Source: Closterium sp. NIES-65
Taxonomy: Eukaryota > Streptophyta > Zygnematophyceae > Desmidiales > Closteriaceae
Assembly: GCA_948144175.1 (NCBI GenBank)
Contig: CANXME010002058.1
Location: 236,501 to 300,500 of the forward strand
DNA: 64,000 nucleotides
Reading direction: 5' to 3'
Shown one piece after another: positions 1 through 64,000 of this stretch. The notes beneath the pieces are model-generated. The model saw nothing but the letters and a program-made list of their open reading frames with translations, had not been told where the DNA came from and did no database searches. Made by a program: the position numbers and the translations under genes. The stretch's first letter is position 1; each line of letters starts with the position of its first letter.

Positions 1-49
1 GCGGACGCAGGCGCACGCGCTGACGGACATCTCGACGGCGACGGCTCCC

Positions 50-2230
50 TTGCTCGCCGAAGTCGACGAGCCTGCTGATGAAGATGTTGTGGAGGTTCGT
101 CCCCCTCCCCCTGTTCTTGCTCCTCCCTCTCCCGTCGCCGATCTGCCTGCGCCGACACCTGTGTCGGCCACCGACGATGAGGGGAGCCTGGAGGCGTCGC
201 CTGTGGCGCCGGCCAATGGCATCGCCGGCGGACGACAAGGCGCCAAGCTCGACGACTACGATGGGAAGCCGTCGACGACAGGGGAGCATCTGACAGGGGA
301 GCCGGTCGAACAGGGGGCATCGGTAGGGGTACACTCGATAGGGGAGCGGCTGCCGGAGCGGTCAACAGGAGAATTGCCAAAGGTAGCAGCAGAGGAACAG
401 CCGGTCGAAGGGTCGAAGCAGCTGGTCGACGACGTTCTAGTGGATGAGAAAGGGGAGCTGTCGGCGGGCGAGGAGTCCACCGACAGTGATGTAGTAGAAG
501 TACCAATCACGAAGCCCGAGCTGCGACGTACAGGTCGAGCTCGATGGCCGCCGGAGCGGTTGAGCTTCCACGCCTGCCTACCGCCAGCGGTCTTCACCAC
601 GGTGTACGACGAGGTCGACGACGACCTGCTGTACGATGATGCCGAGGAGGATGAAGACCTACCGGAGCTCGACCCTGACGTGCATGTCGACCCCGAACAC
701 CGCTGGGACATCGCCACGATGACGGTGAAGGAGGCGCTATCGAGCTGGAAGGGCGAGGCGGTGAAGGCCGCCATGGAAGAAGAAATCCGTAGCCTCATCG
801 CTATGGGGACTTGGGAGCTGGTCGAACGCCCACGCGGGATGAACATTATGAAGAACCGATGGGTGCTGACGACCAAGTACCGCATCGACGACACCGTCGA
901 GCGCGAGAAGGCGAGGCTGGTCGTAAAGGGCTTCACGCAGGTGTACGGCGCGGACTACGACGAGACGTACTCACCGGTGAGCAGCTACGTCACGCTGAGG
1001 ATCTTCCTCAGCATAGTCGCCGTCCTCGACCTCAACCTGATGCAGCTCGACATGAAGAACGCTTTCCTGCAGAGCAAGCTCGACAGAGTGCTCTACATGT
1101 ACCAACCGGAATACTTCGACGACGGGACCGGCCGGGTGTGTAAGCTGCTGAAAAGTCTCTACGGGCTGAAGCAGTCGCCGCTGCTGTGGTACAGGGCTCT
1201 TGACGGTGTGCTGCTGGGCGCTGGCTGGAAGAAGAGCCAGGTCGACGAGGCGCTCTACTTCAAGACCGGCGACGACGGTGTGACCTGCTGGGTCTTGGTC
1301 TACGTCGACGACCTACTCGCCGCTAGCAGCAGCACCGCGATGCTGAAGGAGCTGAAGGAGCTGCTCGAGGCCGCCTTTGAGCTGCGTGAGATCTCGCCGG
1401 TGGAGAAGTACCTTGGGCTGGAGATCGTGCGCGACAAGCCGGCCAGGAAGTTGTGGCTGCACCAGCAGGGCTACGCCGACAAGCTGCGCAGGCGCTTCGT
1501 CGACGAGGAGCAGGGCGGTCGAGTCCCGAAGACGCCGGTCTCGGTCGACGCCTACGCTCATCTGACGTTCGACGACGAGGAGGCTCAGGAGCGCGAAGAG
1601 GAGGAGTACTGCCAGAAGGTCGGCTCGCTGCAGTTCGCGGCGACGACGACGAGGCCGGACATTGCGTTCGCCTGCAGCAAGCTGGGGAGCGGCCTCACGG
1701 TGAGGAGCGACCAGCATTGGCGTGAGGTCGACCGTTGCCTCACCTTCCTCGCCGACACCCGCGACACCGCCCTGGAGTTCGGCGGTGGACCAGAATCGTT
1801 GGAGCTGATCGGCTACGTCAATGCCGACGACGCGGGCGACAAGCAGAACCGGACGAGCACGGGAGGCTACGTGTTCGTCTACGGAGGGGCCGCCGTCTCC
1901 TGGTCGAGCTCGCGCATCAAGTGCGCGACATTATCATCGACCGAGTCGGAATACGTGGCGGCCACGAATGCCGGCAAGGAGGGGCGTCGACTTCGCTTCC
2001 TCCTTGCGGAATTCAAGCTGCTCGACGCTGGGAAGCCGACCATCCTCCGCGTCGACAACAAGTCGGCAATCACTGTCGCTGAGGGCTTGGGGCTGACGGG
2101 CAACCTCAAACACATGGAGCGACGCTACGCGTGGCTGCAGCACATGGTGAGGCGCGGGAAATTCGTGCTGAACTACATCCCGACCACCGAGTAGCCGGAG
2201 GATTTCCTGACGAAGGCGCTGCATTTTCCG
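50..2230 (+). pseudogene. Element K pol: RT and RNase H
   Basis: Copia polyprotein C-terminal half. The reading frame is already open at base 2, so the true start is upstream of the window. RT hallmarks are visible: KNRWVLTTKYR, ARLVVKGFTQ, LDMKNAFLQ, SLYGLKQSPLLWY and the catalytic YVDDLLAA. RNase H shows GYVNADDAGD and SSTESEYVAATNAGKEGRRL, followed by KHMERRYAWLQH. Pfam-type names would be RVT_2 followed by copia RNase H. The fragment begins in the acidic linker after integrase. Treated as a fossil. Confidence 0.85.
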
Positions 2231-2440
2231 GCTTTCAACCGGTGCTCTGTCGCCATCGGACAAGTTCGTCTGGTCGACGTCGGCGACGGCGACGACGAGG
2301 TGCAGTAGTAGGTGCCGTGCCCTTCTGCACGGCTGGTGCGGTGACGGCGTGCTGTGTGTGGGGTGCACGCCGCGGACGAGTTCTCTCCGTGGAGTACTGC
2401 CGTGAGGGCTGGAGGCCCAAGCGTGAGCGCAGCAGGGGAG

Positions 2441-3421
2441 TGTTAACAGGAATGGAGTGTTGGCCCCGCCCTCGCTTGGGCAACGCCGACAACTTGGTCG
2501 GATGTACGGCAGTAACAGCCGACCGCTCACAGTGGGATAGCTGCTCGACAGGTTACGTAGAGCTGCAGCGGACCGCTGTGGTGTTGCTGTCGACCAGGAT
2601 GCTCGACAGCTGCACCTGACTAGCCTGGGCGACGGGTGAGCCGTCCGGGAGATCGACGAAGCAGTCCGTCGACCTTCAGTTCGACGGGGAGGTCTATGGA
2701 GCATCCCGTCGAGCTGCAGTTCGACCGGGAGGTCGACGGAGCATTTATGGTCGACGGAAAGGGTCCGTCGACCAAGGGGTAGCTTGACGGGAGGTGTGGT
2801 CGACCGGGAGCGCCCGCTGGTCGACCAGAGGGACCCAGTGGTCGACGGGAGGCACCTGGGAGTCGACCAGAGCACCAGGGGTCGACCAGGTCGACCGGGT
2901 AACCTGCCCGACGAGTTATGCGGAGGCACGCGAACGTCGTTAAGATCGCGATGGCGCAGGCGACTTCGGGCTGGTATCCGGAAGTCGATGTGGCTCGTCA
3001 GGCGCAGACAACAGCCGACGGATGCCCAACGAGGCAAGTCGGGCCAATCGTCTGCGCACACCTGCGAGCACGCGCACTGCTGTGTTCTACGGGGCACGCC
3101 GTCGACCTGCTTTGTTGGCAGGTCGCCCTTCTGCAATGCTGGCGCGGCTCCTCTACGCAATGCTGGCAGGCGGTCGACCGAGCTGCGTTGGCGGTCGACC
3201 AGGCTAGGTGCAGGGTTGCTAGGTGCCTGATGTAGTCATTGTTGTCATTGCTTCTTGTATCATTCTGGAATTCCAACTTTGCTAGTGGAAACTCTTGCCA
3301 AATTCTTCCGTGAATGTGCAAACACTAAGGAACTAAGCAAAGCTACGATCACCTCCAGTAGTTCGTGCCAGCCCTGTAGTCTAGCTCACGACCGTTGTAG
3401 AGTTAATCTCCTCAGTCATTG
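2441..3421 (+). repeat. Putative 3' LTR of element K
   Basis: It starts with TGTTAACAG directly after the purine-rich AGCAGGGGAG tract, the arrangement expected at a 3' LTR start. Bases 2640-3220 are packed with GTCGAC-containing short repeats (more than ten), an internal low-complexity zone. No matching 5' LTR is in the window, so the right end is unknown; 3421 is a maximum. Confidence 0.5.
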
Positions 3422-3477
3422 TATAAGCGCCGGCGCTTATAGCCGATACTCAATTAAAAGCGCCCCCAACAAAAAAA
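3422..3477 (+). repeat. MITE copy 2, left fragment
   Basis: It begins with the 20-bp perfect palindrome TATAAGCGCCGGCGCTTATA (3422-3441), then CTCAATTAAAAGCGCCCCC, and ends in an A-run. The same order of blocks occurs near the right end of the intact MITE (about 36785-36835). It continues at 30735 after the insertion of element D. Confidence 0.7.
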
Positions 3478-3602
3478 TGTCAAACTTATATAATATAGCT
3501 TGTCTTGGCTATAGTGGGGTAGACACTATGGGGTACAGTTTCCTAGGGTTTCCTACTTGTACCCAACCTTGTGCTAGTTCATTCATTCCTCATTTCTTCA
3601 CA
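3478..3602 (+). repeat. 5' LTR of element D
   Basis: 125 bp, TGTCAAAC...TTCACA, almost identical to 30610-30734. It is followed at once by the PBS TGGTATAGAGCAGG and a GTTCCC/GGGAAC hairpin. Confidence 0.9.
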
Positions 3603-3616
3603 TGGTATAGAGCAGG
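3603..3616 (+). other. Primer-binding site of element D
   Basis: TGGTATAGAGCAGG directly abuts the LTR. It resembles the plant initiator-Met PBS TGGTATCAGAGC but with altered spacing. The same form is found in B, C and, truncated, G. Confidence 0.75.
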
Positions 3617-3659
3617 TTCCCTAGTGGGAACGCTTCCTCGGGCCCATCACTAAAACTTT

Positions 3660-4330
3660 TTTTTTTTTTTTTTGACCGGAGCGTCAGTCGCTCCTGCCCG
3701 AGGCGCGCCTTGTTCGCCGCCCTTCCAAGCCCCTTGCGGCCCCTAGCGGCCTCGTCGTCGCCCCTACGCGGCCCCGTCGCCACCCCTAGCGGCCCCGTCG
3801 CCGCCCCTAGCGGCCCCGTCGCCGCCTCCCTCCCTACGCGGCCCCGTCGCCGCCCCTACGCGGCCCCGTAGCCGCCCCTACGCGACCCCGTCGCCGCCCC
3901 TAGCGGCCCCATCGTCGCCCCTACGCGGCCCCGTCGCCGCCCCTAGCGGCCCCGTCGCCGCCTCTCTACCTACGCGGCCCCGTCGCCGCCCCTACGCGAC
4001 CCCGTCGCCGCCCGTAGCGGCCCCGTCGCCGCCCCTAGCGGCAGCGTCGCCGCTCCCCTTCCTACGCGGCCCCGTCGCCGCCACTACGCGGCCTCGTCGC
4101 CGCCCCTACGCGGCCCCGTCGCCGCCCCTACGCGGCCCCGTCGCCGCCCCTAGCAGCCCCGTTGCCGCTCCCCTCCCTACGCTGCCCCGTCGCCGCCACT
4201 ACGCGGCCTCGTCGCCGCCCCTACGCGGCCCCATCGCCGCCCCTACGCGGCCACGTCGCCGCCCCTAGCGGCCCCGTTGCCGCTCCCCTCCCTACGCGGC
4301 CCCGTCGCCGCCCCTAGCGGCCCCATCGCC
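3660..4330 (+). repeat. Leader tandem repeats of element D
   Basis: After a T-run (about 3657-3673), about 20-bp units of the form CGCCCCTAGCGGCCCCGTCG are repeated roughly thirty times with CTACGCGG/CTAGCGG variants. This is 5' untranslated leader between PBS and gag, interrupted at 4331 by element B and resumed at 25373 with a related CCGAGCCGCC-type repeat. No convincing gene is present. Confidence 0.8.
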
Positions 4331-4443
4331 TATGAAGAAATGAGGAATGAATGAACTAGCAAACAGGTGGGTACAAGTAGGAAAACCTAAAAGTTCTTAA
4401 ACCCCAGTACAGCCTACACAGACTATAGCATATGAGTTTGACA
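4331..4443 (-). repeat. 3' LTR of element B
   Basis: About 113 bp. It matches 25242-25367 almost perfectly outside a shorter central part. The minus strand reads TGTCAAAC from 4443. The flanking TCGCC at 4326-4330 is one half of the target duplication. Confidence 0.88.
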
Positions 4444-4640
4444 CACCCCCATAGGTAAAGTGGGAGAGAACAAGAGGTCACAAGACCAGTCAAGCAAAGC
4501 AAAGCATGCTCAGGGTGGATCACAACATCACCACACAATCCAAGCACAAGAGCAAGGCCAAAAGGCCAACTCACATGAAAGATCATATATAATGGTAAAC
4601 AAGCAAGTGCAGGTGTACAAAGATCACAGTACAAGCAAGG

Positions 4641-5524
4641 TCAAGAAATGAGCAAGTGGGGCCAAGTAGGCACAAGACATAGCATCGTACAGAAACGCTG
4701 ATGATCACAAGGCGGAAGTGCCTTGGTAAAGATATTAGCAGGGTTGGCCTCAGAGGCCACGTAAGCAAGGCGGAGCTGACCACGCTGCTGCAGCTCACGA
4801 GCAAGGAAGTAGCGAAGAGCAATGTGCTTCGTTCTGTGCTCCAGTCTGTGCTCCCAACACAAGGCTAGCATGGCCTTGTTGTCTACGTACAAAACAGGAG
4901 GAGAACGAGGCGGCTCTCTTAGGTCAGTCAGCAGGTAGGTGAGCCAGCGTAGCTCTTGTGCAGCCATGGCCCCCGCGTAGATCTCGGCCTCACAGCTGGG
5001 GCCGAGAACAGAAGACGAGCGGATAGACCGCCACGAAACAGAGCCGGAGCCAAGGCTGAAGGGCTAACCCTGTGACGACCGCTGCGTAGCCTGGTTGTCA
5101 GCCCAAGAAGCGTCTGCATGACCTGTGAGGACCACTTGACGTCGCCCTCCAAGCACTAGCCCCATGCCCGATGTACTGCACAAGTAGCGCAACACCCTCT
5201 TCTCTGCAGCCATGTGCTCTGGTCGGTGTCTCCCAGGAGCAACATAGCGTGTCAAGATGCTAAGAGGGTATGCAAGGTCAGGTCGTGTGCAGGTCATCAG
5301 GTACATGAGGCAGCCAACAAGCTCTGGGTACGGGCCACTCGGCTCTACGGACTCATCCGAAGGCAGAGCTGAGAGCGAGTTGCGAGTAGACAGAGGAGTG
5401 GCCTGAGGCGAGGAGTACGTGAAGTCGAAGCGCTGAAGGACCTGCTGCACCATGTGTGACTGAGTCAGGGTAATGGTGAGCTGTGCTCTCTCGTGCGTGA
5501 TCTGCCAAGGTAGCTGCGCAGTTC
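4641..5524 (-). pseudogene. Element B pol, RNase H and RT end
   Basis: Minus-strand copia remains. Visible are VLYVDNKAMLAL, RTKHIALRYFLARELQQR, ANPANIFTKALPP and upstream CLMYLMTCTRPDLAYPLSIL. These correspond to the RT tail and RNase H. The region is interrupted at 5524 by element A and resumes at 12910. Bases 4444-4640 are the conserved 3' non-coding segment that all relatives share. Confidence 0.85.
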
Positions 5525-5657
5525 TGTCAGAACATTATAGCTTACTCATTTGTGTAGGCAATAGTGGGGTATCCCATAGGGGGTACAACCCAATTAGGGT
5601 TTCATATTTGTACTCACTTCATTTCATAGTTCATTCATTCTCGTTCACTTCTTCTCA
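5525..5657 (+). repeat. 5' LTR of element A
   Basis: 133 bp, TGTCAGAACATTATAG...CTTCTTCTCA. Next comes PBS TGGTATCGAGCAGG (5658-5671), then a GTTCCCC/GGGACC hairpin and GGGCCCACCACC. Confidence 0.92.
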
Positions 5658-5739
5658 TGGTATCGAGCAGGTTCCCCTGTGGGACCTGTGCTTAGGGCCC
5701 ACCACCTCGAAACGTCTTTTTTTCTGCCCTAGCCGCTAG

Positions 5740-6660
5740 CGCGCCGCGCGCCCTCGAACGTGAGCGCCGCCCCTAGCGCCCTAGCGCCCGTCCGCTGCCT
5801 GCCCTAGCGCGCCCGAGCCCCACGACAGAGCGCCGCTCCTAGCGCTAGCCGCCCATAGCGCTGCCCGACGCGCTGCCCTAGCGCCGCCCTAGCGCCGCTC
5901 GACGCGCCAGCCTAGCGCCGCCCGACGCGCTGCCCGACGCGCCGCCCTAGCGCAGCCCTAACGCCGCCCTAGCGCCGCCCAGCGCGCCGCCCTAGTGCAG
6001 CCCGTCGCGCTGCCCTTGCAGCCGCCCTAGCGCCGCCCGTCGCGCTGCCCAACGCGCCGCCCGTAGCGCTGCCCGCTGCCCGCCCTAACGCCGCCCGTCG
6101 CGCTGCCCAACGCGCCGCCCACGCGCCGCCCTAGCGCCGCCCGACGAGCAGCCCGTGAAGCCGCCCGTGTGCCTGCCCGTGCACCTGCCCATGTACCCGC
6201 CCGTGCACCTGCCCGTACACCTACCCGTGCGGCCGCCCGTGCACCCGCCCGTGCACCTACCCGTGCGGCCGCCAGTGCAGCCGCCCGTAAGCAGCCTGCG
6301 AGCCGCCCCAGCCGTCCGTGCAGCCGGCCCAGTCGCCCGTGAGCCGCCTCGGCCGCCCGTGCAGCCGCCCGTGAGCCGCCCGCTCGCCGCCCATGCAGCT
6401 GTCCACGAGCCGCACCAGCCGCCCGTGCTGCCGCCTGTGAGCCGCCCGCGAGCCGCCCGCGAGACGCCCACGACGCTCGAGCCGCCCACGCCGCCCGAGC
6501 CGCCCGAGCCGCCCGAGCCGCCCGAGCCGCCCGAGGAGCCGATCTTCTGCTCCTGTGGGGCTCCCACTGCTCCTGGGCTGGCGCAGCTGCTGTACTGCCG
6601 TGTTGCTGTGCCGCTGTGCTACCCGACTCTTCCTCCCCGGTGAGACTGTCAGCTGCTACA
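5740..6660 (+). repeat. GC-rich leader repeats of element A
   Basis: Degenerate tandem units such as CTAGCGCCGCCCGACGCGC (about 5740-6140), then GTGCAGCCGCCCGTG-type units (about 6150-6540). They can be read as Pro-rich or Gly-rich peptides in several frames on both strands. That is a composition effect, so I call this untranslated leader rather than a gene. Confidence 0.75.
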
Positions 6661-7725
6661 ATGGCCACCCCCAGTGTCCTGACTTTTGACGCTGAGGGTC
6701 GCGCCATTGACTTTGCAGTCTGGATTGAGGACCTGCAGCTGTACTTACTGTGCGATGCGATCGATGAGGTTTCTCTCTTTGACTTTGTCTCTGGCGCTGT
6801 CCCTGCCCCTCCTGCTGATGCTGACCCCACTGTTCGCCCCAAGTGGGCCACACGCGATGCTGCTGCACGTCTTGCTGTGCGTCGCCACCTCCCTTCCTCC
6901 GAGCGTGCACACTTTAGTCAGTGCAAGACCGCTCAGGCCTTGTACGACGCTGTAGTTGCGCGCTACTCCTCCCCTTCCACTGCTACACTGAGCCGCCTCA
7001 TGCTACCGTACCTCTTCCCTGACCTTGCTGCCTTTCCCACAGTCACTGACCTCTTTACCCACCTTCGCGCTAGTGACACTCGCTACCGAGCTGCGCTTCC
7101 TGCTGCCTTCCTCTCTGAAATCCCCCCTCCCATGTACATCACCCTCTACTTTCTAGTCACCTGTCTCCCTGAGTCCCTTTGTGCTGTTAGGGACCAGTTT
7201 CTCTCTCTCTGTCCCACCACCCTCACTGTCGACCTCCTCGAGAAGTCCCTGCTAGCGGCCGAGAAGAGCATAGTCGCCGTAGGGGCCTCTCGTGGTGACC
7301 CGCGCACCCCCATCTTTGAGGGGTGTTCTCCTTCCCCCCTGTTACCCTCTGTCGCCTCTGCTGCTGCGGCCGACCTCGTCGGTTTAGAGTCGGTCGGTGC
7401 GGCGTCTGCCCCCAGCGGTAGGCGCCGCTCTGGCAGGAGCAAGGGGGGCAAGGGAGCGGGTGGAGCTAGCGGGGGCGGTGGCTGAGGAGGTGGGGGCGGC
7501 GGGGGGAGTGGGGGTGGCGGTGGGGGTGGAGCCGGGAGTGGAGGTACTGGTGGCGGAAGTGGAGGCGGAGGTGGCGGCGGAGGTGGTGGCGGAGGTGGCA
7601 GTGGGAGCGGCAGGGGCGAGGGTAGCGGTGGCGGCGGTGGCGGCGGAGGCGGAGGTGGTGGTGGTGGAGGTGGTCGGACTGGCTCGTCCCAGCGGGGCAG
7701 CAGTGGGGGTGGTCAGCGCCTGCAG

Positions 7726-7763
<38 letters not shown>

Positions 7764-7920
7764 CTCTCGCGACGTCCCCGCCCCTCAGCAGCTCCGTGAG
7801 TGGTACTCGCAGCGTCAGCGTGGTGGGGCGTTCGGTCCCTGCACCTACGTCCTTCGCACCGGCGACCGCGCGGGTGAGCAGTGTGGGGGCACCCACACCG
7901 CTCGTCGCTGCTTTGCCCGC
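6661..7920 (+). pseudogene. Element A gag region
   Basis: It starts MATPSVLTFDAEGRAIDF at an ATG after the leader. A capsid-like helical region (about 6700-7250) contains KTAQALYDAVVARYSSP and LPYLFPDLAAFPTV, similar to UBN2/copia Gag. A Gly-rich low-complexity stretch (about 7420-7680) and a Gln run (about 7730-7760) follow. Then come APQQLREWYSQ and a C-X13-C-X3-H-X4-C motif (about 7840-7915) in place of the usual CX2CX4HX4C knuckle. Gag and pol are linked across a break. Confidence 0.8.
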
Positions 7921-10900
7921 TTGACCGACGCTTGGCGCCAGCAGTTTTCGGAGGCCTCTGAGATCCCCCGCAGGGGAGAGCTGTCGAGGGCTGGTGTACC
8001 TGTTTTTGATCTTGACTTTGATGCTATCCTTGCTGCCATGTATGCTGTGACTGTTAGTGATGATGGTGACTGTTACCGGTGTTTCCCGCCCGACCCGGGC
8101 ATTGGTACTGCTGCGTCAGGTGCCAGTGAGGCTGCTGCTCTAGGTGCCAGTGCGTCTGTGCTCTCAGGTACTGGTGAGTCTGCCCTCTCAGGTACTATGT
8201 CGGCTTCTGCCTCTCACACCTTCACCCTTGACTCTGGGGCGTCTCGCTCCTTCTTTCGGGACCGCACCACTCTCACGCCGCTTAGTCGGCCTGTTGCAGT
8301 GTCCCTGGCTGACCCCTCTGGGGGTCCTGTCCTGTCTCGTTTCTCCACAGTCCTCCCGTGTCCGGTGGCTCCCTCTGGCACCCTAACTGGTCTTTACCTC
8401 CCCTCGTTTTCTACGAACCTGGTGAGTGGTGCTGACCTACAGGATGTGGGTGTCCACCAGTTCACTCCTGCTCATCAGCGGGTGACACACTGCACAGAGG
8501 CTAGCACAGGTCGCCACCTGGCTACGTTTACACGTCAGCCAAGGTCGAGCCTGTACACACTGACCACTGCTTCTCCTCCCGGTGCTGACTCTTGTAGAGT
8601 CCCTTCGTCTGGTCAGATGTTTGCTGCAGCGTCCAGGTCTGTTCCTGAGTCTGCCCCCTGTTCGTGTCGCCGTCTGTCTCACGAGACTCTCCTCTGGCAC
8701 CACCGCCTTGGCCACCCCTCTCTGCTTCGGCTCAGAGGCATGGCCTCCCGTCTTCTTGTGTCTGGTCTCCCCCGGTCCCTCCCTCCCCTTCCTCAGGGCC
8801 CTGGCCCTGCCTGTGTCCCCTGTGTCGAGGGGCGCCAGCGTGCTGCCCCTCACTCCTCCCAGTTTCCTCCAACAGAGGCTCCGTTGCAGACGCTTCACAT
8901 GGACGTGTGGGGCCCTGCCCGCGTCCGTGGACTCGGTCACGAGCGCTACTTCCTGTTGGTGGTTGACGACTACTCGCGTTACACCACAGTCTTCCCCTTG
9001 CGCAGCAAGGGTGATGTCACTGAGGTGCTGATCGACTGGATCCGCGTAGCTCGTCTCCAGCTCACGCAGAGCTTTGGCTCGGACTTTCCTGTGTTGCGTC
9101 TGCACTCGGACAGAGGCGGAGAGTTCTCCTCTGGCCTTCTGCGTGCCTTCTGTCGTGCGCGAGGCATCTGCCAGACCTTCACGCTTCCGGACTCACCGCA
9201 GCAAAATGGGATTGCAGAGCGCCGCATTGGCATGGTCATGGACGTCGCTCGTACGTCTATGATGCATGCGGCTGCCCCCCATTTTCTGTGGCCGTTTGCG
9301 GTCAGGTACGCGGCGCATCAGATCAACCTCCACCCCAGGGTCTCCAGGCCGGAGACCTCCCCAGCCCTGCTGTGGACGGGGAAGGTTGGCGATGCGTCGG
9401 CGTTCCGGGTCTGGGGATCTCGGGCGTTTGTCCGCGACTTGTCTGCGGACAAGCTGTCCCTTCGCGCTGCTCCCTGCGTCTTCCTGGGGTTCCCCCTCGA
9501 CGCCCCTGGGTGGCAGTTCTACCACCCCACCTCTCGACGTGTTCTGTCCTCCCAGGACGTCACGTTCGACGAGTCGGTACCCTACTACCGCCTCTTCCCC
9601 TACCGCACTCCGTCCCTTCCCCCGCCCCCGCTCTTCTTGGTTCCTGGTCCCCCCCCGGTAGACCCCCTCCCCCCTCAGGGTCCTGCCCCTTCAGGTGTGT
9701 CCCAGGTAGAGGCGGTCGAGCCTGTCGAGGTCACTGGTGACTCTGGTGCTGCTGCGGGAGCTGAGCCTGGGGGTGCTGAGCCTGGGGGTGCGGAGTCTGG
9801 GGGTGCTGAGCCTGGGGGTGCTGAGCCTGGGGGTACTGAGTCTGGGGGTGCTGAGCCTGGGGGTGCTGAGTCTGGGGGTGCTGAGCCTGGGGGTGCTGAG
9901 CCTGGGGGTGCTGAGACTGGGGGTGCTCTGCCTGGAGGTGCTTTGCCTGAGGGTGCTGAGCCTGGAGGTTCTTCGCCTGGTGGTTCTCCGCCTGGAGGTG
10001 CTTCGTCTCGCCGAGAGCCACTCTCCCCACAGGAGCTGCGTGAGTGGTTTGCCCGGCGCTGGAGGCGTGCTGCTGGTGCTGGAGGTTCTTCGGCTGCAGA
10101 GGGTGCTGCTGCCGCGCGTCCCGGAGGTGCTCGTGCTGTGGGTGCTGGAGCTGCTGGGCCTGAGAGTTCTCCTGGAGCTGGTGCTACTGAGGGTGTTGGC
10201 GCTGAGACTACTGCTGGTGGTCCGACTGGCAGTGCTCCTGGTACTGCTGGGGGTTCTGGAGCTGGTGCTGTCCCTGCTGTTTCTGGCGTCGCCACGCGGC
10301 TCCGACCGTACTTCGTTCCGCTCCTGCAGCAAGTTCTTGGTCTTACACCTTCTCCTGGTCCTCCTCCGCCTACCTTCGAGCGTCCACAGCCTGTCCAGTC
10401 CCAGTCACAGCTACAGCCTGCCTCCCCTTTGCCTGCTCCTTCTCCCTACGCTGGTCCGACTGGAGGTCTTACTGAGCGTCGTGAGCCTGTGTCTCGTCCT
10501 GCGTCGCCTGTTCGTCCTGCACGCGCTAGTGGTCGCGGTTCGCATCAGCGTCCTCCTCCTGTCCCTGGCACGCACCGGATATCTCTGCGTCCGTCCAGTG
10601 CTCCTCTGCGTGCCCCTTTGCCTTCTCCTCCTGAGTCCTCTCTTCCTGCTCTTGCCGACCCGGAGTCGGACTCTCTTCGTGCTGCTTGTCCCACTGTCAC
10701 GCGTCTCCTTGCTACTGGTGTCACTGACCCTTCCTTCGAGTCTTCTGCTGCGTCTGCCCTTGTCACTGAGCTTGTCGACTTTGCTGCGCGCTGTCGTCTG
10801 GACTACGCTGCTAGTCTTGTCGCTGAGTCTGAGTCTGTCTGTCCTCCGTCCGTCGGGGGTGAGTGTGCCCTAGGCACGGACGTCCTTGAGGACAGGCAGG

Positions 10901-12564
10901 ACGAGTTCCAGTGTCTGGCCGCCGCTTCACCTCATCTCGCGTCTGTACTGCTCGCCCCTAAGGGAGACCCGGACCCACTAGACATCCCGACTCCGCGCTC
11001 TTACGCGGAGGCGATAGAGGGTCCCTACTCCTCTCAGTGGCAGGCAGCTATGGATGCAGAGATGGCTTCCTGAAAGTCCACAGGCACCTACGTTGACGCT
11101 GTTCCCCCTCCTGGGGCGAACATTGTCAGTGGCATGTGGATTTTCAGGGTGAAGCGGCCGCCGGGTTCTCCGCCTGTCTTCAAGGCGCGTTACGTGGCTC
11201 GTGGCTTCAGTCAGCGGCAGGGAGTTGACTACTTTCAGACCTTCTCCCCCACCCCGAAGATGACCACTCTTCGGGTACTGCTGCACGTTGCTGCTCACCA
11301 TGACTACAAGCTGCACTCTCTCGACTTCAGCACTGCTTTCTTGCAGGGCAGCCTGCACGAGGAGATCTGGTTGCGTTGCCCACCTGGCTTCACTGGGTCT
11401 TTCCCTCCTAGTACCCAGTGGAGTCTCTAGCCTCCAGTTTACGGTCTCCGCTAGGCGCCACGTGAGTGGCACGACACACTGAGGACTACGCTTGCGGCAC
11501 TTGGGTTTGCTCCTTCTACTGCCGACGCGTCGCTGTTTCTGCGCACCGACACCTCTCTGCCGCCATTCTACATCCTCGTGTACGTCGATGACTTGGTCTT
11601 TGCCACAGCTGACACTGCTGGACTCGCCTACGTGAAGTCCGAACTGGAGAAGAGACACACGTGCACTGACCTGGGTGAACTGCGCAGCTACCTTGGCTTG
11701 CAGATCACCCGGGACAGAGCACAGCGCACCATTACCCTGACTCAGTCACACATGGTGCAGCAGGTCCTTCAGCGCTTCGGCTTCACGTACTCCTCGCCTC
11801 AGGCCACTCCTCTGCCTACTCGCCACTCGCTCTCAGCTCTGCCTTCGGATGAGTCCGTAGAGTCGAGTGGCCCGTACCCAGAGCTTGTTGGCTGCCTCAT
11901 GTACCTGATGACCTGCACACGACCCGACCTTGCATACCCTCTCAGCATTCTCGCACGCTATGTTGCTCCTGGGAGACACCGACCAGAGCACATGGCTGCA
12001 GCGAAGAGGGTGTTGCGCTACTTGTGCAGTACGTCGGGCATGGGGCTAGTGCTTGGAGGGCGCAGTCCAGTGGTCCTCACTGGGCACGCGGACGCTTCTT
12101 GGGCTGACGACCAGGCTACGCAGCGGTCGTCACAGGGTTACACCTTCGGCCTTGGTTCCGGCTATGTTTCGTGGCGGGCTACTCGCTCGTCTTCTGTTCT
12201 CGGCTCCAGTTGTGAGGCTGAGATCTACGCTGGGGCTATGGCTGCTAAGGAGCTTCGCTGGCTCACCTACCTGCTGACCGACCTTGGAGAGCCGCCTCGT
12301 TCTCCTCCAGTCCTGTACGTAGACAACAAGGCCATGCTGGCCTTGTGTCGAGAGCAGCGACTGGAGCACAGGACAAAGCACATTGCTCTCCGCTACTTTC
12401 TTCCTCGTGAGCTACAGCAGCGTGGACAGCTGCGACTTGCGTACGTGGCCTCTGAGGCCAACACTGCTGATGTCTTCACCAAGGCACTTGCGCCTTGTGA
12501 TCATCAGCGTTGCTGCACGCAGCTAGGTCTTGTGCCTGTCTTGCCTCACTTGCTCACTTCTTGA
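7921..12564 (+). pseudogene. Element A pol region
   Basis: Domains in order: aspartic protease HTFTLDSGASRSFF (about 8215); GAG-pre-integrase LWHHRLGHPSLLRLRGM (about 8690); integrase with LHMDVWGPARVRG, HSDRGGEFSSGLL and QQNGIAERRIGM (about 8890-9260); a repeat linker rich in GGAEP/GGAES units (about 9760-10010) containing SPQELREWFARRW; RT with MWIFRVKRPPGSPPVFKARY, LDFSTAFLQGSLHEEIW and YVDDLVFA (about 11130-11700); RNase H with DASWADDQATQRSSQGY and SSCEAEIYAGAMAAKELRWL (about 12090-12260). The set is complete but broken. It would encode replication and integration enzymes of a cytoplasmic virus-like particle. Confidence 0.88.
9755..10010 (+). repeat. GGAEP-type repeat tract in element A linker
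   Basis: 15-bp units of the form CCTGGGGGTGCTGAG encode GGAEP/GGAES/GGTES pentapeptides, about sixteen of them. The tract lies between integrase and RT. Related tracts occur in B, C and H with different lengths and variants. Confidence 0.85.
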
Positions 12565-12776
12565 CCTTGCTTGTACCTTGACCTATATATATTCTTGCTC
12601 TTGCTTGCTTGACTCTTGTATATCTTTATATATGATCTTGCATGTGAACTGGCCTTGTGGCCCTTGAACTTGTGCTCGGAATGTGTGGTGACTTTGTGAT
12701 CCACCCTGAGCTTTGCTTTGATTTGCTTGACTGGTCTTGTGACCCCTTGTTCTCCCCCACTTTGCCTATGGGGGTG

Positions 12777-12909
12777 CGTCAGAACATTATAGCTTACTCA
12801 TTTGTGTAGGCTATAGTGGGGTATCCCATAGGGGGTACAACCCAATTAGGGTTTCATATTTGTACTCACTTCATTTCATAGTTCATTCATTCTCGTTCAC
12901 TTCTTCTCA
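12777..12909 (+). repeat. 3' LTR of element A
   Basis: It is preceded by the purine-rich CCTATGGGGGTG tract and followed by the second AGTTC target copy. It differs from the 5' LTR at about two positions. Confidence 0.92.
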
Positions 12910-15900
12910 AGTTCACCCAGGTCTGTGCACGTGTGTCTCTTCTGCAGCTCGGACTTCACGTGGGCGAGTCCAGCAATGTCAGCACTGGCAAAGACCAAGT
13001 CGTCGACGTACACGAGGATGTAGAACGGCGGCAATGAGGTGTCGGTGCGCAGAAACAGCGTTGGCTCGGCTGTAGAAGGAGCAAACCCAAGAGCCGCAAG
13101 TGTAGTCCTCACTGTGTCGTGCCACTCACGGGGCGCCTGGCGGAGACCGTAGACTGGCCGCCGAAGGCTCCACTGGATACCAGGAGGAAACGATCCAGTG
13201 AAGCCAGGTGGGCGGCGCAGCCAGATCTCCTCGTGCAGGCTGCCCTGCAGGAAAGCCGTGCTGAAGTCAAGAGAGTGAAGCTCGTAGTCGCGCTGAGCGG
13301 CTATGTGCAGCAGCACCCGAAGAGTGGTCATCTTCGGGGTGGGAGAGAAGATCTGAAAGTAGTCAACTCCCTGCCGCTGACTGAAGCCTCGAGCCACGTA
13401 ACGCGCCTTGAAGACAGGCGAAGAACCCGGCGGCCGCTTCACCCTGAAGATGTTCGCCCCAGGTGCGGAAACCTCATCAACGTAGGTGCCTGTGGACTTC
13501 AAGGAAGCCATCTCTGTGTCCATGGCCGATTGCCACTGAGAGGAGTAAGGACCCTCGTTCGCCTCAGCGTACGATCGAGGAGTGGGGATGTCTGGTGTAT
13601 CCGGGTCTCCCTCAGGGGCAATCAGCGTGGACACGAGATGGGGCAAAGCAGCAGCAAAGCACTGGAACTCCTCCTGCCTATCCTCAAGGACGTCCGTGCT
13701 AAGAGCACACTCACCCCCGACGGACGGAGGACAGACAGTCCCAGACTCAGCAACAAGACTAGCAGCGTCGTCTAAACGACAGCGAGCAGCAAAGTCAACA
13801 AGCTCAGCAACTAGGGCAGACGCAGCAGTGGACTCAAAGGAAGGGTCAGTGACGAATTACGGCCTCGGCCGCGCAGCTTCTTTAGAACCAGCAAAGACAG
13901 CACCAGTACCCCCAGCGGTAACACCAGCGCCAGCAGCACCTCCAGCTCCAACAGCGCCAACTCCAGCACCCTAAGAAGCACTAGCGCCAGCAGCAGCGCC
14001 AGCGCCAACACCCCCAGCAGCTCCAGCTCCAGCAGCACCAACTCCAGTAGGACCGTCAGCTCCAGCAGTCTCAGCAGTTCCCCCAGACGCACCAGCGCCA
14101 GTAGAAACACCAGCGCCAACACCCCCAGCAGCTCCAGCTCCAGCAGCACCAGCACCGCCAGCAGCTCCAGCAGGACCAACTCCAGTAGCCCCAGCAGCAT
14201 CCCCAGTCCCAGCAGCTCCATGACCGCCAGTACGAGCACCTCGGGGACCAGCAGCAACAGTAGTACCTCCAGCTCTAGCAGCACGTCTCCAGCGCCAGGC
14301 AAACCACTCGCACAACTCCTGTGGAGAGAGTAGCTCCCGCCTCGACGAAGCACCGCCGGCGGCCACACGAGCAGACCCAGCGCCCCTAGGCTCCACACCC
14401 TCAGGCTCCGCACCCCCAGGCTCCGCACCCCCAGGCTCAGCACCCCTAGACCCAGCACCCCCAGGCTCAGCACCCCCAGTCTCAGCACCCCCAGACTCAG
14501 CACTCCCAGACTCAGCACCCCCAGACCTGGCACCCGTAGGCTCAGCACCTCTAGCAGCACCAGAGTCAACAGCTACCTCGACAGGCTCGACTGCGTCTAC
14601 CTGAGACACACCCGACAGTGCAGGACCCTGAGGGGGGAGGGGGTCTACAAGGGGAGGACCTGGCGCAAGGAAGAGCGGCGGCGGGTGGAGGGGCGCAATG
14701 CGGTAGGGGAAGAGACGGTAGTAAGGCACCGACTCGTCAAAGGTGACGTCCTGGGAAGACAGAACGTGGCGCGAGGTGGGGTGGTAAAACTGTCACCCAG
14801 GCGCGTTAGGGGGGAAGCCAAGGAAGACGCAGGGAACAGCACGGGGGGACAACTTGTCCGTAGACAGGTCACGGACTAACGCACGATATCCCCAGACCCG
14901 AAACGCAGACGCATCGCCAACCTTCCCCGTCCACCGCAAGGTGGGGGAGGTCTCAGGCAAGGAGAACCGGGGCTGAAGGTTGAGCTGATGCGCTGCGTAT
15001 TGAACTGCAAACAGCCACAGAAAAATGGGGGCCAGCTGCATGGATCATGGACGTACGAGCGACGTCCATGACCATGCCAATGCGGCGCTCAGCAAACCCA
15101 TTTTGCTGTGGAGAGGTCGGATGCGTGAAGGTCTGACAAATGCCCTGTGCACGACTGAAGGCTCCCAGACGGGAAGAGGAAAACTCCCCGCCTCTGGCAG
15201 AGTGTAGACGCAGAACACGAAAGTCCGAGCCGAAACTCTCTCTGAGCTGGAGACGAGCCGCGCGGTTCCAGTCGATCAACACCTCAGTGACGTCACCCTT
15301 GCTGCGCAAGGGGAAGACTGTGGTGTAACGCGAGTAGTCGTCAACCACCAACAGGAAGTAACGCTCGTGCCTCTGTCCACGGACGCGGGCGGGGCCCCAC
15401 ACGTCCATGTGAAGAGTCTGCAGCGGAGCCTCTGTCGTAGGAAACTCGGAGGAGTGAGGGGCGGCGCGCTGTCGCCCCTCGATACAGGTAGGGGCAGGCC
15501 CCGGAGGTAGGGGAGGGAGAGACCGGGGAAGACCAGAGACAAGGACACGGGAGGCCATACCTCGCAGACGAGGCAGGGAGGGTTGACCAAGGGGGTGGTG
15601 CCAAAGGAGAGTCTGGTGGGACAGGAGACGACACGAGCAGGGAGCAGACTCAGGACAAGACCTGGACGCTGCAGCAAACACCTGACTCGACGCAGCTACC
15701 TGGCCAGACGCAGCAGTCGGAGGAGACTTAGTAGTAAGTGTGTACAGGCTTAACCTTGGCCGACGGGTGAACGTGGCCAAGTGTCAGCCTATCCGAGCAC
15801 ACGTACAGTGGGTCACCCGCTGACTCGCAGGAGTGAACTGGTCAATCCCCCTATCATGTAGATCAGCTCCACTCACCAAGTTCGTAGAGAACGAGGGGAG

Positions 15901-16167
15901 GTAGAGACTTGACAGGGTGCCAGAGGGGGCTGCCGAGAACGGTAAGACAGTGGATAAGCTAGCAAGGACAGGACCCCCAGACGGCTCCGCCAGGGAGACC
16001 GCAACCGGCCGACTAAGCGGCGTAAGCATGGTGCGGTCTCGAAAGAAGGAGCAGGAAGCACCCGAGTCAAGGGTGAAGGTGTGTAAGGCCTGAGCCGACG
16101 TGGTACCTGAGAGGGCAGACTCACTAGCACCTGGGGTAGTAGACGCACTAGCACCTAGAGCAGCAGC
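12910..16167 (-). pseudogene. Element B pol, central segment
   Basis: Between the insertions of A and C, the minus strand shows RT (about 13640-12910: IFRVKRPPGSSPVFKARYV, LDFSTAFLQGSLHEEIW, YVDDLVFA), a repeat linker with GGAEPGGAE-type and GAAGAGAAGG tracts plus SPQELCEWFAWRW (about 14730-13850), integrase (HMDVWGPARVRG, QQNGFAERRIGM, about 15420-14950), and protease HTFTLDSGASCSFF (about 16080). Broken several times. Confidence 0.85.
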
Positions 16168-16292
16168 TGTCAAACATTATATCTATGTTTTAGTTGTTTA
16201 GGCTACAGTGGGTTAGCCTATAGGGGGTACACATTTCTTGGGTTTCCTACTTGTACTCATTTCACTACTAGTTCATTCATTCTTGTTCAACA
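16168..16292 (+). repeat. 5' LTR of element C
   Basis: 125 bp, TGTCAAACATTATATC...TTGTTCAACA. It is followed by PBS TGGTATAGAGCAGG, a GGTCCTTCCTAGGACC hairpin, a T-run and AGGGCCCACCAC. Confidence 0.92.
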
Positions 16293-16374
16293 TGGTATAG
16301 AGCAGGTCCTTCCTAGGACCGATTTTTTTTTTAGGGCCCACCACTACCTACCTACCTACCTTCGCCCTAGTGCG

Positions 16375-16760
16375 CCTCGACTTTCACGCCCCTAGAGGCC
16401 CCGTCGGCCCTGCGCTCTCGTACCTAGAGGCCGCGATCGGCCCCACGCTCGTCCTTAGAGGCCCCGAATCGGCCCCGCGCTTACCCCTAGAGGCCCCTGA
16501 TCGGCCCCGCGCTCCCTTTTAGAGGCCCACGTCGGCCCCGCGCTCCTCCCTATCGGCCCCGATCGGCCCCGCGCATGCCCTTACGGGCCCCGAACGGCCC
16601 CGCGCTCGTCCCTAACGGCCCCGCTCGGCCTCACGCTCGTCCCTAACGGCCCCGATAGGCCCCGCGCTCGCTCTTGAAGGCCCAAGTCGGCCCCGCGCTC
16701 GTCCCTAACGGCCCCACCTGCCCCCGCGCTCGCCTCTAGAGGCTCGATCGGCCCCACCCA
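16375..16760 (+). repeat. GC-rich leader repeats of element C
   Basis: About 30-bp units of the form GAGGCCCCGATCGGCCCCGCGCTC, roughly a dozen degenerate copies. They differ in sequence from the leader units of A, B and D but sit in the same place between PBS and gag. Confidence 0.75.
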
Positions 16761-16912
16761 GAACGAGCTGCCAACCCGAGCCGCCCTTACCGAGTCGCGC
16801 CGCCCGAACCGAGCCGCGCCGCCCTACCTGTACCGAGCCGAGCCGCCCTACCTGTCCCTGGGGTGCTCCTACTGTTTTTCCTACTACTGCTACCATTAGT
16901 GTTCCTAGTGCT

Positions 16913-17991
16913 ATGGCTAGCCCGCCAGTGCTAGCTTTTGATGCTGAGGGCCGCCCAGTGAAGTTCGAAACCTGGCTTGATGACCTACACCTCTTCCTAC
17001 AGCTCACTGCCAAGGAAGACATCTCACTGTACGATCACGCCCTAGGCCACGCCACTGCTCCTGCTGCTACTGCTGACAGCACTGCCCGCTCACAGTGGCA
17101 GACTCGTGACGCCCATGCTCGCTTCGCTATTCGCAACTCTCTGCCGATAGATGAGCGAGAGCACTTTGGGCAGCACAAGACTGCGCAGGCACTGTACACT
17201 GCTGACGTTGCCCGCTACTCCTCACCGCCCTCTGTCGCACTAGGCCATCTCTCTCTTCCCTACCTGTTCCCCGACTTAGCTTCTTTCCACACAGTCGCTG
17301 ACCTCATTACCCACCTCCGCACTAGTGAGGCTCGCTTCCGCGCCGCTATGCCTGACGAGTTCCTTGCCACGAACCCACCCCCGCTCTGGCTTACTCTCTA
17401 CCACCTAGTCACGCGCCTCCCTGACACTCTGCGCTCAGTCAGGGACCACTTCCTAGCTCGGTGCCCCACTGAGCTCACCATTGCCCTCCTCGAGAAGGAA
17501 CTCCTTGCAGCTGAGGCTAGCATAGTCGCTGTAGGTGCCTCTCGTGGTGACCCCCGTACCCCGTTCTTTGAGAGGTGTTCTCCCTCCCCCCTTCTTCCCT
17601 CTGTCGCCTCTGCTTCTACTGTCGACCTCCTTGGTGGTGAGAAGGTCGGGACTGCGTCTGCCTCGAGCGGGCGCCGCAGCGGCAAGGGCAAGGGGGGCAA
17701 AGGCGGTGGTGGTGACAGCGGGGGTGGCGGTGGTGGGGGAGGTGGTGGTGGCGGGGGTGGTGGCGAGGGCGGGGGAGGTGGCAGCGGTGGGGGGGGTAGC
17801 GGCAGCGGCGTGGGAGGTGGCCGGGGCGGAGGAGGTGGTGGGGGTGGCGGTGGACGAGGCGGCGGCCGGGGTTGGGGTGGTCGAGGAGGTGGTGGCGGCG
17901 GTGGTGGTCGTGGAGGCACTGGCGGTGGCCAGGGCCAGCAGCACACTCCGTCACCCCAGGAGGTCCGTGAGTGGTACTCTCAGCACGGCGG

Positions 17992-18028
<37 letters not shown>

Positions 18029-18125
18029 GGCCTTAGCTGCACGTACGTCATTCGCACTGGTGACCGCACTGGCCAGCCGTGTGGGGGACCGCACGCCACA
18101 CAGCGTTGCTTCGCTCGTCTGAACG
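16913..18125 (+). pseudogene. Element C gag region
   Basis: It starts MASPPVLAFDAEGRPVKFET. Capsid-like blocks are HKTAQALYTADVARYSSP and LPYLFPDLASFHTVADLITHL. A long Gly-rich tract (about 17690-17930) and a pure G run (about 17996-18027) follow. Near the end are SPQEVREWYSQ and the spaced C/C/H/C motif (CTYVIRT...QRC). The frame runs on directly into protease, so Gag and Pol look fused. Confidence 0.82.
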
Positions 18126-21100
18126 AGGCTTGGCGTGTTCAGTTCACTCAGGCCACTGAGCTGCCTCACTGGATTGATCTCCTGAAGAAGGGGATTGATA
18201 TCTATGCTCTAGACTTTGATGCTATTCTCACTGCCATGTATGTGATGTCTACTAGTGGAGAGGGTGCTGAGTACCTGAGTGTCCCGCCCGACCCGGGCAT
18301 TAGGACTGGTGTGTCTGCCGCTTCAGGTACTTGCGTGTCTCCTGCCCCAGGTGCTGGTGAGGCTGCTGCTCTAGGTGCTTGTACGTCTGGCCCCCCTAGT
18401 ACTGTGTCGACTGCAGCACTGCACACCTTCACGCTGGACTCAGGTGCTTCTCGCTATTTCTTTCGTGACCGCACTGCCCTTGAGCCACTTGCTCGGCCAG
18501 TAGCTGTCTCCCTCGCTGACCCCTCTAGGGGTCCGGTCATTGCGACCTCCTCCACTGTCCTTCCCTGTCCTGCGGTCCCGTCGAGCACACTGTCAGGTCT
18601 CCACCTCCCCTCGTTCTCTACGAACTTGGTGGCAGGGTGTGCACTCCAGGATGGGGGTGTTCACCAGTTCACCCCTGCCTACGAGCGTGTCACACACTGC
18701 ACGTGTGCTCGTACAGGCCGCCACCTGGCTACCTTCACCCGGCAGCCGGGGTTGGACCTGTACACACTGACTACTGCCTCCCCTCAGGTCGCTGCGTCTG
18801 CGTCCGCGTCAGGTCAGCTGTCTGCCCCCTACTCGTGTCGCTCTCTAGCGCACGAGACTGTCCTCTGGCACCACCGACTTGGCCACCCGTCTGTGCAGCG
18901 CCTTCGTGCCATGCTCTCCCGGTACCTTGTCTCTGGTCTTCCGAGGGTCCTCCCTCCCCTCCCACCCTCGCCCGCTCCTCCCTGCCTTCCCTGTGTCGAG
19001 GGGCGGCAGCGCGCCGCTCCTCACTCCTCCTCGTTTCCCCCGACGACTGCTCCCTTGCAGACGCTCCACATGGACGTGTGGGGCCCAGCCCGCGTCCGTG
19101 GTTAGGGTCAGGAGAGGTACTTCCTGATAGTTGTTGACGACTACTCGCGCTACACCACGGTCTTCCCCTTGCGCACCAAGGGTGAGGTCCCTGATGTCTT
19201 GATCCCTTGGATCCGCAGAGCTCGTCTCCAGCTCAGCGAGCGTTTCCGCTCGGACTTTCCTGTCCTGCGCTTGCACTCTGACAGAGGTGGTGAGTTCTCC
19301 TCCGACCTCTTGGCAGCCTACTGTGCTGAGCACGGCATTGAGCAGTCGTTCACGCTTCCGGCCTCTCCTCAGCAGAATGGGGTTGCGGAGCGCCGAATTG
19401 GCCTGGTCATGGAGGTCGCTCGTACCTCCTTGATCCATGCGGCTGCCCCCCACTTTCTGTGGCCGTTTACGGTCCCGTACGCTGCGCATCAGCTCAACCT
19501 CTGGCCCCGTGTCTCCTTGCCGGAGACCTCGCCCACACTGCTATGGTCGGGGGAGGTTGGCGATGCGTTGCGTTTCCGGGTCTGGGGATCTCGAGCTTTT
19601 GTCCGCGATACGTCTGCGGACAAGCTCTCCTCTCGTGCTGTTCCCTGCGTCTTCCTCGGCTTTGTTCTGGACGCGCCTGGTTGGCAGTTTTACCACGCCA
19701 CCTCGCGCCGGGTCTTGCCCTCTCAGGACGTCACTTTTGACGAGTCTGTCCCCTACTACCGCCTCTTCCCCTACCGCACTGCCCCGCTTCCCCCCCCCCC
19801 GCCTCTCTTCCTCGCGCCAGGTGCTGCTGTCGTAGACCCCCTCCCCCCTCAGGGTGCCGCTTCCCCAGGTGTGTCTCAGGTAGACCCGGTTGAGCCTGTT
19901 GAGGTTGCTGTCGACTCTTGTCCTACTGGGGGTGCTGAGCCTGGGGGTGCGGAGCCTGGGGGTGCTGAGCCTGGGGGTGCGGACACTGGGGGTGCTGAGC
20001 CTAGGGGTGCGGAGACTGGGGGTGCTGAGCCTGGGGGTGCAGAGACTGGGGGTGCTGAGCCTGGGGGTGCTGAGCCTGGGGGTGCGGGACCTGGGGGTTC
20101 TGCCTCTGGAGGTGCTGGGCCTGCGGGTCCTACACCTGGACGAGGCCTCTCCTCGGAGCAGTTGCGTGAGTGGTACTTACAGTACTGCAGCCTCCGGAGA
20201 GGTACCTCTGGGGCCAGACGCACTACAGGGACTGGTGCTGGTACTTCTCCTCCTAGCCGGGAGCTCCCCTCCCGTGAGCGGATCCGTGAGTGGTACGAGC
20301 GGCGCCGCACACTTCGGAGTGGCGCGCCTCGTCTCACAGACCCAGCTGCTGCTGGTGCTACGGACCCGGGCGTTGGAGCTACTGCTGGTGCTGAGGACCC
20401 AGGCGTTGGAGCTGCTGCTGGTGCTAAGGACCCGGGCACTTGTGCTGCGGCTGGTGCTGAGGACCCGGGCGTTGGAGCTACTACTGGTGCTGCGGACCCG
20501 AGCGTTGGAGCTGCTGCTGGTGCTGAGGACCCGGGCGTTGGAGCTGCTACTGGTACTGCGGACCCGGGCGCTGGTGCTGCGGCTGGTGCTGAGGACCCGG
20601 GCGTTGGAGCTGCTACTGGTACTGCAGACCTGGGCGTTGGAGCTGCTGCTGGTGTTGCGGACCCGGGTGCTGGTTCTGTGGAGTCGTGCGTTGGAGCTGC
20701 TGCTGGTACTGGTACTGCCGCTGGGGCTGCTGGTGCTGTCCCTGCTGTGTCTGGAGTCGCCGCGCAGCCTCGGCCGTACTTCGTACCGCTCCTTCAGCAG
20801 GTTCTTGGTCTCTCGCCTCCTCCTAGTCCTCCTCCCTTAGCGTGTCCACAGCCTGTCCCGTCACAGTTACAGTTGCAGACGGCCTCCCCACTACCTGCTC
20901 CTTCTCCCTACGCTGGCCCTACTGGAGGCCTTACTTAGCATCGTGAGCCTACGTCTCGCCCTGCGTCTCCTGTCCGTCCTGCTAGCGCTAGTGGTCGTGG
21001 TTCGCGTCAGCGTCCTCCTCCTGTCCCTGGCACGCACCGGATGTCTCTTCGTCTGTCCACTGCTCCTCTGCGTGCCTCTTTACCTTCTCCTCCTGCTTCT

Positions 21101-23026
21101 TCTCTTCCTGCTCTTGCCGACCCGGAGTCGGACTCTCTTCGTGCTGCCAGTCCTACTGTCACGCGTCTCCTTGCTACTGTCGTCATTGACCCTTCCTTTG
21201 AGTCCACTGCTGCGTCTGCCCTAGTTGCTGAGCTTGTCGACTTTGCTGCTCGCTGTCGCCTAGAGTACGCTGCTAGCCTCGTCGCTGAGTCTGAGTATGT
21301 CTGTCCTCCGTCCGTCGGGGGTGAGTGTGCCCTTGGCACGGACGTCCTTAAGGACAGGCAGGAGGAGTTTCAGTGCTTGGCCGCTGTTTCACCTCATCTC
21401 GTGTCCGTACTGCTTACCCCTGAGGGAGACCCGGATGCACTTGACATCCCGACTCCGCACTCTTACGCGGAGGCGATAGAGGGTCCCTACTCTTCTCAGT
21501 GGCAGGCAGCTATGGATGCAGAGATGGCTTCCTGGAAGTCCACAGGCACCTACGTTGACGCTGTCCCCCTTCCTGGGGCGAACATCGTCAGTGGCATGTG
21601 GATTTTCAGGGTGAAGCGGCCGCCGGGTTCTCCGCCTGTCTTCAAGGCGCGCTACGTGGCTCGTGGCTTCAGTCAGCGGCAGGGAGTTGACTACTTTGAG
21701 ACCTTCTCTCCCACCCCGAAGATGACCACTCTTCGGATGCTGCTGCACATAGCCGCTCAGTGCGACTACGAGCTTCACTCTCTTGAATTCAGCACAGCTT
21801 TCCTGCAGGGCAGCCTGCACGAGGAGATCTGGCTGCGCCGCCCACCTGGCTTCACTGGGTCGTTTCCTCCTGGTACCCAGTGGAGCCTCCGCCGGCCAGT
21901 CTACGGTCTCCGTCAGGCGCCCCGTGAGTGGCACGACACAGTGAGGACTACACTTGCGGCTCTTGGGTTTGCTCCTTCTACAGCCGACCCGTCGCTGTTT
22001 CTGCGCACAGACACCTCTTTGCCGCCGTTCTACATCCTCGTGTACGTCGACGACTTGGTCTTTGCCACAGCTGACACTGCTGGACTCGCCCACGTGAAGT
22101 CCGAGCTGCAGAAGAGACACACGTGCACAGACGTGGGTGAACTGCGCAGCTACCTTGGCTTGCAGATCACCCGGGACAGAGCACGCCGCACCATCACCCT
22201 GACTCAGTCACACATGGTGCAGCAGGTCCTTCAGCGCTTCGGCTTCACGTACTCCTCGCCTCAGGCCACTCCTCTGTCTACTCGCCACTCGCTCTCAGCT
22301 CTGCCTTCGGATGAGTCCGTAGAGTCGACTGGCCCGTACCCAGAGCTTGTTGGTTGCCTCATGTACCTGATGACCTGCACACGACCTGACCTTGCATACC
22401 CTCTTAGCATTCTTGCACGCTATGTTGCTCCTGGGAGACACCGACCAGAGCACATGGCTGCAGCGAAGAGGGTGTTGCGCTACTTGTGCAGTACGTCGGG
22501 CATGGGGCTAGTGCTTGGAGGGCGGAGTCCAGTGGTCCTCACTGGACACGCAGACGCTTCTTGGGCTGACGACCAGGCTACGCAGCGGTCGTCACAGGTT
22601 TACACCTTCAGCCTTGGTTCCGGCTCTGTTTCGTGGCGGGCTACTCGCTCGTCTTCTGTTCTCGGCTCCAGTTGTGAGGCTGAGATCTATGCAGGGGCCA
22701 TGGCTGCTCAGGAGCTTTGCTGGCTCACCTACCTGCTGACCGACCTTGGAGAGCCGCCTCGTTCTCCTCCAGTCCTGTACGTAGACAACAAGGCCATGCT
22801 GGCCTTGTGTCGAGAGCGGAGACTGGAGCACAGAACAAAGCACATTGCTCTCCGTTACTTTCTTGCTCGTGAGCTACAGCAGCGTGGTCAGTTGCGACTT
22901 GCGTACGTGGCCTCTGAGGCCAACACTGCTGATGTCTTCACCAAGGCACTTCCGCCTTGTGATCATCAGCGCTTCTGTACCCAGCTTGGTCTTGTGCCTG
23001 CCTTGCCTCACTTGCTCTCCTCTTGA
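18126..23026 (+). pseudogene. Element C pol region
   Basis: Protease LHTFTLDSGASRYFF (about 18420), pre-integrase LWHHRLGHPSVQRLRAM (about 18865), integrase LHMDVWGPARVRG...HSDRGGEFSSDLL...QQNGVAERRIGL (about 19060-19410), a GGAEP-type tract (about 19930-20110), then LREWYLQYCSLRR and RIREWYERRR modules and an AEDPGVGAAAG-type tract (about 20340-20700). RT (MWIFRVKRPPGSPPVFKARY, YVDDLVFA) and RNase H (SSCEAEIYAGAMAAQEL) follow, ending near CDHQRFCTQLGLVP. About two breaks. Closely related to element A at protein level. Confidence 0.88.
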
Positions 23027-23236
23027 CTCTCTTTGTACTGCTACATATATATTGCTGCTCTTGCTTGTCTAGGCTTATATATATATGTGTACTCCTGCAT
23101 GTGAACTGGCCTTGTGGCCTTGAACTTGTGCTCGGAATGTGTGTTGACTTTGTGATCCACCCTGAGCTTGCTTTGCTTTGCTATACTTGACTGGTCTTGT
23201 GACCCCTAGCTCTCCCCCACTTCGCCTATGGGGGTG

Positions 23237-23361
23237 TGTCAAACATTATATCTATGTTTTAGTTGTTTAGGCTACAGTGGGTTAGCCTATAGGGGGTACA
23301 CATTTCTAGGGTTTCCTACTTGTACTCATTTCACTGCTAGTTCATTCATTCTTGTTCAACA
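23237..23361 (+). repeat. 3' LTR of element C
   Basis: It is preceded by the polypurine CCTATGGGGGTG and followed by TSD copy GCAGC at 23362-23366. About two differences from the 5' LTR. Confidence 0.92.
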
Positions 23362-25241
23362 GCAGCCGCACCAGCACCTAGAGCAGCAGACTTGATACCG
23401 CGGTCAGACGGCACACACAGGAGACGCGCGAAGTAGCGGGACTCTGTGTAACTACGCGCCCCGCAAGTCTGACTAGTCCGGACACCCGTGCTAATAACGT
23501 ACGGGCAGCGAGCAGTACTCAGCGACCCTCCATTCTGAGCGCACCACTCACGAAGCTGTTGGGGTGAAAGAGTCTCGCGCGGAGAACGCTGCTGCTGCAC
23601 CGGGCCGCTACGAGAAACTCCCAAACTACCCACTCCAGGATGACTCCCACCACTGCCACCTCGAGAACCCCAAGTGGTGTACCACTCACAAAGTTGTTGG
23701 GGGTGAGGGACTCACGCGGGGGACGCCGGAGCTGCATCCTGCCATTACAAGCAGCTGCGGAACTACTCACTCCAGGACGACTCCCACTACGGCCATCCCG
23801 ACAACCCCAACTAGCGTACAACTCACGAAGCTTTTGGGGGGTGAGGGACTCACGCGGGCGACGCTGGAGCTGCATCTGGCCACGCCAGGAGCAGCAGTAG
23901 CAGTAGAAAGAGCAGTAGTAGTAAGAGTAGCAGTAACAGCAGTACGGGCAAGGCAGTGCTCACCAGTGGCGAGAAGGGCAGGCGTACGACGGCGGGAACG
24001 GCGAGGCCGCTACCACTGTAGGGCGAGAGCTCTGCGGCAGCTGCAGGGGTGGCTACTCCAGTGGTAGCTGCTCCAGGGGCGGCTACTGCAGTGGCGGCTG
24101 CTCCAGGGGCGGCTGGTGCAGTGACGGCTGCTGCAGTGGTGGCTGCTCCAGGGACGGCTGCTGCAGTGGCGGCTGCTCCAGGGGCGGCTGCAGCAGTGGG
24201 GGCTGCTCCAGGGGCGGCTGCTGCAGTGGCGGCTGCTCCAGGGACGCCTGCTGCATTGGCGGCTGCTCCAGGGGCGGCTGCTGCAGAGGCGGCTACTTCC
24301 AGGGGCGGCTGCTGCATTTGCGTCTGCTCCAGGGGCGGCTCGGCTGCTGGGCGACCCGGCGGCGCAGCTGCTGGGCGACTCGGCGGCTAGGCTGCTCGCT
24401 AGGGGCGACAACGGGGCCAGGTAGGGGCGGCAACGGGGCCGCTAGGGGCGGCGTCGGGGTCGCGTAGGGAGCAGAGCGGCAACGGGACCGCGAGGGGCGG
24501 CCGCTGGACCGCGTAGGGGCGGCGACGGGGCCGCGTAGGGAAGAGAGCGGCGACGGGGCCGCTAGGGGCGGCGACGAGGCCGCGTAGGGGCGGCGACGGG
24601 GCCGCGTAGGGAAGGGAGCGGCGACGGGGCCACTAGGGGCGGCGACGGAGCCGCGTAGGGGTGGCAACGGGGCCACTAGGGGCGGCGACGGGGCCGCGTA
24701 GGGGCGGCGATGGGGCCGCGTAGGGAAGGGAGCGGCGACGGGGCCGCTAGGGGCGGCGACGGGGCCGCGTAGGGGCGGCAACAGGCCGCGTAGGGAGGGA
24801 GGCGGCTACGGGGCCGCTAGGGGCGGCGTCAGGGCCGCCAGGGGCAGCGCCGAGGCCGCGTAGGGGCGGCAACAGGGCCGCTAGGGGCCGAGAGGGGCCT
24901 GGAAGGGCGGGAACGGGGCTGTGTAGGGGCGGCAACGGGGCCGCGTAGGGGAGGGAGGCGGCTACGGGGCCGCTAGGGGCGGCGACAGGGCCGCTAGGGG
25001 CGGGGACGAGGCCGCGTAGGGGCGGCAACGGGGCCGCTAGGGGCCGCGAGGGGCCTGGAAGGTCGGCGACGGGGCCGCTAGAGGCGGCGCGAGGGGCCGT
25101 GAGAGGGGCCTCTACGAGAGCTCGACAGAAGGGCGGCCCACAAGGCGCGCCTCGGGTAGGAGCGACTTGCGCTCCGGTCAGAAAAAGTTTCCAGTGGTGG
25201 GCCCAAGGAATCTTTCCCACTAGGGAACCTGCTCTATACCA
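23362..25241 (-). pseudogene. Element B Gag end and 5' leader
   Basis: Minus strand. The Gag C-terminal region (about 24010-23362) shows the CPYVISTG...C motif preceded by LSPQQLREWCAQNGG, and two further LTPQKLRELYASW-like copies upstream. An Ala/Pro-coding repeat follows (about 24390-24010). Then come leader repeats GGGGCCGCTAGGGGCGGCGA (about 25180-24400), GGGCCCACCAC, a GTTCCC/GGGAAA hairpin, and PBS TGGTATAGAGCAGG (25228-25241). Heavily broken. Confidence 0.75.
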
Positions 25242-25367
25242 TGTGAAGAAATGAGGAATGAATGAACTAGCAAACAGGTGGGTACAAGTAGGAAAACCTA
25301 AAAGTGTTGTACCCCATATTGTCTACCCCACTATAGCCTACACAGACTATAGCATATGAGTTTGACA
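25242..25367 (-). repeat. 5' LTR of element B
   Basis: 126 bp; the minus strand starts TGTCAAACTCATATGC at 25367. TSD TCGCC at 25368-25372. It matches 4331-4443. Confidence 0.9.
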
Positions 25368-25372
25368 TCGCC

Positions 25373-28300
25373 GCCTCTGCCAGCCCCGTCGCCGGCTCTA
25401 CCGGCCCCGACGCCGCCTCTACCGAGCCGCCCAGCGGCCGCCCAAAAGCCGAGCCGCCGAGCCGCCCAGCAGCCGAGCAGCCGATCCGCCGAGCCGCCCA
25501 GCAGCCGAGCCCCCGACCCGCTGAGCCGCCCAGCAACCGAGCCGCCGAGCCGCCCGACAGCCGAGCCGCCCAGTAGCCGAGCCACCGAGCCGCCGAGCCA
25601 CCCAGCAGCCCAGCCGCCGAGCCGCCCTGCCGTCGAGCTGCTACTTTTCCTACCGGCGCGCCCCGGCCCTACTTACTCGGACTGGTGAGATCACTCCCTG
25701 CTAGGCCACCGCAGTCATCGCTACCCCCAGTGTCCTTACCTTTGATGCTGAGGGCCGTGCTGTTGACTTTGAGGTCTTGGTCGATGCCCTCCAACTGTTC
25801 CTACAGTGCGATAGGGCAAATGGACTCTCCCTCTTTGATCTCACCTCTGGTGCCTCTCGTGCCCCGCCTGCTACTGCTGGCAGCACTATTCGCTCACAGT
25901 GGGCCACACGCGATGCTGCTGCCCGTCTTGCTGTGCGTCGCCACTTACCGACCACTGAGCCAGTACAAGAGTGCTAAGACCTTGTACGACGCATTGGTTG
26001 CATGCTACTCTTCCCCTCCCACTGCTGCACTGAGCCGCCTCATGCTACCGTACCTCTTCCCTGACCTTGCTGCCTTTCCCACAGTCGCTGACCTCATTAC
26101 GCACCTTCGCACTAATGACACTCGCTACCGCGCTGCGCTTCCTGTTGAGTTTTGTGCCAAGAACCCCCCCCCATGTACATCACCCTCTACTACATAGTCA
26201 CCCGGCTCCCTGACTCCCTTCGCTTAGTCAGGGACCACTTCCTCTCAGTTTGCCCCACCACACTCACCGTTGACCTCCTCGAGGAGCGCCTCCTAGCAGC
26301 ACAGAAGAGCAAATCGCTGTAGGAGCCTCTCGTGGTGACCCTCGCACCCCCGTCTTTGAGGGGTGTTCCCCTTCCCCCCTCTTGCCCTCTGTTGCATCTG
26401 CTGCTGCGGCCGACCTCGTTGGTTTCGAGTCGGTCGGCGCTGCGTCTACCCCTAGCGGGAAACGCCGCAGCGGCAAGGGCAAGGGGGGCAAGGGCGCTGG
26501 AGGGGCTGGCGGGGGCGGTGGAGGTGGTGGTGGAGGCAGTGGAGGGGGTGGGGGTGGTGGTGCAAGTGGTGGTGGGGGTGGAGGTGTCGGTGGCAGCAAT
26601 AGAGGCGGAGGAGGCGGCGGCATTGGTGGAGGGAGCGGAGGCGGCGAAGGTGGCGGAGGCGGCGAAGGTGGCGGAGGCGGCGGAGGTGGCGGAGGAGGCG
26701 GCGGCAGCGGTGGAGCTGGTCGCGGCTCTGCGCAGAGGAGTGGATCCGGTGGTGGTCCGCGCCAGCAGCAGCAGCGCAGTCGTGAGACCCTGTCCCCTCA
26801 GCAGCTTCGTGAGTGGTACGCTGCGGGTCAACGCGGTGGGGGTACTGGTCCCTGCACCTACGTCCTCCGTACCGGCGACCGCGCTGGTGAGCAGTACGGG
26901 GGCTCGCACTCCACCCATAGCTGCTTCGGCCGCCTAACGGAAGCGTGGTGTCACCAGATCCCTGACGCCACTGAGATCCCTCGCTTGGGAGTGCTGTCTA
27001 AGACGGGGGTTGCTATCTTTGATCTTGATTATGATGCTATTCTTGCTACCATGTATGCTGTGTCTGATAGTGTTGAGGGTGACTGTTACCTGTGTGTTCC
27101 GCCTGACCCGGGCATTGAGGCTGCTGCTCTAGGTACTCCTGAGGCTGCTGCTCTATGTGCTAGTGCGTCTGCTACCCCAGGTGCTGGTGAGTCTGCTCTC
27201 TCAGGTACTACGTCGGCTCAGGCCCTACACACCTTCACCCTTGACTCGGGTGCTTCCCGCTTGCAGTCTCCCTAGCGGACCCCTCTAGGGGTCCTGTCCT
27301 TGCTAACTTCTCCATTGTCTTACCGTGCCCAGCAGCCCCCTCTGGCACCCTGTAAGGTCTCTACCTCCCCTCGTTCTCTACGAACTTGGTGAGTGGAGCT
27401 GATCTACAGGATAGGGGGGTTAACCAGTTCACTCCTGCGAGTCAGCGGGTGACCCACTTCATGTGTGCTCGGACAGGCCGACACTTGGCCACATTCACCC
27501 GTCGGCCGGGGTCGAGCCTGTACACACTGACTACTGAGTCTCCTCCGGCTGCTGAGTCTGGTCAGGTAGCTGCGTCGAGTCAGGTGTTTGCTGCAGCATC
27601 CAAGTCTGGTCCAGAGTCTGCTCCCTGCTCGTGTCGTCTCGTGTCCCACCAGACTCTCCTTTGGCACCACCGCCTTGGTCACCCCTCCCTGCCTCGTCTC
27701 CGAGGCATGGCCTCCCATGTCCTTGTCTCTGGTCACCCCCGGTCTCTCCCTCCCCTACCTCCGAGGCCTGCCCCTACCTGCGTCCCCTGCGTCGAGCGGC
27801 GACAGCGCACTGCCCCTCGCTCCTCCGAGTTTCCTCCGACAGAGGCTCCGCTGCAGACGCTTCACATGGACGTGTGGGGCCCCGCCCGCGTCCGTGCCAG
27901 GGGCACGAGCGTTAGGTCCTGTTGCTGGTTGACGACTACTCGCGTTACACCATAGTCTTCCTCTTGCGCAGCAAGGGTGACGTCAGTGAGGTGTTGATCG
28001 ACTGGATCCGCGCAGCTCGTCTCCAGTGAAGCTGGAGCTACTGGGGGTGTTGGCGCTGGTGGTTTTGCTGGCGTTGGTGCGTCTGAGGGTGCTAGAGTTG
28101 GCGCTGTTAGAGCTGGAGGTGCTTCTGGCACGGGTGCTGCTACTACGAGTACTGGTGCTGTCCCTGCTGGTTTTGGAGGCGCTGCGCAGCCGCGGCCGTA
28201 CTTCGTTCCGCTCCTTGAGCAGGTTCTTGGTCTCCCGCCCTCTATTGGTCCTGCTCCTCCCTTAGAGTGTCCACAACCTGTCGAATCGCAGTCACAGTTA

Positions 28301-30411
28301 CAGCTCGCCTCCCCCCTACCTACTCCTTCTCCCTATACTGGTCCTACTGGAGGTCTTGCTGAGCGTCGTGAGCCTGCGTCTCGTCCTGCGTTGCCTGTTC
28401 GTGCTGCTTGCACTAGTGATCGTGCTCCGCGTCCGCGTCCTCCTGCGGTCCCAGGCACACACCAGATAGCACTACGTCCTTCCACTGCTCCTCTGCGTGT
28501 CATGTTGCCGTCTCCTCCAGAGTCCTCTCTTCCTGTTCTTGCTGACCCAGATTCTGACTCTCTTCGTGCTGCCAGTCCTACTGTCACGCGTCTCCTGGCT
28601 ACTAGTGTCAATGACCCTTCTTTTGAGTCCACTGAGCTTGTCGACTTTGCTGCTGGCTGTCGTCTAGACTACGCTGCTAGTCTCGTTGCTGAGTCTGACT
28701 CTGTCTTTCCTCCGTCCGTCGGGGGTGAGTGTGCTCTTAGCACGGACATCCTTGAGGACACGCAGGAGGAGTTCCAGTGTTTTGCTGCTGCTTTGCCTCA
28801 TCTCGTGTCCACGCTGATTGCCCCTGAGGGAGACCCGGATGCACCACACATCCCGACTCCTCGATCGTACGCTGAGGCGATCGAGGGTCCCTACTCCTCA
28901 TAGTTGCACTCATCCATGGACGTAGAGATGGCTTCCTGGAAGTCCACAGGCACCTACGTCGACGAGGTTCCCCCGCCTGGGGCGAACATCGTCAGTGGCA
29001 TGTGGATATTCAGGGTGAAGCGGCCGCCAGGTTCTCCGCCTGTCTTCAAGGCGCGTTACGTGGCTTGAGGCTTCAGTCAGTGGCAGGGAGTTGACTACTT
29101 TCAGACCTTCTCTCCCACCCCGAAGATGACCACTCTTCGGATGCTGCTGCACATAGCCGCTCAGTGCGACTACGAGCTTCACTCTCTTGACTTCAGCACA
29201 GCTTTCCTGCAGGGCAGCCTACACGAGGAGATCTGGCTGCGCCGCCCACCTGGCTTCACTGGGTCGTTTCCTCCTGGTACCCAGTGGAGCCTCCGGCGGC
29301 CAGTCTACGGTCTCCGCCAGGCGCCCCGTGAGTGGCACGACACACTGAGGACTACACTTGCGGCTCTTGGGTTTGCTCCTTCTACAGCCGACCCGTCGCT
29401 GTTTCTGCGCACCGACACCTCTTTGCCGCCGTTCTACATCCTCGTGTACGTCGACGACTTTGTCTTTGCCACTGCTGACACTGCTGGACCCACCCACGTG
29501 AAGTCGGAGCTGCAGAAGCGACACACGTGCACAGACCTGGGTGAACTGCGCAGCTACCTTGGCTTGCAGATCACCCGGGACAGAGCACAGCGCACCATTA
29601 CCCTGACTCAGACACACATGGTGCAGCAGGTCCTTCAGCGCTTCGACTTCACGTACTCCTTGCCTCAGGCCACTCCTCTGTCTACTCGCCACTTGCTCTC
29701 AGCTCTGCCTTCGGATGAGTCTGTAGAGCCGAGTGGCCCGTACCTAGAGCTTGTTGGCTGCCTCATGTACTTGATGACCTGCACACGACCTAACCTTGCA
29801 TACCCTCTTAGCATCTTGGCACGCTATGTTGCTCCTGAGAGACACCGACCAGAGCCCATGGCTGCAGAGAAGAGGGTGTTGCGCTACTTGTGCAGTACGC
29901 CGGGCATGGGGCTAGTGCTTGGAGGGCGACGTCGAGTGGTCCTCACAGGTCACGCAGGCGCTTCTTGGTCTAACGACCAGGCTACGCAGCGGTCGTCACA
30001 GGGTTACACCTTCAGTCTTGGCTCCGGCTCTGTTTCGTGGCGGTCTACCAGCTCCTCTTCTGTTCTCGACTCCAGCTGTGAGGCTGAGATCTACGCAGGG
30101 GCCATGGCTGCACAAGAGCTACGCTGGCTCAGCTACCTGCTGACTGACCTAGGAGAGCCGCCTCGTTCTCCTCCAGTTCTGTACGTAGACAACAAGGCCA
30201 GTAGCACACACTGGAGCACTGAACAAAGCACATTGCTCTCCGCTACTTCCTTGCTCGTGAGCTGCAGTAGCGTGGTCAGCTGCGCCTTGCTTACGTGGCA
30301 TTTGAGGCCAACACTGCTGATATCTTTACCAAGGCACTTCCGCTTTGTGATCATCAGTGCTTTTGTACTATGCTAGGTCTTGTGCCTACTTGGCCTCACT
30401 TGCTCACTTCT
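25373..30411 (+). pseudogene. Element D leader end, gag and pol remains
   Basis: Leader CCGAGCCGCC-type repeats (to about 25670). Gag-like text follows (VLTFDAEGRAVDFEV, KTLYDALVACYSSP, LPYLFPDLAAFPTVADLITH), then a Gly-rich tract (about 26500-26720), LSPQQLREWYAAGQRGGG and a degenerate form of the spaced zinc-like motif. Protease, integrase (HMDVWGPARVRA), RT (about 28870-29700) and RNase H (LYVDNKA, ANTADIFTKALP) pieces are all recognisable. More than eight breaks. Bases 30412-30609 are the lineage's shared 3' non-coding part. Confidence 0.82.
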
Positions 30412-30609
30412 TGACCTTGCTTGTACTGTGATCTTTCTATACCTGCACTTGCCTGTTTACCTTTATATATGATCTTGCATGTGAATTGGCCTTGTGGCCT
30501 TGCTCTTGTGCTCGGATTGTGTGGTGATGTTGTGATCCACCCTGAGCTTGCTTTGCTTTGCTTGACTGGTCTTGTGACCTCTTGTTCTCCCACTTTGCCT
30601 ATGGAGGTG

Positions 30610-30734
30610 TGTCAAACTTATATCATATAGCTTGTCTAGGCTATAGTGGGGTAGACACTATGGGGTACAATTTCCTAGGGTTTCCTACTTGTACCCAACC
30701 TTGTGCTAGTTCATTCATTCCTCATTTCTTCACA
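30610..30734 (+). repeat. 3' LTR of element D
   Basis: 125 bp with about three differences from 3478-3602. It is followed by the AAAAA target copy and the right fragment of the MITE that D interrupts. Confidence 0.9.
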
Positions 30735-30790
30735 AAAAAACTTATTTTATTTATAAGCGCATATGCGCTACTATCCGGGGTAATACGGGT
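30735..30790 (+). repeat. MITE copy 2, right fragment
   Basis: A-run, CTTATTTTATTTATAAGCGC, then CTATCCGGGG and a degraded right end. It is collinear with about 36830-36888 of the intact MITE. Together with 3422-3477 it is one older copy split by element D; its left end is not recognised. Confidence 0.65.
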
Positions 30791-30887
30791 AGAGATACAG
30801 GGCTTTATATGATCACAAGGAATATGAAAGGTTTAACTAAGTGTAACTACTGTTGCACTTTGATACAGCGACGACCCAGGTAACTAC
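30791..30887 (-). repeat. E-family LTR fragment, left part
   Basis: Reverse-complement match to the middle of the LTR of element E: minus-strand ATATTCCTTGTGATCATATA and GTTACCTGGGTCGTC against the LTR's TATTCCTTGTAATCATATA and GTTACCCGAGTCGT. It continues at 36308 after E. It is an older, diverged LTR into which E and the MITEs inserted. Confidence 0.65.
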
Positions 30888-31330
30888 TGTTGGAAACATA
30901 TAGTTCGCGCTTTTGATGTGTCGAGTACTACGGTACAACGAAAGCGAAGCAAACTAAAGCGAAACAACAGCGAGTCAACCAAAACGGTTGACAGAAAGAT
31001 AATAGCAAGAGGTTGAGTGAAGGTCAAAGGTCAGCGACCTTTGACTCGCCGAAGGCAGCGCAATAGCAAGGACACATAACTAACTGGATATTAGGCAGTT
31101 ACCCGAGTCGTTACAGTATCGAACCGCAACAAAATTTAGAGTTAGTCAAACCTTTCGTATTCCTTGTAATCATATAAAAGCTTGTATCTCTTTGTCATTA
31201 TCAACTTATCTTGTTCTTACACACCAGTGCAAGGTGGTTCAATAAGTTTACTAAGACGCTTCCGCTAATACATCACTACTCTGAGACTTCAGTCTTGAAA
31301 ACGATCCTAAGGGCTTTTCTCAGCCCAACA
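30888..31330 (+). repeat. 5' LTR of element E
   Basis: 443 bp, TGTTGGAAACATATAG...CAGCCCAACA, followed by PBS TGGTATGAGAGC. It contains the near-palindrome AAAGGTCAGCGACCTTT. Confidence 0.88.
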
Positions 31331-31339
31331 TGGTATGAG

Positions 31340-34300
31340 AGCTAGCAAGACAAAAGACAACTCTGCTCAACTTCCTACAACAACAGAAGGCATGGCTACG
31401 CAGAAAGAAAGAAGCTCGTCTACTGGATCTCCCGGCAACACTTCTACTCCACCTCCAGCCTCCGGACTACAAATAGAGAGAGGCACAATCCAAGGACCAG
31501 CTGCTGAGCTAATGAAACTCCTGCTAATTAAGGTACCGGCTTCGACCCAAGCATGATGGAGAAGTTCTTCTCCTTCATGTCGTTCTACGAGCAACATCAA
31601 CAAGCGGCACCTGCGCAGTCAAACAACAGCAACAACAACAACGAAGTCATCCCATGAGCCTTGAGGGTTTATCCTTTGCGTGCGGAAATCAGCTGCCTAC
31701 CTTCGCACCTTATGAGCCTCAACGCGGCTCTGTCAGCTTCATGCCGAATCGACTCCCACCCGGACAAGAAACGAAGACACTGGACGCACTTCACTTGCAG
31801 TCACAGTTTGCGCACGTTATGAAACCGCAAACGACAACGCCATTCGACGGCAAAGATTTCTATACCTGGTCCTTTTAAGTTCAAGCTTATGATGGAGGGC
31901 GCCCAAATCCTTGGCTTCTTCGACGGTTCCCTGCCATATCCAACGCACGGAACAGAGTACGACAAGCAGCAGTACACATATCATTCACTCATGGCGTACA
32001 CCATACACATGCGAAACATAACGCCAAACGAGCAGCAGAACATCCGGTCTTATCGCGGATACGGTAACTCCGCCGAGCTCGCGTACAACCACCTGGAGAA
32101 CCTGTATCACGCAACCGGCAGCGTCAATCAAAGTCGTCTCATGGCGCAATTAACAACGATTCAAATGCAACCGGACAAAAAGGGGATGGCATATATCAGT
32201 CGCTATCGAGGTATGCGCGATAGACTCCTTCAATGCGGCGGATTAATATCTGAAGAAGTGTTCGTCACTATTGTCATCACAGGCCTCGGTCCTCAATGGC
32301 GCTCCACTCGAGCTATTCTGCGAGCTAATGGAAGGATCTCCGAAGCAAACCTCTGCGTTAAAATCCACGCCGAGCAATAAGACATGGACCTGCACGAAGC
32401 GTCACAAGAAGAAGGCATCAGTACCGGAGTTCATATTTCATACTCAGCGGCGCAACAACAATAACATCCGACAACACGAGCACCAAGCACGAAGATACGT
32501 ACCACCGTTTTGTCACCTCTGCAAAACGTCAGGGCACTCTCTCGCACACTAGTGCAATCAACACCACCACCACTCCAGCTTCGACCTTCAAGCAGTCAGG
32601 TGGCTTCCATACAGCCACATCCTTCCAACGAGGCGTCGTCTTCAACAACAACATCACAACCAGCACGAGGAACAAGAAATATCATAAGTTGCATGACAAG
32701 AACGGACTCCTGCATCACCGGCTCACCACCGACGTATTCACCTGAAGAACAGCTTGACGAAAGCCCGCCCTGTCGTGAATCGCTGTAACCAAACCCGACG
32801 TACGCCGCCATAGCACAGAGCGAACCATTCGGTCAAGATACTTGGTTCTTGGACAGATGTTGCCGACAACATATGTGCTCATCAAACCGCTTCGTCCAAC
32901 AGGAACAACACCTCAACCGGGATGTCGTGATCATCGTTGCCAACAACCAGAACTTGCGCACACGACTACAAGGAGTAATTCAACTTCAGTCCCGCGAGAC
33001 CAATGTCGTCTTACAAATGTGAAAGGTTTTAATTGCAGAAGGACTGGGCTACAACTTACTCAGCGTCAGCCAGCTCATGGCAAAATGAATTGATCTTGAA
33101 GCCGACAGCACAACTCCGGAATTCAGACTGTACAACGGAAGGGACAGGCTTTACATCGGAAGAGCGGTCATAAAGAAAAACGTCTTCGTTCTTGATTTCG
33201 TCCCAGATCAAGGCACCGCTGACAGCGACGTGATTGTTAACTTCACCACTTGGTCGCACCCACCAGATCTCGACCCCGACTTCAGCCCTGGAGGATTCTG
33301 GTACTCACACACCATACCTGAAACACAATGAACAAGGGCGCTAGTGGTGATCCAAGAGACATTAGGAGAAGCATCAACATCGGCAGCAGCAGAGACAACT
33401 GCAGAAGAGACAGCAGCAGTGACAATGGGAGCAGCAGCGGCAACATCGGCAGAAGCAAAGACAACGACACCAGTACCAACGCCCGTTCAACAGTTGATTC
33501 CCGCCCCACGCAACGTTCACCGAAGCGCCAACATCATTGCCAGTTTTTACTCCAACTCCGATGTGTACTGACGTTCACCTGGACATCGCACTGACGAATC
33601 ATTATGGCATCAAAGGTTAGGGCATCCTAGCAACACAACACTGAACAACACGACAGTAGCAGGAGTGCTCGATAAAGACTCACTCCTCGTACCCGACGGT
33701 AGAGAACTTCAACGAGTCCGCGGAACCTACTTTACCTGCCCTGAAGCCGACTTACCCCATCATCCGTTTGTCTCTCATCACAACCCAAGTGCGCCAGCCT
33801 ATGCACCACTGGAGAAGGTTTACAGCGACATAATGTACGCCCGCGAAAGCTGACAAGGAGCCTACAACTATGTCATCACCTTCATCGATGCTGCCACCAG
33901 ATACATCTGGCACCTCAATCTTCCGAGTTGCAACATGGCCTTCACCACACCAGCAAATGAGGCTGATTGGGATGAGCAAAACGTGGACAGAGTATCCGAG
34001 GAAGCCGGACCCCTTCCTTACTGCTCGATACCTATTTTGATGGACGACGAAAATCCTCGCGAAAGCATCAACGCCGAAGTCTACTACAACTTCGCCGACA
34101 ATGGTTACGTTACACCCCAGCTGGTCAACACCAACGTTTTGGAACGCATAGGCTCCAACTTCCTACCTGATCCAGAAGCGGGAGACGAAGCAATCTATCC
34201 TGAGGACCCAAATCTCCCTCGCTACACACAGAGTGGGCTGCAGATACCCGGACTCGTCATCGCCATCCACAGAGCATCGCCGCCAAAGGAGCCTGCCACT

Positions 34301-35800
34301 GTTCAGCAGGCTCTTGGGGGGTGCACAGGAAAAAATGGCGCGAAGCCATGGACAGGGAATTAAATGCGCTGGAAGACAGAAACACCTGGATGATAGTACC
34401 CATCGGAGTGGCACGCAACAAAACTATCCTCACGCGAAAGTGGGTCTTCCGCGTGAAGTCAAAAGTTGACGGAACAATTGACAAGTTCAAGGCACGATGG
34501 GTCGTGCGCGGCTTCGATCAAGAGCATGGACAAGATTTCATTGAGACCTTCGCGCCGGTCAGCCGACATACCTATTTGCGAATCCTTCTCGCAATAGCCC
34601 CCATGAAGTGGAAGAAGCTCCGCCAAATCGACGTGGCTAACGCGTTCCTCTACGCTCTCGTCTACGCCGAGATCTTCGTCGAGCAACCACACAGATCCGA
34701 CACAAACCCTAATCAATTCTGTCAGCTGCTAAAGTCCCTGTACGACATCAAGCAAGCTCCGCGGCTGTAGCAACAGTACCCACATGCCCGATTAATCCGC
34801 ATAGGCTTTCGGCAATCACCACACGACCAGGTTATGTACCAACTTATGAAGGAAGCCGAGTACATCTTACTGGTCGTGTATGTAGACAACATGCTCTACA
34901 TAGGCTCTACCGACGGCATCACCAACTGGTTTGAAGGGGAGCTGCAACAGGATCTCTCACTCACGGTTTCTTCTACCGTGACTCAGTACCTTGGACTCAA
35001 CATACTCGACGGAGAGAGCGCGATCTACCGTAGCGCCGCAAAATACGCTGACACAGTCGCCAAACGCTTTGGATTAACATCAGCCGTCATCTCCACGCCC
35101 TATTGCTACACCGCCGGAAATCACCAGGAAAAATCTAACCTGCTCGGATTTGCCGAACTACGCAACTACCAACGAAAACTGGGCTGCCTGCTCTTCGCAG
35201 CTGTTACCTGCCGACCGGACCTGTAATACTCAGCAAGTCAGCTTTCTACCTACCTCAAGCGGCCCGAAGCAGAGCACATTGCCGAACTCGACCACGCCTT
35301 ACACTACCTCGTCAACACACCAACGATCGGCCCAACCTACCACAAGACCAGAACCACTACTCCAACGCTAATCGGCTACGTGGATGCTGACCATGCAGGC
35401 GATTCTGATAGCAGGCGATCACGCAACGGCTACATCTATCGACTCGAGCCCGTCTGTCCTATCTCGTGGCAGTTGAGTAAGCAAGAACTAATAGCTCTCT
35501 CCTCTGCTGAAGTTGAATACATAGCACTCTGCTCAGCCACCAAGGAAGGACTGTACCTTCGCGAACTACTAGAAGAAGCAAAGCTGTCACAGTTACCCAG
35601 CTTCTCCCTCTTCTGCGACAACTAATCTGCAATTCGCATATCGAACAAGAGTGGGTTCGCGAACCGAAAGAAGCACATTGCCCTGCGCTATTTCTTTGTG
35701 AAGGACGAGATCGAGAAAGGGAGACTCGAGCTATCCTATTGTCCCATGTCCGAGATGGCAGCAGACTACTTGACCAAGAAACTCGGAAAGTAGAAGTTCG
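31340..35800 (+). pseudogene. Element E gag-pol remains
   Basis: Gag-like text (NITPNEQQNIRSYRGYG, ENLYHATGSVNQSRLMAQL, MRDRLLQCGGLISEEVFV) resembles UBN2-type copia Gag, with a CHLCKTSGHSLAH zinc-knuckle remnant near 32510. RT shows RKWVFRVKSKVDGTIDKFKA, VRGFDQEHGQDFIETFAPV, IDVANAFLY and YVDNMLYIGS. RNase H shows YVDADHAGDSDSRRSRNGYI and ISWQLSKQELIALSSAEVEY, then KKHIALRYFFVKDEIEKG. Heavily broken fossil. Confidence 0.82.
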
Positions 35801-35876
35801 AGTACTGCATGCTGCTGACTGGGCAAGGCCACGTCATCAACAACGAAGGCGACGACACTCCAGAAGTGAAGGGGAG

Positions 35877-36307
35877 TGCTGGAAGCATATAGTTCGCACT
35901 TCTGATGTGTCGAATACTACAACGAAAGCGAAGCGAACTATAGCGAAACAACAGCGAGTCAACCAAAGCGGTTGACAGAAAGACAATAGCAAGAGGTTGA
36001 GTGAAGGTCTAAGGTCAACGACCTTTGACTCGCCAAAGGCAGCGCGGCAGCAAGGACACATAACTAACTCGATATTCGAGTTATCCGAGTCGTCGCTGTA
36101 TCGAACCGCAACAGCAGTTACAGTTAGTTGAACCTTTCGTATTCTTTGTAATCATGTAAAAGCTTGTATCTCTTTGTTATTATCAACTTATCTTGTTCTC
36201 ACACACCAGTGCAAGGTGGTTCAATTAGTTTACTTATACGCTTCTGCTGATACATCTCTACTCTGAGAGTCCTGAAAACGATCCTAAGGGCTTTTCTCAG
36301 CCCAACA
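35877..36307 (+). repeat. 3' LTR of element E
   Basis: 431 bp. It is preceded by the purine tract GTGAAGGGGAG and ends CAGCCCAACA, followed by ACTGC. Confidence 0.88.
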
Positions 36308-37011
36308 ACTGCTCAATAGAGACTCAGTTATGTCTCCTTGTTGTCGCGCTGCTTTTCGGCGAGTCCTTCACTTACCGTCACCCCCCGGATATAAGCGCCA
36401 CCCTAGGATAAGCGCCTAGCGCTTCTAATTGGCATATGGCGCTTATATCCCCTCCTCGATTATAAGCGCACCCCCTGAAAAAACTAGTTTTATTATAAGC
36501 GCACGTAAACTTTAAAATTTGAAATGTGTACAAAACGTTGTAATGATTTTTACTTTAGCAGGCAGATATGTTGCAGATTCGGTTCCCTTCACATTCGGAC
36601 CCTGCACTGGATGCGGGTCCAGTCAGCAGGAGCTGTCAGGAGCTGGATGTGAGTCAGATTGGGTGTGTCTCCCAGCGCGCGCGAGAATTTCACAGACGAC
36701 CCCATGTAAATTCGACTCGATTGAAAGGGCAAGCACGAGACCTACAGTTTGGTGTTAAACAATATAAAAAATATGAATGTCATTTTATAAACGCCGGCGC
36801 TTATAAATTTACTCGATTATAAGCCCACCCCCTTGAAAAAACCTGTTTTATTATTGCCCCCCATGGGGGTATATCCGGGGGGTGACGGTAACCTAGTGCT
36901 TTTGTCTTTCTGTCAACCGCTTTGGTTGACTTGCTGTTACTTCGCTATAGTTCGATTCGCTTGCCTTGTAGTGCTTGACACATCAGAAGCGTAAACTATA
37001 TGTTTCCAACA
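36308..37011 (-). repeat. E-family LTR, right part, split by MITE
   Basis: The minus strand from 37011 reads TGTTGGAAACATATAG, then TTGACAGAAAGACAAAAGC. After the MITE (36375-36888) it continues with GACTCGCCGAAAAGCAGCG and AAGGAGACATAACT. It is collinear with the E LTR and joins the left part at 30887 across element E. No coding interior accompanies it, so it may be a solo LTR or a truncated element. Confidence 0.75.
36375..36888 (+). mobile_element. MITE-like DNA transposon, 19-bp TIRs, TA TSD
   Basis: 514 bp with perfect terminal inverted repeats CCGTCACCCCCCGGATATA (36375-36393 and 36870-36888), flanked by TA on both sides (36373-36374, 36889-36890). There is no coding capacity. The interior carries palindromic AAGCGC-containing blocks, including an inverted pair at 36387-36400/36437-36450. 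A block of the form CTCGATTATAAGCGCACCCC plus A-run plus TTTTATTAT appears twice. A TA target and CC-ended TIRs suggest a Tc1/mariner or pogo-like non-autonomous element (inference). Confidence 0.85.
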
Positions 37012-37358
37012 ATAATATATATGTTTATTGATTCTAAAGCGACCTTGGGAATCCACTCATGTAAGAACTCCACAACCAGAGGTGGCCTATTGATTAAAGG
37101 TATATCTCAACTGACAAGCATGCGATGCTCCGTTTTTATGCCTTTGTAAACGCAAAATGTCGACGCTTTTCTGCCAACCTGCCCCTAGATGATTAAGGAT
37201 ACTCTAACCAATTCTAGGCCCTGGGTAGGTTTTGCTCATGCAGTGTGGATCTGTGTTTATGAAAAAGAATGGCATGTTATAGTTACAGGACACATAGGCT
37301 TGTACAGTTGTCCGCACATCGATAGGAACAAGCTGACATGACACAAGTTTGTTGCCCA
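37012..37358. other. Intergenic, no gene seen
   Basis: AT-richer DNA between the repeat stack and the 3' end of the glycosyltransferase gene. It probably includes that gene's 3' UTR (minus strand). I see no other feature. Confidence 0.6.
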
Positions 37359-40300
37359 TCACTGTGGCTGCTCCTGGCCTTCACAATCCCTTGAAAACAC
37401 ACACGTGAAATCCCCCGTGCCGCCCACTATCCGCACAAAGTCATTCCGGCAGAACAGGCCGGCATCCCGCGCCACACAGCGCTCCCCAAACCGCCTCTCC
37501 GCCCACCCTGGCAGCTCCTCCGGCCGCACCACCTCCCCCATGCCCCCCCGCCCTGCCGCCACCACCTCCCTCGCCGTGCCAAGTATCACTCTCAGGTCGC
37601 TCAAATCCTCCTCTGTGAGCTCCACCCGCCGCCGGTGCGTGAAATACTCCTTGCACTCGGGATGCCCGTGCGTGCAGTCGTACAAGCTCAGCCCGTCCAC
37701 CTCAGCGCGGTCCCCTGCCTGGAAGCTTCCTCGGCGGCACATCTTCATGAAGTAGGGGAGGCCGGCACTTAAAGCCATGGCGTAGTAGGTCTCGTGCAGC
37801 ACGTGGTACGGCATGATCTCCACCACTGCCGTGGTGCGCCGTGCAAAGAGCGGCGGGTTGGCGAGCGCGGCGCCGTGCAGGGAGAGGATGATGTCGGCCG
37901 ACTGGATGGCGTCAAACTGCTGCTTGAAGGTCAGCTGGCTCAGCTCCGCCATGCTCACCTGGTGGGAGGGATGAGGGGACGGGGGGATGGGGGAGGTGGG
38001 GAAGGGGGAGAGGGGAGGGAGGAGGGTGCGCATGGAGAGAAATATTAGAAAGACGCCTCAGAAAGTGGTGCTGGAAGGTCAGCTGGCCCAGCTTCGCCCT
38101 GCTCACCTGGTGTGAGGGGAGGGTGTTGGGGCAGACGAGCACGCATGCGAATTATGGACACTGTGTGGAACTGCATACATGAGCAGCAGAGGTGGGAGGG
38201 TGATGATACAGCAAAGGCCAGTGCTGGCTCCGCCGGGGCTCGGGTCACAAGGAACCGCCATTTTTGTTCGGCTGTGCTACCTCTCACGTCATATAAGACA
38301 TGTGCACTCCACCCTCTATGCACCCTCAACGCCACACGCCATGCCCATTCTCATTGTCCCGTGTTGATCTCCTATCACCCGCTCACCTCCATGTGCATCT
38401 CTGCCATCAGTTGCAGCAGGGCCTCACATGGCTGGGTGCTGACTGAGCTCCCCCAGGCGAGTTATGAGTCATGAATCATGAGGCAATGGATTACAAGTCG
38501 CACCTCCATGTTCATCTCCTCCATCACTCGCAGCAGCGCCTCGTGGCTCTCCGGCACGAACGTGCGGCGCTGCCTGAGCTCCGCCCCCAGGCGGGTGATG
38601 TACAGCACGCGCGCCCGCCACCCCTGCGCGCCCTCCGGCCCCCACAGCACCACGGGGGGCGGCTGCAGGCGCAGCTTCACCCGCAGGTGGCGCTGCAGGT
38701 AGCCGGCCTGGGCGGGTGACGAGGGGAACACCTGGCCCTGTTGGGGGGAGGGGAAGAGGGGCCTTCTGAGTCAATTCTAAAGCTTCACACGCACTGCAGT
38801 GCAGAGGTGGCTCTGTGGGGAAGAATAGAGGGAGGGCGATAGAACCCAAAGAGATTGAAGCTCAAGTTGCTGGGAGGGAGGGTGGATGGCACGTGAGAGG
38901 CAGGTTGCTGTGCTTGTGGCACTGCTGGTAGCCTGCCAGCACCGGGGAGGAGAGGGGGCTTGGGCGTGCAGGGAGGGAGGGAGGCACACGTATCCTGAAT
39001 GAGCCCGCACGTGCCCCACGAGGAGGCTCCACACATAGCTGTTTTCGCAGGTGGCGCTGCAGCAGGGCTAGTCCAGCTGCAGAGGGGAGGTGGTTCAGAC
39101 TAGCCTTGCTGTGAGGGGAGGTGAACACATGGAGAAGCTTGATTGCGCTTGATGCGACTTGGTGCGACGTGGAGAACACATGGGAAGGCTGGCTGAACAA
39201 GCGATGAAGGCTATGCTGTGATGTGCTGTGTTGCGCTGTGCTGTGCGGTGCTAAGTGAACAGTCATGTGGGCCGCAGTGTACAGCCACGTGAAACCAGAG
39301 AAGGGTGAGCGCGGTGCACAGAGGAGTGCCGGCAGTGACATGTGCGTGCATGGAAGTTGGGAGGTGAGGATGGGACATGGAGAGAATGAGGAAGATAGGG
39401 AGGGAGGGAAGAGGGGAGGACGATATCCGATTCCAACTCACATGAAAGCAAATCTGGAATACCTGAGAGTTAAATTGGGACACCTGAGAATCCACCAGGG
39501 ACACCTGAAGCCCTGGGGCACGTTGGGCTCACCTTGAGTATCCCCGGCAGCAGCACCCGCTGGAAGCACAGCGGCTCCTCCTCCGTGGCGCGCCGCCACG
39601 CGCCCTCAAACTCCACCAGCCCGTTCGCCATGGGCTCGTCCCCCAACGTGCGGTGCTCGTGCCTGCCTTGCCATGGGGCCGTGGGGGTGGTGGGGGTGGT
39701 GGGGGTGGTGGGGGTGGTGGGGAGGAGAGGGTGGTGGGGAGGAGAGGGTGGTGGGGAGGAGAGGGTGGTGGGGAGGAGAGGGTGGTGGGGAGGAGAGGGT
39801 GGTGGGGAGGAGAGGGTGGTGGGGAGGAGAGGGTGGTGGGGAGGAGAGGGTGGTGGGGAGGAGAGGGTGGTGGGGAGGAGAGGGTGGTGGGGAGGAGAGG
39901 GTGGTGGGGAGGAGAGGGTGGTGGGGAGGAGAGGGTGGTGGGGAGGAGAGGGTGGTGGGGAGGAGAGGGTGGTGGGGAGGAGAGGGTGGTGGGGAGGAGA
40001 GGGTGGTGGGGAGGAGAGGGTGGTGGGGAGGAGAGGGTGGAAACGAGGGTAGAGGGGGCTGTGGGTGAGAGGAGTGGCAGGAGAGCAAGGCTTTATGGAA
40101 GCTCTGGAAACCCAAAAACGGGCAGGTCTGAGCGGCAAAATCCGCTTAAAGCCAGGATCTCAAGTAAGAGATTTTGCCATCAATTGCAAAACACTTGAAG
40201 CTGAGTTACCCCGTTTTTGTAGGCGAGGTAGACTGGATAGCTAGGGAAATTGACAGGAGGGGATTGACACACTGTGCTCCGCTGCTCTAACGAACACTGC

Positions 40301-43300
40301 CCTGTCCTGACTCATTACTGTATATCCGTTGTTGATCTACTCCAGAGCTAACTTTTGAGCTCATTTATATTCTGCTTCAGTTTTAGCCTGTACGTTTTAC
40401 CGTAGTACTGCTTCGTGGAGAGGGAGGTGGCGGGATGTACATCCGTGGTGCGAGGAGCGAGGTGAGCGATTTAGCAAAGGGCTGAGACGGGGGCAAGCAG
40501 AAGAACAGCACGTACAGCTGAGAGGAGGTGTGCATCTGTGGCGTGAGGAGAGGCGTGAGGGCAAACTCAATGAGCGCCTGTAGCACCAACGCGTGGATGG
40601 CGTAGCCACCCCCCATGCGCCACCTGCCGTGTTGCAGGGTGAGGGGGCAGAACGGAATAAGGTGGAATGAGGAGAAGGTGGATGGATGGTGCTGAAGCAG
40701 CGGTGGCTCAGATGAACTCGTTGGCAGTGCTATTGCACTCTGATCAACACTCTGGCATCACTCTGATCAACACTCTGGCATCACTCTATGTAGCTCTACA
40801 TAGTACACTCCTTCCAAGGCGGCTCGTGCAGCACTTGGGCATCATCCCAATCCACACATGATTCACGCATCACCATTCCCCGATGGGTGGACCGTGTGCC
40901 GGTGCGGACTCGATGGAGTGCAGCACTGATATGCAGTGCACACTGGATATCACTGTGCGGGTGCCGTGCAGGGTAGCGTACCGTTCGAGCGTGAAGTCGT
41001 CGCGCGGCAGCATGAAGCGCGCCACAAGGGGGTGCAGCACGGGCGGGTCTGTGAAGTTGTTGGCCAGCAGCAGCGTGAACGCCTTGCCTGGTGGCCGGGG
41101 GGACAGGTGGACGAAAGAGGGGATTGGGAGTGCAGAAGACAAGAGGGCTGCTGGCAGCACTGGTACGTCCGTGACGTTGGTGGCCAGCAAGAGAGTGCAC
41201 GCCTTGCCTGGTGGCCGGGGGGTGGAGAGGAGAGGAGAGGAGAGGAGAGGAGAGGAGCGGGGAGGAGAGGTTGGGGGGCCTGGCTAGATACACAAAGAAC
41301 AAGCGCGTGGAAGAGAGCATGGGAAGACAGCATGGAGGAAAGGGTGTGTGGGAAAGGGTGTGTGGGAAAGGGTGCGCACCAAAGTGTATGGCAGAAATGT
41401 GTGGGCAGTGCGTAGGGGACAGAAGATGAGGGGCTGTCGCAGAAGTTGTGCAGGAACAGAGAACAGGCCCAGGGGGGTGACGAACAGGCGAGAGAGGGTG
41501 AAAGGGGGAGAGGAAACTGTAAGACGGAGATGATGGGAATCATGATGGGCGGGCATGATGGGCGGGCATGATGGGCGGGCATCATGGGCAGGCATGATGG
41601 GCGGGCATCATGGGCAGGCATGATGGGCGGGCATCATGGGCAGGCATGATGGGCGGGCATCATGGGCGGGCGGGCATAATCCACACACAAGCGACGCACC
41701 TATGAAGTGAGCCACGTTCACGGCCTGGTAGTCAAACCGCTGCAACAGCGTGAGCCCAAACCGCCACTCCACTCGCCGCCGCGTCTCCAGCCACCCCTTC
41801 CCCTCCACCGCCCCCTCTCCCCCCTCTTCCCCCCCTCCTTCCCCCCCTCCTCCCCCGCCTCCCCCAGCAGCCCGGAGGTGCACGAGCGAGTTGACGGCCT
41901 CGTCTGTGACCACGCGCAGCGCCTCGCTGAACTCCACCGCCTTGTGGCACCCCACCGCCCGCAGGATGGGCTTGCCCTCGTTGGGGGGCGGCGGGGCGTG
42001 CTCCCTCGCTGCCTCGCACTGTGGCTGCCCCAGCGAGATCATCTGCCGTTGTGTGTGCAGGGCGAATTGGAGAGAGGGAGCGGAGCAGCATGAAGGAATG
42101 GCGCACACGGGCGAGAAGAGGCAGAGACATTACGTTTTTGAGGATATGGATGGGAGAGGCCATCCAGATACATGTGGGTTGCAATCCTCTTGCAAAACAC
42201 CCACCCCACCTCTTGCCCGTTCCAGCACATGGGCTCACTCTCACCCAAGAAGCACAAGAAGCAGAGGTTCCACCCAACCCACCTGCTGCCCGTTCCAGCA
42301 CATGGGGCAGCACCCACCTGCTGGCCGTTCCAGCACATGGGCGAGCAAAGGCAGAGGTTCTGCGAGCAGCAGTAGTTGTTGCGGATGTGGTAGCACGAGC
42401 ACCCCGTGCGCTGCTGACTCAGCGCCACCACGTCAGCGCTGCTATCAAATGACGCCAGCAGATCCTCAACCTGAGCAGTGGAGGTGAGCAGGGGAGGTGA
42501 GCAGGAGAGATGCCCCGAAAGTATGGGGAGTGGGAAAACAACACGAAAGTGATGATGAATAGAAGGAGTGCATCGAGGGTTGGCATGATGGTAGCAGTGC
42601 ACTTTCCAGCGCCTGCACTTTCCAGCGCCTGCACATCAGATCCAAGCGGTGGCCTCAGAGGTGCCATGTCAGCGTGCTTCTCAAATCGCGGCAGCCAGGA
42701 GTGCGGGGATTGAAAAGCACAAGGCGAGGTGAGAGAGCAGCGCAGTGGGATGTTGAAGGTGATGGCGCGAAGAGTGAGGGAGTGAGGCATTGAGGGGAGT
42801 GAGGGAGTGCGGGAGTGAGAGACTGAGGAGTGAAGGAGTGAGGGGGTAAAGAAGTTGTGATGGCTCTACCAAAAGGAGCGAGTTTGGGGGGTTGGGCGGA
42901 GGGAGGAGGGGAGGTGGTGGGGGGACGGGGCATGCACGGATGAACGGGCTTCTTGTGGGAGGTGTCAGGTGGGGGCGACAAGGGGGGTGGGGGCGACAAG
43001 GGAGGGGCGTGGTGGATGAGAAGGCAGGGGAGAGGAGAAGAGGGACGGGTGAAGGGGAGAAACAGAGGGGGTCAACGGAATGGGAAGGTTGGGGAAGTGG
43101 GAGGGGCGAGCGCTGTGAGGGGTTGTTTGAAGTCGACTCAAAAGGCGCACGAGGGCGACTGCGCGCGGGGCGACGCGCGAATTCCCATCGGTGAAGTAGG
43201 GAAGGCGAGCGGGGAGGACGGGAAGGACGGGGGAAAGGGGTTGGAGGGGAGCGGGTGTGGGTGGTAGAAGGGTGTGCGGCGAGGCAATGCACGTTTCCTT

Positions 43301-43695
43301 GCCACAGGGCCATCACATCCACCTTTCACCACCCGCCAATCACCACCCGCCAATCACCATCCCCCACGTACGCGCTGTCGGAAAGCGTCCTCCATCTCGG
43401 GGTGCTTCCGCGGCCGCTCGCGAATCAGCGCGCCCACCCGCGCCACGCCGTACCCGCGTGACGCGCGCGCGCACGTATCATGTGGCGGGCTGATGTGCCG
43501 GTTCGGCGAGGGGTGGAGGAGAAGAAGCGCGAGAAGCAAAGCGCGGAGGCAGCCGAGGCGCATCGGCAGATGGGAGCGATGGAGCATTCGATCGGAGTGC
43601 GGCTCGCGGCGAGGAGGTGTGAGCTGGCAGTGTGTGTGGCGACGCCATGGCGTCATGCTGAACAGTCGTGTTTGTTTCTGCGAGCGCCGTTTCAA
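37359..43695 (-). CDS. GT61-like type II membrane glycosyltransferase
   Basis: Host gene, minus strand. Eight exons with GT-AG junctions and consistent phases: 43695-43372, 42470-42318, 42042-41700, 41087-40982, 40623-40516, 39662-39533, 38737-38504, 37958-37359, giving about 665 aa. Residues 48-61 (LGCLRALLLALLLL) look like a signal anchor, so a Golgi type II enzyme is likely. A Cys-rich segment follows (about 130-155: GCSCYHIRNNYCCSQNLCLC). The C-terminal domain matches GT61/DUF563: RVLYITRLG, then LTFKQQFDAIQSADIILSLHGAALANPPLF and VVEIMPYHVLHETYYAMAL. GT61 members add xylose, arabinose or GlcNAc to glycans; the substrate here cannot be told. The start could be a later Met (positions 14, 37 or 45). 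A Gly/Glu low-complexity insert sits in exon 3 (about 41815-41875). Several introns carry copies of neighbouring exon edges. Confidence 0.78.
38071..38118 (-). repeat. Degenerate copy of the last-exon acceptor edge
   Basis: The minus strand reads CACCAG|GTGAGCAGGGCGAAGCTGGGCCAGCTGACC-like text. This parallels the true acceptor and first codons of the last GT61 exon (VSMAELSQLTF, ending at 37958), about 145 bp upstream of it within the intron. It is probably not used, since it diverges after about 50 bases. Confidence 0.7.
39712..40045 (+). repeat. 17-bp GA/GT-rich minisatellite in an intron
   Basis: GGTGGGGAGGAGAGGGT repeated about 19 times with almost no variation, beginning just upstream (minus strand) of the 39662 acceptor. 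On the minus strand it is a long pyrimidine-rich tract. GGTGG repeats border it at 39680-39715. Confidence 0.9.
41163..41220 (-). repeat. Copy of the exon 4 acceptor region (GT61 gene)
   Basis: It parallels 41044-41100: both read (minus) GGCCACCAGGCAAGGCG, then T[TG]CTGGCCA and CGTCAC/TTCACA. It lies 120 bp upstream of the real acceptor, in the intron. (GGAGA)n follows at about 41222-41262. Confidence 0.75.
41529..41680 (+). repeat. 13-bp tandem repeat in GT61 intron 3
   Basis: GATGGGCGGGCAT units alternating with CATGGGCAGGCAT, about 11 copies, ending about 20 bp from the exon 3 donor (41700). Confidence 0.85.
42200..42307 (-). repeat. Two copies of the exon 2 donor edge (GT61 gene)
   Basis: The true exon 2 end reads (minus) CCATGTGCTGGAACGGCCAG, then CAG|GTGGGT near 42318. 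Near-identical segments follow at about 42307-42275 and 42232-42200, each again followed by GTGGG. Three donor-like sites therefore stand in a row. Only the first fits the phase chain used here. Confidence 0.8.
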
Positions 43696-44119
43696 CTGGC
43701 TTCAGTCGCGATCGATGTTTCCGTCCATAGCGCGGTGCGTTTCGATTACAAGTCTCGCGGATTCCGAAGTTACGCTTGAGGCACTTGAAGCATCACAAAC
43801 GGTTAGTGCGTTATTAGGAACTTGGACTGTACAATGGTAGCATACTTACTGCCTACACAATGGTTGTTTCAGTATGTATACATGCCGAACTGTACTTTAA
43901 CCAACCAAAAAAGGTCGTTTCACTTACTTTTAGGACACCTCATATCTCAAGGTGCTACTGGTGTCACCGTCACATACATACACATACGACTTACTACACT
44001 CTGCTGGAAGCTACTATAATAACTCAGATGTGTCACCGCTAGCATTTCTTTGTTGTAAAACACACAGCAGCACATGGCATGCGGGTGGGGTGTATGAGGG
44101 TGCAAGGCTGCGAGCGAGG
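43696..44119. other. Intergenic between GT61 and FKBP genes
   Basis: About 420 bp, presumed promoter/5' UTR of the glycosyltransferase gene (minus) and 3' UTR of the FKBP gene (minus). No TATA box or other site is clear. Confidence 0.5.
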
Positions 44120-47100
44120 CTATGAGGGAGGGGCCTTGACCTCGAGCAGCTCCACTGTGAGCTGGATGGTGGCGCCCGGCTGGCACATGGGGGTGGGGTG
44201 GGGTGGGGTGGGGAGCAGGAGGAGAGTAAGGGTGAAGCGGTGACGGTGGCATGGGCATGAGCATGAGCATGGACCCATGACATGCTGGCGCGCGATAGAA
44301 TGGATGCCAGGGCATGGTATGTCACAGCATGGTATGACACAGCATGGTATGGTAAAGGTGTGGAACATTTGGGATATTTTCCAAATGAATGGTACGGTTC
44401 GAAAGAGTACCACTCTGAAACGAACGAAGAACTTTCTTCAGCATAGCGTTTATTAAAATGACAAATTTCAACCGTTCAGGCAGTACAGTTCGTTTGGAGC
44501 ATTTCCCGGGTGTTCCAAGCCCTAAAGCATGGTTTGTTTTACTATGGTATGGTATGGTATGGCATGGTATGGTATGGTATGGTATGGTATGGTATGGTAT
44601 GGTATGGTATGGTATGGTATGGTATGGTATGGTATGGTATGGTATGGTATGGTATGGTATGGTATGGTATGGTATGGTATGGTATGGTATGGTATGGTAT
44701 GGTATGGTTTGGTATGGCATGGCATGGCATGGCATGGTATGGTATGGTATGGTATGGTATGGTATGGTATGGTATGGTATGGTATGGTATGGCATGGTAT
44801 GGTATGGTGTGGTATGGTATGGTATGGTATGGTATGGTATGTATGGCATGGCATTGGGTGGAATGGCATGGCATGTTATGGCACGGCATGGCATTGGGTG
44901 GAATGGTATGGCATGTTATGGCATGGAATGGCATCTCTCATGCTTTTACACGGCATGATTTGGCATGGTGTGGTATGCCATACTATGCCATGGCATTGCA
45001 TGGTTTGGCATGGCATGGTTTGACACAGCATGTTTTGAAATGACGTGGTATGATATTTAGTATGGATGGCAAGCCATGGCCAGGCATGGCATGGCACGCA
45101 TGGCATGGTGATGGAGCTCACAGGGATTTCAGCGAAGCCCTTGTCACCGTAACCTTGCTCCGGCGGCACAATCACTGTGCGCTGTGGGGGAGACAGAGCA
45201 GATGCGAGGGAGTGAGAGAAATAAGAGGGGATGCAAGGATGAGGGGATGCAAGAAGAGAATGAAAGCAGTAGGGATGCGCGGGGTGTGGCTCGCATGTAC
45301 TGCACTGTTTTGCCCAAGCAGGTGTGGCTCGCATGTACTGCATTGTTTTGCCCAGCAGGTGTGGCTCTCATGTACTGCACTGTTTTGCCCAAGTTCCTGA
45401 AAGTGTATTGGGCGACACGGGGTGCTTCTCTCCCTCACCCCCCTTCCCTCACCTTGCCGCCCTCACCCCCTTTCCCTCACCTTGCCGCCCTCACCCCCTT
45501 TCCCTCACCTTGCCGCCCTCGCGCATGCCCTCCACCACGCTGTAGAGCGCGCGGGGCGGTTTGGGAGCCGCCTGCGCGGAGAAGAGCCCGTTGGCCGACT
45601 CCGCGTACTCACGCTTCCTCTCCGCGCCCGGCTTGGCGCCTAGTGAGAACTCGTATGGCTGGGGGAGAGAGGTGGGGGTGTGGGGATGTGGGGGGAGTAT
45701 GGGGGGAAAAAGTGGATAAGAACGAGCGGGATGAGTGGTGTGGACTTGCGTTGTCGTGCTTCTTCTCCGCTCCTGGCTTGACGCCCAGGGAGAACTCGTA
45801 CGGCTGGGGGGGGAGGGGAAGGGGGGGGGAGGAGTGTAAACGTGTGAGTAGGGTGAGTGGCATGGACTTCGTTCCCCGCTTCCTCTCCTCGCCCGGCTTG
45901 GCGCCGAGTGAAAGTTCGTATGGCTGGGGGCGAGGGGGAGTGGGAAGGGGGAGGGAGAAGTGGATGCTATTATCTCTCTATTCCGTGCCTGGCTTTGCCG
46001 CCCAGGGCGAACTTGGAGGAAGCTGGGAGCACCTGGGGGGGGGGGAGAGGGGGGGAGAAGGGAAGGGGAGCAGGAGGGGCGGATTGGAGAGGGCCCGTTT
46101 GTGGCAAGAGGAGTGGGGTGGGGCAGTGAGGAAGTGAAAAGGAAGAGCCCGTGGTGGTTGGGGGTGGGATTCGAAGGGGGAGCAGGCCTGCCGAAAGCTA
46201 GAGTGAGAGGAAGAACGCACAGTCAAGGGCTGGATAAAACGGAAACGATGTTACAATGAGCAACGGGGCCCGATGGTTTATCACTGTGTTGCTCATCAGG
46301 TAGAGAATGACCACCCTGCGACACGACTCCGTTGCCCTGCGATATGATTTGGCTGCATGGAAGATATGATTCTGCGGGCGCACCTGGGAGATGACGCGGT
46401 TGCCGCCCAGCAGCTTGGACTGACGGCTGGACACCACCGTGAGGCTGCGATACGTCACGTCAAAGTGCACCTGGGGGGGGGGAGAGGGGGGGAGGGGAAG
46501 GGGGGAGGGCCGGAGGAGGCGTGGGAGGAGGAGAGGGTTGACTGAGAACACACTTGGACTGGCGGGTGGACACCACCATCAGGCTGCGATAGGTCACGTC
46601 AAAATGCACCTGGGGGGAGTGGGGAGTGGGGAGGGGGGAGGGGGGAAGGGGTGAGGAGGGGTTGGGGAAGAGAATCGTGGGGAGAGTGAGAGTCGGGAGG
46701 GTGGGACGGAAAAGCGGAAAGTGTGAGACAGTCGGCGTGGTGGAGTGGAGTGGGGACGATGCGTGGAGAAGCGTGAGGAGGAGGGTAGAGGAGGGAGGGG
46801 TGTGGCGGGCGAGCTGAGACGCGCGTGCATGTGGAGCGAAACCGCTTATTTGCTTGTCCTGGAGCAGCATGGCTGCACTTGCATGAGCTGTGCAGCAGTG
46901 ACGCACGCCTGGCATGTTGTGCCTTTCGTCTCTCCTCCCCCTCCTCTCTCCCCCCTCGCCCCATCGTCCCACCCTTCCCCTCCCCCCCCTTCCCTCGCCC
47001 CCCCTCACCACGACGGGGTCGCCCTGCTCCGCCAGCCTGCCCTTGCCCGCCGCCACGTCGTAGAAGCGCAAGCCGCTCTCTGCCGCACCCACACACCGGC

Positions 47101-48159
47101 GGGGGGAAGGGGAGGGGAGGGAAGAGAGGGGGGGAGGAAGACGGGATGGGAGGGAATGAATGTCCCGCGCGTGGTGTGGTGCGTGTGCTGCGCCTGTTGG
47201 CGCTACTCTGGAGTGCGAGCAGCAGCGCTGGGATGGCCGCACGGAGCGTTGGGCGAGTGAAGCAGCCCAGAAAGCACCGAGCTATCCGCCGTCCCTCAGA
47301 CGCCTCTCGCACTCACCGCCCTCTGCGCTCACCGCCCTCTGCGCTCACCGCCCTCTGCGCTCACCGCCCTCTGCGCTCACCGCCCTCCGCACTCACCGCC
47401 CTGCGCGCTCACAGCCCTCTGCACTCACCGCCCTCTGCACTCACCGCCCTCTGCACTCACCGCCCTCCGCACTCACCGCCCTCCGCACTCACCGCCCTCC
47501 GCACTCACCGCCCTCCGCACTCACCGCCCTCTGCACTCACCGCCCTCTGCGCTCACCGCCCTCTGCGCTCACCGCCCTCTGCGCTCACCGCCCTCCGCAC
47601 TCACCGCCCTGCGCGCTCACCGCCCTCCGCACTCACCGCCCTCCGCACTCACCGCCCTCTGCACTCACCGCCCTGCGCACTCACCGCCCTGCGCACTCAC
47701 CGCCCTCCGCACTCACCGCCCTCTGCACTCACCGCCCTCCGCACTCACCGCCCTCTGCACTCACCGCCCTTCGCACTCACCGCCCTCTTGGTACATCTCC
47801 TCGGGAATGTCGATCCTCGTCCGCCTTTCCCGCGCCATTGCCTCGTCGGCGCCGCCGTTTCCGGAACCGAAGAGCGAATCCAGCGCCGGCAGCAATGCGA
47901 GCGACGACAGCACGGCGCGTCTCGTCACGCTGACGTCATCGTTCGGGTTAGACGTAACGTTGCGGGTACTCGAGATGGAATCCGCGGCTTGTGTTCGCAC
48001 GGATTCGCGAAGTGTCGCGGCATTCGCGAATTCGGCACTAGCTTGACATGTAACAGTTGAAGCGCCGGTCGACAGGCGCTGGTTAGCAGAGAGAGGTTGA
48101 GTGATGGTGTCCGGTCGGGTAACCAGCCGCAATGCGGGTTCCAACGAAACGAGCGACAT
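44120..48159 (-). CDS. FKBP18: Thylakoid-lumen FKBP-type prolyl isomerase
   Basis: Host gene, minus strand, six exons: 48159-47781, 47079-47009, 46470-46384, 45658-45509, 45181-45122, 44179-44120. Phases agree throughout; the product is about 268 aa. FKBPs catalyse cis-trans isomerisation of Xaa-Pro bonds. Residues 1-75 are Ser/Thr-rich and basic, as in a chloroplast transit peptide. TRRAVLSSLALLPAL (79-93) followed by AMA (107-109) looks like a twin-arginine lumenal signal. The PPIase domain (about 150-268) shows VHFDVTYRSLTVVSSRQSK, PYEFSLG, FSAQAAPKPPRALYSVVEGM, RTVIVPPEQGYGDKGFAEIP and PGATIQLTVELLEVK. The KREYAESANGLFSAQAAPKP stretch recalls Arabidopsis FKBP18 from memory, so the symbol is tentative. 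I chose the ATG at 48159, the first in frame. Introns are crowded with splice-edge copies. Confidence 0.87.
44538..44850 (+). repeat. (TATGG)n pentanucleotide microsatellite
   Basis: About 60 units with rare TTTGG, CATGG and TGTGG variants, in the last FKBP intron (44180-45121). Degenerate copies continue to about 45110. It reads open in several frames on both strands only because a 5-bp repeat lacks stops. Confidence 0.95.
45293..45398 (+). repeat. Three tandem copies of a 36-bp unit
   Basis: GTGGCTCGCATGTACTGCAC followed by TGTTTTGCCCAAGCAG, three times, in FKBP intron 4. Function unknown. Confidence 0.85.
45445..45520 (-). repeat. Tandem copies of the FKBP exon 4 donor
   Basis: A 28-bp unit (minus strand GGGCGGCAAGGTGAGGGAAA core) occurs three times. 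The copy nearest 45509 is the real exon end (GGK, then GTGAGG). The next two lie downstream in the intron, each with an intact AAG|GTGAGG. Confidence 0.85.
45755..46036 (-). repeat. Copies of the FKBP exon 4 acceptor edge
   Basis: The real exon starts (minus) CAG|CCATACGAGTTCTCACTAGG at 45658. Similar blocks stand at about 45812-45755 (PYEFSLGVKPGAEKK) and 45935-45875 (PYELSLGAKPGEERK), with a weaker one at about 46036-45990. Each has its own CAG acceptor. Spacing is about 120-150 bp. Confidence 0.82.
46560..46617 (-). repeat. Copy of the FKBP exon 3 acceptor edge
   Basis: The minus strand reads CAG|GTGCATTTTGACGTGACC and translates VHFDVTYRSLMVVSTRQSK, nearly the same as the real exon 3 start at 46470 (VHFDVTYRSLTVVSSRQSK). 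It lies 140 bp upstream in the intron. Confidence 0.82.
47325..47790 (-). repeat. Minisatellite built from the FKBP exon 1 donor site
   Basis: A 16-bp unit (plus strand CTCTGCGCTCACCGCC, minus GGCGGTGAGTGCGGAG) is repeated about 29 times. The rightmost member is the real exon 1 end, GGCG|GTGAGTGC at 47781. Every unit therefore offers a GT donor in the minus strand. Variation is mainly CTGCGC/CCGCAC. Confidence 0.9.
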
Positions 48160-48961
48160 AGTCAATGGCTGGACACCCGAACATGTAGCGGTGGTACCTT
48201 GGCTCGCTCAAATGAGGGTGTGGTGGATTGTGCGGAAGCAGAGAAACGACGGACGAGTGAGATGAAGGGTTATGTGAGGAGGTATTTTTAGATTGCGGCA
48301 GTGGGGGGAGCAGGGTAGGCGAGGCGGTGCCTAGTTGCAGATTGCAAGCGACGAACTCCGAGAATGGCGACCGTTGTTGCGACGCTGCGAAATTAGCTTA
48401 CATCGAAAACACATTATTCGCTTGCTGGGCCGCACGACACATTTCGCCGACGACGACATTTCTTCCACCAGCCGCTCGTTCGAAAGATGCTTCGTCGAAA
48501 CAATGCCACGCCAAACCTGACCACTGTTGACGTGGCAGATTGAACTTCTGAGGATTGAGGGGTCGCCACGACAAGTGGTAGGGAAGTTGGTTGGCAGAGC
48601 GGCAGAGCAGCCACGCCAGCAAGATCAGCGTGCTGAAACTTCCTCACCGTTTATGGTATGATCTGGGAACCATACAGTAACACACGTTATGGCAATTCAT
48701 TAAAAGTTCTGAGGAACAACGGAGTTGATTAAGCAAGTGAATGGTTCACCGCACCTTCGTTCTGTGTTGTTGTAATGTTAGAGAGATGCATCACAATGAC
48801 CACTCTGTACCCGGATCTCAGCAGTAAAATTGATGCATGGATAATTGTTCTCAATTCACTTTGATTGCTCCCTAAGGCCAAGAGGAGCAATACCCAACCC
48901 ACCCATACTATTGAACCTTTCTCTAAGAGTTTACCAGCTGCTTTGACACTCAACGACCATG
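48160..48961. other. Intergenic upstream of the FKBP gene
   Basis: About 800 bp, AT-richer. It should hold the FKBP promoter (minus strand). No repeat, RNA gene or convincing reading frame is seen. Confidence 0.5.
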
Positions 48962-49169
48962 TCATGGGAGGGTGGGGTGAGGCAAGTTGAAGCTTGAAAG
49001 ATCTTCAGAGCAGTCACTGAAATAATCAAGGGGCCGAAGAGAACCCGAGGGAGGGGGAAGGGGGAATGAGAAAAAGGTGATGATTAAAGAACATGGTGTG
49101 ATGGCACACCATGGAATCCCGTGGACAGAGAAGGGGGAGAATGTGACAGGAAGGAGATATGGAAGGAGG

Positions 49170-49970
49170 GAGATATGGAATAGTGACGAACATCTGCGGA
49201 TCCGCCGAAATGCGGTTCGCCTTCTTGATGCCCGCCACCTGCTCGCCACACACCTGCTCGCCACACACCTGCTCGCCACACACCTGCTCGCACACACCGC
49301 GCACGGTGGGCAGCACATGAGTGTGGAGGGATGGACACAGGATGCGTGCATGAAATGATTCGATTCGATGCAGAAAATGGGCGTGCGCTTGGGAAGGATC
49401 GGCAGGAAGGAGAGTGACGAGGTGCACACGAGGCGGGCATGCTAGACGGCGGGAGGGCGGGTGAGGAAGCATCTTGCACAGACTGACGCGAGCATGCTGC
49501 GATGCGATGCACTGATTGCGTGCTCATGTGGCATGTGGGTGTTCAGGAAGGCCAAACACAGCTATTGCAGGAGTAGAACCTTCTACAGCGAGATGCGAGA
49601 GACATAGATCATCGGACTGATAGCAGCGGAGAGCAATGCTTTAGTTCCGCGCAGAAAGGCAGAGGTGAGGGAAACACACGAGACACAGCGGTAACGACGA
49701 GAATATTTAAGTGGGGCACGAGGAGAGCGAGGCGTAGCACACCTGGGCGGCATAGCGGATGGGGATGGCGGCGAGGGTGTGGAAGCGAGTCACCTCGTGC
49801 AGCACGCACTGCTGCCCGCCATCCCAGCGCGCGGCGGGAGACACGCTTGGCTCGGCGCCAGGGGAGAAGCCCTGCCTAAGGACATCTGCACGAGCCCCGT
49901 GTGACGACCGGGATCTTCAGTGTGACCAACATGCGCCGATTCAGGTCAACGCTTACGCGCTGTATAACAC
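49170..49970 (-). CDS. LysM-domain protein gene, partly resolved
   Basis: Minus-strand exons encode LysM text. One exon ends at 49744 and reads GGQQCVLHEVTRFHTLAAIP followed by IRYAAQ. The next begins at 49238 with VAGIKKANRISADPQMFVT. The CAG|GTG junction is in phase, and together they give the usual LysM order (H-x-V...TL..IA.KY...I..aN....). A further LysM-tail-like piece (RRMLVTLKIPVV) lies upstream at about 49960-49890, so a second LysM or a longer gene is likely. LysM domains bind GlcNAc-containing glycans; some plant members are intracellular. No transmembrane or kinase part is visible. I could not fix the first or last exon. Confidence 0.5.
49235..49300 (-). repeat. Tandem copies of the LysM exon acceptor
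   Basis: A 15-bp unit (minus strand GTGTGTGGCGAGCAG) occurs four times, ending in the real acceptor GCGAGCAG|GTGGCGGGC at 49238. It is the same pattern as in the two neighbouring genes. Confidence 0.82.
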
Positions 49971-50039
49971 GCTAGGCATGAACCCGTGGTCGTGCGTTTG
50001 GACATCCCTCAACCTCTGAAACCTGGGGGGGACGAGAAG

Positions 50040-51000
50040 AGAGGGGAGAGGGATGGGAGGAGTTAGGGAGAGGGGCATAGGGTAAAGAAGGGATGAGAGA
50101 GGGAAGAGGAGATACAGGGAAGGGGAGGGAAAGAGGGGAGAGGGGAGAGATGGAAGAGGGGAGAGAGGGAAGAGGGGAGAGAGGGAAGAGGGGAGAGAGG
50201 GAAGAGGGGAGAGAGGGTAGAGGAGAGAGAGGGAGGAGGGGAGAGAGGGACGAGGGGAGCGAGGGAAGAGGGGAGAGAGGGAAGAGGGGAGAGAGGGAAG
50301 AGGGGAGCGAGGGAAGAGGGGAGAGAGGGAAGGGAGGAGATTGGACGAGTTGGGAGATGGTGGGCGGTAAAGTCTCGGACTGGGAAAGTGAGGGGAAGTA
50401 GCGGAAAATTTGAGGGTAAGAAGAGCGGAAGCTGGAGGGGGGATGAGGGGAAGCAGGGGGCGAGATGAGGGGAAGAGAGAAAGAATCAGGGGAAAAAGCA
50501 AGGGAAATGAGGGAAAGAAGGGAGGGGAAGCAAGAAATGAGGGGACACAGAGGGGGAAATGAGGGGAAGCAGGGGGGGGATCAGGGGAAGCAGCGGGGGA
50601 AATGCGGGGAAGCAGGGGGTGGGGGGAATGAGGGGAAGTAAGGGGGGAAATCAGGGAAAGAAAGGGGGGAAATGAGGGAAGACAGAGGGGGGGGTGGGGG
50701 GACAGGGGAAGCAGGGGGGAAATGGGGGGAAGCAAGGGAGAAATCAGGGGAGGCAAGGGGGGAAATGAGGGGAAACAAGAGGGGGGGGGAGAGATTAGGA
50801 GAATCAGAGGTGAAAATTAGGGGAAGCAGGGGGGGGGGGGAAGCAGTGGGGGAAAGAGGGGAAGAACGGGGAAAAATCAGGGGAAGCAAGAAATGAGGGG
50901 AAGCAGGGGGTGATTGACGGGAATCAGGGGGAAATGCGTGGAAGCAGGAGGAGAAGTGAGGAGAAGTAGGCTGTGGGGGGGATGTGAGAAAATGTAAATA
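50040..51000. repeat. GA-rich tandem repeats
   Basis: 18-bp GAGAGAGGGAAGAGGGGA-type units (about 50100-50340), then a looser GAGGGGAAGCAGGGGGAAAT-type repeat to about 51000. The minus strand is a long polypyrimidine tract. The second repeat type recurs at 53755-54020. It may lie in an intron or 5' region of the LysM gene. No gene is seen. Confidence 0.85.
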
Positions 51001-52177
51001 GAGATCCTTCCAGCCATGGAGGGATGTAGGGAACGTAGCAAGAGGGAATGGCAGGGCAGGGAAGGCAAGGGATGGGCAGGTGAGAGAAGGGCGATGAGAG
51101 AGGAGACGCGAAGAGGGTAGCGCGATGGGGGTGCTGGCGCGTTGAGGGGAGGGGAGGCGCGACGAGGGGAGGGGAGCCGCGACGAAAGGAGGGGAGGCGC
51201 TACGAAGGGGAAGGGTGGGGGTAAGCGCGACGAGGACTCGGCGTAACGATGGTGCTGTTGCGAGGCGGGGAGGAGAGGCTTCACGAGGGGTGGCAGCGCA
51301 ACGATGGGAGGGGAAGCGCGACCAAGGGGGGAGCTACCAGGGGAGGGGAGGCGCGACGACTTGAGGCGCTCCGTGGTGAGGTGGCTTCGCTCACCTTCGC
51401 GACCACACTGACTAGTGTATCCTTCGTAATGTTTGCGGCGAATGCGCTTTCGCGATAATTGCGGCGAGTAGCTAGCGTCTTACTTTCTGAATTGAGACGA
51501 ATACGATTTGTCTAACGCAGATTAGGGTTGGGCTTCAACATTTAGCGTGATGGCTCAGGCGGGTTGCAAGGGATAAGAACTGTCGTCAATTCGCACACGC
51601 AAAATCGTTTCGCACAAAATCAACATTTTCATCCCATCCAACCCATTTGCACATCCGCACGCAAGATTTACTTGCGCTGCGGCTGTTTGTTCCCATCTCA
51701 GAAGCGGACGACACGTGTTTCGAACGGTTGGGATTGCGGTAGGTACCTTCGAGATTACTGCGATCTGCGGTACAGATTCAAAATTGGATTTCCCTCACGA
51801 GTGAATTACGGCACCAATCTCATCTCAAGTTCAGTACATGGCCGAGAAGGCAAGGGTGAGGCACGATGAGGTCAACACGGTCATTGCAAGCTGTCAGCCA
51901 GAGCTCAGTGAACGCAATACCAGCTACGCAAAGCCACCAATGGCATGTATGGGAGCCATCTTCTCATCTTCTCAGCGTCGGAGTGCACGGCGGAGAAGGC
52001 ACGGATGTACGGCACGGATTCGTCGACAGCCACCGCAATATATTTTTGTCACCAACCGCGGAGCTGCTCCAGACCAAACGTGTTCCAGATTTTTTCAGAG
52101 TGCAGAGCCCTTGCCAAACTTGCAGCCTCACTGTCACCAAGTACTTACCGTATCTTCAAACCAGCGCACCGGCAACC
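51001..52177. other. Upstream region of the 52178 gene
   Basis: Includes GC-rich GCGCGACGAGGGGAGGGG-like repeats (about 51120-51370), then less repetitive DNA. It probably holds the promoter and 5' UTR of the secreted-protein gene. The frame of that gene stays open back to an ATG at 51866, but that extension has no signal peptide or recognisable domain. Confidence 0.5.
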
Positions 52178-53296
52178 ATGGCCCATATGCAATCGACGTT
52201 GTCGGCGCGGGACCTCACCTTCGCCGTGCTCTGCTCCGCGTTATGGGTGGCGACTCTCCCACGCATCGCGGATTCAGTTCCTCTCTCGTACGTGCTGAGT
52301 CAGATCCGCGACACGTCCAACACGGACGGCAAGCCCGCCGGCATGACCGCGGGAGTGGTGGAGTTCGCCGCCGGATACGACAAGGTGGATGACATTTCCG
52401 GAAGCTCGCTTCTTTTTCCCATTAACGAAGGCTGGACTAGCGCGCTCACGGGTTACAAGGCCAAGAACCCGTCTGCCACAACCTCGTCCGACCCGGTTCT
52501 CGAGGCGCTCAACACGGTGGTGTCCTCGTCGGGATCCGTGTCGGCCCTCAACGGCATGTCCGCCAACGGCAAGAACGCGCTGTCGCGCCTCGCCAAGTTC
52601 ATGGCGATCCGCGGCACCATCTCAACCACAGACATGGAAAGTGGCAGCGTGAGTGTCACGGTCCCGCCACTCGTGGAAAGCACAGTATATCATTCTCCCT
52701 TGCGTCCCTTGCACCACCATCAGATGGATGTCGCACTCCATTCTCTCCTCGTCATTGCAACTCGCGCATGATCGTCCCATTGTCCATAATGAATACTTTT
52801 CCCCCCCAAGCAGTACAAGAACGGGCGGTTCAGCTTCGATACGGAGGTGAACCAGCCAATATACCTGTACGCCAACGTCACTGGCGCGCTCATGTATGCC
52901 AGCATCGGGGGCTTGGATCACGTCTTCACTGGGACCGACCGTGGCGCCGTTGAACCCTCTACTTACAAGAAGAATGGACTCATGGCGGGGAGTGATGATG
53001 GAACGCCGAGAGCAGCCGCGGATGTGCTAGTGGCTGCTATCTTGACAACCAGCCGTGTTAAAGGTGCCATCAAGACAACCGACTCCGATATGACCGCCAT
53101 GTTTGTGACTGACGTGGCGTTCCCCGCCAACATGGGCTCGCTTACCAGCTCCGACCCCGTGTCACCGTATGGCAAAGGTGTGTTGTGGGGTGTGGATGCT
53201 ACAGCCATGCCTTTGAGTCGCTTGCTGCTACTAAGGCAGCTCTTTCCTGCACTGATGTTGCGACAGGTAGTGAGAGGTGGCGTAGATGATGCATGA
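52178..53296 (+). CDS. Secreted protein, weakly fasciclin (FAS1)-like
   Basis: Host gene with exons 52178-52648 and 52814-53296 (GTGAGT...CAG intron, phase 0), about 317 aa. The start context GCAACCATGG is favourable and gives a signal peptide (LTFAVLCSALWVATLP, then ADS as likely cleavage). The body contains SSLLFPINEGWTSALTGYK, ALSRLAKFMAIRGTISTTDM and, after the intron, IYLYANVTGALMYASIGGLD. The spacing of the first two blocks recalls the FAS1 elements for 'fAPtneAf' and 'Ll.yHvl.g.is..dl', but the match is weak. The 3' end is uncertain: a donor-like GGTGTGTTG near 53180 and acceptor CAG near 53269 allow a shorter product. No GPI signal is evident. Role unknown; perhaps cell wall or extracellular matrix. 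Confidence 0.6.
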
Positions 53297-53734
53297 GTTC
53301 CACGTGGACGTGCTCTGGCATGCCACGTTGCTGCTGGTGCATACCAATGCGGTGTGACAGCCGCTGTCTAACTGTGATTTGTTGAAGCAATTTCCTGTCA
53401 GCCTAATTAACCAGGTTGTTTTATTTTCTCTGGTTGTGCAGGTGCTAGCAGGTTTTCCCTGTATGGAGAATCCCTGGGTCTGGTTTTTTCTCTGATTGTA
53501 GTGATTGTGCTAGTTTAGAGTACAATGAAATCCTTACACCTTTTGGATCGGCACTAGATTGTTAGAGAGTGCCTGGTTTGCAATATTGATAGTACTTCAA
53601 ACACTTCGCCTCAAGACATTTGTCTTGGCGGTTTGTTTCTGTGAAAGAGCAGGTTCACAACCTACCTAAGGCATTGAAAATATATGGTTACACAATCACA
53701 ATCCCATTCCCTCATACGGTATCACAACCAATGT
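53297..53734. other. Downstream region of the 52178 gene
   Basis: AT-rich, non-repetitive, presumed 3' UTR and spacer. No further gene is seen. Confidence 0.5.
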
Positions 53735-54020
53735 GATCATGGGAAGACGACGGGTAGGGGAGGAAGGGGATGAGGGGAAGCAAGGGGGAAACAAGGGAAG
53801 TAGGGGAAGAATGAGGAGAAGCAAGGGGGGAAATCAGGGGAAGCAGGGGAGAAATAAGGGGAAGCAGAGGGGAAATGCGGGGAAGCAGGGAAGGAATGAG
53901 GGGAAGCAATGGAGAAACGAGGGGAAGCAGGGGGGAAATGAGGGGAAGCAAGCGGGAAAGTGAGGGGAAGCTGGGGAAATAATGAGGGGGAGGGAGAAGA
54001 GGGGGAAATGGGGGGAAGCA
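53735..54020 (+). repeat. GA-rich repeat, related to 50440-51000
   Basis: Units of the form GAGGGGAAGCAGGGGGGAAAT, about 13 degenerate copies. The same unit appears in the tract on the other side of the secreted-protein gene. Confidence 0.85.
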
Positions 54021-54118
54021 TGTCAATGTACACTCATACATTTGTAGGTGTACATTGTTAGGCTAGGTTGGGTTGTACTGTAGAGGGTATGTGTTGCTAC
54101 TTGTACCCCGTTGTATGC
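54021..54118 (+). repeat. LTR-like fragment of a copia relative
   Basis: It starts TGTCAATGTACACTC and contains TTAGGCTAGGTTGGGTT and CTACTTGTACCCC, matching the common core of the GC-rich copia LTRs here. It stops at the point where element F inserts; the rest would lie beyond the window. Confidence 0.55.
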
Positions 54119-54254
54119 TGTCAGAATACGAAACAGGAGGAATGATGGACTAAGGATGAAAGGTGATACAAGTACTAACCCTAACAAGGATTGTACCCCT
54201 TAGGGAGTGACCCACTATAGCCTAACAGAAACATGCTATAAACATGTTTTGACA
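54119..54254 (-). repeat. 3' LTR of element F
   Basis: About 136 bp; the minus strand begins TGTCAAAACATGTTTATAGC at 54254 and ends CTGACA. The left flank TATGC (54114-54118) is the presumed target copy. Confidence 0.75.
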
Positions 54255-54489
54255 CACCCCTATAGGGACAACAAGGGGTCACAAGACCAGTCAAGAGATG
54301 AAGCAAGACAAAGCAAAGCTCAGGGTGGATCTCAAGATCACCACGCATTCGGAGCACAAGCAAGCGGCCACAAGGCCAGTTCACATGCAGTTATAATAGT
54401 AAGAGCAGTACACTGATCACAACGTAGCAAGTGTAAGCATTCAGGTATACTCATATATGTAAGTGCATAACAAGGGCAAGACAAGATCA

Positions 54490-55320
54490 GGAGACAAGCA
54501 GGTGAGGCAGAGTGGGTACAAGCCCATGAGCAATGCAGAAACGCTAATGATCACCAGACCCAAGGCGCTTGGTGAAGACATCAGCAGTGTTGGCCTGTGT
54601 GGCCAAAGCTGACCACGCTGCTGGAGCTTTCGCGTGAGGAAGTAACGGAGAGCAATGTGCTACGTTTTGTGCTCAGTCTGGTCCTGACACACTGCAATCA
54701 TGGCCTTGTTGTCGACGTACAGAATCGGAGGAGAACAAGGCCGCTCACCCAAGTCGGTCAGCAGGTAGGTCAGCCAGCGAAGCTCCTGTGCAGCCAAAGC
54801 CCCCGCGGAGATATCGGCCTCACAGCTGGAACTAAGTATAGAAGACGTGCGAGTGGACCTCCACGAGACAGAACCAGCGCCGAGGCTGAAACTGTAACCG
54901 TGTGTCGACTGGTGAGTTGTCAGGTCGTCAGCCCAAGAAGCGTCTGAGTGACCGGTGAGAACAACTGAACCCTGTCCTCCAAGCACAAGCCCCGTGCCCG
55001 ATGTACTGCACAGGTAACGCAGTACCCTCTTCGCAGCTTCTCAGTGCACCTTTCGGTGTCTTCCAGGAGCCACGTAGTGGGCCAGAAGGCTGAGAGGGTA
55101 CGCGAGGTCAGGTCGAGTGCACGTCATCAGGTACATGAGGCAACCCACAAGCTCTGGATATGGACCACTCGGCTCAAAGGACTCGTCCGAAGGTGGAGCT
55201 GAGAAGGAGTGCAGGTGTGTGTCTTTTACAGCTCCGTGTTCACTAGGGCCAGTGCCTCAGTGTCAGCAGTAGCAAAAACCAAGTCGTCGACGTACACAAG
55301 AACGTAGATCGGCGGTAGAG
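54490..55320 (-). pseudogene. Element F RNase H and RT tail
   Basis: Minus-strand copia text: VVLTGHSDASWADDLTTHQS, HGYSFSLGAGSVSWRSTR, SSCEADISAGALAAQELRWL and LYVDNKAMIAV. It continues at 57046 after element G. Confidence 0.82.
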
Positions 55321-55325
55321 AAGTG

Positions 55326-55567
55326 TGTCGAAGTAGTAACTTAGTTGGTAACCGGGTTTAAGGAGGGCCTAGGCTTAGTAGCCTAGGCCAAGCGGGTATG
55401 TCGAGAGGTTTGTGCCAAGGAGGAATGTCGAGAATGATTGTGTTTCACTATAGGTTTACGGAACATATAGCCAAGAACAGAAGGTGCACCACCAAATAAG
55501 CAAGGAAATAACTACACTACAACTAACAACAAGCAGTTCTATAAACTATGTAGAACATAGTTTGACA
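55326..55567 (-). repeat. 3' LTR of element G
   Basis: The minus strand starts TGTCAAACTATGTTCTAC at 55567. It shares CGGAACATATAGCCAAGAAC and AGTAGCCTAGGCCAAGCGGG (plus strand) with 56800-57040. Confidence 0.85.
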
Positions 55568-56799
55568 CTCCCCCGTAACTGCTTGCAAGTATAAGTGTAG
55601 AACGCCCCTTGAGGGGGTGCACCAAGGACAGGGCGGCGTAGTGAAAGACGGTAGAGAGGGAAGTGAGGAGGAGGAAGCGAGAGAGAGATAGGAGAGGAGA
55701 GGAGAAGGAACAAAGGAGGAGGTGAATGAGGCATGAGGAGAGGAGGTGGGGGGGTGGCCGCGGCGTCCCCTCTTACTAACCCCCTTTTACGAAGGGGGGG
55801 GTGAGTGAGGGATGAGGAGAGGAGGTGGGGGGGTGGCTGCGACGTCCCCTCTTACTAACCATCCTCACCCCCGGGCTCTGCTGGCTGGGCGGGGTCTCTG
55901 TTGGCGGGGGTCTGTGCTGGCGGGGGTCTCTGCTGGCGGGGGTCTCTGCTGGCGGGGTCGCTGCTGGCGGGGGCTCTGCTGGCGGTGTCGCTGGCGTTGT
56001 AACTGCTGGCGGTACCGGAGGCGGCTGGCGCTGGTGCTAGTGCCTGGTGTCGGTGTTGGTGCTCATACTGGCGGACGTCCCGCCGTCACCCCTTCCCCCC
56101 TTTTCGCCTCCCCCCCACAGTGCTCCGCCGCCACTCCCTTCCCCTCCTCCCTCTCCCCCCCAAAGCAACCGCCGCTGCACCTGCGAACAGTCGCGACGGG
56201 GGGGGGGGGGGGGGGGGGGGAGACGAGTAGGGGGTGGGCGAGCGGGCAGGTTGTGCGGGCAGGGGGCGAGCGAGCAGGCGGGTTGCGCGGACTGGGTGCG
56301 CAGGCTCCAGGTGCAGGCGGCCGCCGCTGGCGTGTCCAGCTGGCGCGTCGGTTGGCAAGGTGGCTGGTGGTCCGCCGCCACGCCCTTCCCCCTTCCCTCT
56401 CTCCCCCCACATTGCGACCGTCGCTGCACACGCTTACAGCTGCGACGTTGGGTGACGAGCAGGGGCCGGAGGGCCTTCGATCGAGCAGGACGCAGGTCTC
56501 CGCTGGCGGTGGTTTGCGTACAGACGACAGGGTGTGCGCGGAACGCAGGGCGAAGGGCGAACGTGCAACGTACGACGATGCAGGTGACGGGCGACCACGC
56601 GACTAGATGGGCGACGCGCAACAGAAGCGGATAGATCGCGGGCGGCGGGCTGCAGAAGCGGGTATCGCGCGAGCGACGGGCTGAAGGCAGGGAAGCCCTC
56701 ACGAGGCGCACTACGGGCTGCACAACGTGGCGTGCCATGGCGAGAGGCTAGCGGTGGGCCCATAAAAATCGGTCCTTAGGAAGGAACTGCTCTATACCA

Positions 56800-57040
56800 T
56801 GTTACGAAACGAGCTAAACTAGGAGCCGGGTTTAGGAGAGGGCCTAGGCTTAGTAGCCTAGGCCAAGCGGGTTCAAAGAGTTTTGTGCCAAGGAGGATTG
56901 TCGAGAATAATTGTGTTTCACTATAGGTTTACGGAACATATAGCCAAGAACAAAAGGTGCACCACCAAATAAGCAAGGAAATAACTACACTACAACTAAC
57001 AACAAGCAGTTCTATGAACTATGTAAAACATAGTTTGGCT
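56800..57040 (-). repeat. 5' LTR of element G
   Basis: Pairs with 55326-55567. The PBS lies immediately left of it (minus-strand TGGTATAGA at 56799-56791). Confidence 0.85.
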
Positions 57041-57045
57041 AAGTG

Positions 57046-57580
57046 TTTGTACGCAGAAACAGTGAAGGGTCAGCAGTTGAGGGAGCGAAACCAAGAGCCG
57101 CAAGTGTAGTCATCAGTGTGTCGTGCCACGCACGGGGCGCTTGACGTAGACCGTAGACTGGTCGTCGGAGACTCCACCAGGTACCCTCAGGAAACGACCC
57201 AGTGAAGCCAGGTGGGCGGCACGGCCAGATAGCCTTGTGAAGGCTGCCCTGCAAGAAAGCTGTCGAGAAGTCGAGGGAGTGCAGCTCGTAGTCACGCAGT
57301 GCTGCAACGTGCAGTTGCACCCGAACAGTGGTCATCTTCGGGTTGGGGGAGAAGGTATGGAAGGAGTCGACCCCCTCACGCTGAAGCCTCGTGCAACGTA
57401 ACGCGCCTTGCAGGCAGGTGGAGAACCTGGTGGCCGCTTCACCATGAAAATCCACTTGCCATTGACAATGTTCTCCCCAAGTGGGGGAACTGCGTCAAAG
57501 TAGGTGCCTGTGGACTTCCAGGAAGCCATCTCTGCATCCATGGTTATCTGCCAATGAGAGGAGTACGGATCTGTGATCGC
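57046..57580 (-). pseudogene. Element F RT segment
   Basis: The minus strand encodes KWIFMVKRPPGSPPACKARY, HSLDFSTAFLQGSLHKAIW and VYGLRQAPRAWHDTL. This is the RT palm upstream of the catalytic YVDD. Broken; it continues beyond the TRIM at 58310. Confidence 0.82.
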
Positions 57581-57585
57581 GTCTG

Positions 57586-58304
57586 TGTCAGAGGTCCACT
57601 GGTGATCCCCGATCGATCCTAGGGAAGGGTTACAGGCACGTTTGCCTGGGGGGTTATGGGCGCACTGACCCGCTACTGAAATAAGCCCTTTTATCCCAAT
57701 GGTCTAGTGGTTGGGATTCTGACATGGTGTTAGAGTGGTCTCGGGTTCGAATCCCGGTGTATGCACATGTAGGCCGTTGCCGCTGTGCTCAGTCCTGGGC
57801 CTCCCAGTGTGGGGGGGTGTCAGTAGATCTGCACTGTGGATGCCCGATTGATCCTACGGGGGGTTACAAGCGCGTTTGCCTGGGGGGTTATGGGCGCACT
57901 CTGACCCGCTACTTAACAAGCCCTTTTATCCCAATGGTCTAGTGGTTGGGATTCTGAGATGGTATCCAGAGCGAAGGTCTCGGGTTCGAATCCCGGTGTA
58001 TGCACTTCGGGCATCCCAATGCGGGGGGGTGTCAGAGGTCCACTGGTGATCCCCGATCGATCCTAGGGAAGGGTTACAGGCACGTTTGCCTGGGGGGTTG
58101 TGGGCGCACTGACCCGCTACTGAAACAAGCCCTTTTATCCCAATGGTCTAGTGGTTGGGATTCTGAGATGAGAATCCCAGTCACTAACCACTGGGATAAA
58201 AGGGCTTGTTTCAGTAGCGGGCCAGTGCGCCCACAACCCCCCAGGCAAACGTGCCTGTAACCCTTCCCTAGGATCGATCGAGGATCACCAGTGGACCTCT
58301 GACA
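57586..58304 (+). mobile_element. TRIM array: three direct LTRs plus one inverted
   Basis: 719-bp insertion with TSD GTCTG (57581-57585, 58305-58309). Order: LTR1 57586-57724, interior 57725-57817, LTR2 57818-57959, interior 57960-58029, LTR3 58030-58168, inverted LTR4 58169-58304. Each LTR starts TGTCAG and is about 139 bp. The interiors begin with PBS-like TGGTGTTAGAG or TGGTATCCAGAGC and end with a GGGGGGG purine tract before the next TGTCAG. No coding capacity. The size fits terminal-repeat retrotransposons in miniature. LTR3 and LTR4 form a hairpin with arms of about 136 bp. Confidence 0.85.
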
Positions 58305-58309
58305 GTCTG

Positions 58310-58653
58310 CGTAAGAATGCGAGGTCGGGATGACTAGTGCATCCAGGTCTCCCTCAGGGCGAAGTAGCGTGGACGCGAGTTGAGGTGCAGCGGCCGTTAG
58401 GCACTCCAGCTCAAATTGCCTGTCCTCAAGGACGTCACAATCAAAAGCAAGCTCACCCCCGACGGTCAGAGGACAGGAAGAGTAAAAACAAGGCTCGCAG
58501 CGTAGTCAAGGTGGCACAAAGAAGCAAAGTCAACAAGCTCAGCAACTAAGGCAGATGCAGCAACAGACTCAAAGGAGGGGTCAGTCACAATAGTGGCAAG
58601 AAGACGAGCAACAGTAAGACTGGCAATACAGACAATGTCTGACTCAGGGTCAG
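58310..58653 (-). pseudogene. Element F linker/RT upstream piece
   Basis: The minus strand parallels the segment before RT in the relatives, including a degraded PSFESVAASALVAELVDF block. Bounded by the TRIM on the left and H on the right. Broken. Confidence 0.65.
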
Positions 58654-58658
58654 GAAGG

Positions 58659-58784
58659 TGAAAAAATGAACGAGAATGAAAACGACTAAGGGAAAGTTGG
58701 GTACAAGTACAAACCCTAGAAAGCTGTACCCAATATGTGCTACCCCACTATAGCCTACAGTAGCTATGTCATATAAATCTGACA
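58659..58784 (-). repeat. 3' LTR of element H
   Basis: 126 bp; the minus strand starts TGTCAGATTTATATGAC at 58784. The usual purine tract TATGGGGGTG lies upstream (minus strand). Confidence 0.85.
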
Positions 58785-58993
58785 CACCCCCATAGGAAAA
58801 GTGGGGGAGAACAAGGGGTCACAAGACCAGTCAAGCAAAGCAAAGCAAGCTCAGGGTGGATCACAAAGTCACCACACATTCCGAGCACAAGTTCAAGGCC
58901 ACAAGGCCAGTTCACATGCAGGATTACATATATATATAAGGGCAGACAAGCAAGAGCAGGTGTATATATATATATGCAACAGTACAAACAAGG

Positions 58994-61900
58994 TCAAGGG
59001 GTGAGCAAGTGAGGCAAAGTAGGCATAAGACCCAGCTGAGTACAGAAGCGCTGATGATCACAAGGCGCAAGTGCCTTGGTGAAGATATCAGCAGTATTGG
59101 CCTCAGAGGCCACGTACGCAAGCCGCAGCTGACCACGCTGCTGTAGCTCACGAGCAAGGAAGTAACGAAGAGCAATGTGCTTCGTTCTGTGCTCCAGTCT
59201 CTGCTCTCGACACAAGGCCAGCATGGCCTTGTTGTCTACGTACACCACTGGAGGAGAACGAGGCGGCTCTCCGAGGTCAGTCAGCAAGTAGGTGAGCCAG
59301 CGAAGCTCCTGTGCAGCCATGGCCCCGGCGTAGATCTCAGCCTCACAACTCGAGCCGAGAACAGAAGACGAGCGGGTAGCCCGCCACGAAACAGAGCCGG
59401 AACCAAGGCTGAAGGTGTAACCCTGTGACGACCGCTGCGTAGCCTGGTCGTCAGCCCAAGAAGCGTCTGCGTGCCCAGTGAGGACCACTGGACTCTGCCC
59501 TCCAAGCACAAGCCCCATGCCCGACGTATTGCACAAGTAGCGCAACACCCTCTTCGCTACAGCCATGTGCTCCGGTCGGTGTCTCCCAGGAGCAACATAG
59601 CGTGCGAGAATGCTAAGAGGGTATGCAAGGTCAGGTCGTGTGCAGGTCATCAGGTACATGAGGCAGCCAACAAGCTCTGGGTACGGGCCACTCAACTCTA
59701 CGGACTCATCCGAAGGCAGAGCTGAGAGTGAGTGGCGAGTAGGCAGAGGAGTGGCCTGAGGCGACGAGTACGTGAAGCCGAAGCGCTGAAGGACCTGCTG
59801 CACCATGTGTGACTGAGTCAGGGTAATGGTGCGGCGTGCTCTGTCCCGGGTGATCTGCAAGCCAAGATAGCTGCGCAGTTCACCCAGGTCTGTGCACGTG
59901 TGTCTCTTCTGCAGCTCGGACTTCACATGGGCGAGTCCAGCAGTGTCAGCTGTGGCAAAGACCAAGTTGTCGACGTACACGAGGATGTAGAACGACGGCA
60001 AAGAAGTGTCAGTGCGCAGAAACAGCGACGGGTCGGCAGTAGAGGGAGCAAACCCAAGAGCCGCAAGTGTAGTCCTCAGTGTGTTGTGCCACTCACGCGG
60101 TGCCTGGCGGAGACCGTAGACTGGCCGCCGGAGGCTCCACTGGGTGCCAGGAGGAAAAGTCCCAGTGAAGCCAGGTGGGCGGTGCAGCCAGATCTCCTCG
60201 TGAAGGCTGCCCTGCAAGAAAGCAGTGCTGAAGTCAAGAGAGTGCAGCTCGTAGTCGCGGTGAGCAGCTATGTGCAGCAGTACCCGAAGAGTGGTCATCT
60301 TCGGGGTGGGAGAGAAGGTCTGAAAGTAGTCAACTCCCTGCCGCTGACAGAAGCCACGAGCCACGTAACGTGCCTTGAAGAGAGGCGGAGAACCCGGCGG
60401 CCGCTTCACCCTGAAAATCCACATGCCACTGATGATGTTCGCCCCACGCGGGGGAACCTCGTCAACGTAGGTGCCTGTGGACTTCCAGGAAGCCATCTCT
60501 GTGTCCATAGCTGCCTGCCACTGAGAGGAGTAGGGACCCTCTATCGCCTCCGCGTAAGAGCGCGGAGTCGGGATGTCAAGTGCATCCGGGTCTTCCTCAG
60601 GGGTAAGCATTACGGACACGAGATGAGGTGAAGCAGCAGCCAGACACTGGAACTCCTCCTACCTGTCCTCAAGGACGTCCGTGCCAAGGGCACACTCACC
60701 CTCGACGGACGGAGGACAGACAGACTCAGACTCAACGACAAGACTAGCAGCGTAGTCTAGACGACAGCGAGCAGCAAAGTCAACGAGCTCAGCAACTAGG
60801 GCTGACGCAGCAGTGGACTCAAAGGAAGGGTCAGTGACGACAGTAGCAAGGAGACGCGTGACAGTAGGACTGGCAGCACGAAGAGAGTCCGACTCCGGGT
60901 AGGAGAAGGCAAAGGGGCACGCAGAGGAGCAGTGGACGGACGCAGAGACATCCGGTGCGTGCCAGGGACAGGAGGAGGATGATGACGCGAACCACGACAA
61001 CTAGTGCGAGCAGGACGGACAGACGACGCAGGGCGAGACGCAGGCTCACGACGCTCAGCAAGACCTCCAGTAGGACCAGTGTAGGGAGAAGGAGCAGGCA
61101 GTGGGGAGGCCGGCTGTAACTGTAACTGTGACGGGACAGGCTGTGGACACTCTAAGGGAGGAGGAGGACCAGTAGAAGGCGGGAGACCAAGAACCTGCTG
61201 AAGGAGCGGAACGAAGTACGGGCCGCGCGGCGACTCTAGACACTGCAGGGACAGCACCAGTACCCCCAGCGGCAGCACCAGCGCCAGCATCACCTCCAGC
61301 TCCAGTACCTCCAGCAGCACCAATAGCACCCCCAGCAGGACCGCCTCCAGGACCGACAGCAGTAGCCTCAGCGCCAACACCCTCAACAGCTCCAGCTCCA
61401 GTCGTACCCGCAAGCCCAGCAGCTCTAGTACTCCCAGTACGAGCACCTCCGGGACCCGCGGCACCAGCACCCTCAGTAGCCGAAGAACCTCCAGCTCCAG
61501 CAGCACGCCTCCTGCGCCAGGCAAACCACTTGCGTAGCTCCTGTGGAGAGAGTGGCTCCCGCCGAGACGAAGCACCCGGAGAACCTCCAGGTCCAGCACC
61601 GCCAGACGCCACACGAGCAGGCCCAGCTCCCTCAGGCTCCGCACCCCCAGGCTCAGCACCTCCAGGCGTAGCACCCCCAGGCTCAGCACCCCCAACGGTA
61701 GCACCCCCAGGCCCAGCACCCCCAGGCTGAGCACCCCCAGTAGTAGCACCCTCAAGCTCAGCAACCCCAGGCGTAGCACCCACACGCTCAGCACCCCCAG
61801 AGTCAGCACCCCCAGGCTCAGCACCCTCAGCAGCACCAGAGTCACCAGTAACCTCGACAGGCTTGACTGCGTCTACCTGGGACACACCTAAAGGGGCAGG

Positions 61901-63600
61901 ACCCTGAGGGGGGAGGGGGTCTACTGGGGGGGGACATGGCACAAGGAAGAGCGGTGGCGGGGGAAGGGACGGAGTGCGGTAGGGGAAGAGGCGGTAGTAG
62001 GGGACCGACTCGTCAAACGTGACGTCCTGGGAGGACAGAACACGACTAGAGGTGGGGTGGTATAACTGCAACCCTGGCGCGTCAGGGGGGAAGCCAAGGA
62101 AGACGCAAGGAGCAGCACGAGGGGACAGCTTGTCCGTAGACAAGTCGCGGACAAACGCCCGAGATCCCCAGACACGGAACGCAGTCGCATCGCCAATCTT
62201 CCCCGTCCACAGCAAAGCTGGGGAGGTCTCCGGCATGGAGACCCTGGGGTGAAGGTTGATCTGATGCGCCACGTACCGAACCGCAAACGGCCACAGAAAA
62301 TTGGGGGGCAGCCGCATGCATCATGGACGTACGGGCGACGTCCATGACCATGCCAATGCGGCGCTCAGCAATCCCATTTTGCTGTGGAGAGTCCGGAAGC
62401 GTGAAGGTTTGGCGGATGCCTCGTGCACGACAGTAGGCTCGCAGAAGGCCAGAGGAGAACTCTCCGCCTCTGTCAGAGTGCAGACGCAAAACAGGAAAGT
62501 CCGAGCCGAAGCTCTGCCTGAGCTGGAGACGAGCTGCGCGGATCCAGTCGATCAACACCTTAGTGACATCATCCTTGCTGCGCAAGGGGAAGACTGTGGT
62601 GTAACGCGAGTAGTCGTCAACCACCAGCAGAAAGTAGCGCTCGTGACCGTATCCACGGACGCGGGCCGGGCCCCACACGTCCATGTGAAGCGTCTGCAGC
62701 GGGGCCTCTGTCGGAGGAAACTAGGAGGAGTGAGGGGCAGCCCGCTGCCGCCCCTTGACACAGGGGACGCAGGTAGGGCCAGGCCCCGGAGGAAGGGGAG
62801 GGAGGGACCGGGGGAGACCAGAGACAAGGACACGGGAGGCCATGCCTCGGAGACGAAGCAGGGAGGGGTGACCAAGGCAGTGGTGCCAGAGAAGAGTCTC
62901 GTGAGACAGGAGGCGACACGAGCAGGGGGCAGACTCAAGGCCAGACCTGGACGCTGCAGCAAACACCTGACCCGACGCAGCTACCTGACCAGACGCAGTG
63001 ACTGGAGGAGACTCAGTGGTCAGTGTGTACAGGCTCGCCCCCGGCCGACGTGTAAACGTGGCCAGGTGTCGGCCTGTCCGAGCGTCCGTGCAGTGGGTCA
63101 CCCGCTGACTCGCAGGAGTGAACTGGTGAACCCCCGCATCCTGTAGGTCAGCACCACTCTCCAAGTTCGTAGAGAACGAGGGGAGGTAAAGACCAGACAC
63201 GGTGCCAGAGGGGGCCGCCGGACACGGGAGGACAGTGGAGAAGTGAGCAAGGACAGGACCCCCTGAGGGGTCTGCCAGAGAGACTGCAACTGGCTGGCCA
63301 AGCGGTGTGAGTGTGGTGCGGTCTCGAAAGAAGGAGCGAGAAGCCCCCGAGTCAAGGGTGAAGGTGTGGGAGGCCGAAGCCGGCGCAGTACCTGAGAGAG
63401 CAGACTCACCAGCACCTGAGGGAGCAGACGCACAAGCACCTAGAGCAGCAGCCTCGCTAGCACCTAGAGCAGCAGCCTCACCTGTACCTAGAGCAGCAGT
63501 CTCAATGCCCGGGTCGGGCGGAAAACACCGGTAACAGTCACCCTCATCACTAATAGTCACAGCATACATGGCAGCAAGAATAGCATCAAAGTCAAGGTCA
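58994..63600 (-). pseudogene. Element H pol region
   Basis: Domains from the minus-strand 5' side: protease HTFTLDSGASRSFF (about 63370), pre-integrase LWHHCLGHPSLLRLRGM, integrase HMDVWGPARVRG...HSDRGGEFSSGLL...QQNGIAERRIGM (about 62690-62330), repeat linker with SPQELRKWFAWRR (about 61540), RT MWIFRVKRPPGSPPLFKARY and YVDNLVFA (about 60430-59970), RNase H SSCEAEIYAGAMAAQELRWL (about 59350). One of the better kept copies; about four breaks. Confidence 0.87.
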
Positions 63601-64000
63601 AAGACAGCTACTCCCGCCCTACACAGCTCACCCGAGCGGGGGATCTCAGTGGCCTCCGAGAACTGGTAACGCCAAGCGTCCGTCAGGCGGCCAAAGCAGC
63701 GCTGGGTGGAGTGCGCACCCCCGCACTGCTCACCCGGGCGGTCGCCGGTGCGTAGGACGTAGGTGCATGGACCAGTACCCCCACCCCGCAGGCGTGCAGC
63801 GTACCACTCACGGAGCTAGTGAGGGGGGGGGATGTCACGAGTGCGCTGCTGCTGCTGACGCTGACCACCACCGGAGCCGACCCTCTGCGCAACGCCACCC
63901 CGACCAGCTCCACCTCCTCCGCCGCCGCCTCCTCCACCGCCGCCACCTCCGCCACCTCCGCTCCCACCGCCACCGCCGCCGCCGCCCTCGCCTCCACTGC

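Follow-up and report, generated by a model that had tools for sequence, protein, structure and literature searches.

The stretch of the Closterium sp. NIES-65 contig analysed here, a window of 64 kb, carries three neighbouring genes or pieces of genes on its minus strand (Table 1). Two of them, a GT61-like glycosyltransferase gene and an FKBP-type prolyl isomerase gene, have complete models with GT-AG at all 12 introns (seven in GT61 and five in FKBP), and the exon 4/5 and 5/6 junctions of the FKBP model are spanned by alignments to FKBPs from the PDB. The third is a fragment with two putative exons, for which a Pfam search found no significant match and which we call LysM-like, provisionally, after the label of an earlier reader. 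Of the three genes listed in a preliminary description of this DNA, GT61 and FKBP stand as complete genes with Pfam domains while the LysM gene is reduced to a fragment.

Open frames of copia-like appearance lie at 27-36 kb and 54-64 kb of the window, and all five of those tested encode an RVT_2 reverse transcriptase, a GAG-pre-integrase or an integrase domain. A plus-strand gene is located at about 52.2-53.3 kb and its first exon is without a Pfam match. An Rfam search over the 64-kb window returned no family, and a tRNA search returned no tRNA. A retroelement query against viral contigs retrieved no related loci. The FKBP query gave a single 16-residue match in a contig of the viral collection, which was judged to be a chance match, since an open frame of 513 residues is found opposite to it.

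Table 1. Genes, border copies, short-unit arrays and weak remnants, with positions in the window and, where there is one, the corresponding interval of the preliminary description.
Feature	Position	Strand	Interval in preliminary description	Remarks
GT61-like glycosyltransferase gene	37359..43563	-		8 exons, 621-aa open frame; PF04577, E 1.3e-6
GT61 exons 1-4	43563-43372, 42470-42318, 42042-41700, 41087-40982	-		
GT61 exons 5-8	40623-40516, 39662-39533, 38737-38504, 37958-37359	-		
Copy of GT61 exon 8 acceptor border (37914-37977)	38062..38123	-	38071-38118	shift 148; AG kept
Copy of GT61 exon 7 donor border	38384..38460 (about)	-		shift 117; GT kept
Weak remnant, like GT61 exon 7 bases +12 to +50	38917..38955	-		score 28; null 2/312
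Weak remnant, like 3' part of GT61 exon 5	40436..40466	-		score 27; null 2/312
Copy of GT61 exon 4 acceptor border (41034-41102)	41154..41222	-	41163-41220	shift 120; AG kept
Two copies of GT61 exon 2 donor border	42205..42311	-	42200-42307	shifts 35 and 108; GT kept in both
Weak remnant, like GT61 exon 2 near its acceptor	42664..42695	-		score 23; null 6/312
FKBP-type prolyl isomerase gene	44120..48159	-		6 exons, 268-aa open frame; PF00254, E 1.4e-12
FKBP exons 1-3	48159-47781, 47079-47009, 46470-46384	-		
FKBP exons 4-6	45658-45509, 45181-45122, 44179-44120	-		
Array with FKBP exon 4 donor	45432..45520	-	45445-45500	28-nt unit x 3.2
Three successive copies of FKBP exon 4 acceptor border	45758..46060	-	45755-46036	AG kept in 3/3
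Copy of FKBP exon 3 acceptor border and adjoining intron	46553..46673	-	46560-46617	shift 139; AG kept
Minisatellite with FKBP exon 1 donor	47303..47788	-	47325-47780	16-nt unit x 30 (about)
Array with LysM-fragment acceptor	49236..49298	-	49239-49300	15-nt unit x 4.3
LysM-like fragment	49193..49840	-		two putative exons (~49840-49743, ~49238-49193), from translation

Each exon-intron border of GT61, FKBP and the LysM-like fragment was represented by a probe that took 50 bases from the exon and 10 from the intron and was scored against the adjoining intron, giving 26 borders and 13 introns; those of the LysM-like fragment were set one base off in all probe tests (border, control, remnant and intron-interior). 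Eight of the 26 borders have a strong same-strand copy (score of at least 36) in their own intron, and each of these eight scores exceeds all 200 dinucleotide shuffles of the border concerned. The same score was reached in none of 312 comparisons of border probes with other introns, a single one of which attained 30, and by none of 26 inverted border probes or 39 exon-interior probes. Copies are thus confined, among the 13 introns examined, to the intron of the border that they resemble, and they keep its orientation. Furthermore, a self-comparison filtered for low complexity returned same-strand pairs at four borders of GT61, with shifts of 148 at the acceptor of exon 8, 117 at the donor of exon 7, 120 at the acceptor of exon 4 and 108 at the donor of exon 2, and in FKBP at the exon 3 acceptor (shift 139), at the exon 4 acceptor (145, with further copies) and in the exon 1 donor array. 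The duplicated borders in these introns are therefore confirmed as real, and all eight intervals in which the preliminary description had placed extra border copies contain what it described. The GT61 exon 7 donor copy was absent from its list.

It is very improbable that these copies stem from chance similarity, from low complexity or from an error of assembly. Simple repeats are indeed abundant in the introns, but a score of 36 at 8 of 26 borders stands against none in the 312 null comparisons. Moreover, five copies differ from the exon at 11-25% of positions and hence are not duplicated reads.

The border repeats fall into two classes: arrays of units of 15-28 nt, and longer duplications that are mostly shifted by 99-148 bp. 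Among the longer ones, same-strand copies include bases from either side of one splice junction, and neighbouring copies lie 99-148 bp apart, except for the nearer of the two GT61 exon 2 donor copies (35). In the three successive copies of the FKBP exon 4 acceptor, exon-like bases begin at 45803, 45923 and 46022. All nine longer copies inspected have kept their AG or GT, in agreement with the preliminary description. The latter gave a span of 10-50 exon bases per copy, a range exceeded by the GT61 exon 7 donor copy, which covers about 90 exon bases in a gapped alignment. In the class of short-unit arrays, the FKBP exon 1 donor (GGCG/GTGAGT or GTGAGC, the slash marking the border) is present in nearly every unit of the 16-nt minisatellite. 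The introns of these genes are rich in simple repeats and contain many other tandem arrays.

Besides the borders with strong copies, further ones carry weaker, older-looking remnants. Four of the remaining 18 borders score 23-28, a range whose lower end is reached by six of the 312 null comparisons. They correspond to the LysM acceptor array and to three remnants in GT61 introns 1, 5 and 6.

Identity between exon and copy was counted without gaps over five acceptor copies, the fourth FKBP unit being left out as gapped. Over exon bases 1-40 it amounts to 0.80-0.92, whereas mismatched pairs give 0.21-0.31; the corresponding figures for intron bases -10 to -3 are 0.86 and 0.61. Upstream of -10 and past about +50 to +60, these ungapped values are near those of the control, whereas gapped alignments extend the homology of the FKBP copies deeper into the intron. 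Differences in the exon part of five copies number 6/45, 14/57, 6/54, 9/48 and 6/48 (0.11-0.25, most of them low), the first two values being those of the GT61 exon 8 and exon 4 copies, respectively. When exon and copy are compared, the ratio of synonymous to nonsynonymous changes is 20.5:19.5 over five copies, which is somewhat more synonymous than expected of neutral copies and from which we claim no selection. The acceptor copies all extend over a similar length, some 40-60 bases, into the exon; random breakpoints do not predict such a similar reach. Both this reach and the synonymous share count against the duplication account proposed below.

Some of these copies might have been kept for a function, as alternative or back-up splice sites or as splicing decoys. 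In seven of the nine cases, splicing at the copy site is predicted to shift the frame or to end it early at a stop; therefore, most copies are probably not alternative coding borders, and the alternative splicing envisaged by the preliminary description appears unlikely for most of them. In the two other cases, use of the copy would extend the GT61 protein in frame: the exon 4 acceptor copy would add 40 codons (661 aa predicted), and the more distant copy of the exon 2 donor would leave the frame open (657 aa predicted). In addition, the GT61 exon 7 donor copy reads GTGAGC and looks nearer to the donor consensus than the donor in use (GTGCGA), and the exon-derived part of the GT61 exon 8 copy is better kept than its spacer. 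The conservation of AG or GT in all nine longer copies also speaks for a function, but at about 85% identity we calculate that it would arise by chance with a probability of about 0.05-0.1, and that very site had served to align the copies. Overall, we consider retention for splicing unlikely as a general explanation.

Alternatively, the copies could be decayed tandem duplications of exons, formerly cassette or mutually exclusive ones. The GT61 exon 7 donor copy, with its long stretch of exon bases, speaks for this. However, in the alignments each longer copy corresponds to one border, ends within the exon and is missing the second splice site, which makes this origin improbable.

We propose instead that local tandem duplications running over splice borders were tolerated and then decayed, leaving these copies as their fossils, an origin to which we give a probability of about 0.7. 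If a stretch of about 100-150 bp were duplicated, or a unit of 15-28 nt expanded, and if it included a donor or an acceptor, two equivalent splice sites would result. Splicing at one of them would leave the protein unchanged, and the other site, together with its piece of exon, would become intron sequence. Such border duplications would be tolerated because splicing at one site leaves the protein intact, whereas duplications lying entirely within exons would be purged. Each event would lengthen the intron by one unit, after which the unused copy would decay while the exon edge in use would be held by selection. The order of these events and the neutrality of the unused copies are what we infer from the copies as they stand now.

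A tandem duplication of this kind should have repeated the intron spacer together with the border. This is the case for units 1 and 2 of the FKBP exon 4 acceptor (P 0.002 and 0.003), while a shared spacer was not detected between units 2 and 3 (P 0.64). The FKBP exon 3 spacer is borderline, being suggestive under one set of limits (P 0.026) and less so under others (P 0.126). For the GT61 exon 8 spacer, no homology was found (P 0.46 and 0.65) with a power of 0.91-1.0 at divergences of 0.12-0.18, and this lack counts against the tandem duplication account. The spacer of the GT61 exon 4 copy likewise gave no detectable homology (P 0.47 and 0.76); here, the power is 0.76-0.97 at divergences of 0.12-0.18 but 0.33 at 0.25, the divergence of the copy itself. 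Purine-rich simple arrays (37968-38026 and 41224-41270) occupy the places where homology of the GT61 exon 8 and exon 4 spacers would be expected. Since they sit at both places, the spacers may have been overwritten, and we suppose that spacers without homology were later replaced by low-complexity sequence.

Are borders special among the sequences of these genes? At a loose threshold, 11 of 26 border probes are repeated versus 1 of 39 exon-interior probes (Fisher P 8e-5). This excess is what the purging of exon duplications predicts, and exon interiors are not copied as frequently as borders in these genes, whether at this threshold or at a score of 36 (0/39), a point on which the preliminary description had made its proposal depend. 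The sole repeated exon-interior probe is from exon 7 of GT61, the exon with the long donor copy. By contrast, 51 of 153 intron-interior probes, taken outside the border arrays, are repeated in their own intron, which does not differ from the 11 of 26 borders (Fisher P 0.25). Most of these repeated probes appear to fall within short-period arrays. With all repeats counted, borders thus showed no excess of their own over the interiors of introns. Since intron interiors repeat like borders and exon interiors do not, exon purging and duplication-prone introns explain much of the pattern.

The class with long shifts (about 100-150) behaves differently, as all six of its events, in GT61 and FKBP, lie on borders. 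In this count, the FKBP exon 4 copies were taken as one event and the clusters of short-unit arrays at 44300-45108, 45283-45393 and 47303-47788 were left out. We simulated uniformly placed events with purging of those in exons, decay and identical detection. The expected share on borders was 0.29, 0.32, 0.38, 0.58 and 0.78 at divergences of 0.12, 0.15, 0.18, 0.21 and 0.24, giving a probability of six out of six of 0.0006, 0.0010, 0.0031, 0.038 and 0.23, respectively; with mixed ages, the share was 0.36 and P was 0.002. With six events, from a pair of genes that a reader had picked for the pattern, this is a small sample and a post hoc one.

Splice borders could be mutational hot spots owing to transcription, R-loops or the purine/pyrimidine-rich tracts of acceptors, over and above what tolerance and visibility account for. 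The six long-shift events would favour this at divergences of 0.12-0.21, where 29-58% on borders is expected (P 0.0006-0.04), but not at 0.24, where 78% is expected; and when all arrays are counted, intron interiors match borders in repeats. The flanks of acceptors that have copies are pyrimidine-rich, but similar pyrimidine tracts occur at borders without copies. The post hoc choice of six events from two genes, with three short-unit clusters excluded, also weakens the case, and hot spots are in our opinion a possible but clearly less probable alternative. A C-run or a pyrimidine tract was also tried as a mark of copy-bearing borders and gave no clear difference. Hence, the proposal of the preliminary description that introns grow by tandem duplication seeded at splice sites can be retained for local duplications that lengthen the intron, and its seeding part cannot be kept as formulated: border-specific seeding is only partly supported, by the long-shift class and not by the comparison with intron interiors.

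Related processes are known. Gao and Lynch (2009, as cited in PMC4974935 and PMC3443670) reportedly dealt with internal gene duplication in eukaryotes, in which splice sites were involved. The border copies described here are probably likewise local intragenic duplications at splice sites, but they are partial, decayed and intronic, and they affect about one third of the borders in adjacent genes. Dispersal of introner elements was also considered and was not seen among the 13 introns, as none of the 312 comparisons reached a score of 36.

In a potato RdRp gene, a duplication crossing one intron-exon boundary made a new intron (Ma et al. 2016, PMC4974935). As is proposed here, the tandem duplication spans one border and includes the acceptor signals; in potato it resulted in a new intron and a piece of exon (PMC4974935), whereas here the extra border would have been absorbed by the old intron, and this at many borders. 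The AGGT model of Rogers and the ATP2A1 case of Hellsten also involve the duplication of splice-like sequence (PMC3443670, PMC4974935), and some borders here read CAG/GTGAGC or CAG/GTGCAC. Intron gain of the Rogers type would show as an intron position absent from relatives, whereas the duplications described here are seen as copies inside existing introns. In fission yeast, 24-bp exonic AGGT duplications are described (PMC4974935); they share with our arrays the duplication of splice-like sequence in short units, but the yeast intron spans the exonic duplicates while our repeats adjoin an existing border.

A close counterpart of the donor arrays is known from IFI6, where the repeats of a minisatellite serve as splice donors (Turri et al. 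1995, via PMC4526556). A donor is present in each unit of an array adjoining the exon, as in 47303-47788 and 45432-45520 here. Two downstream units are used as donors in IFI6 (PMC4526556), whereas here the 16-nt unit would shift the frame and the donors are putative. Furthermore, novel introns of Drosophila seem to have arisen from tandem duplication (PMC2891723), and tandem duplication has been reviewed as a genuine source of introns (PMC3443670). The opinion in the preliminary description that no system of this kind had been described was thus too strong, given that boundary-crossing duplication (PMC4974935) and the IFI6 donors (PMC4526556) are in print. In searches of open-licence literature, we recognised no report of stacked copies of splice borders beyond those cited. 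The process has therefore been described before, and the outcome here is different: introns appear to be lengthened and carry stacked spare borders. The density is different too, with strong copies at 8 of 26 borders in adjacent genes.

The lengthening of introns without breakage of the gene is usually inferred and rarely seen directly. Here, about one third of the borders in adjacent genes bear copies of their own at various stages of decay, and hence the idea that borders are the places where a duplication brings its own remedy becomes measurable. It is a rather unlikely, though wider, prospect that throughout this lineage borders are a recurrent target of duplication and introns grow by stacking, with the copies forming a reserve of splice sites that would allow borders to jump and some in-frame isoforms to arise. 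If the pattern proved to be genome-wide, such duplications would be a direct source of both intron length and spare splice sites.

A minisatellite lies immediately after exon 1 of the FKBP-type prolyl isomerase (FKBP) gene, and nearly all of its 16-nt units contain a splice donor that resembles the consensus, either GGCGGTGAGT or GGCGGTGAGC. Arrays are also present in FKBP intron 5 and in two introns of the GT61-like glycosyltransferase (GT61) gene; for the minisatellite of GT61 intron 5, an origin from an exon-intron border was not seen. Furthermore, a direct repeat with an A/T-rich stretch is located about 0.5-0.9 kb past the GT61 gene end.

A plus-strand gene apparently has a single short intron. 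The translation of its first exon gave no Pfam match, and comparison of the window with itself for local same-strand repeats revealed no local duplication cluster at this gene. For the 1-26 kb part of the window, the analysis covered only tandem repeats and the self-comparison. Several copia-like retroelement frames occur in two other regions, and all five of those tested encode RVT_2, GAG-pre-integrase or integrase domains.

Repeats and other features of the window
Feature	Position	Composition
Copia-like frames	27000-36000, 54000-64000	
Direct repeat	36455-36854	distance 357
GT61 intron 5 minisatellite	39694-40040	17 nt x 20, 98% matches
GT61 intron 3 array	41541-41671	26 nt x 5
FKBP intron 5 array	44543-44931	~78 units of TATGG
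FKBP exon 1 minisatellite	47303-47788	486 bp, ~30 units x 16 nt
Plus-strand gene	52179-53270
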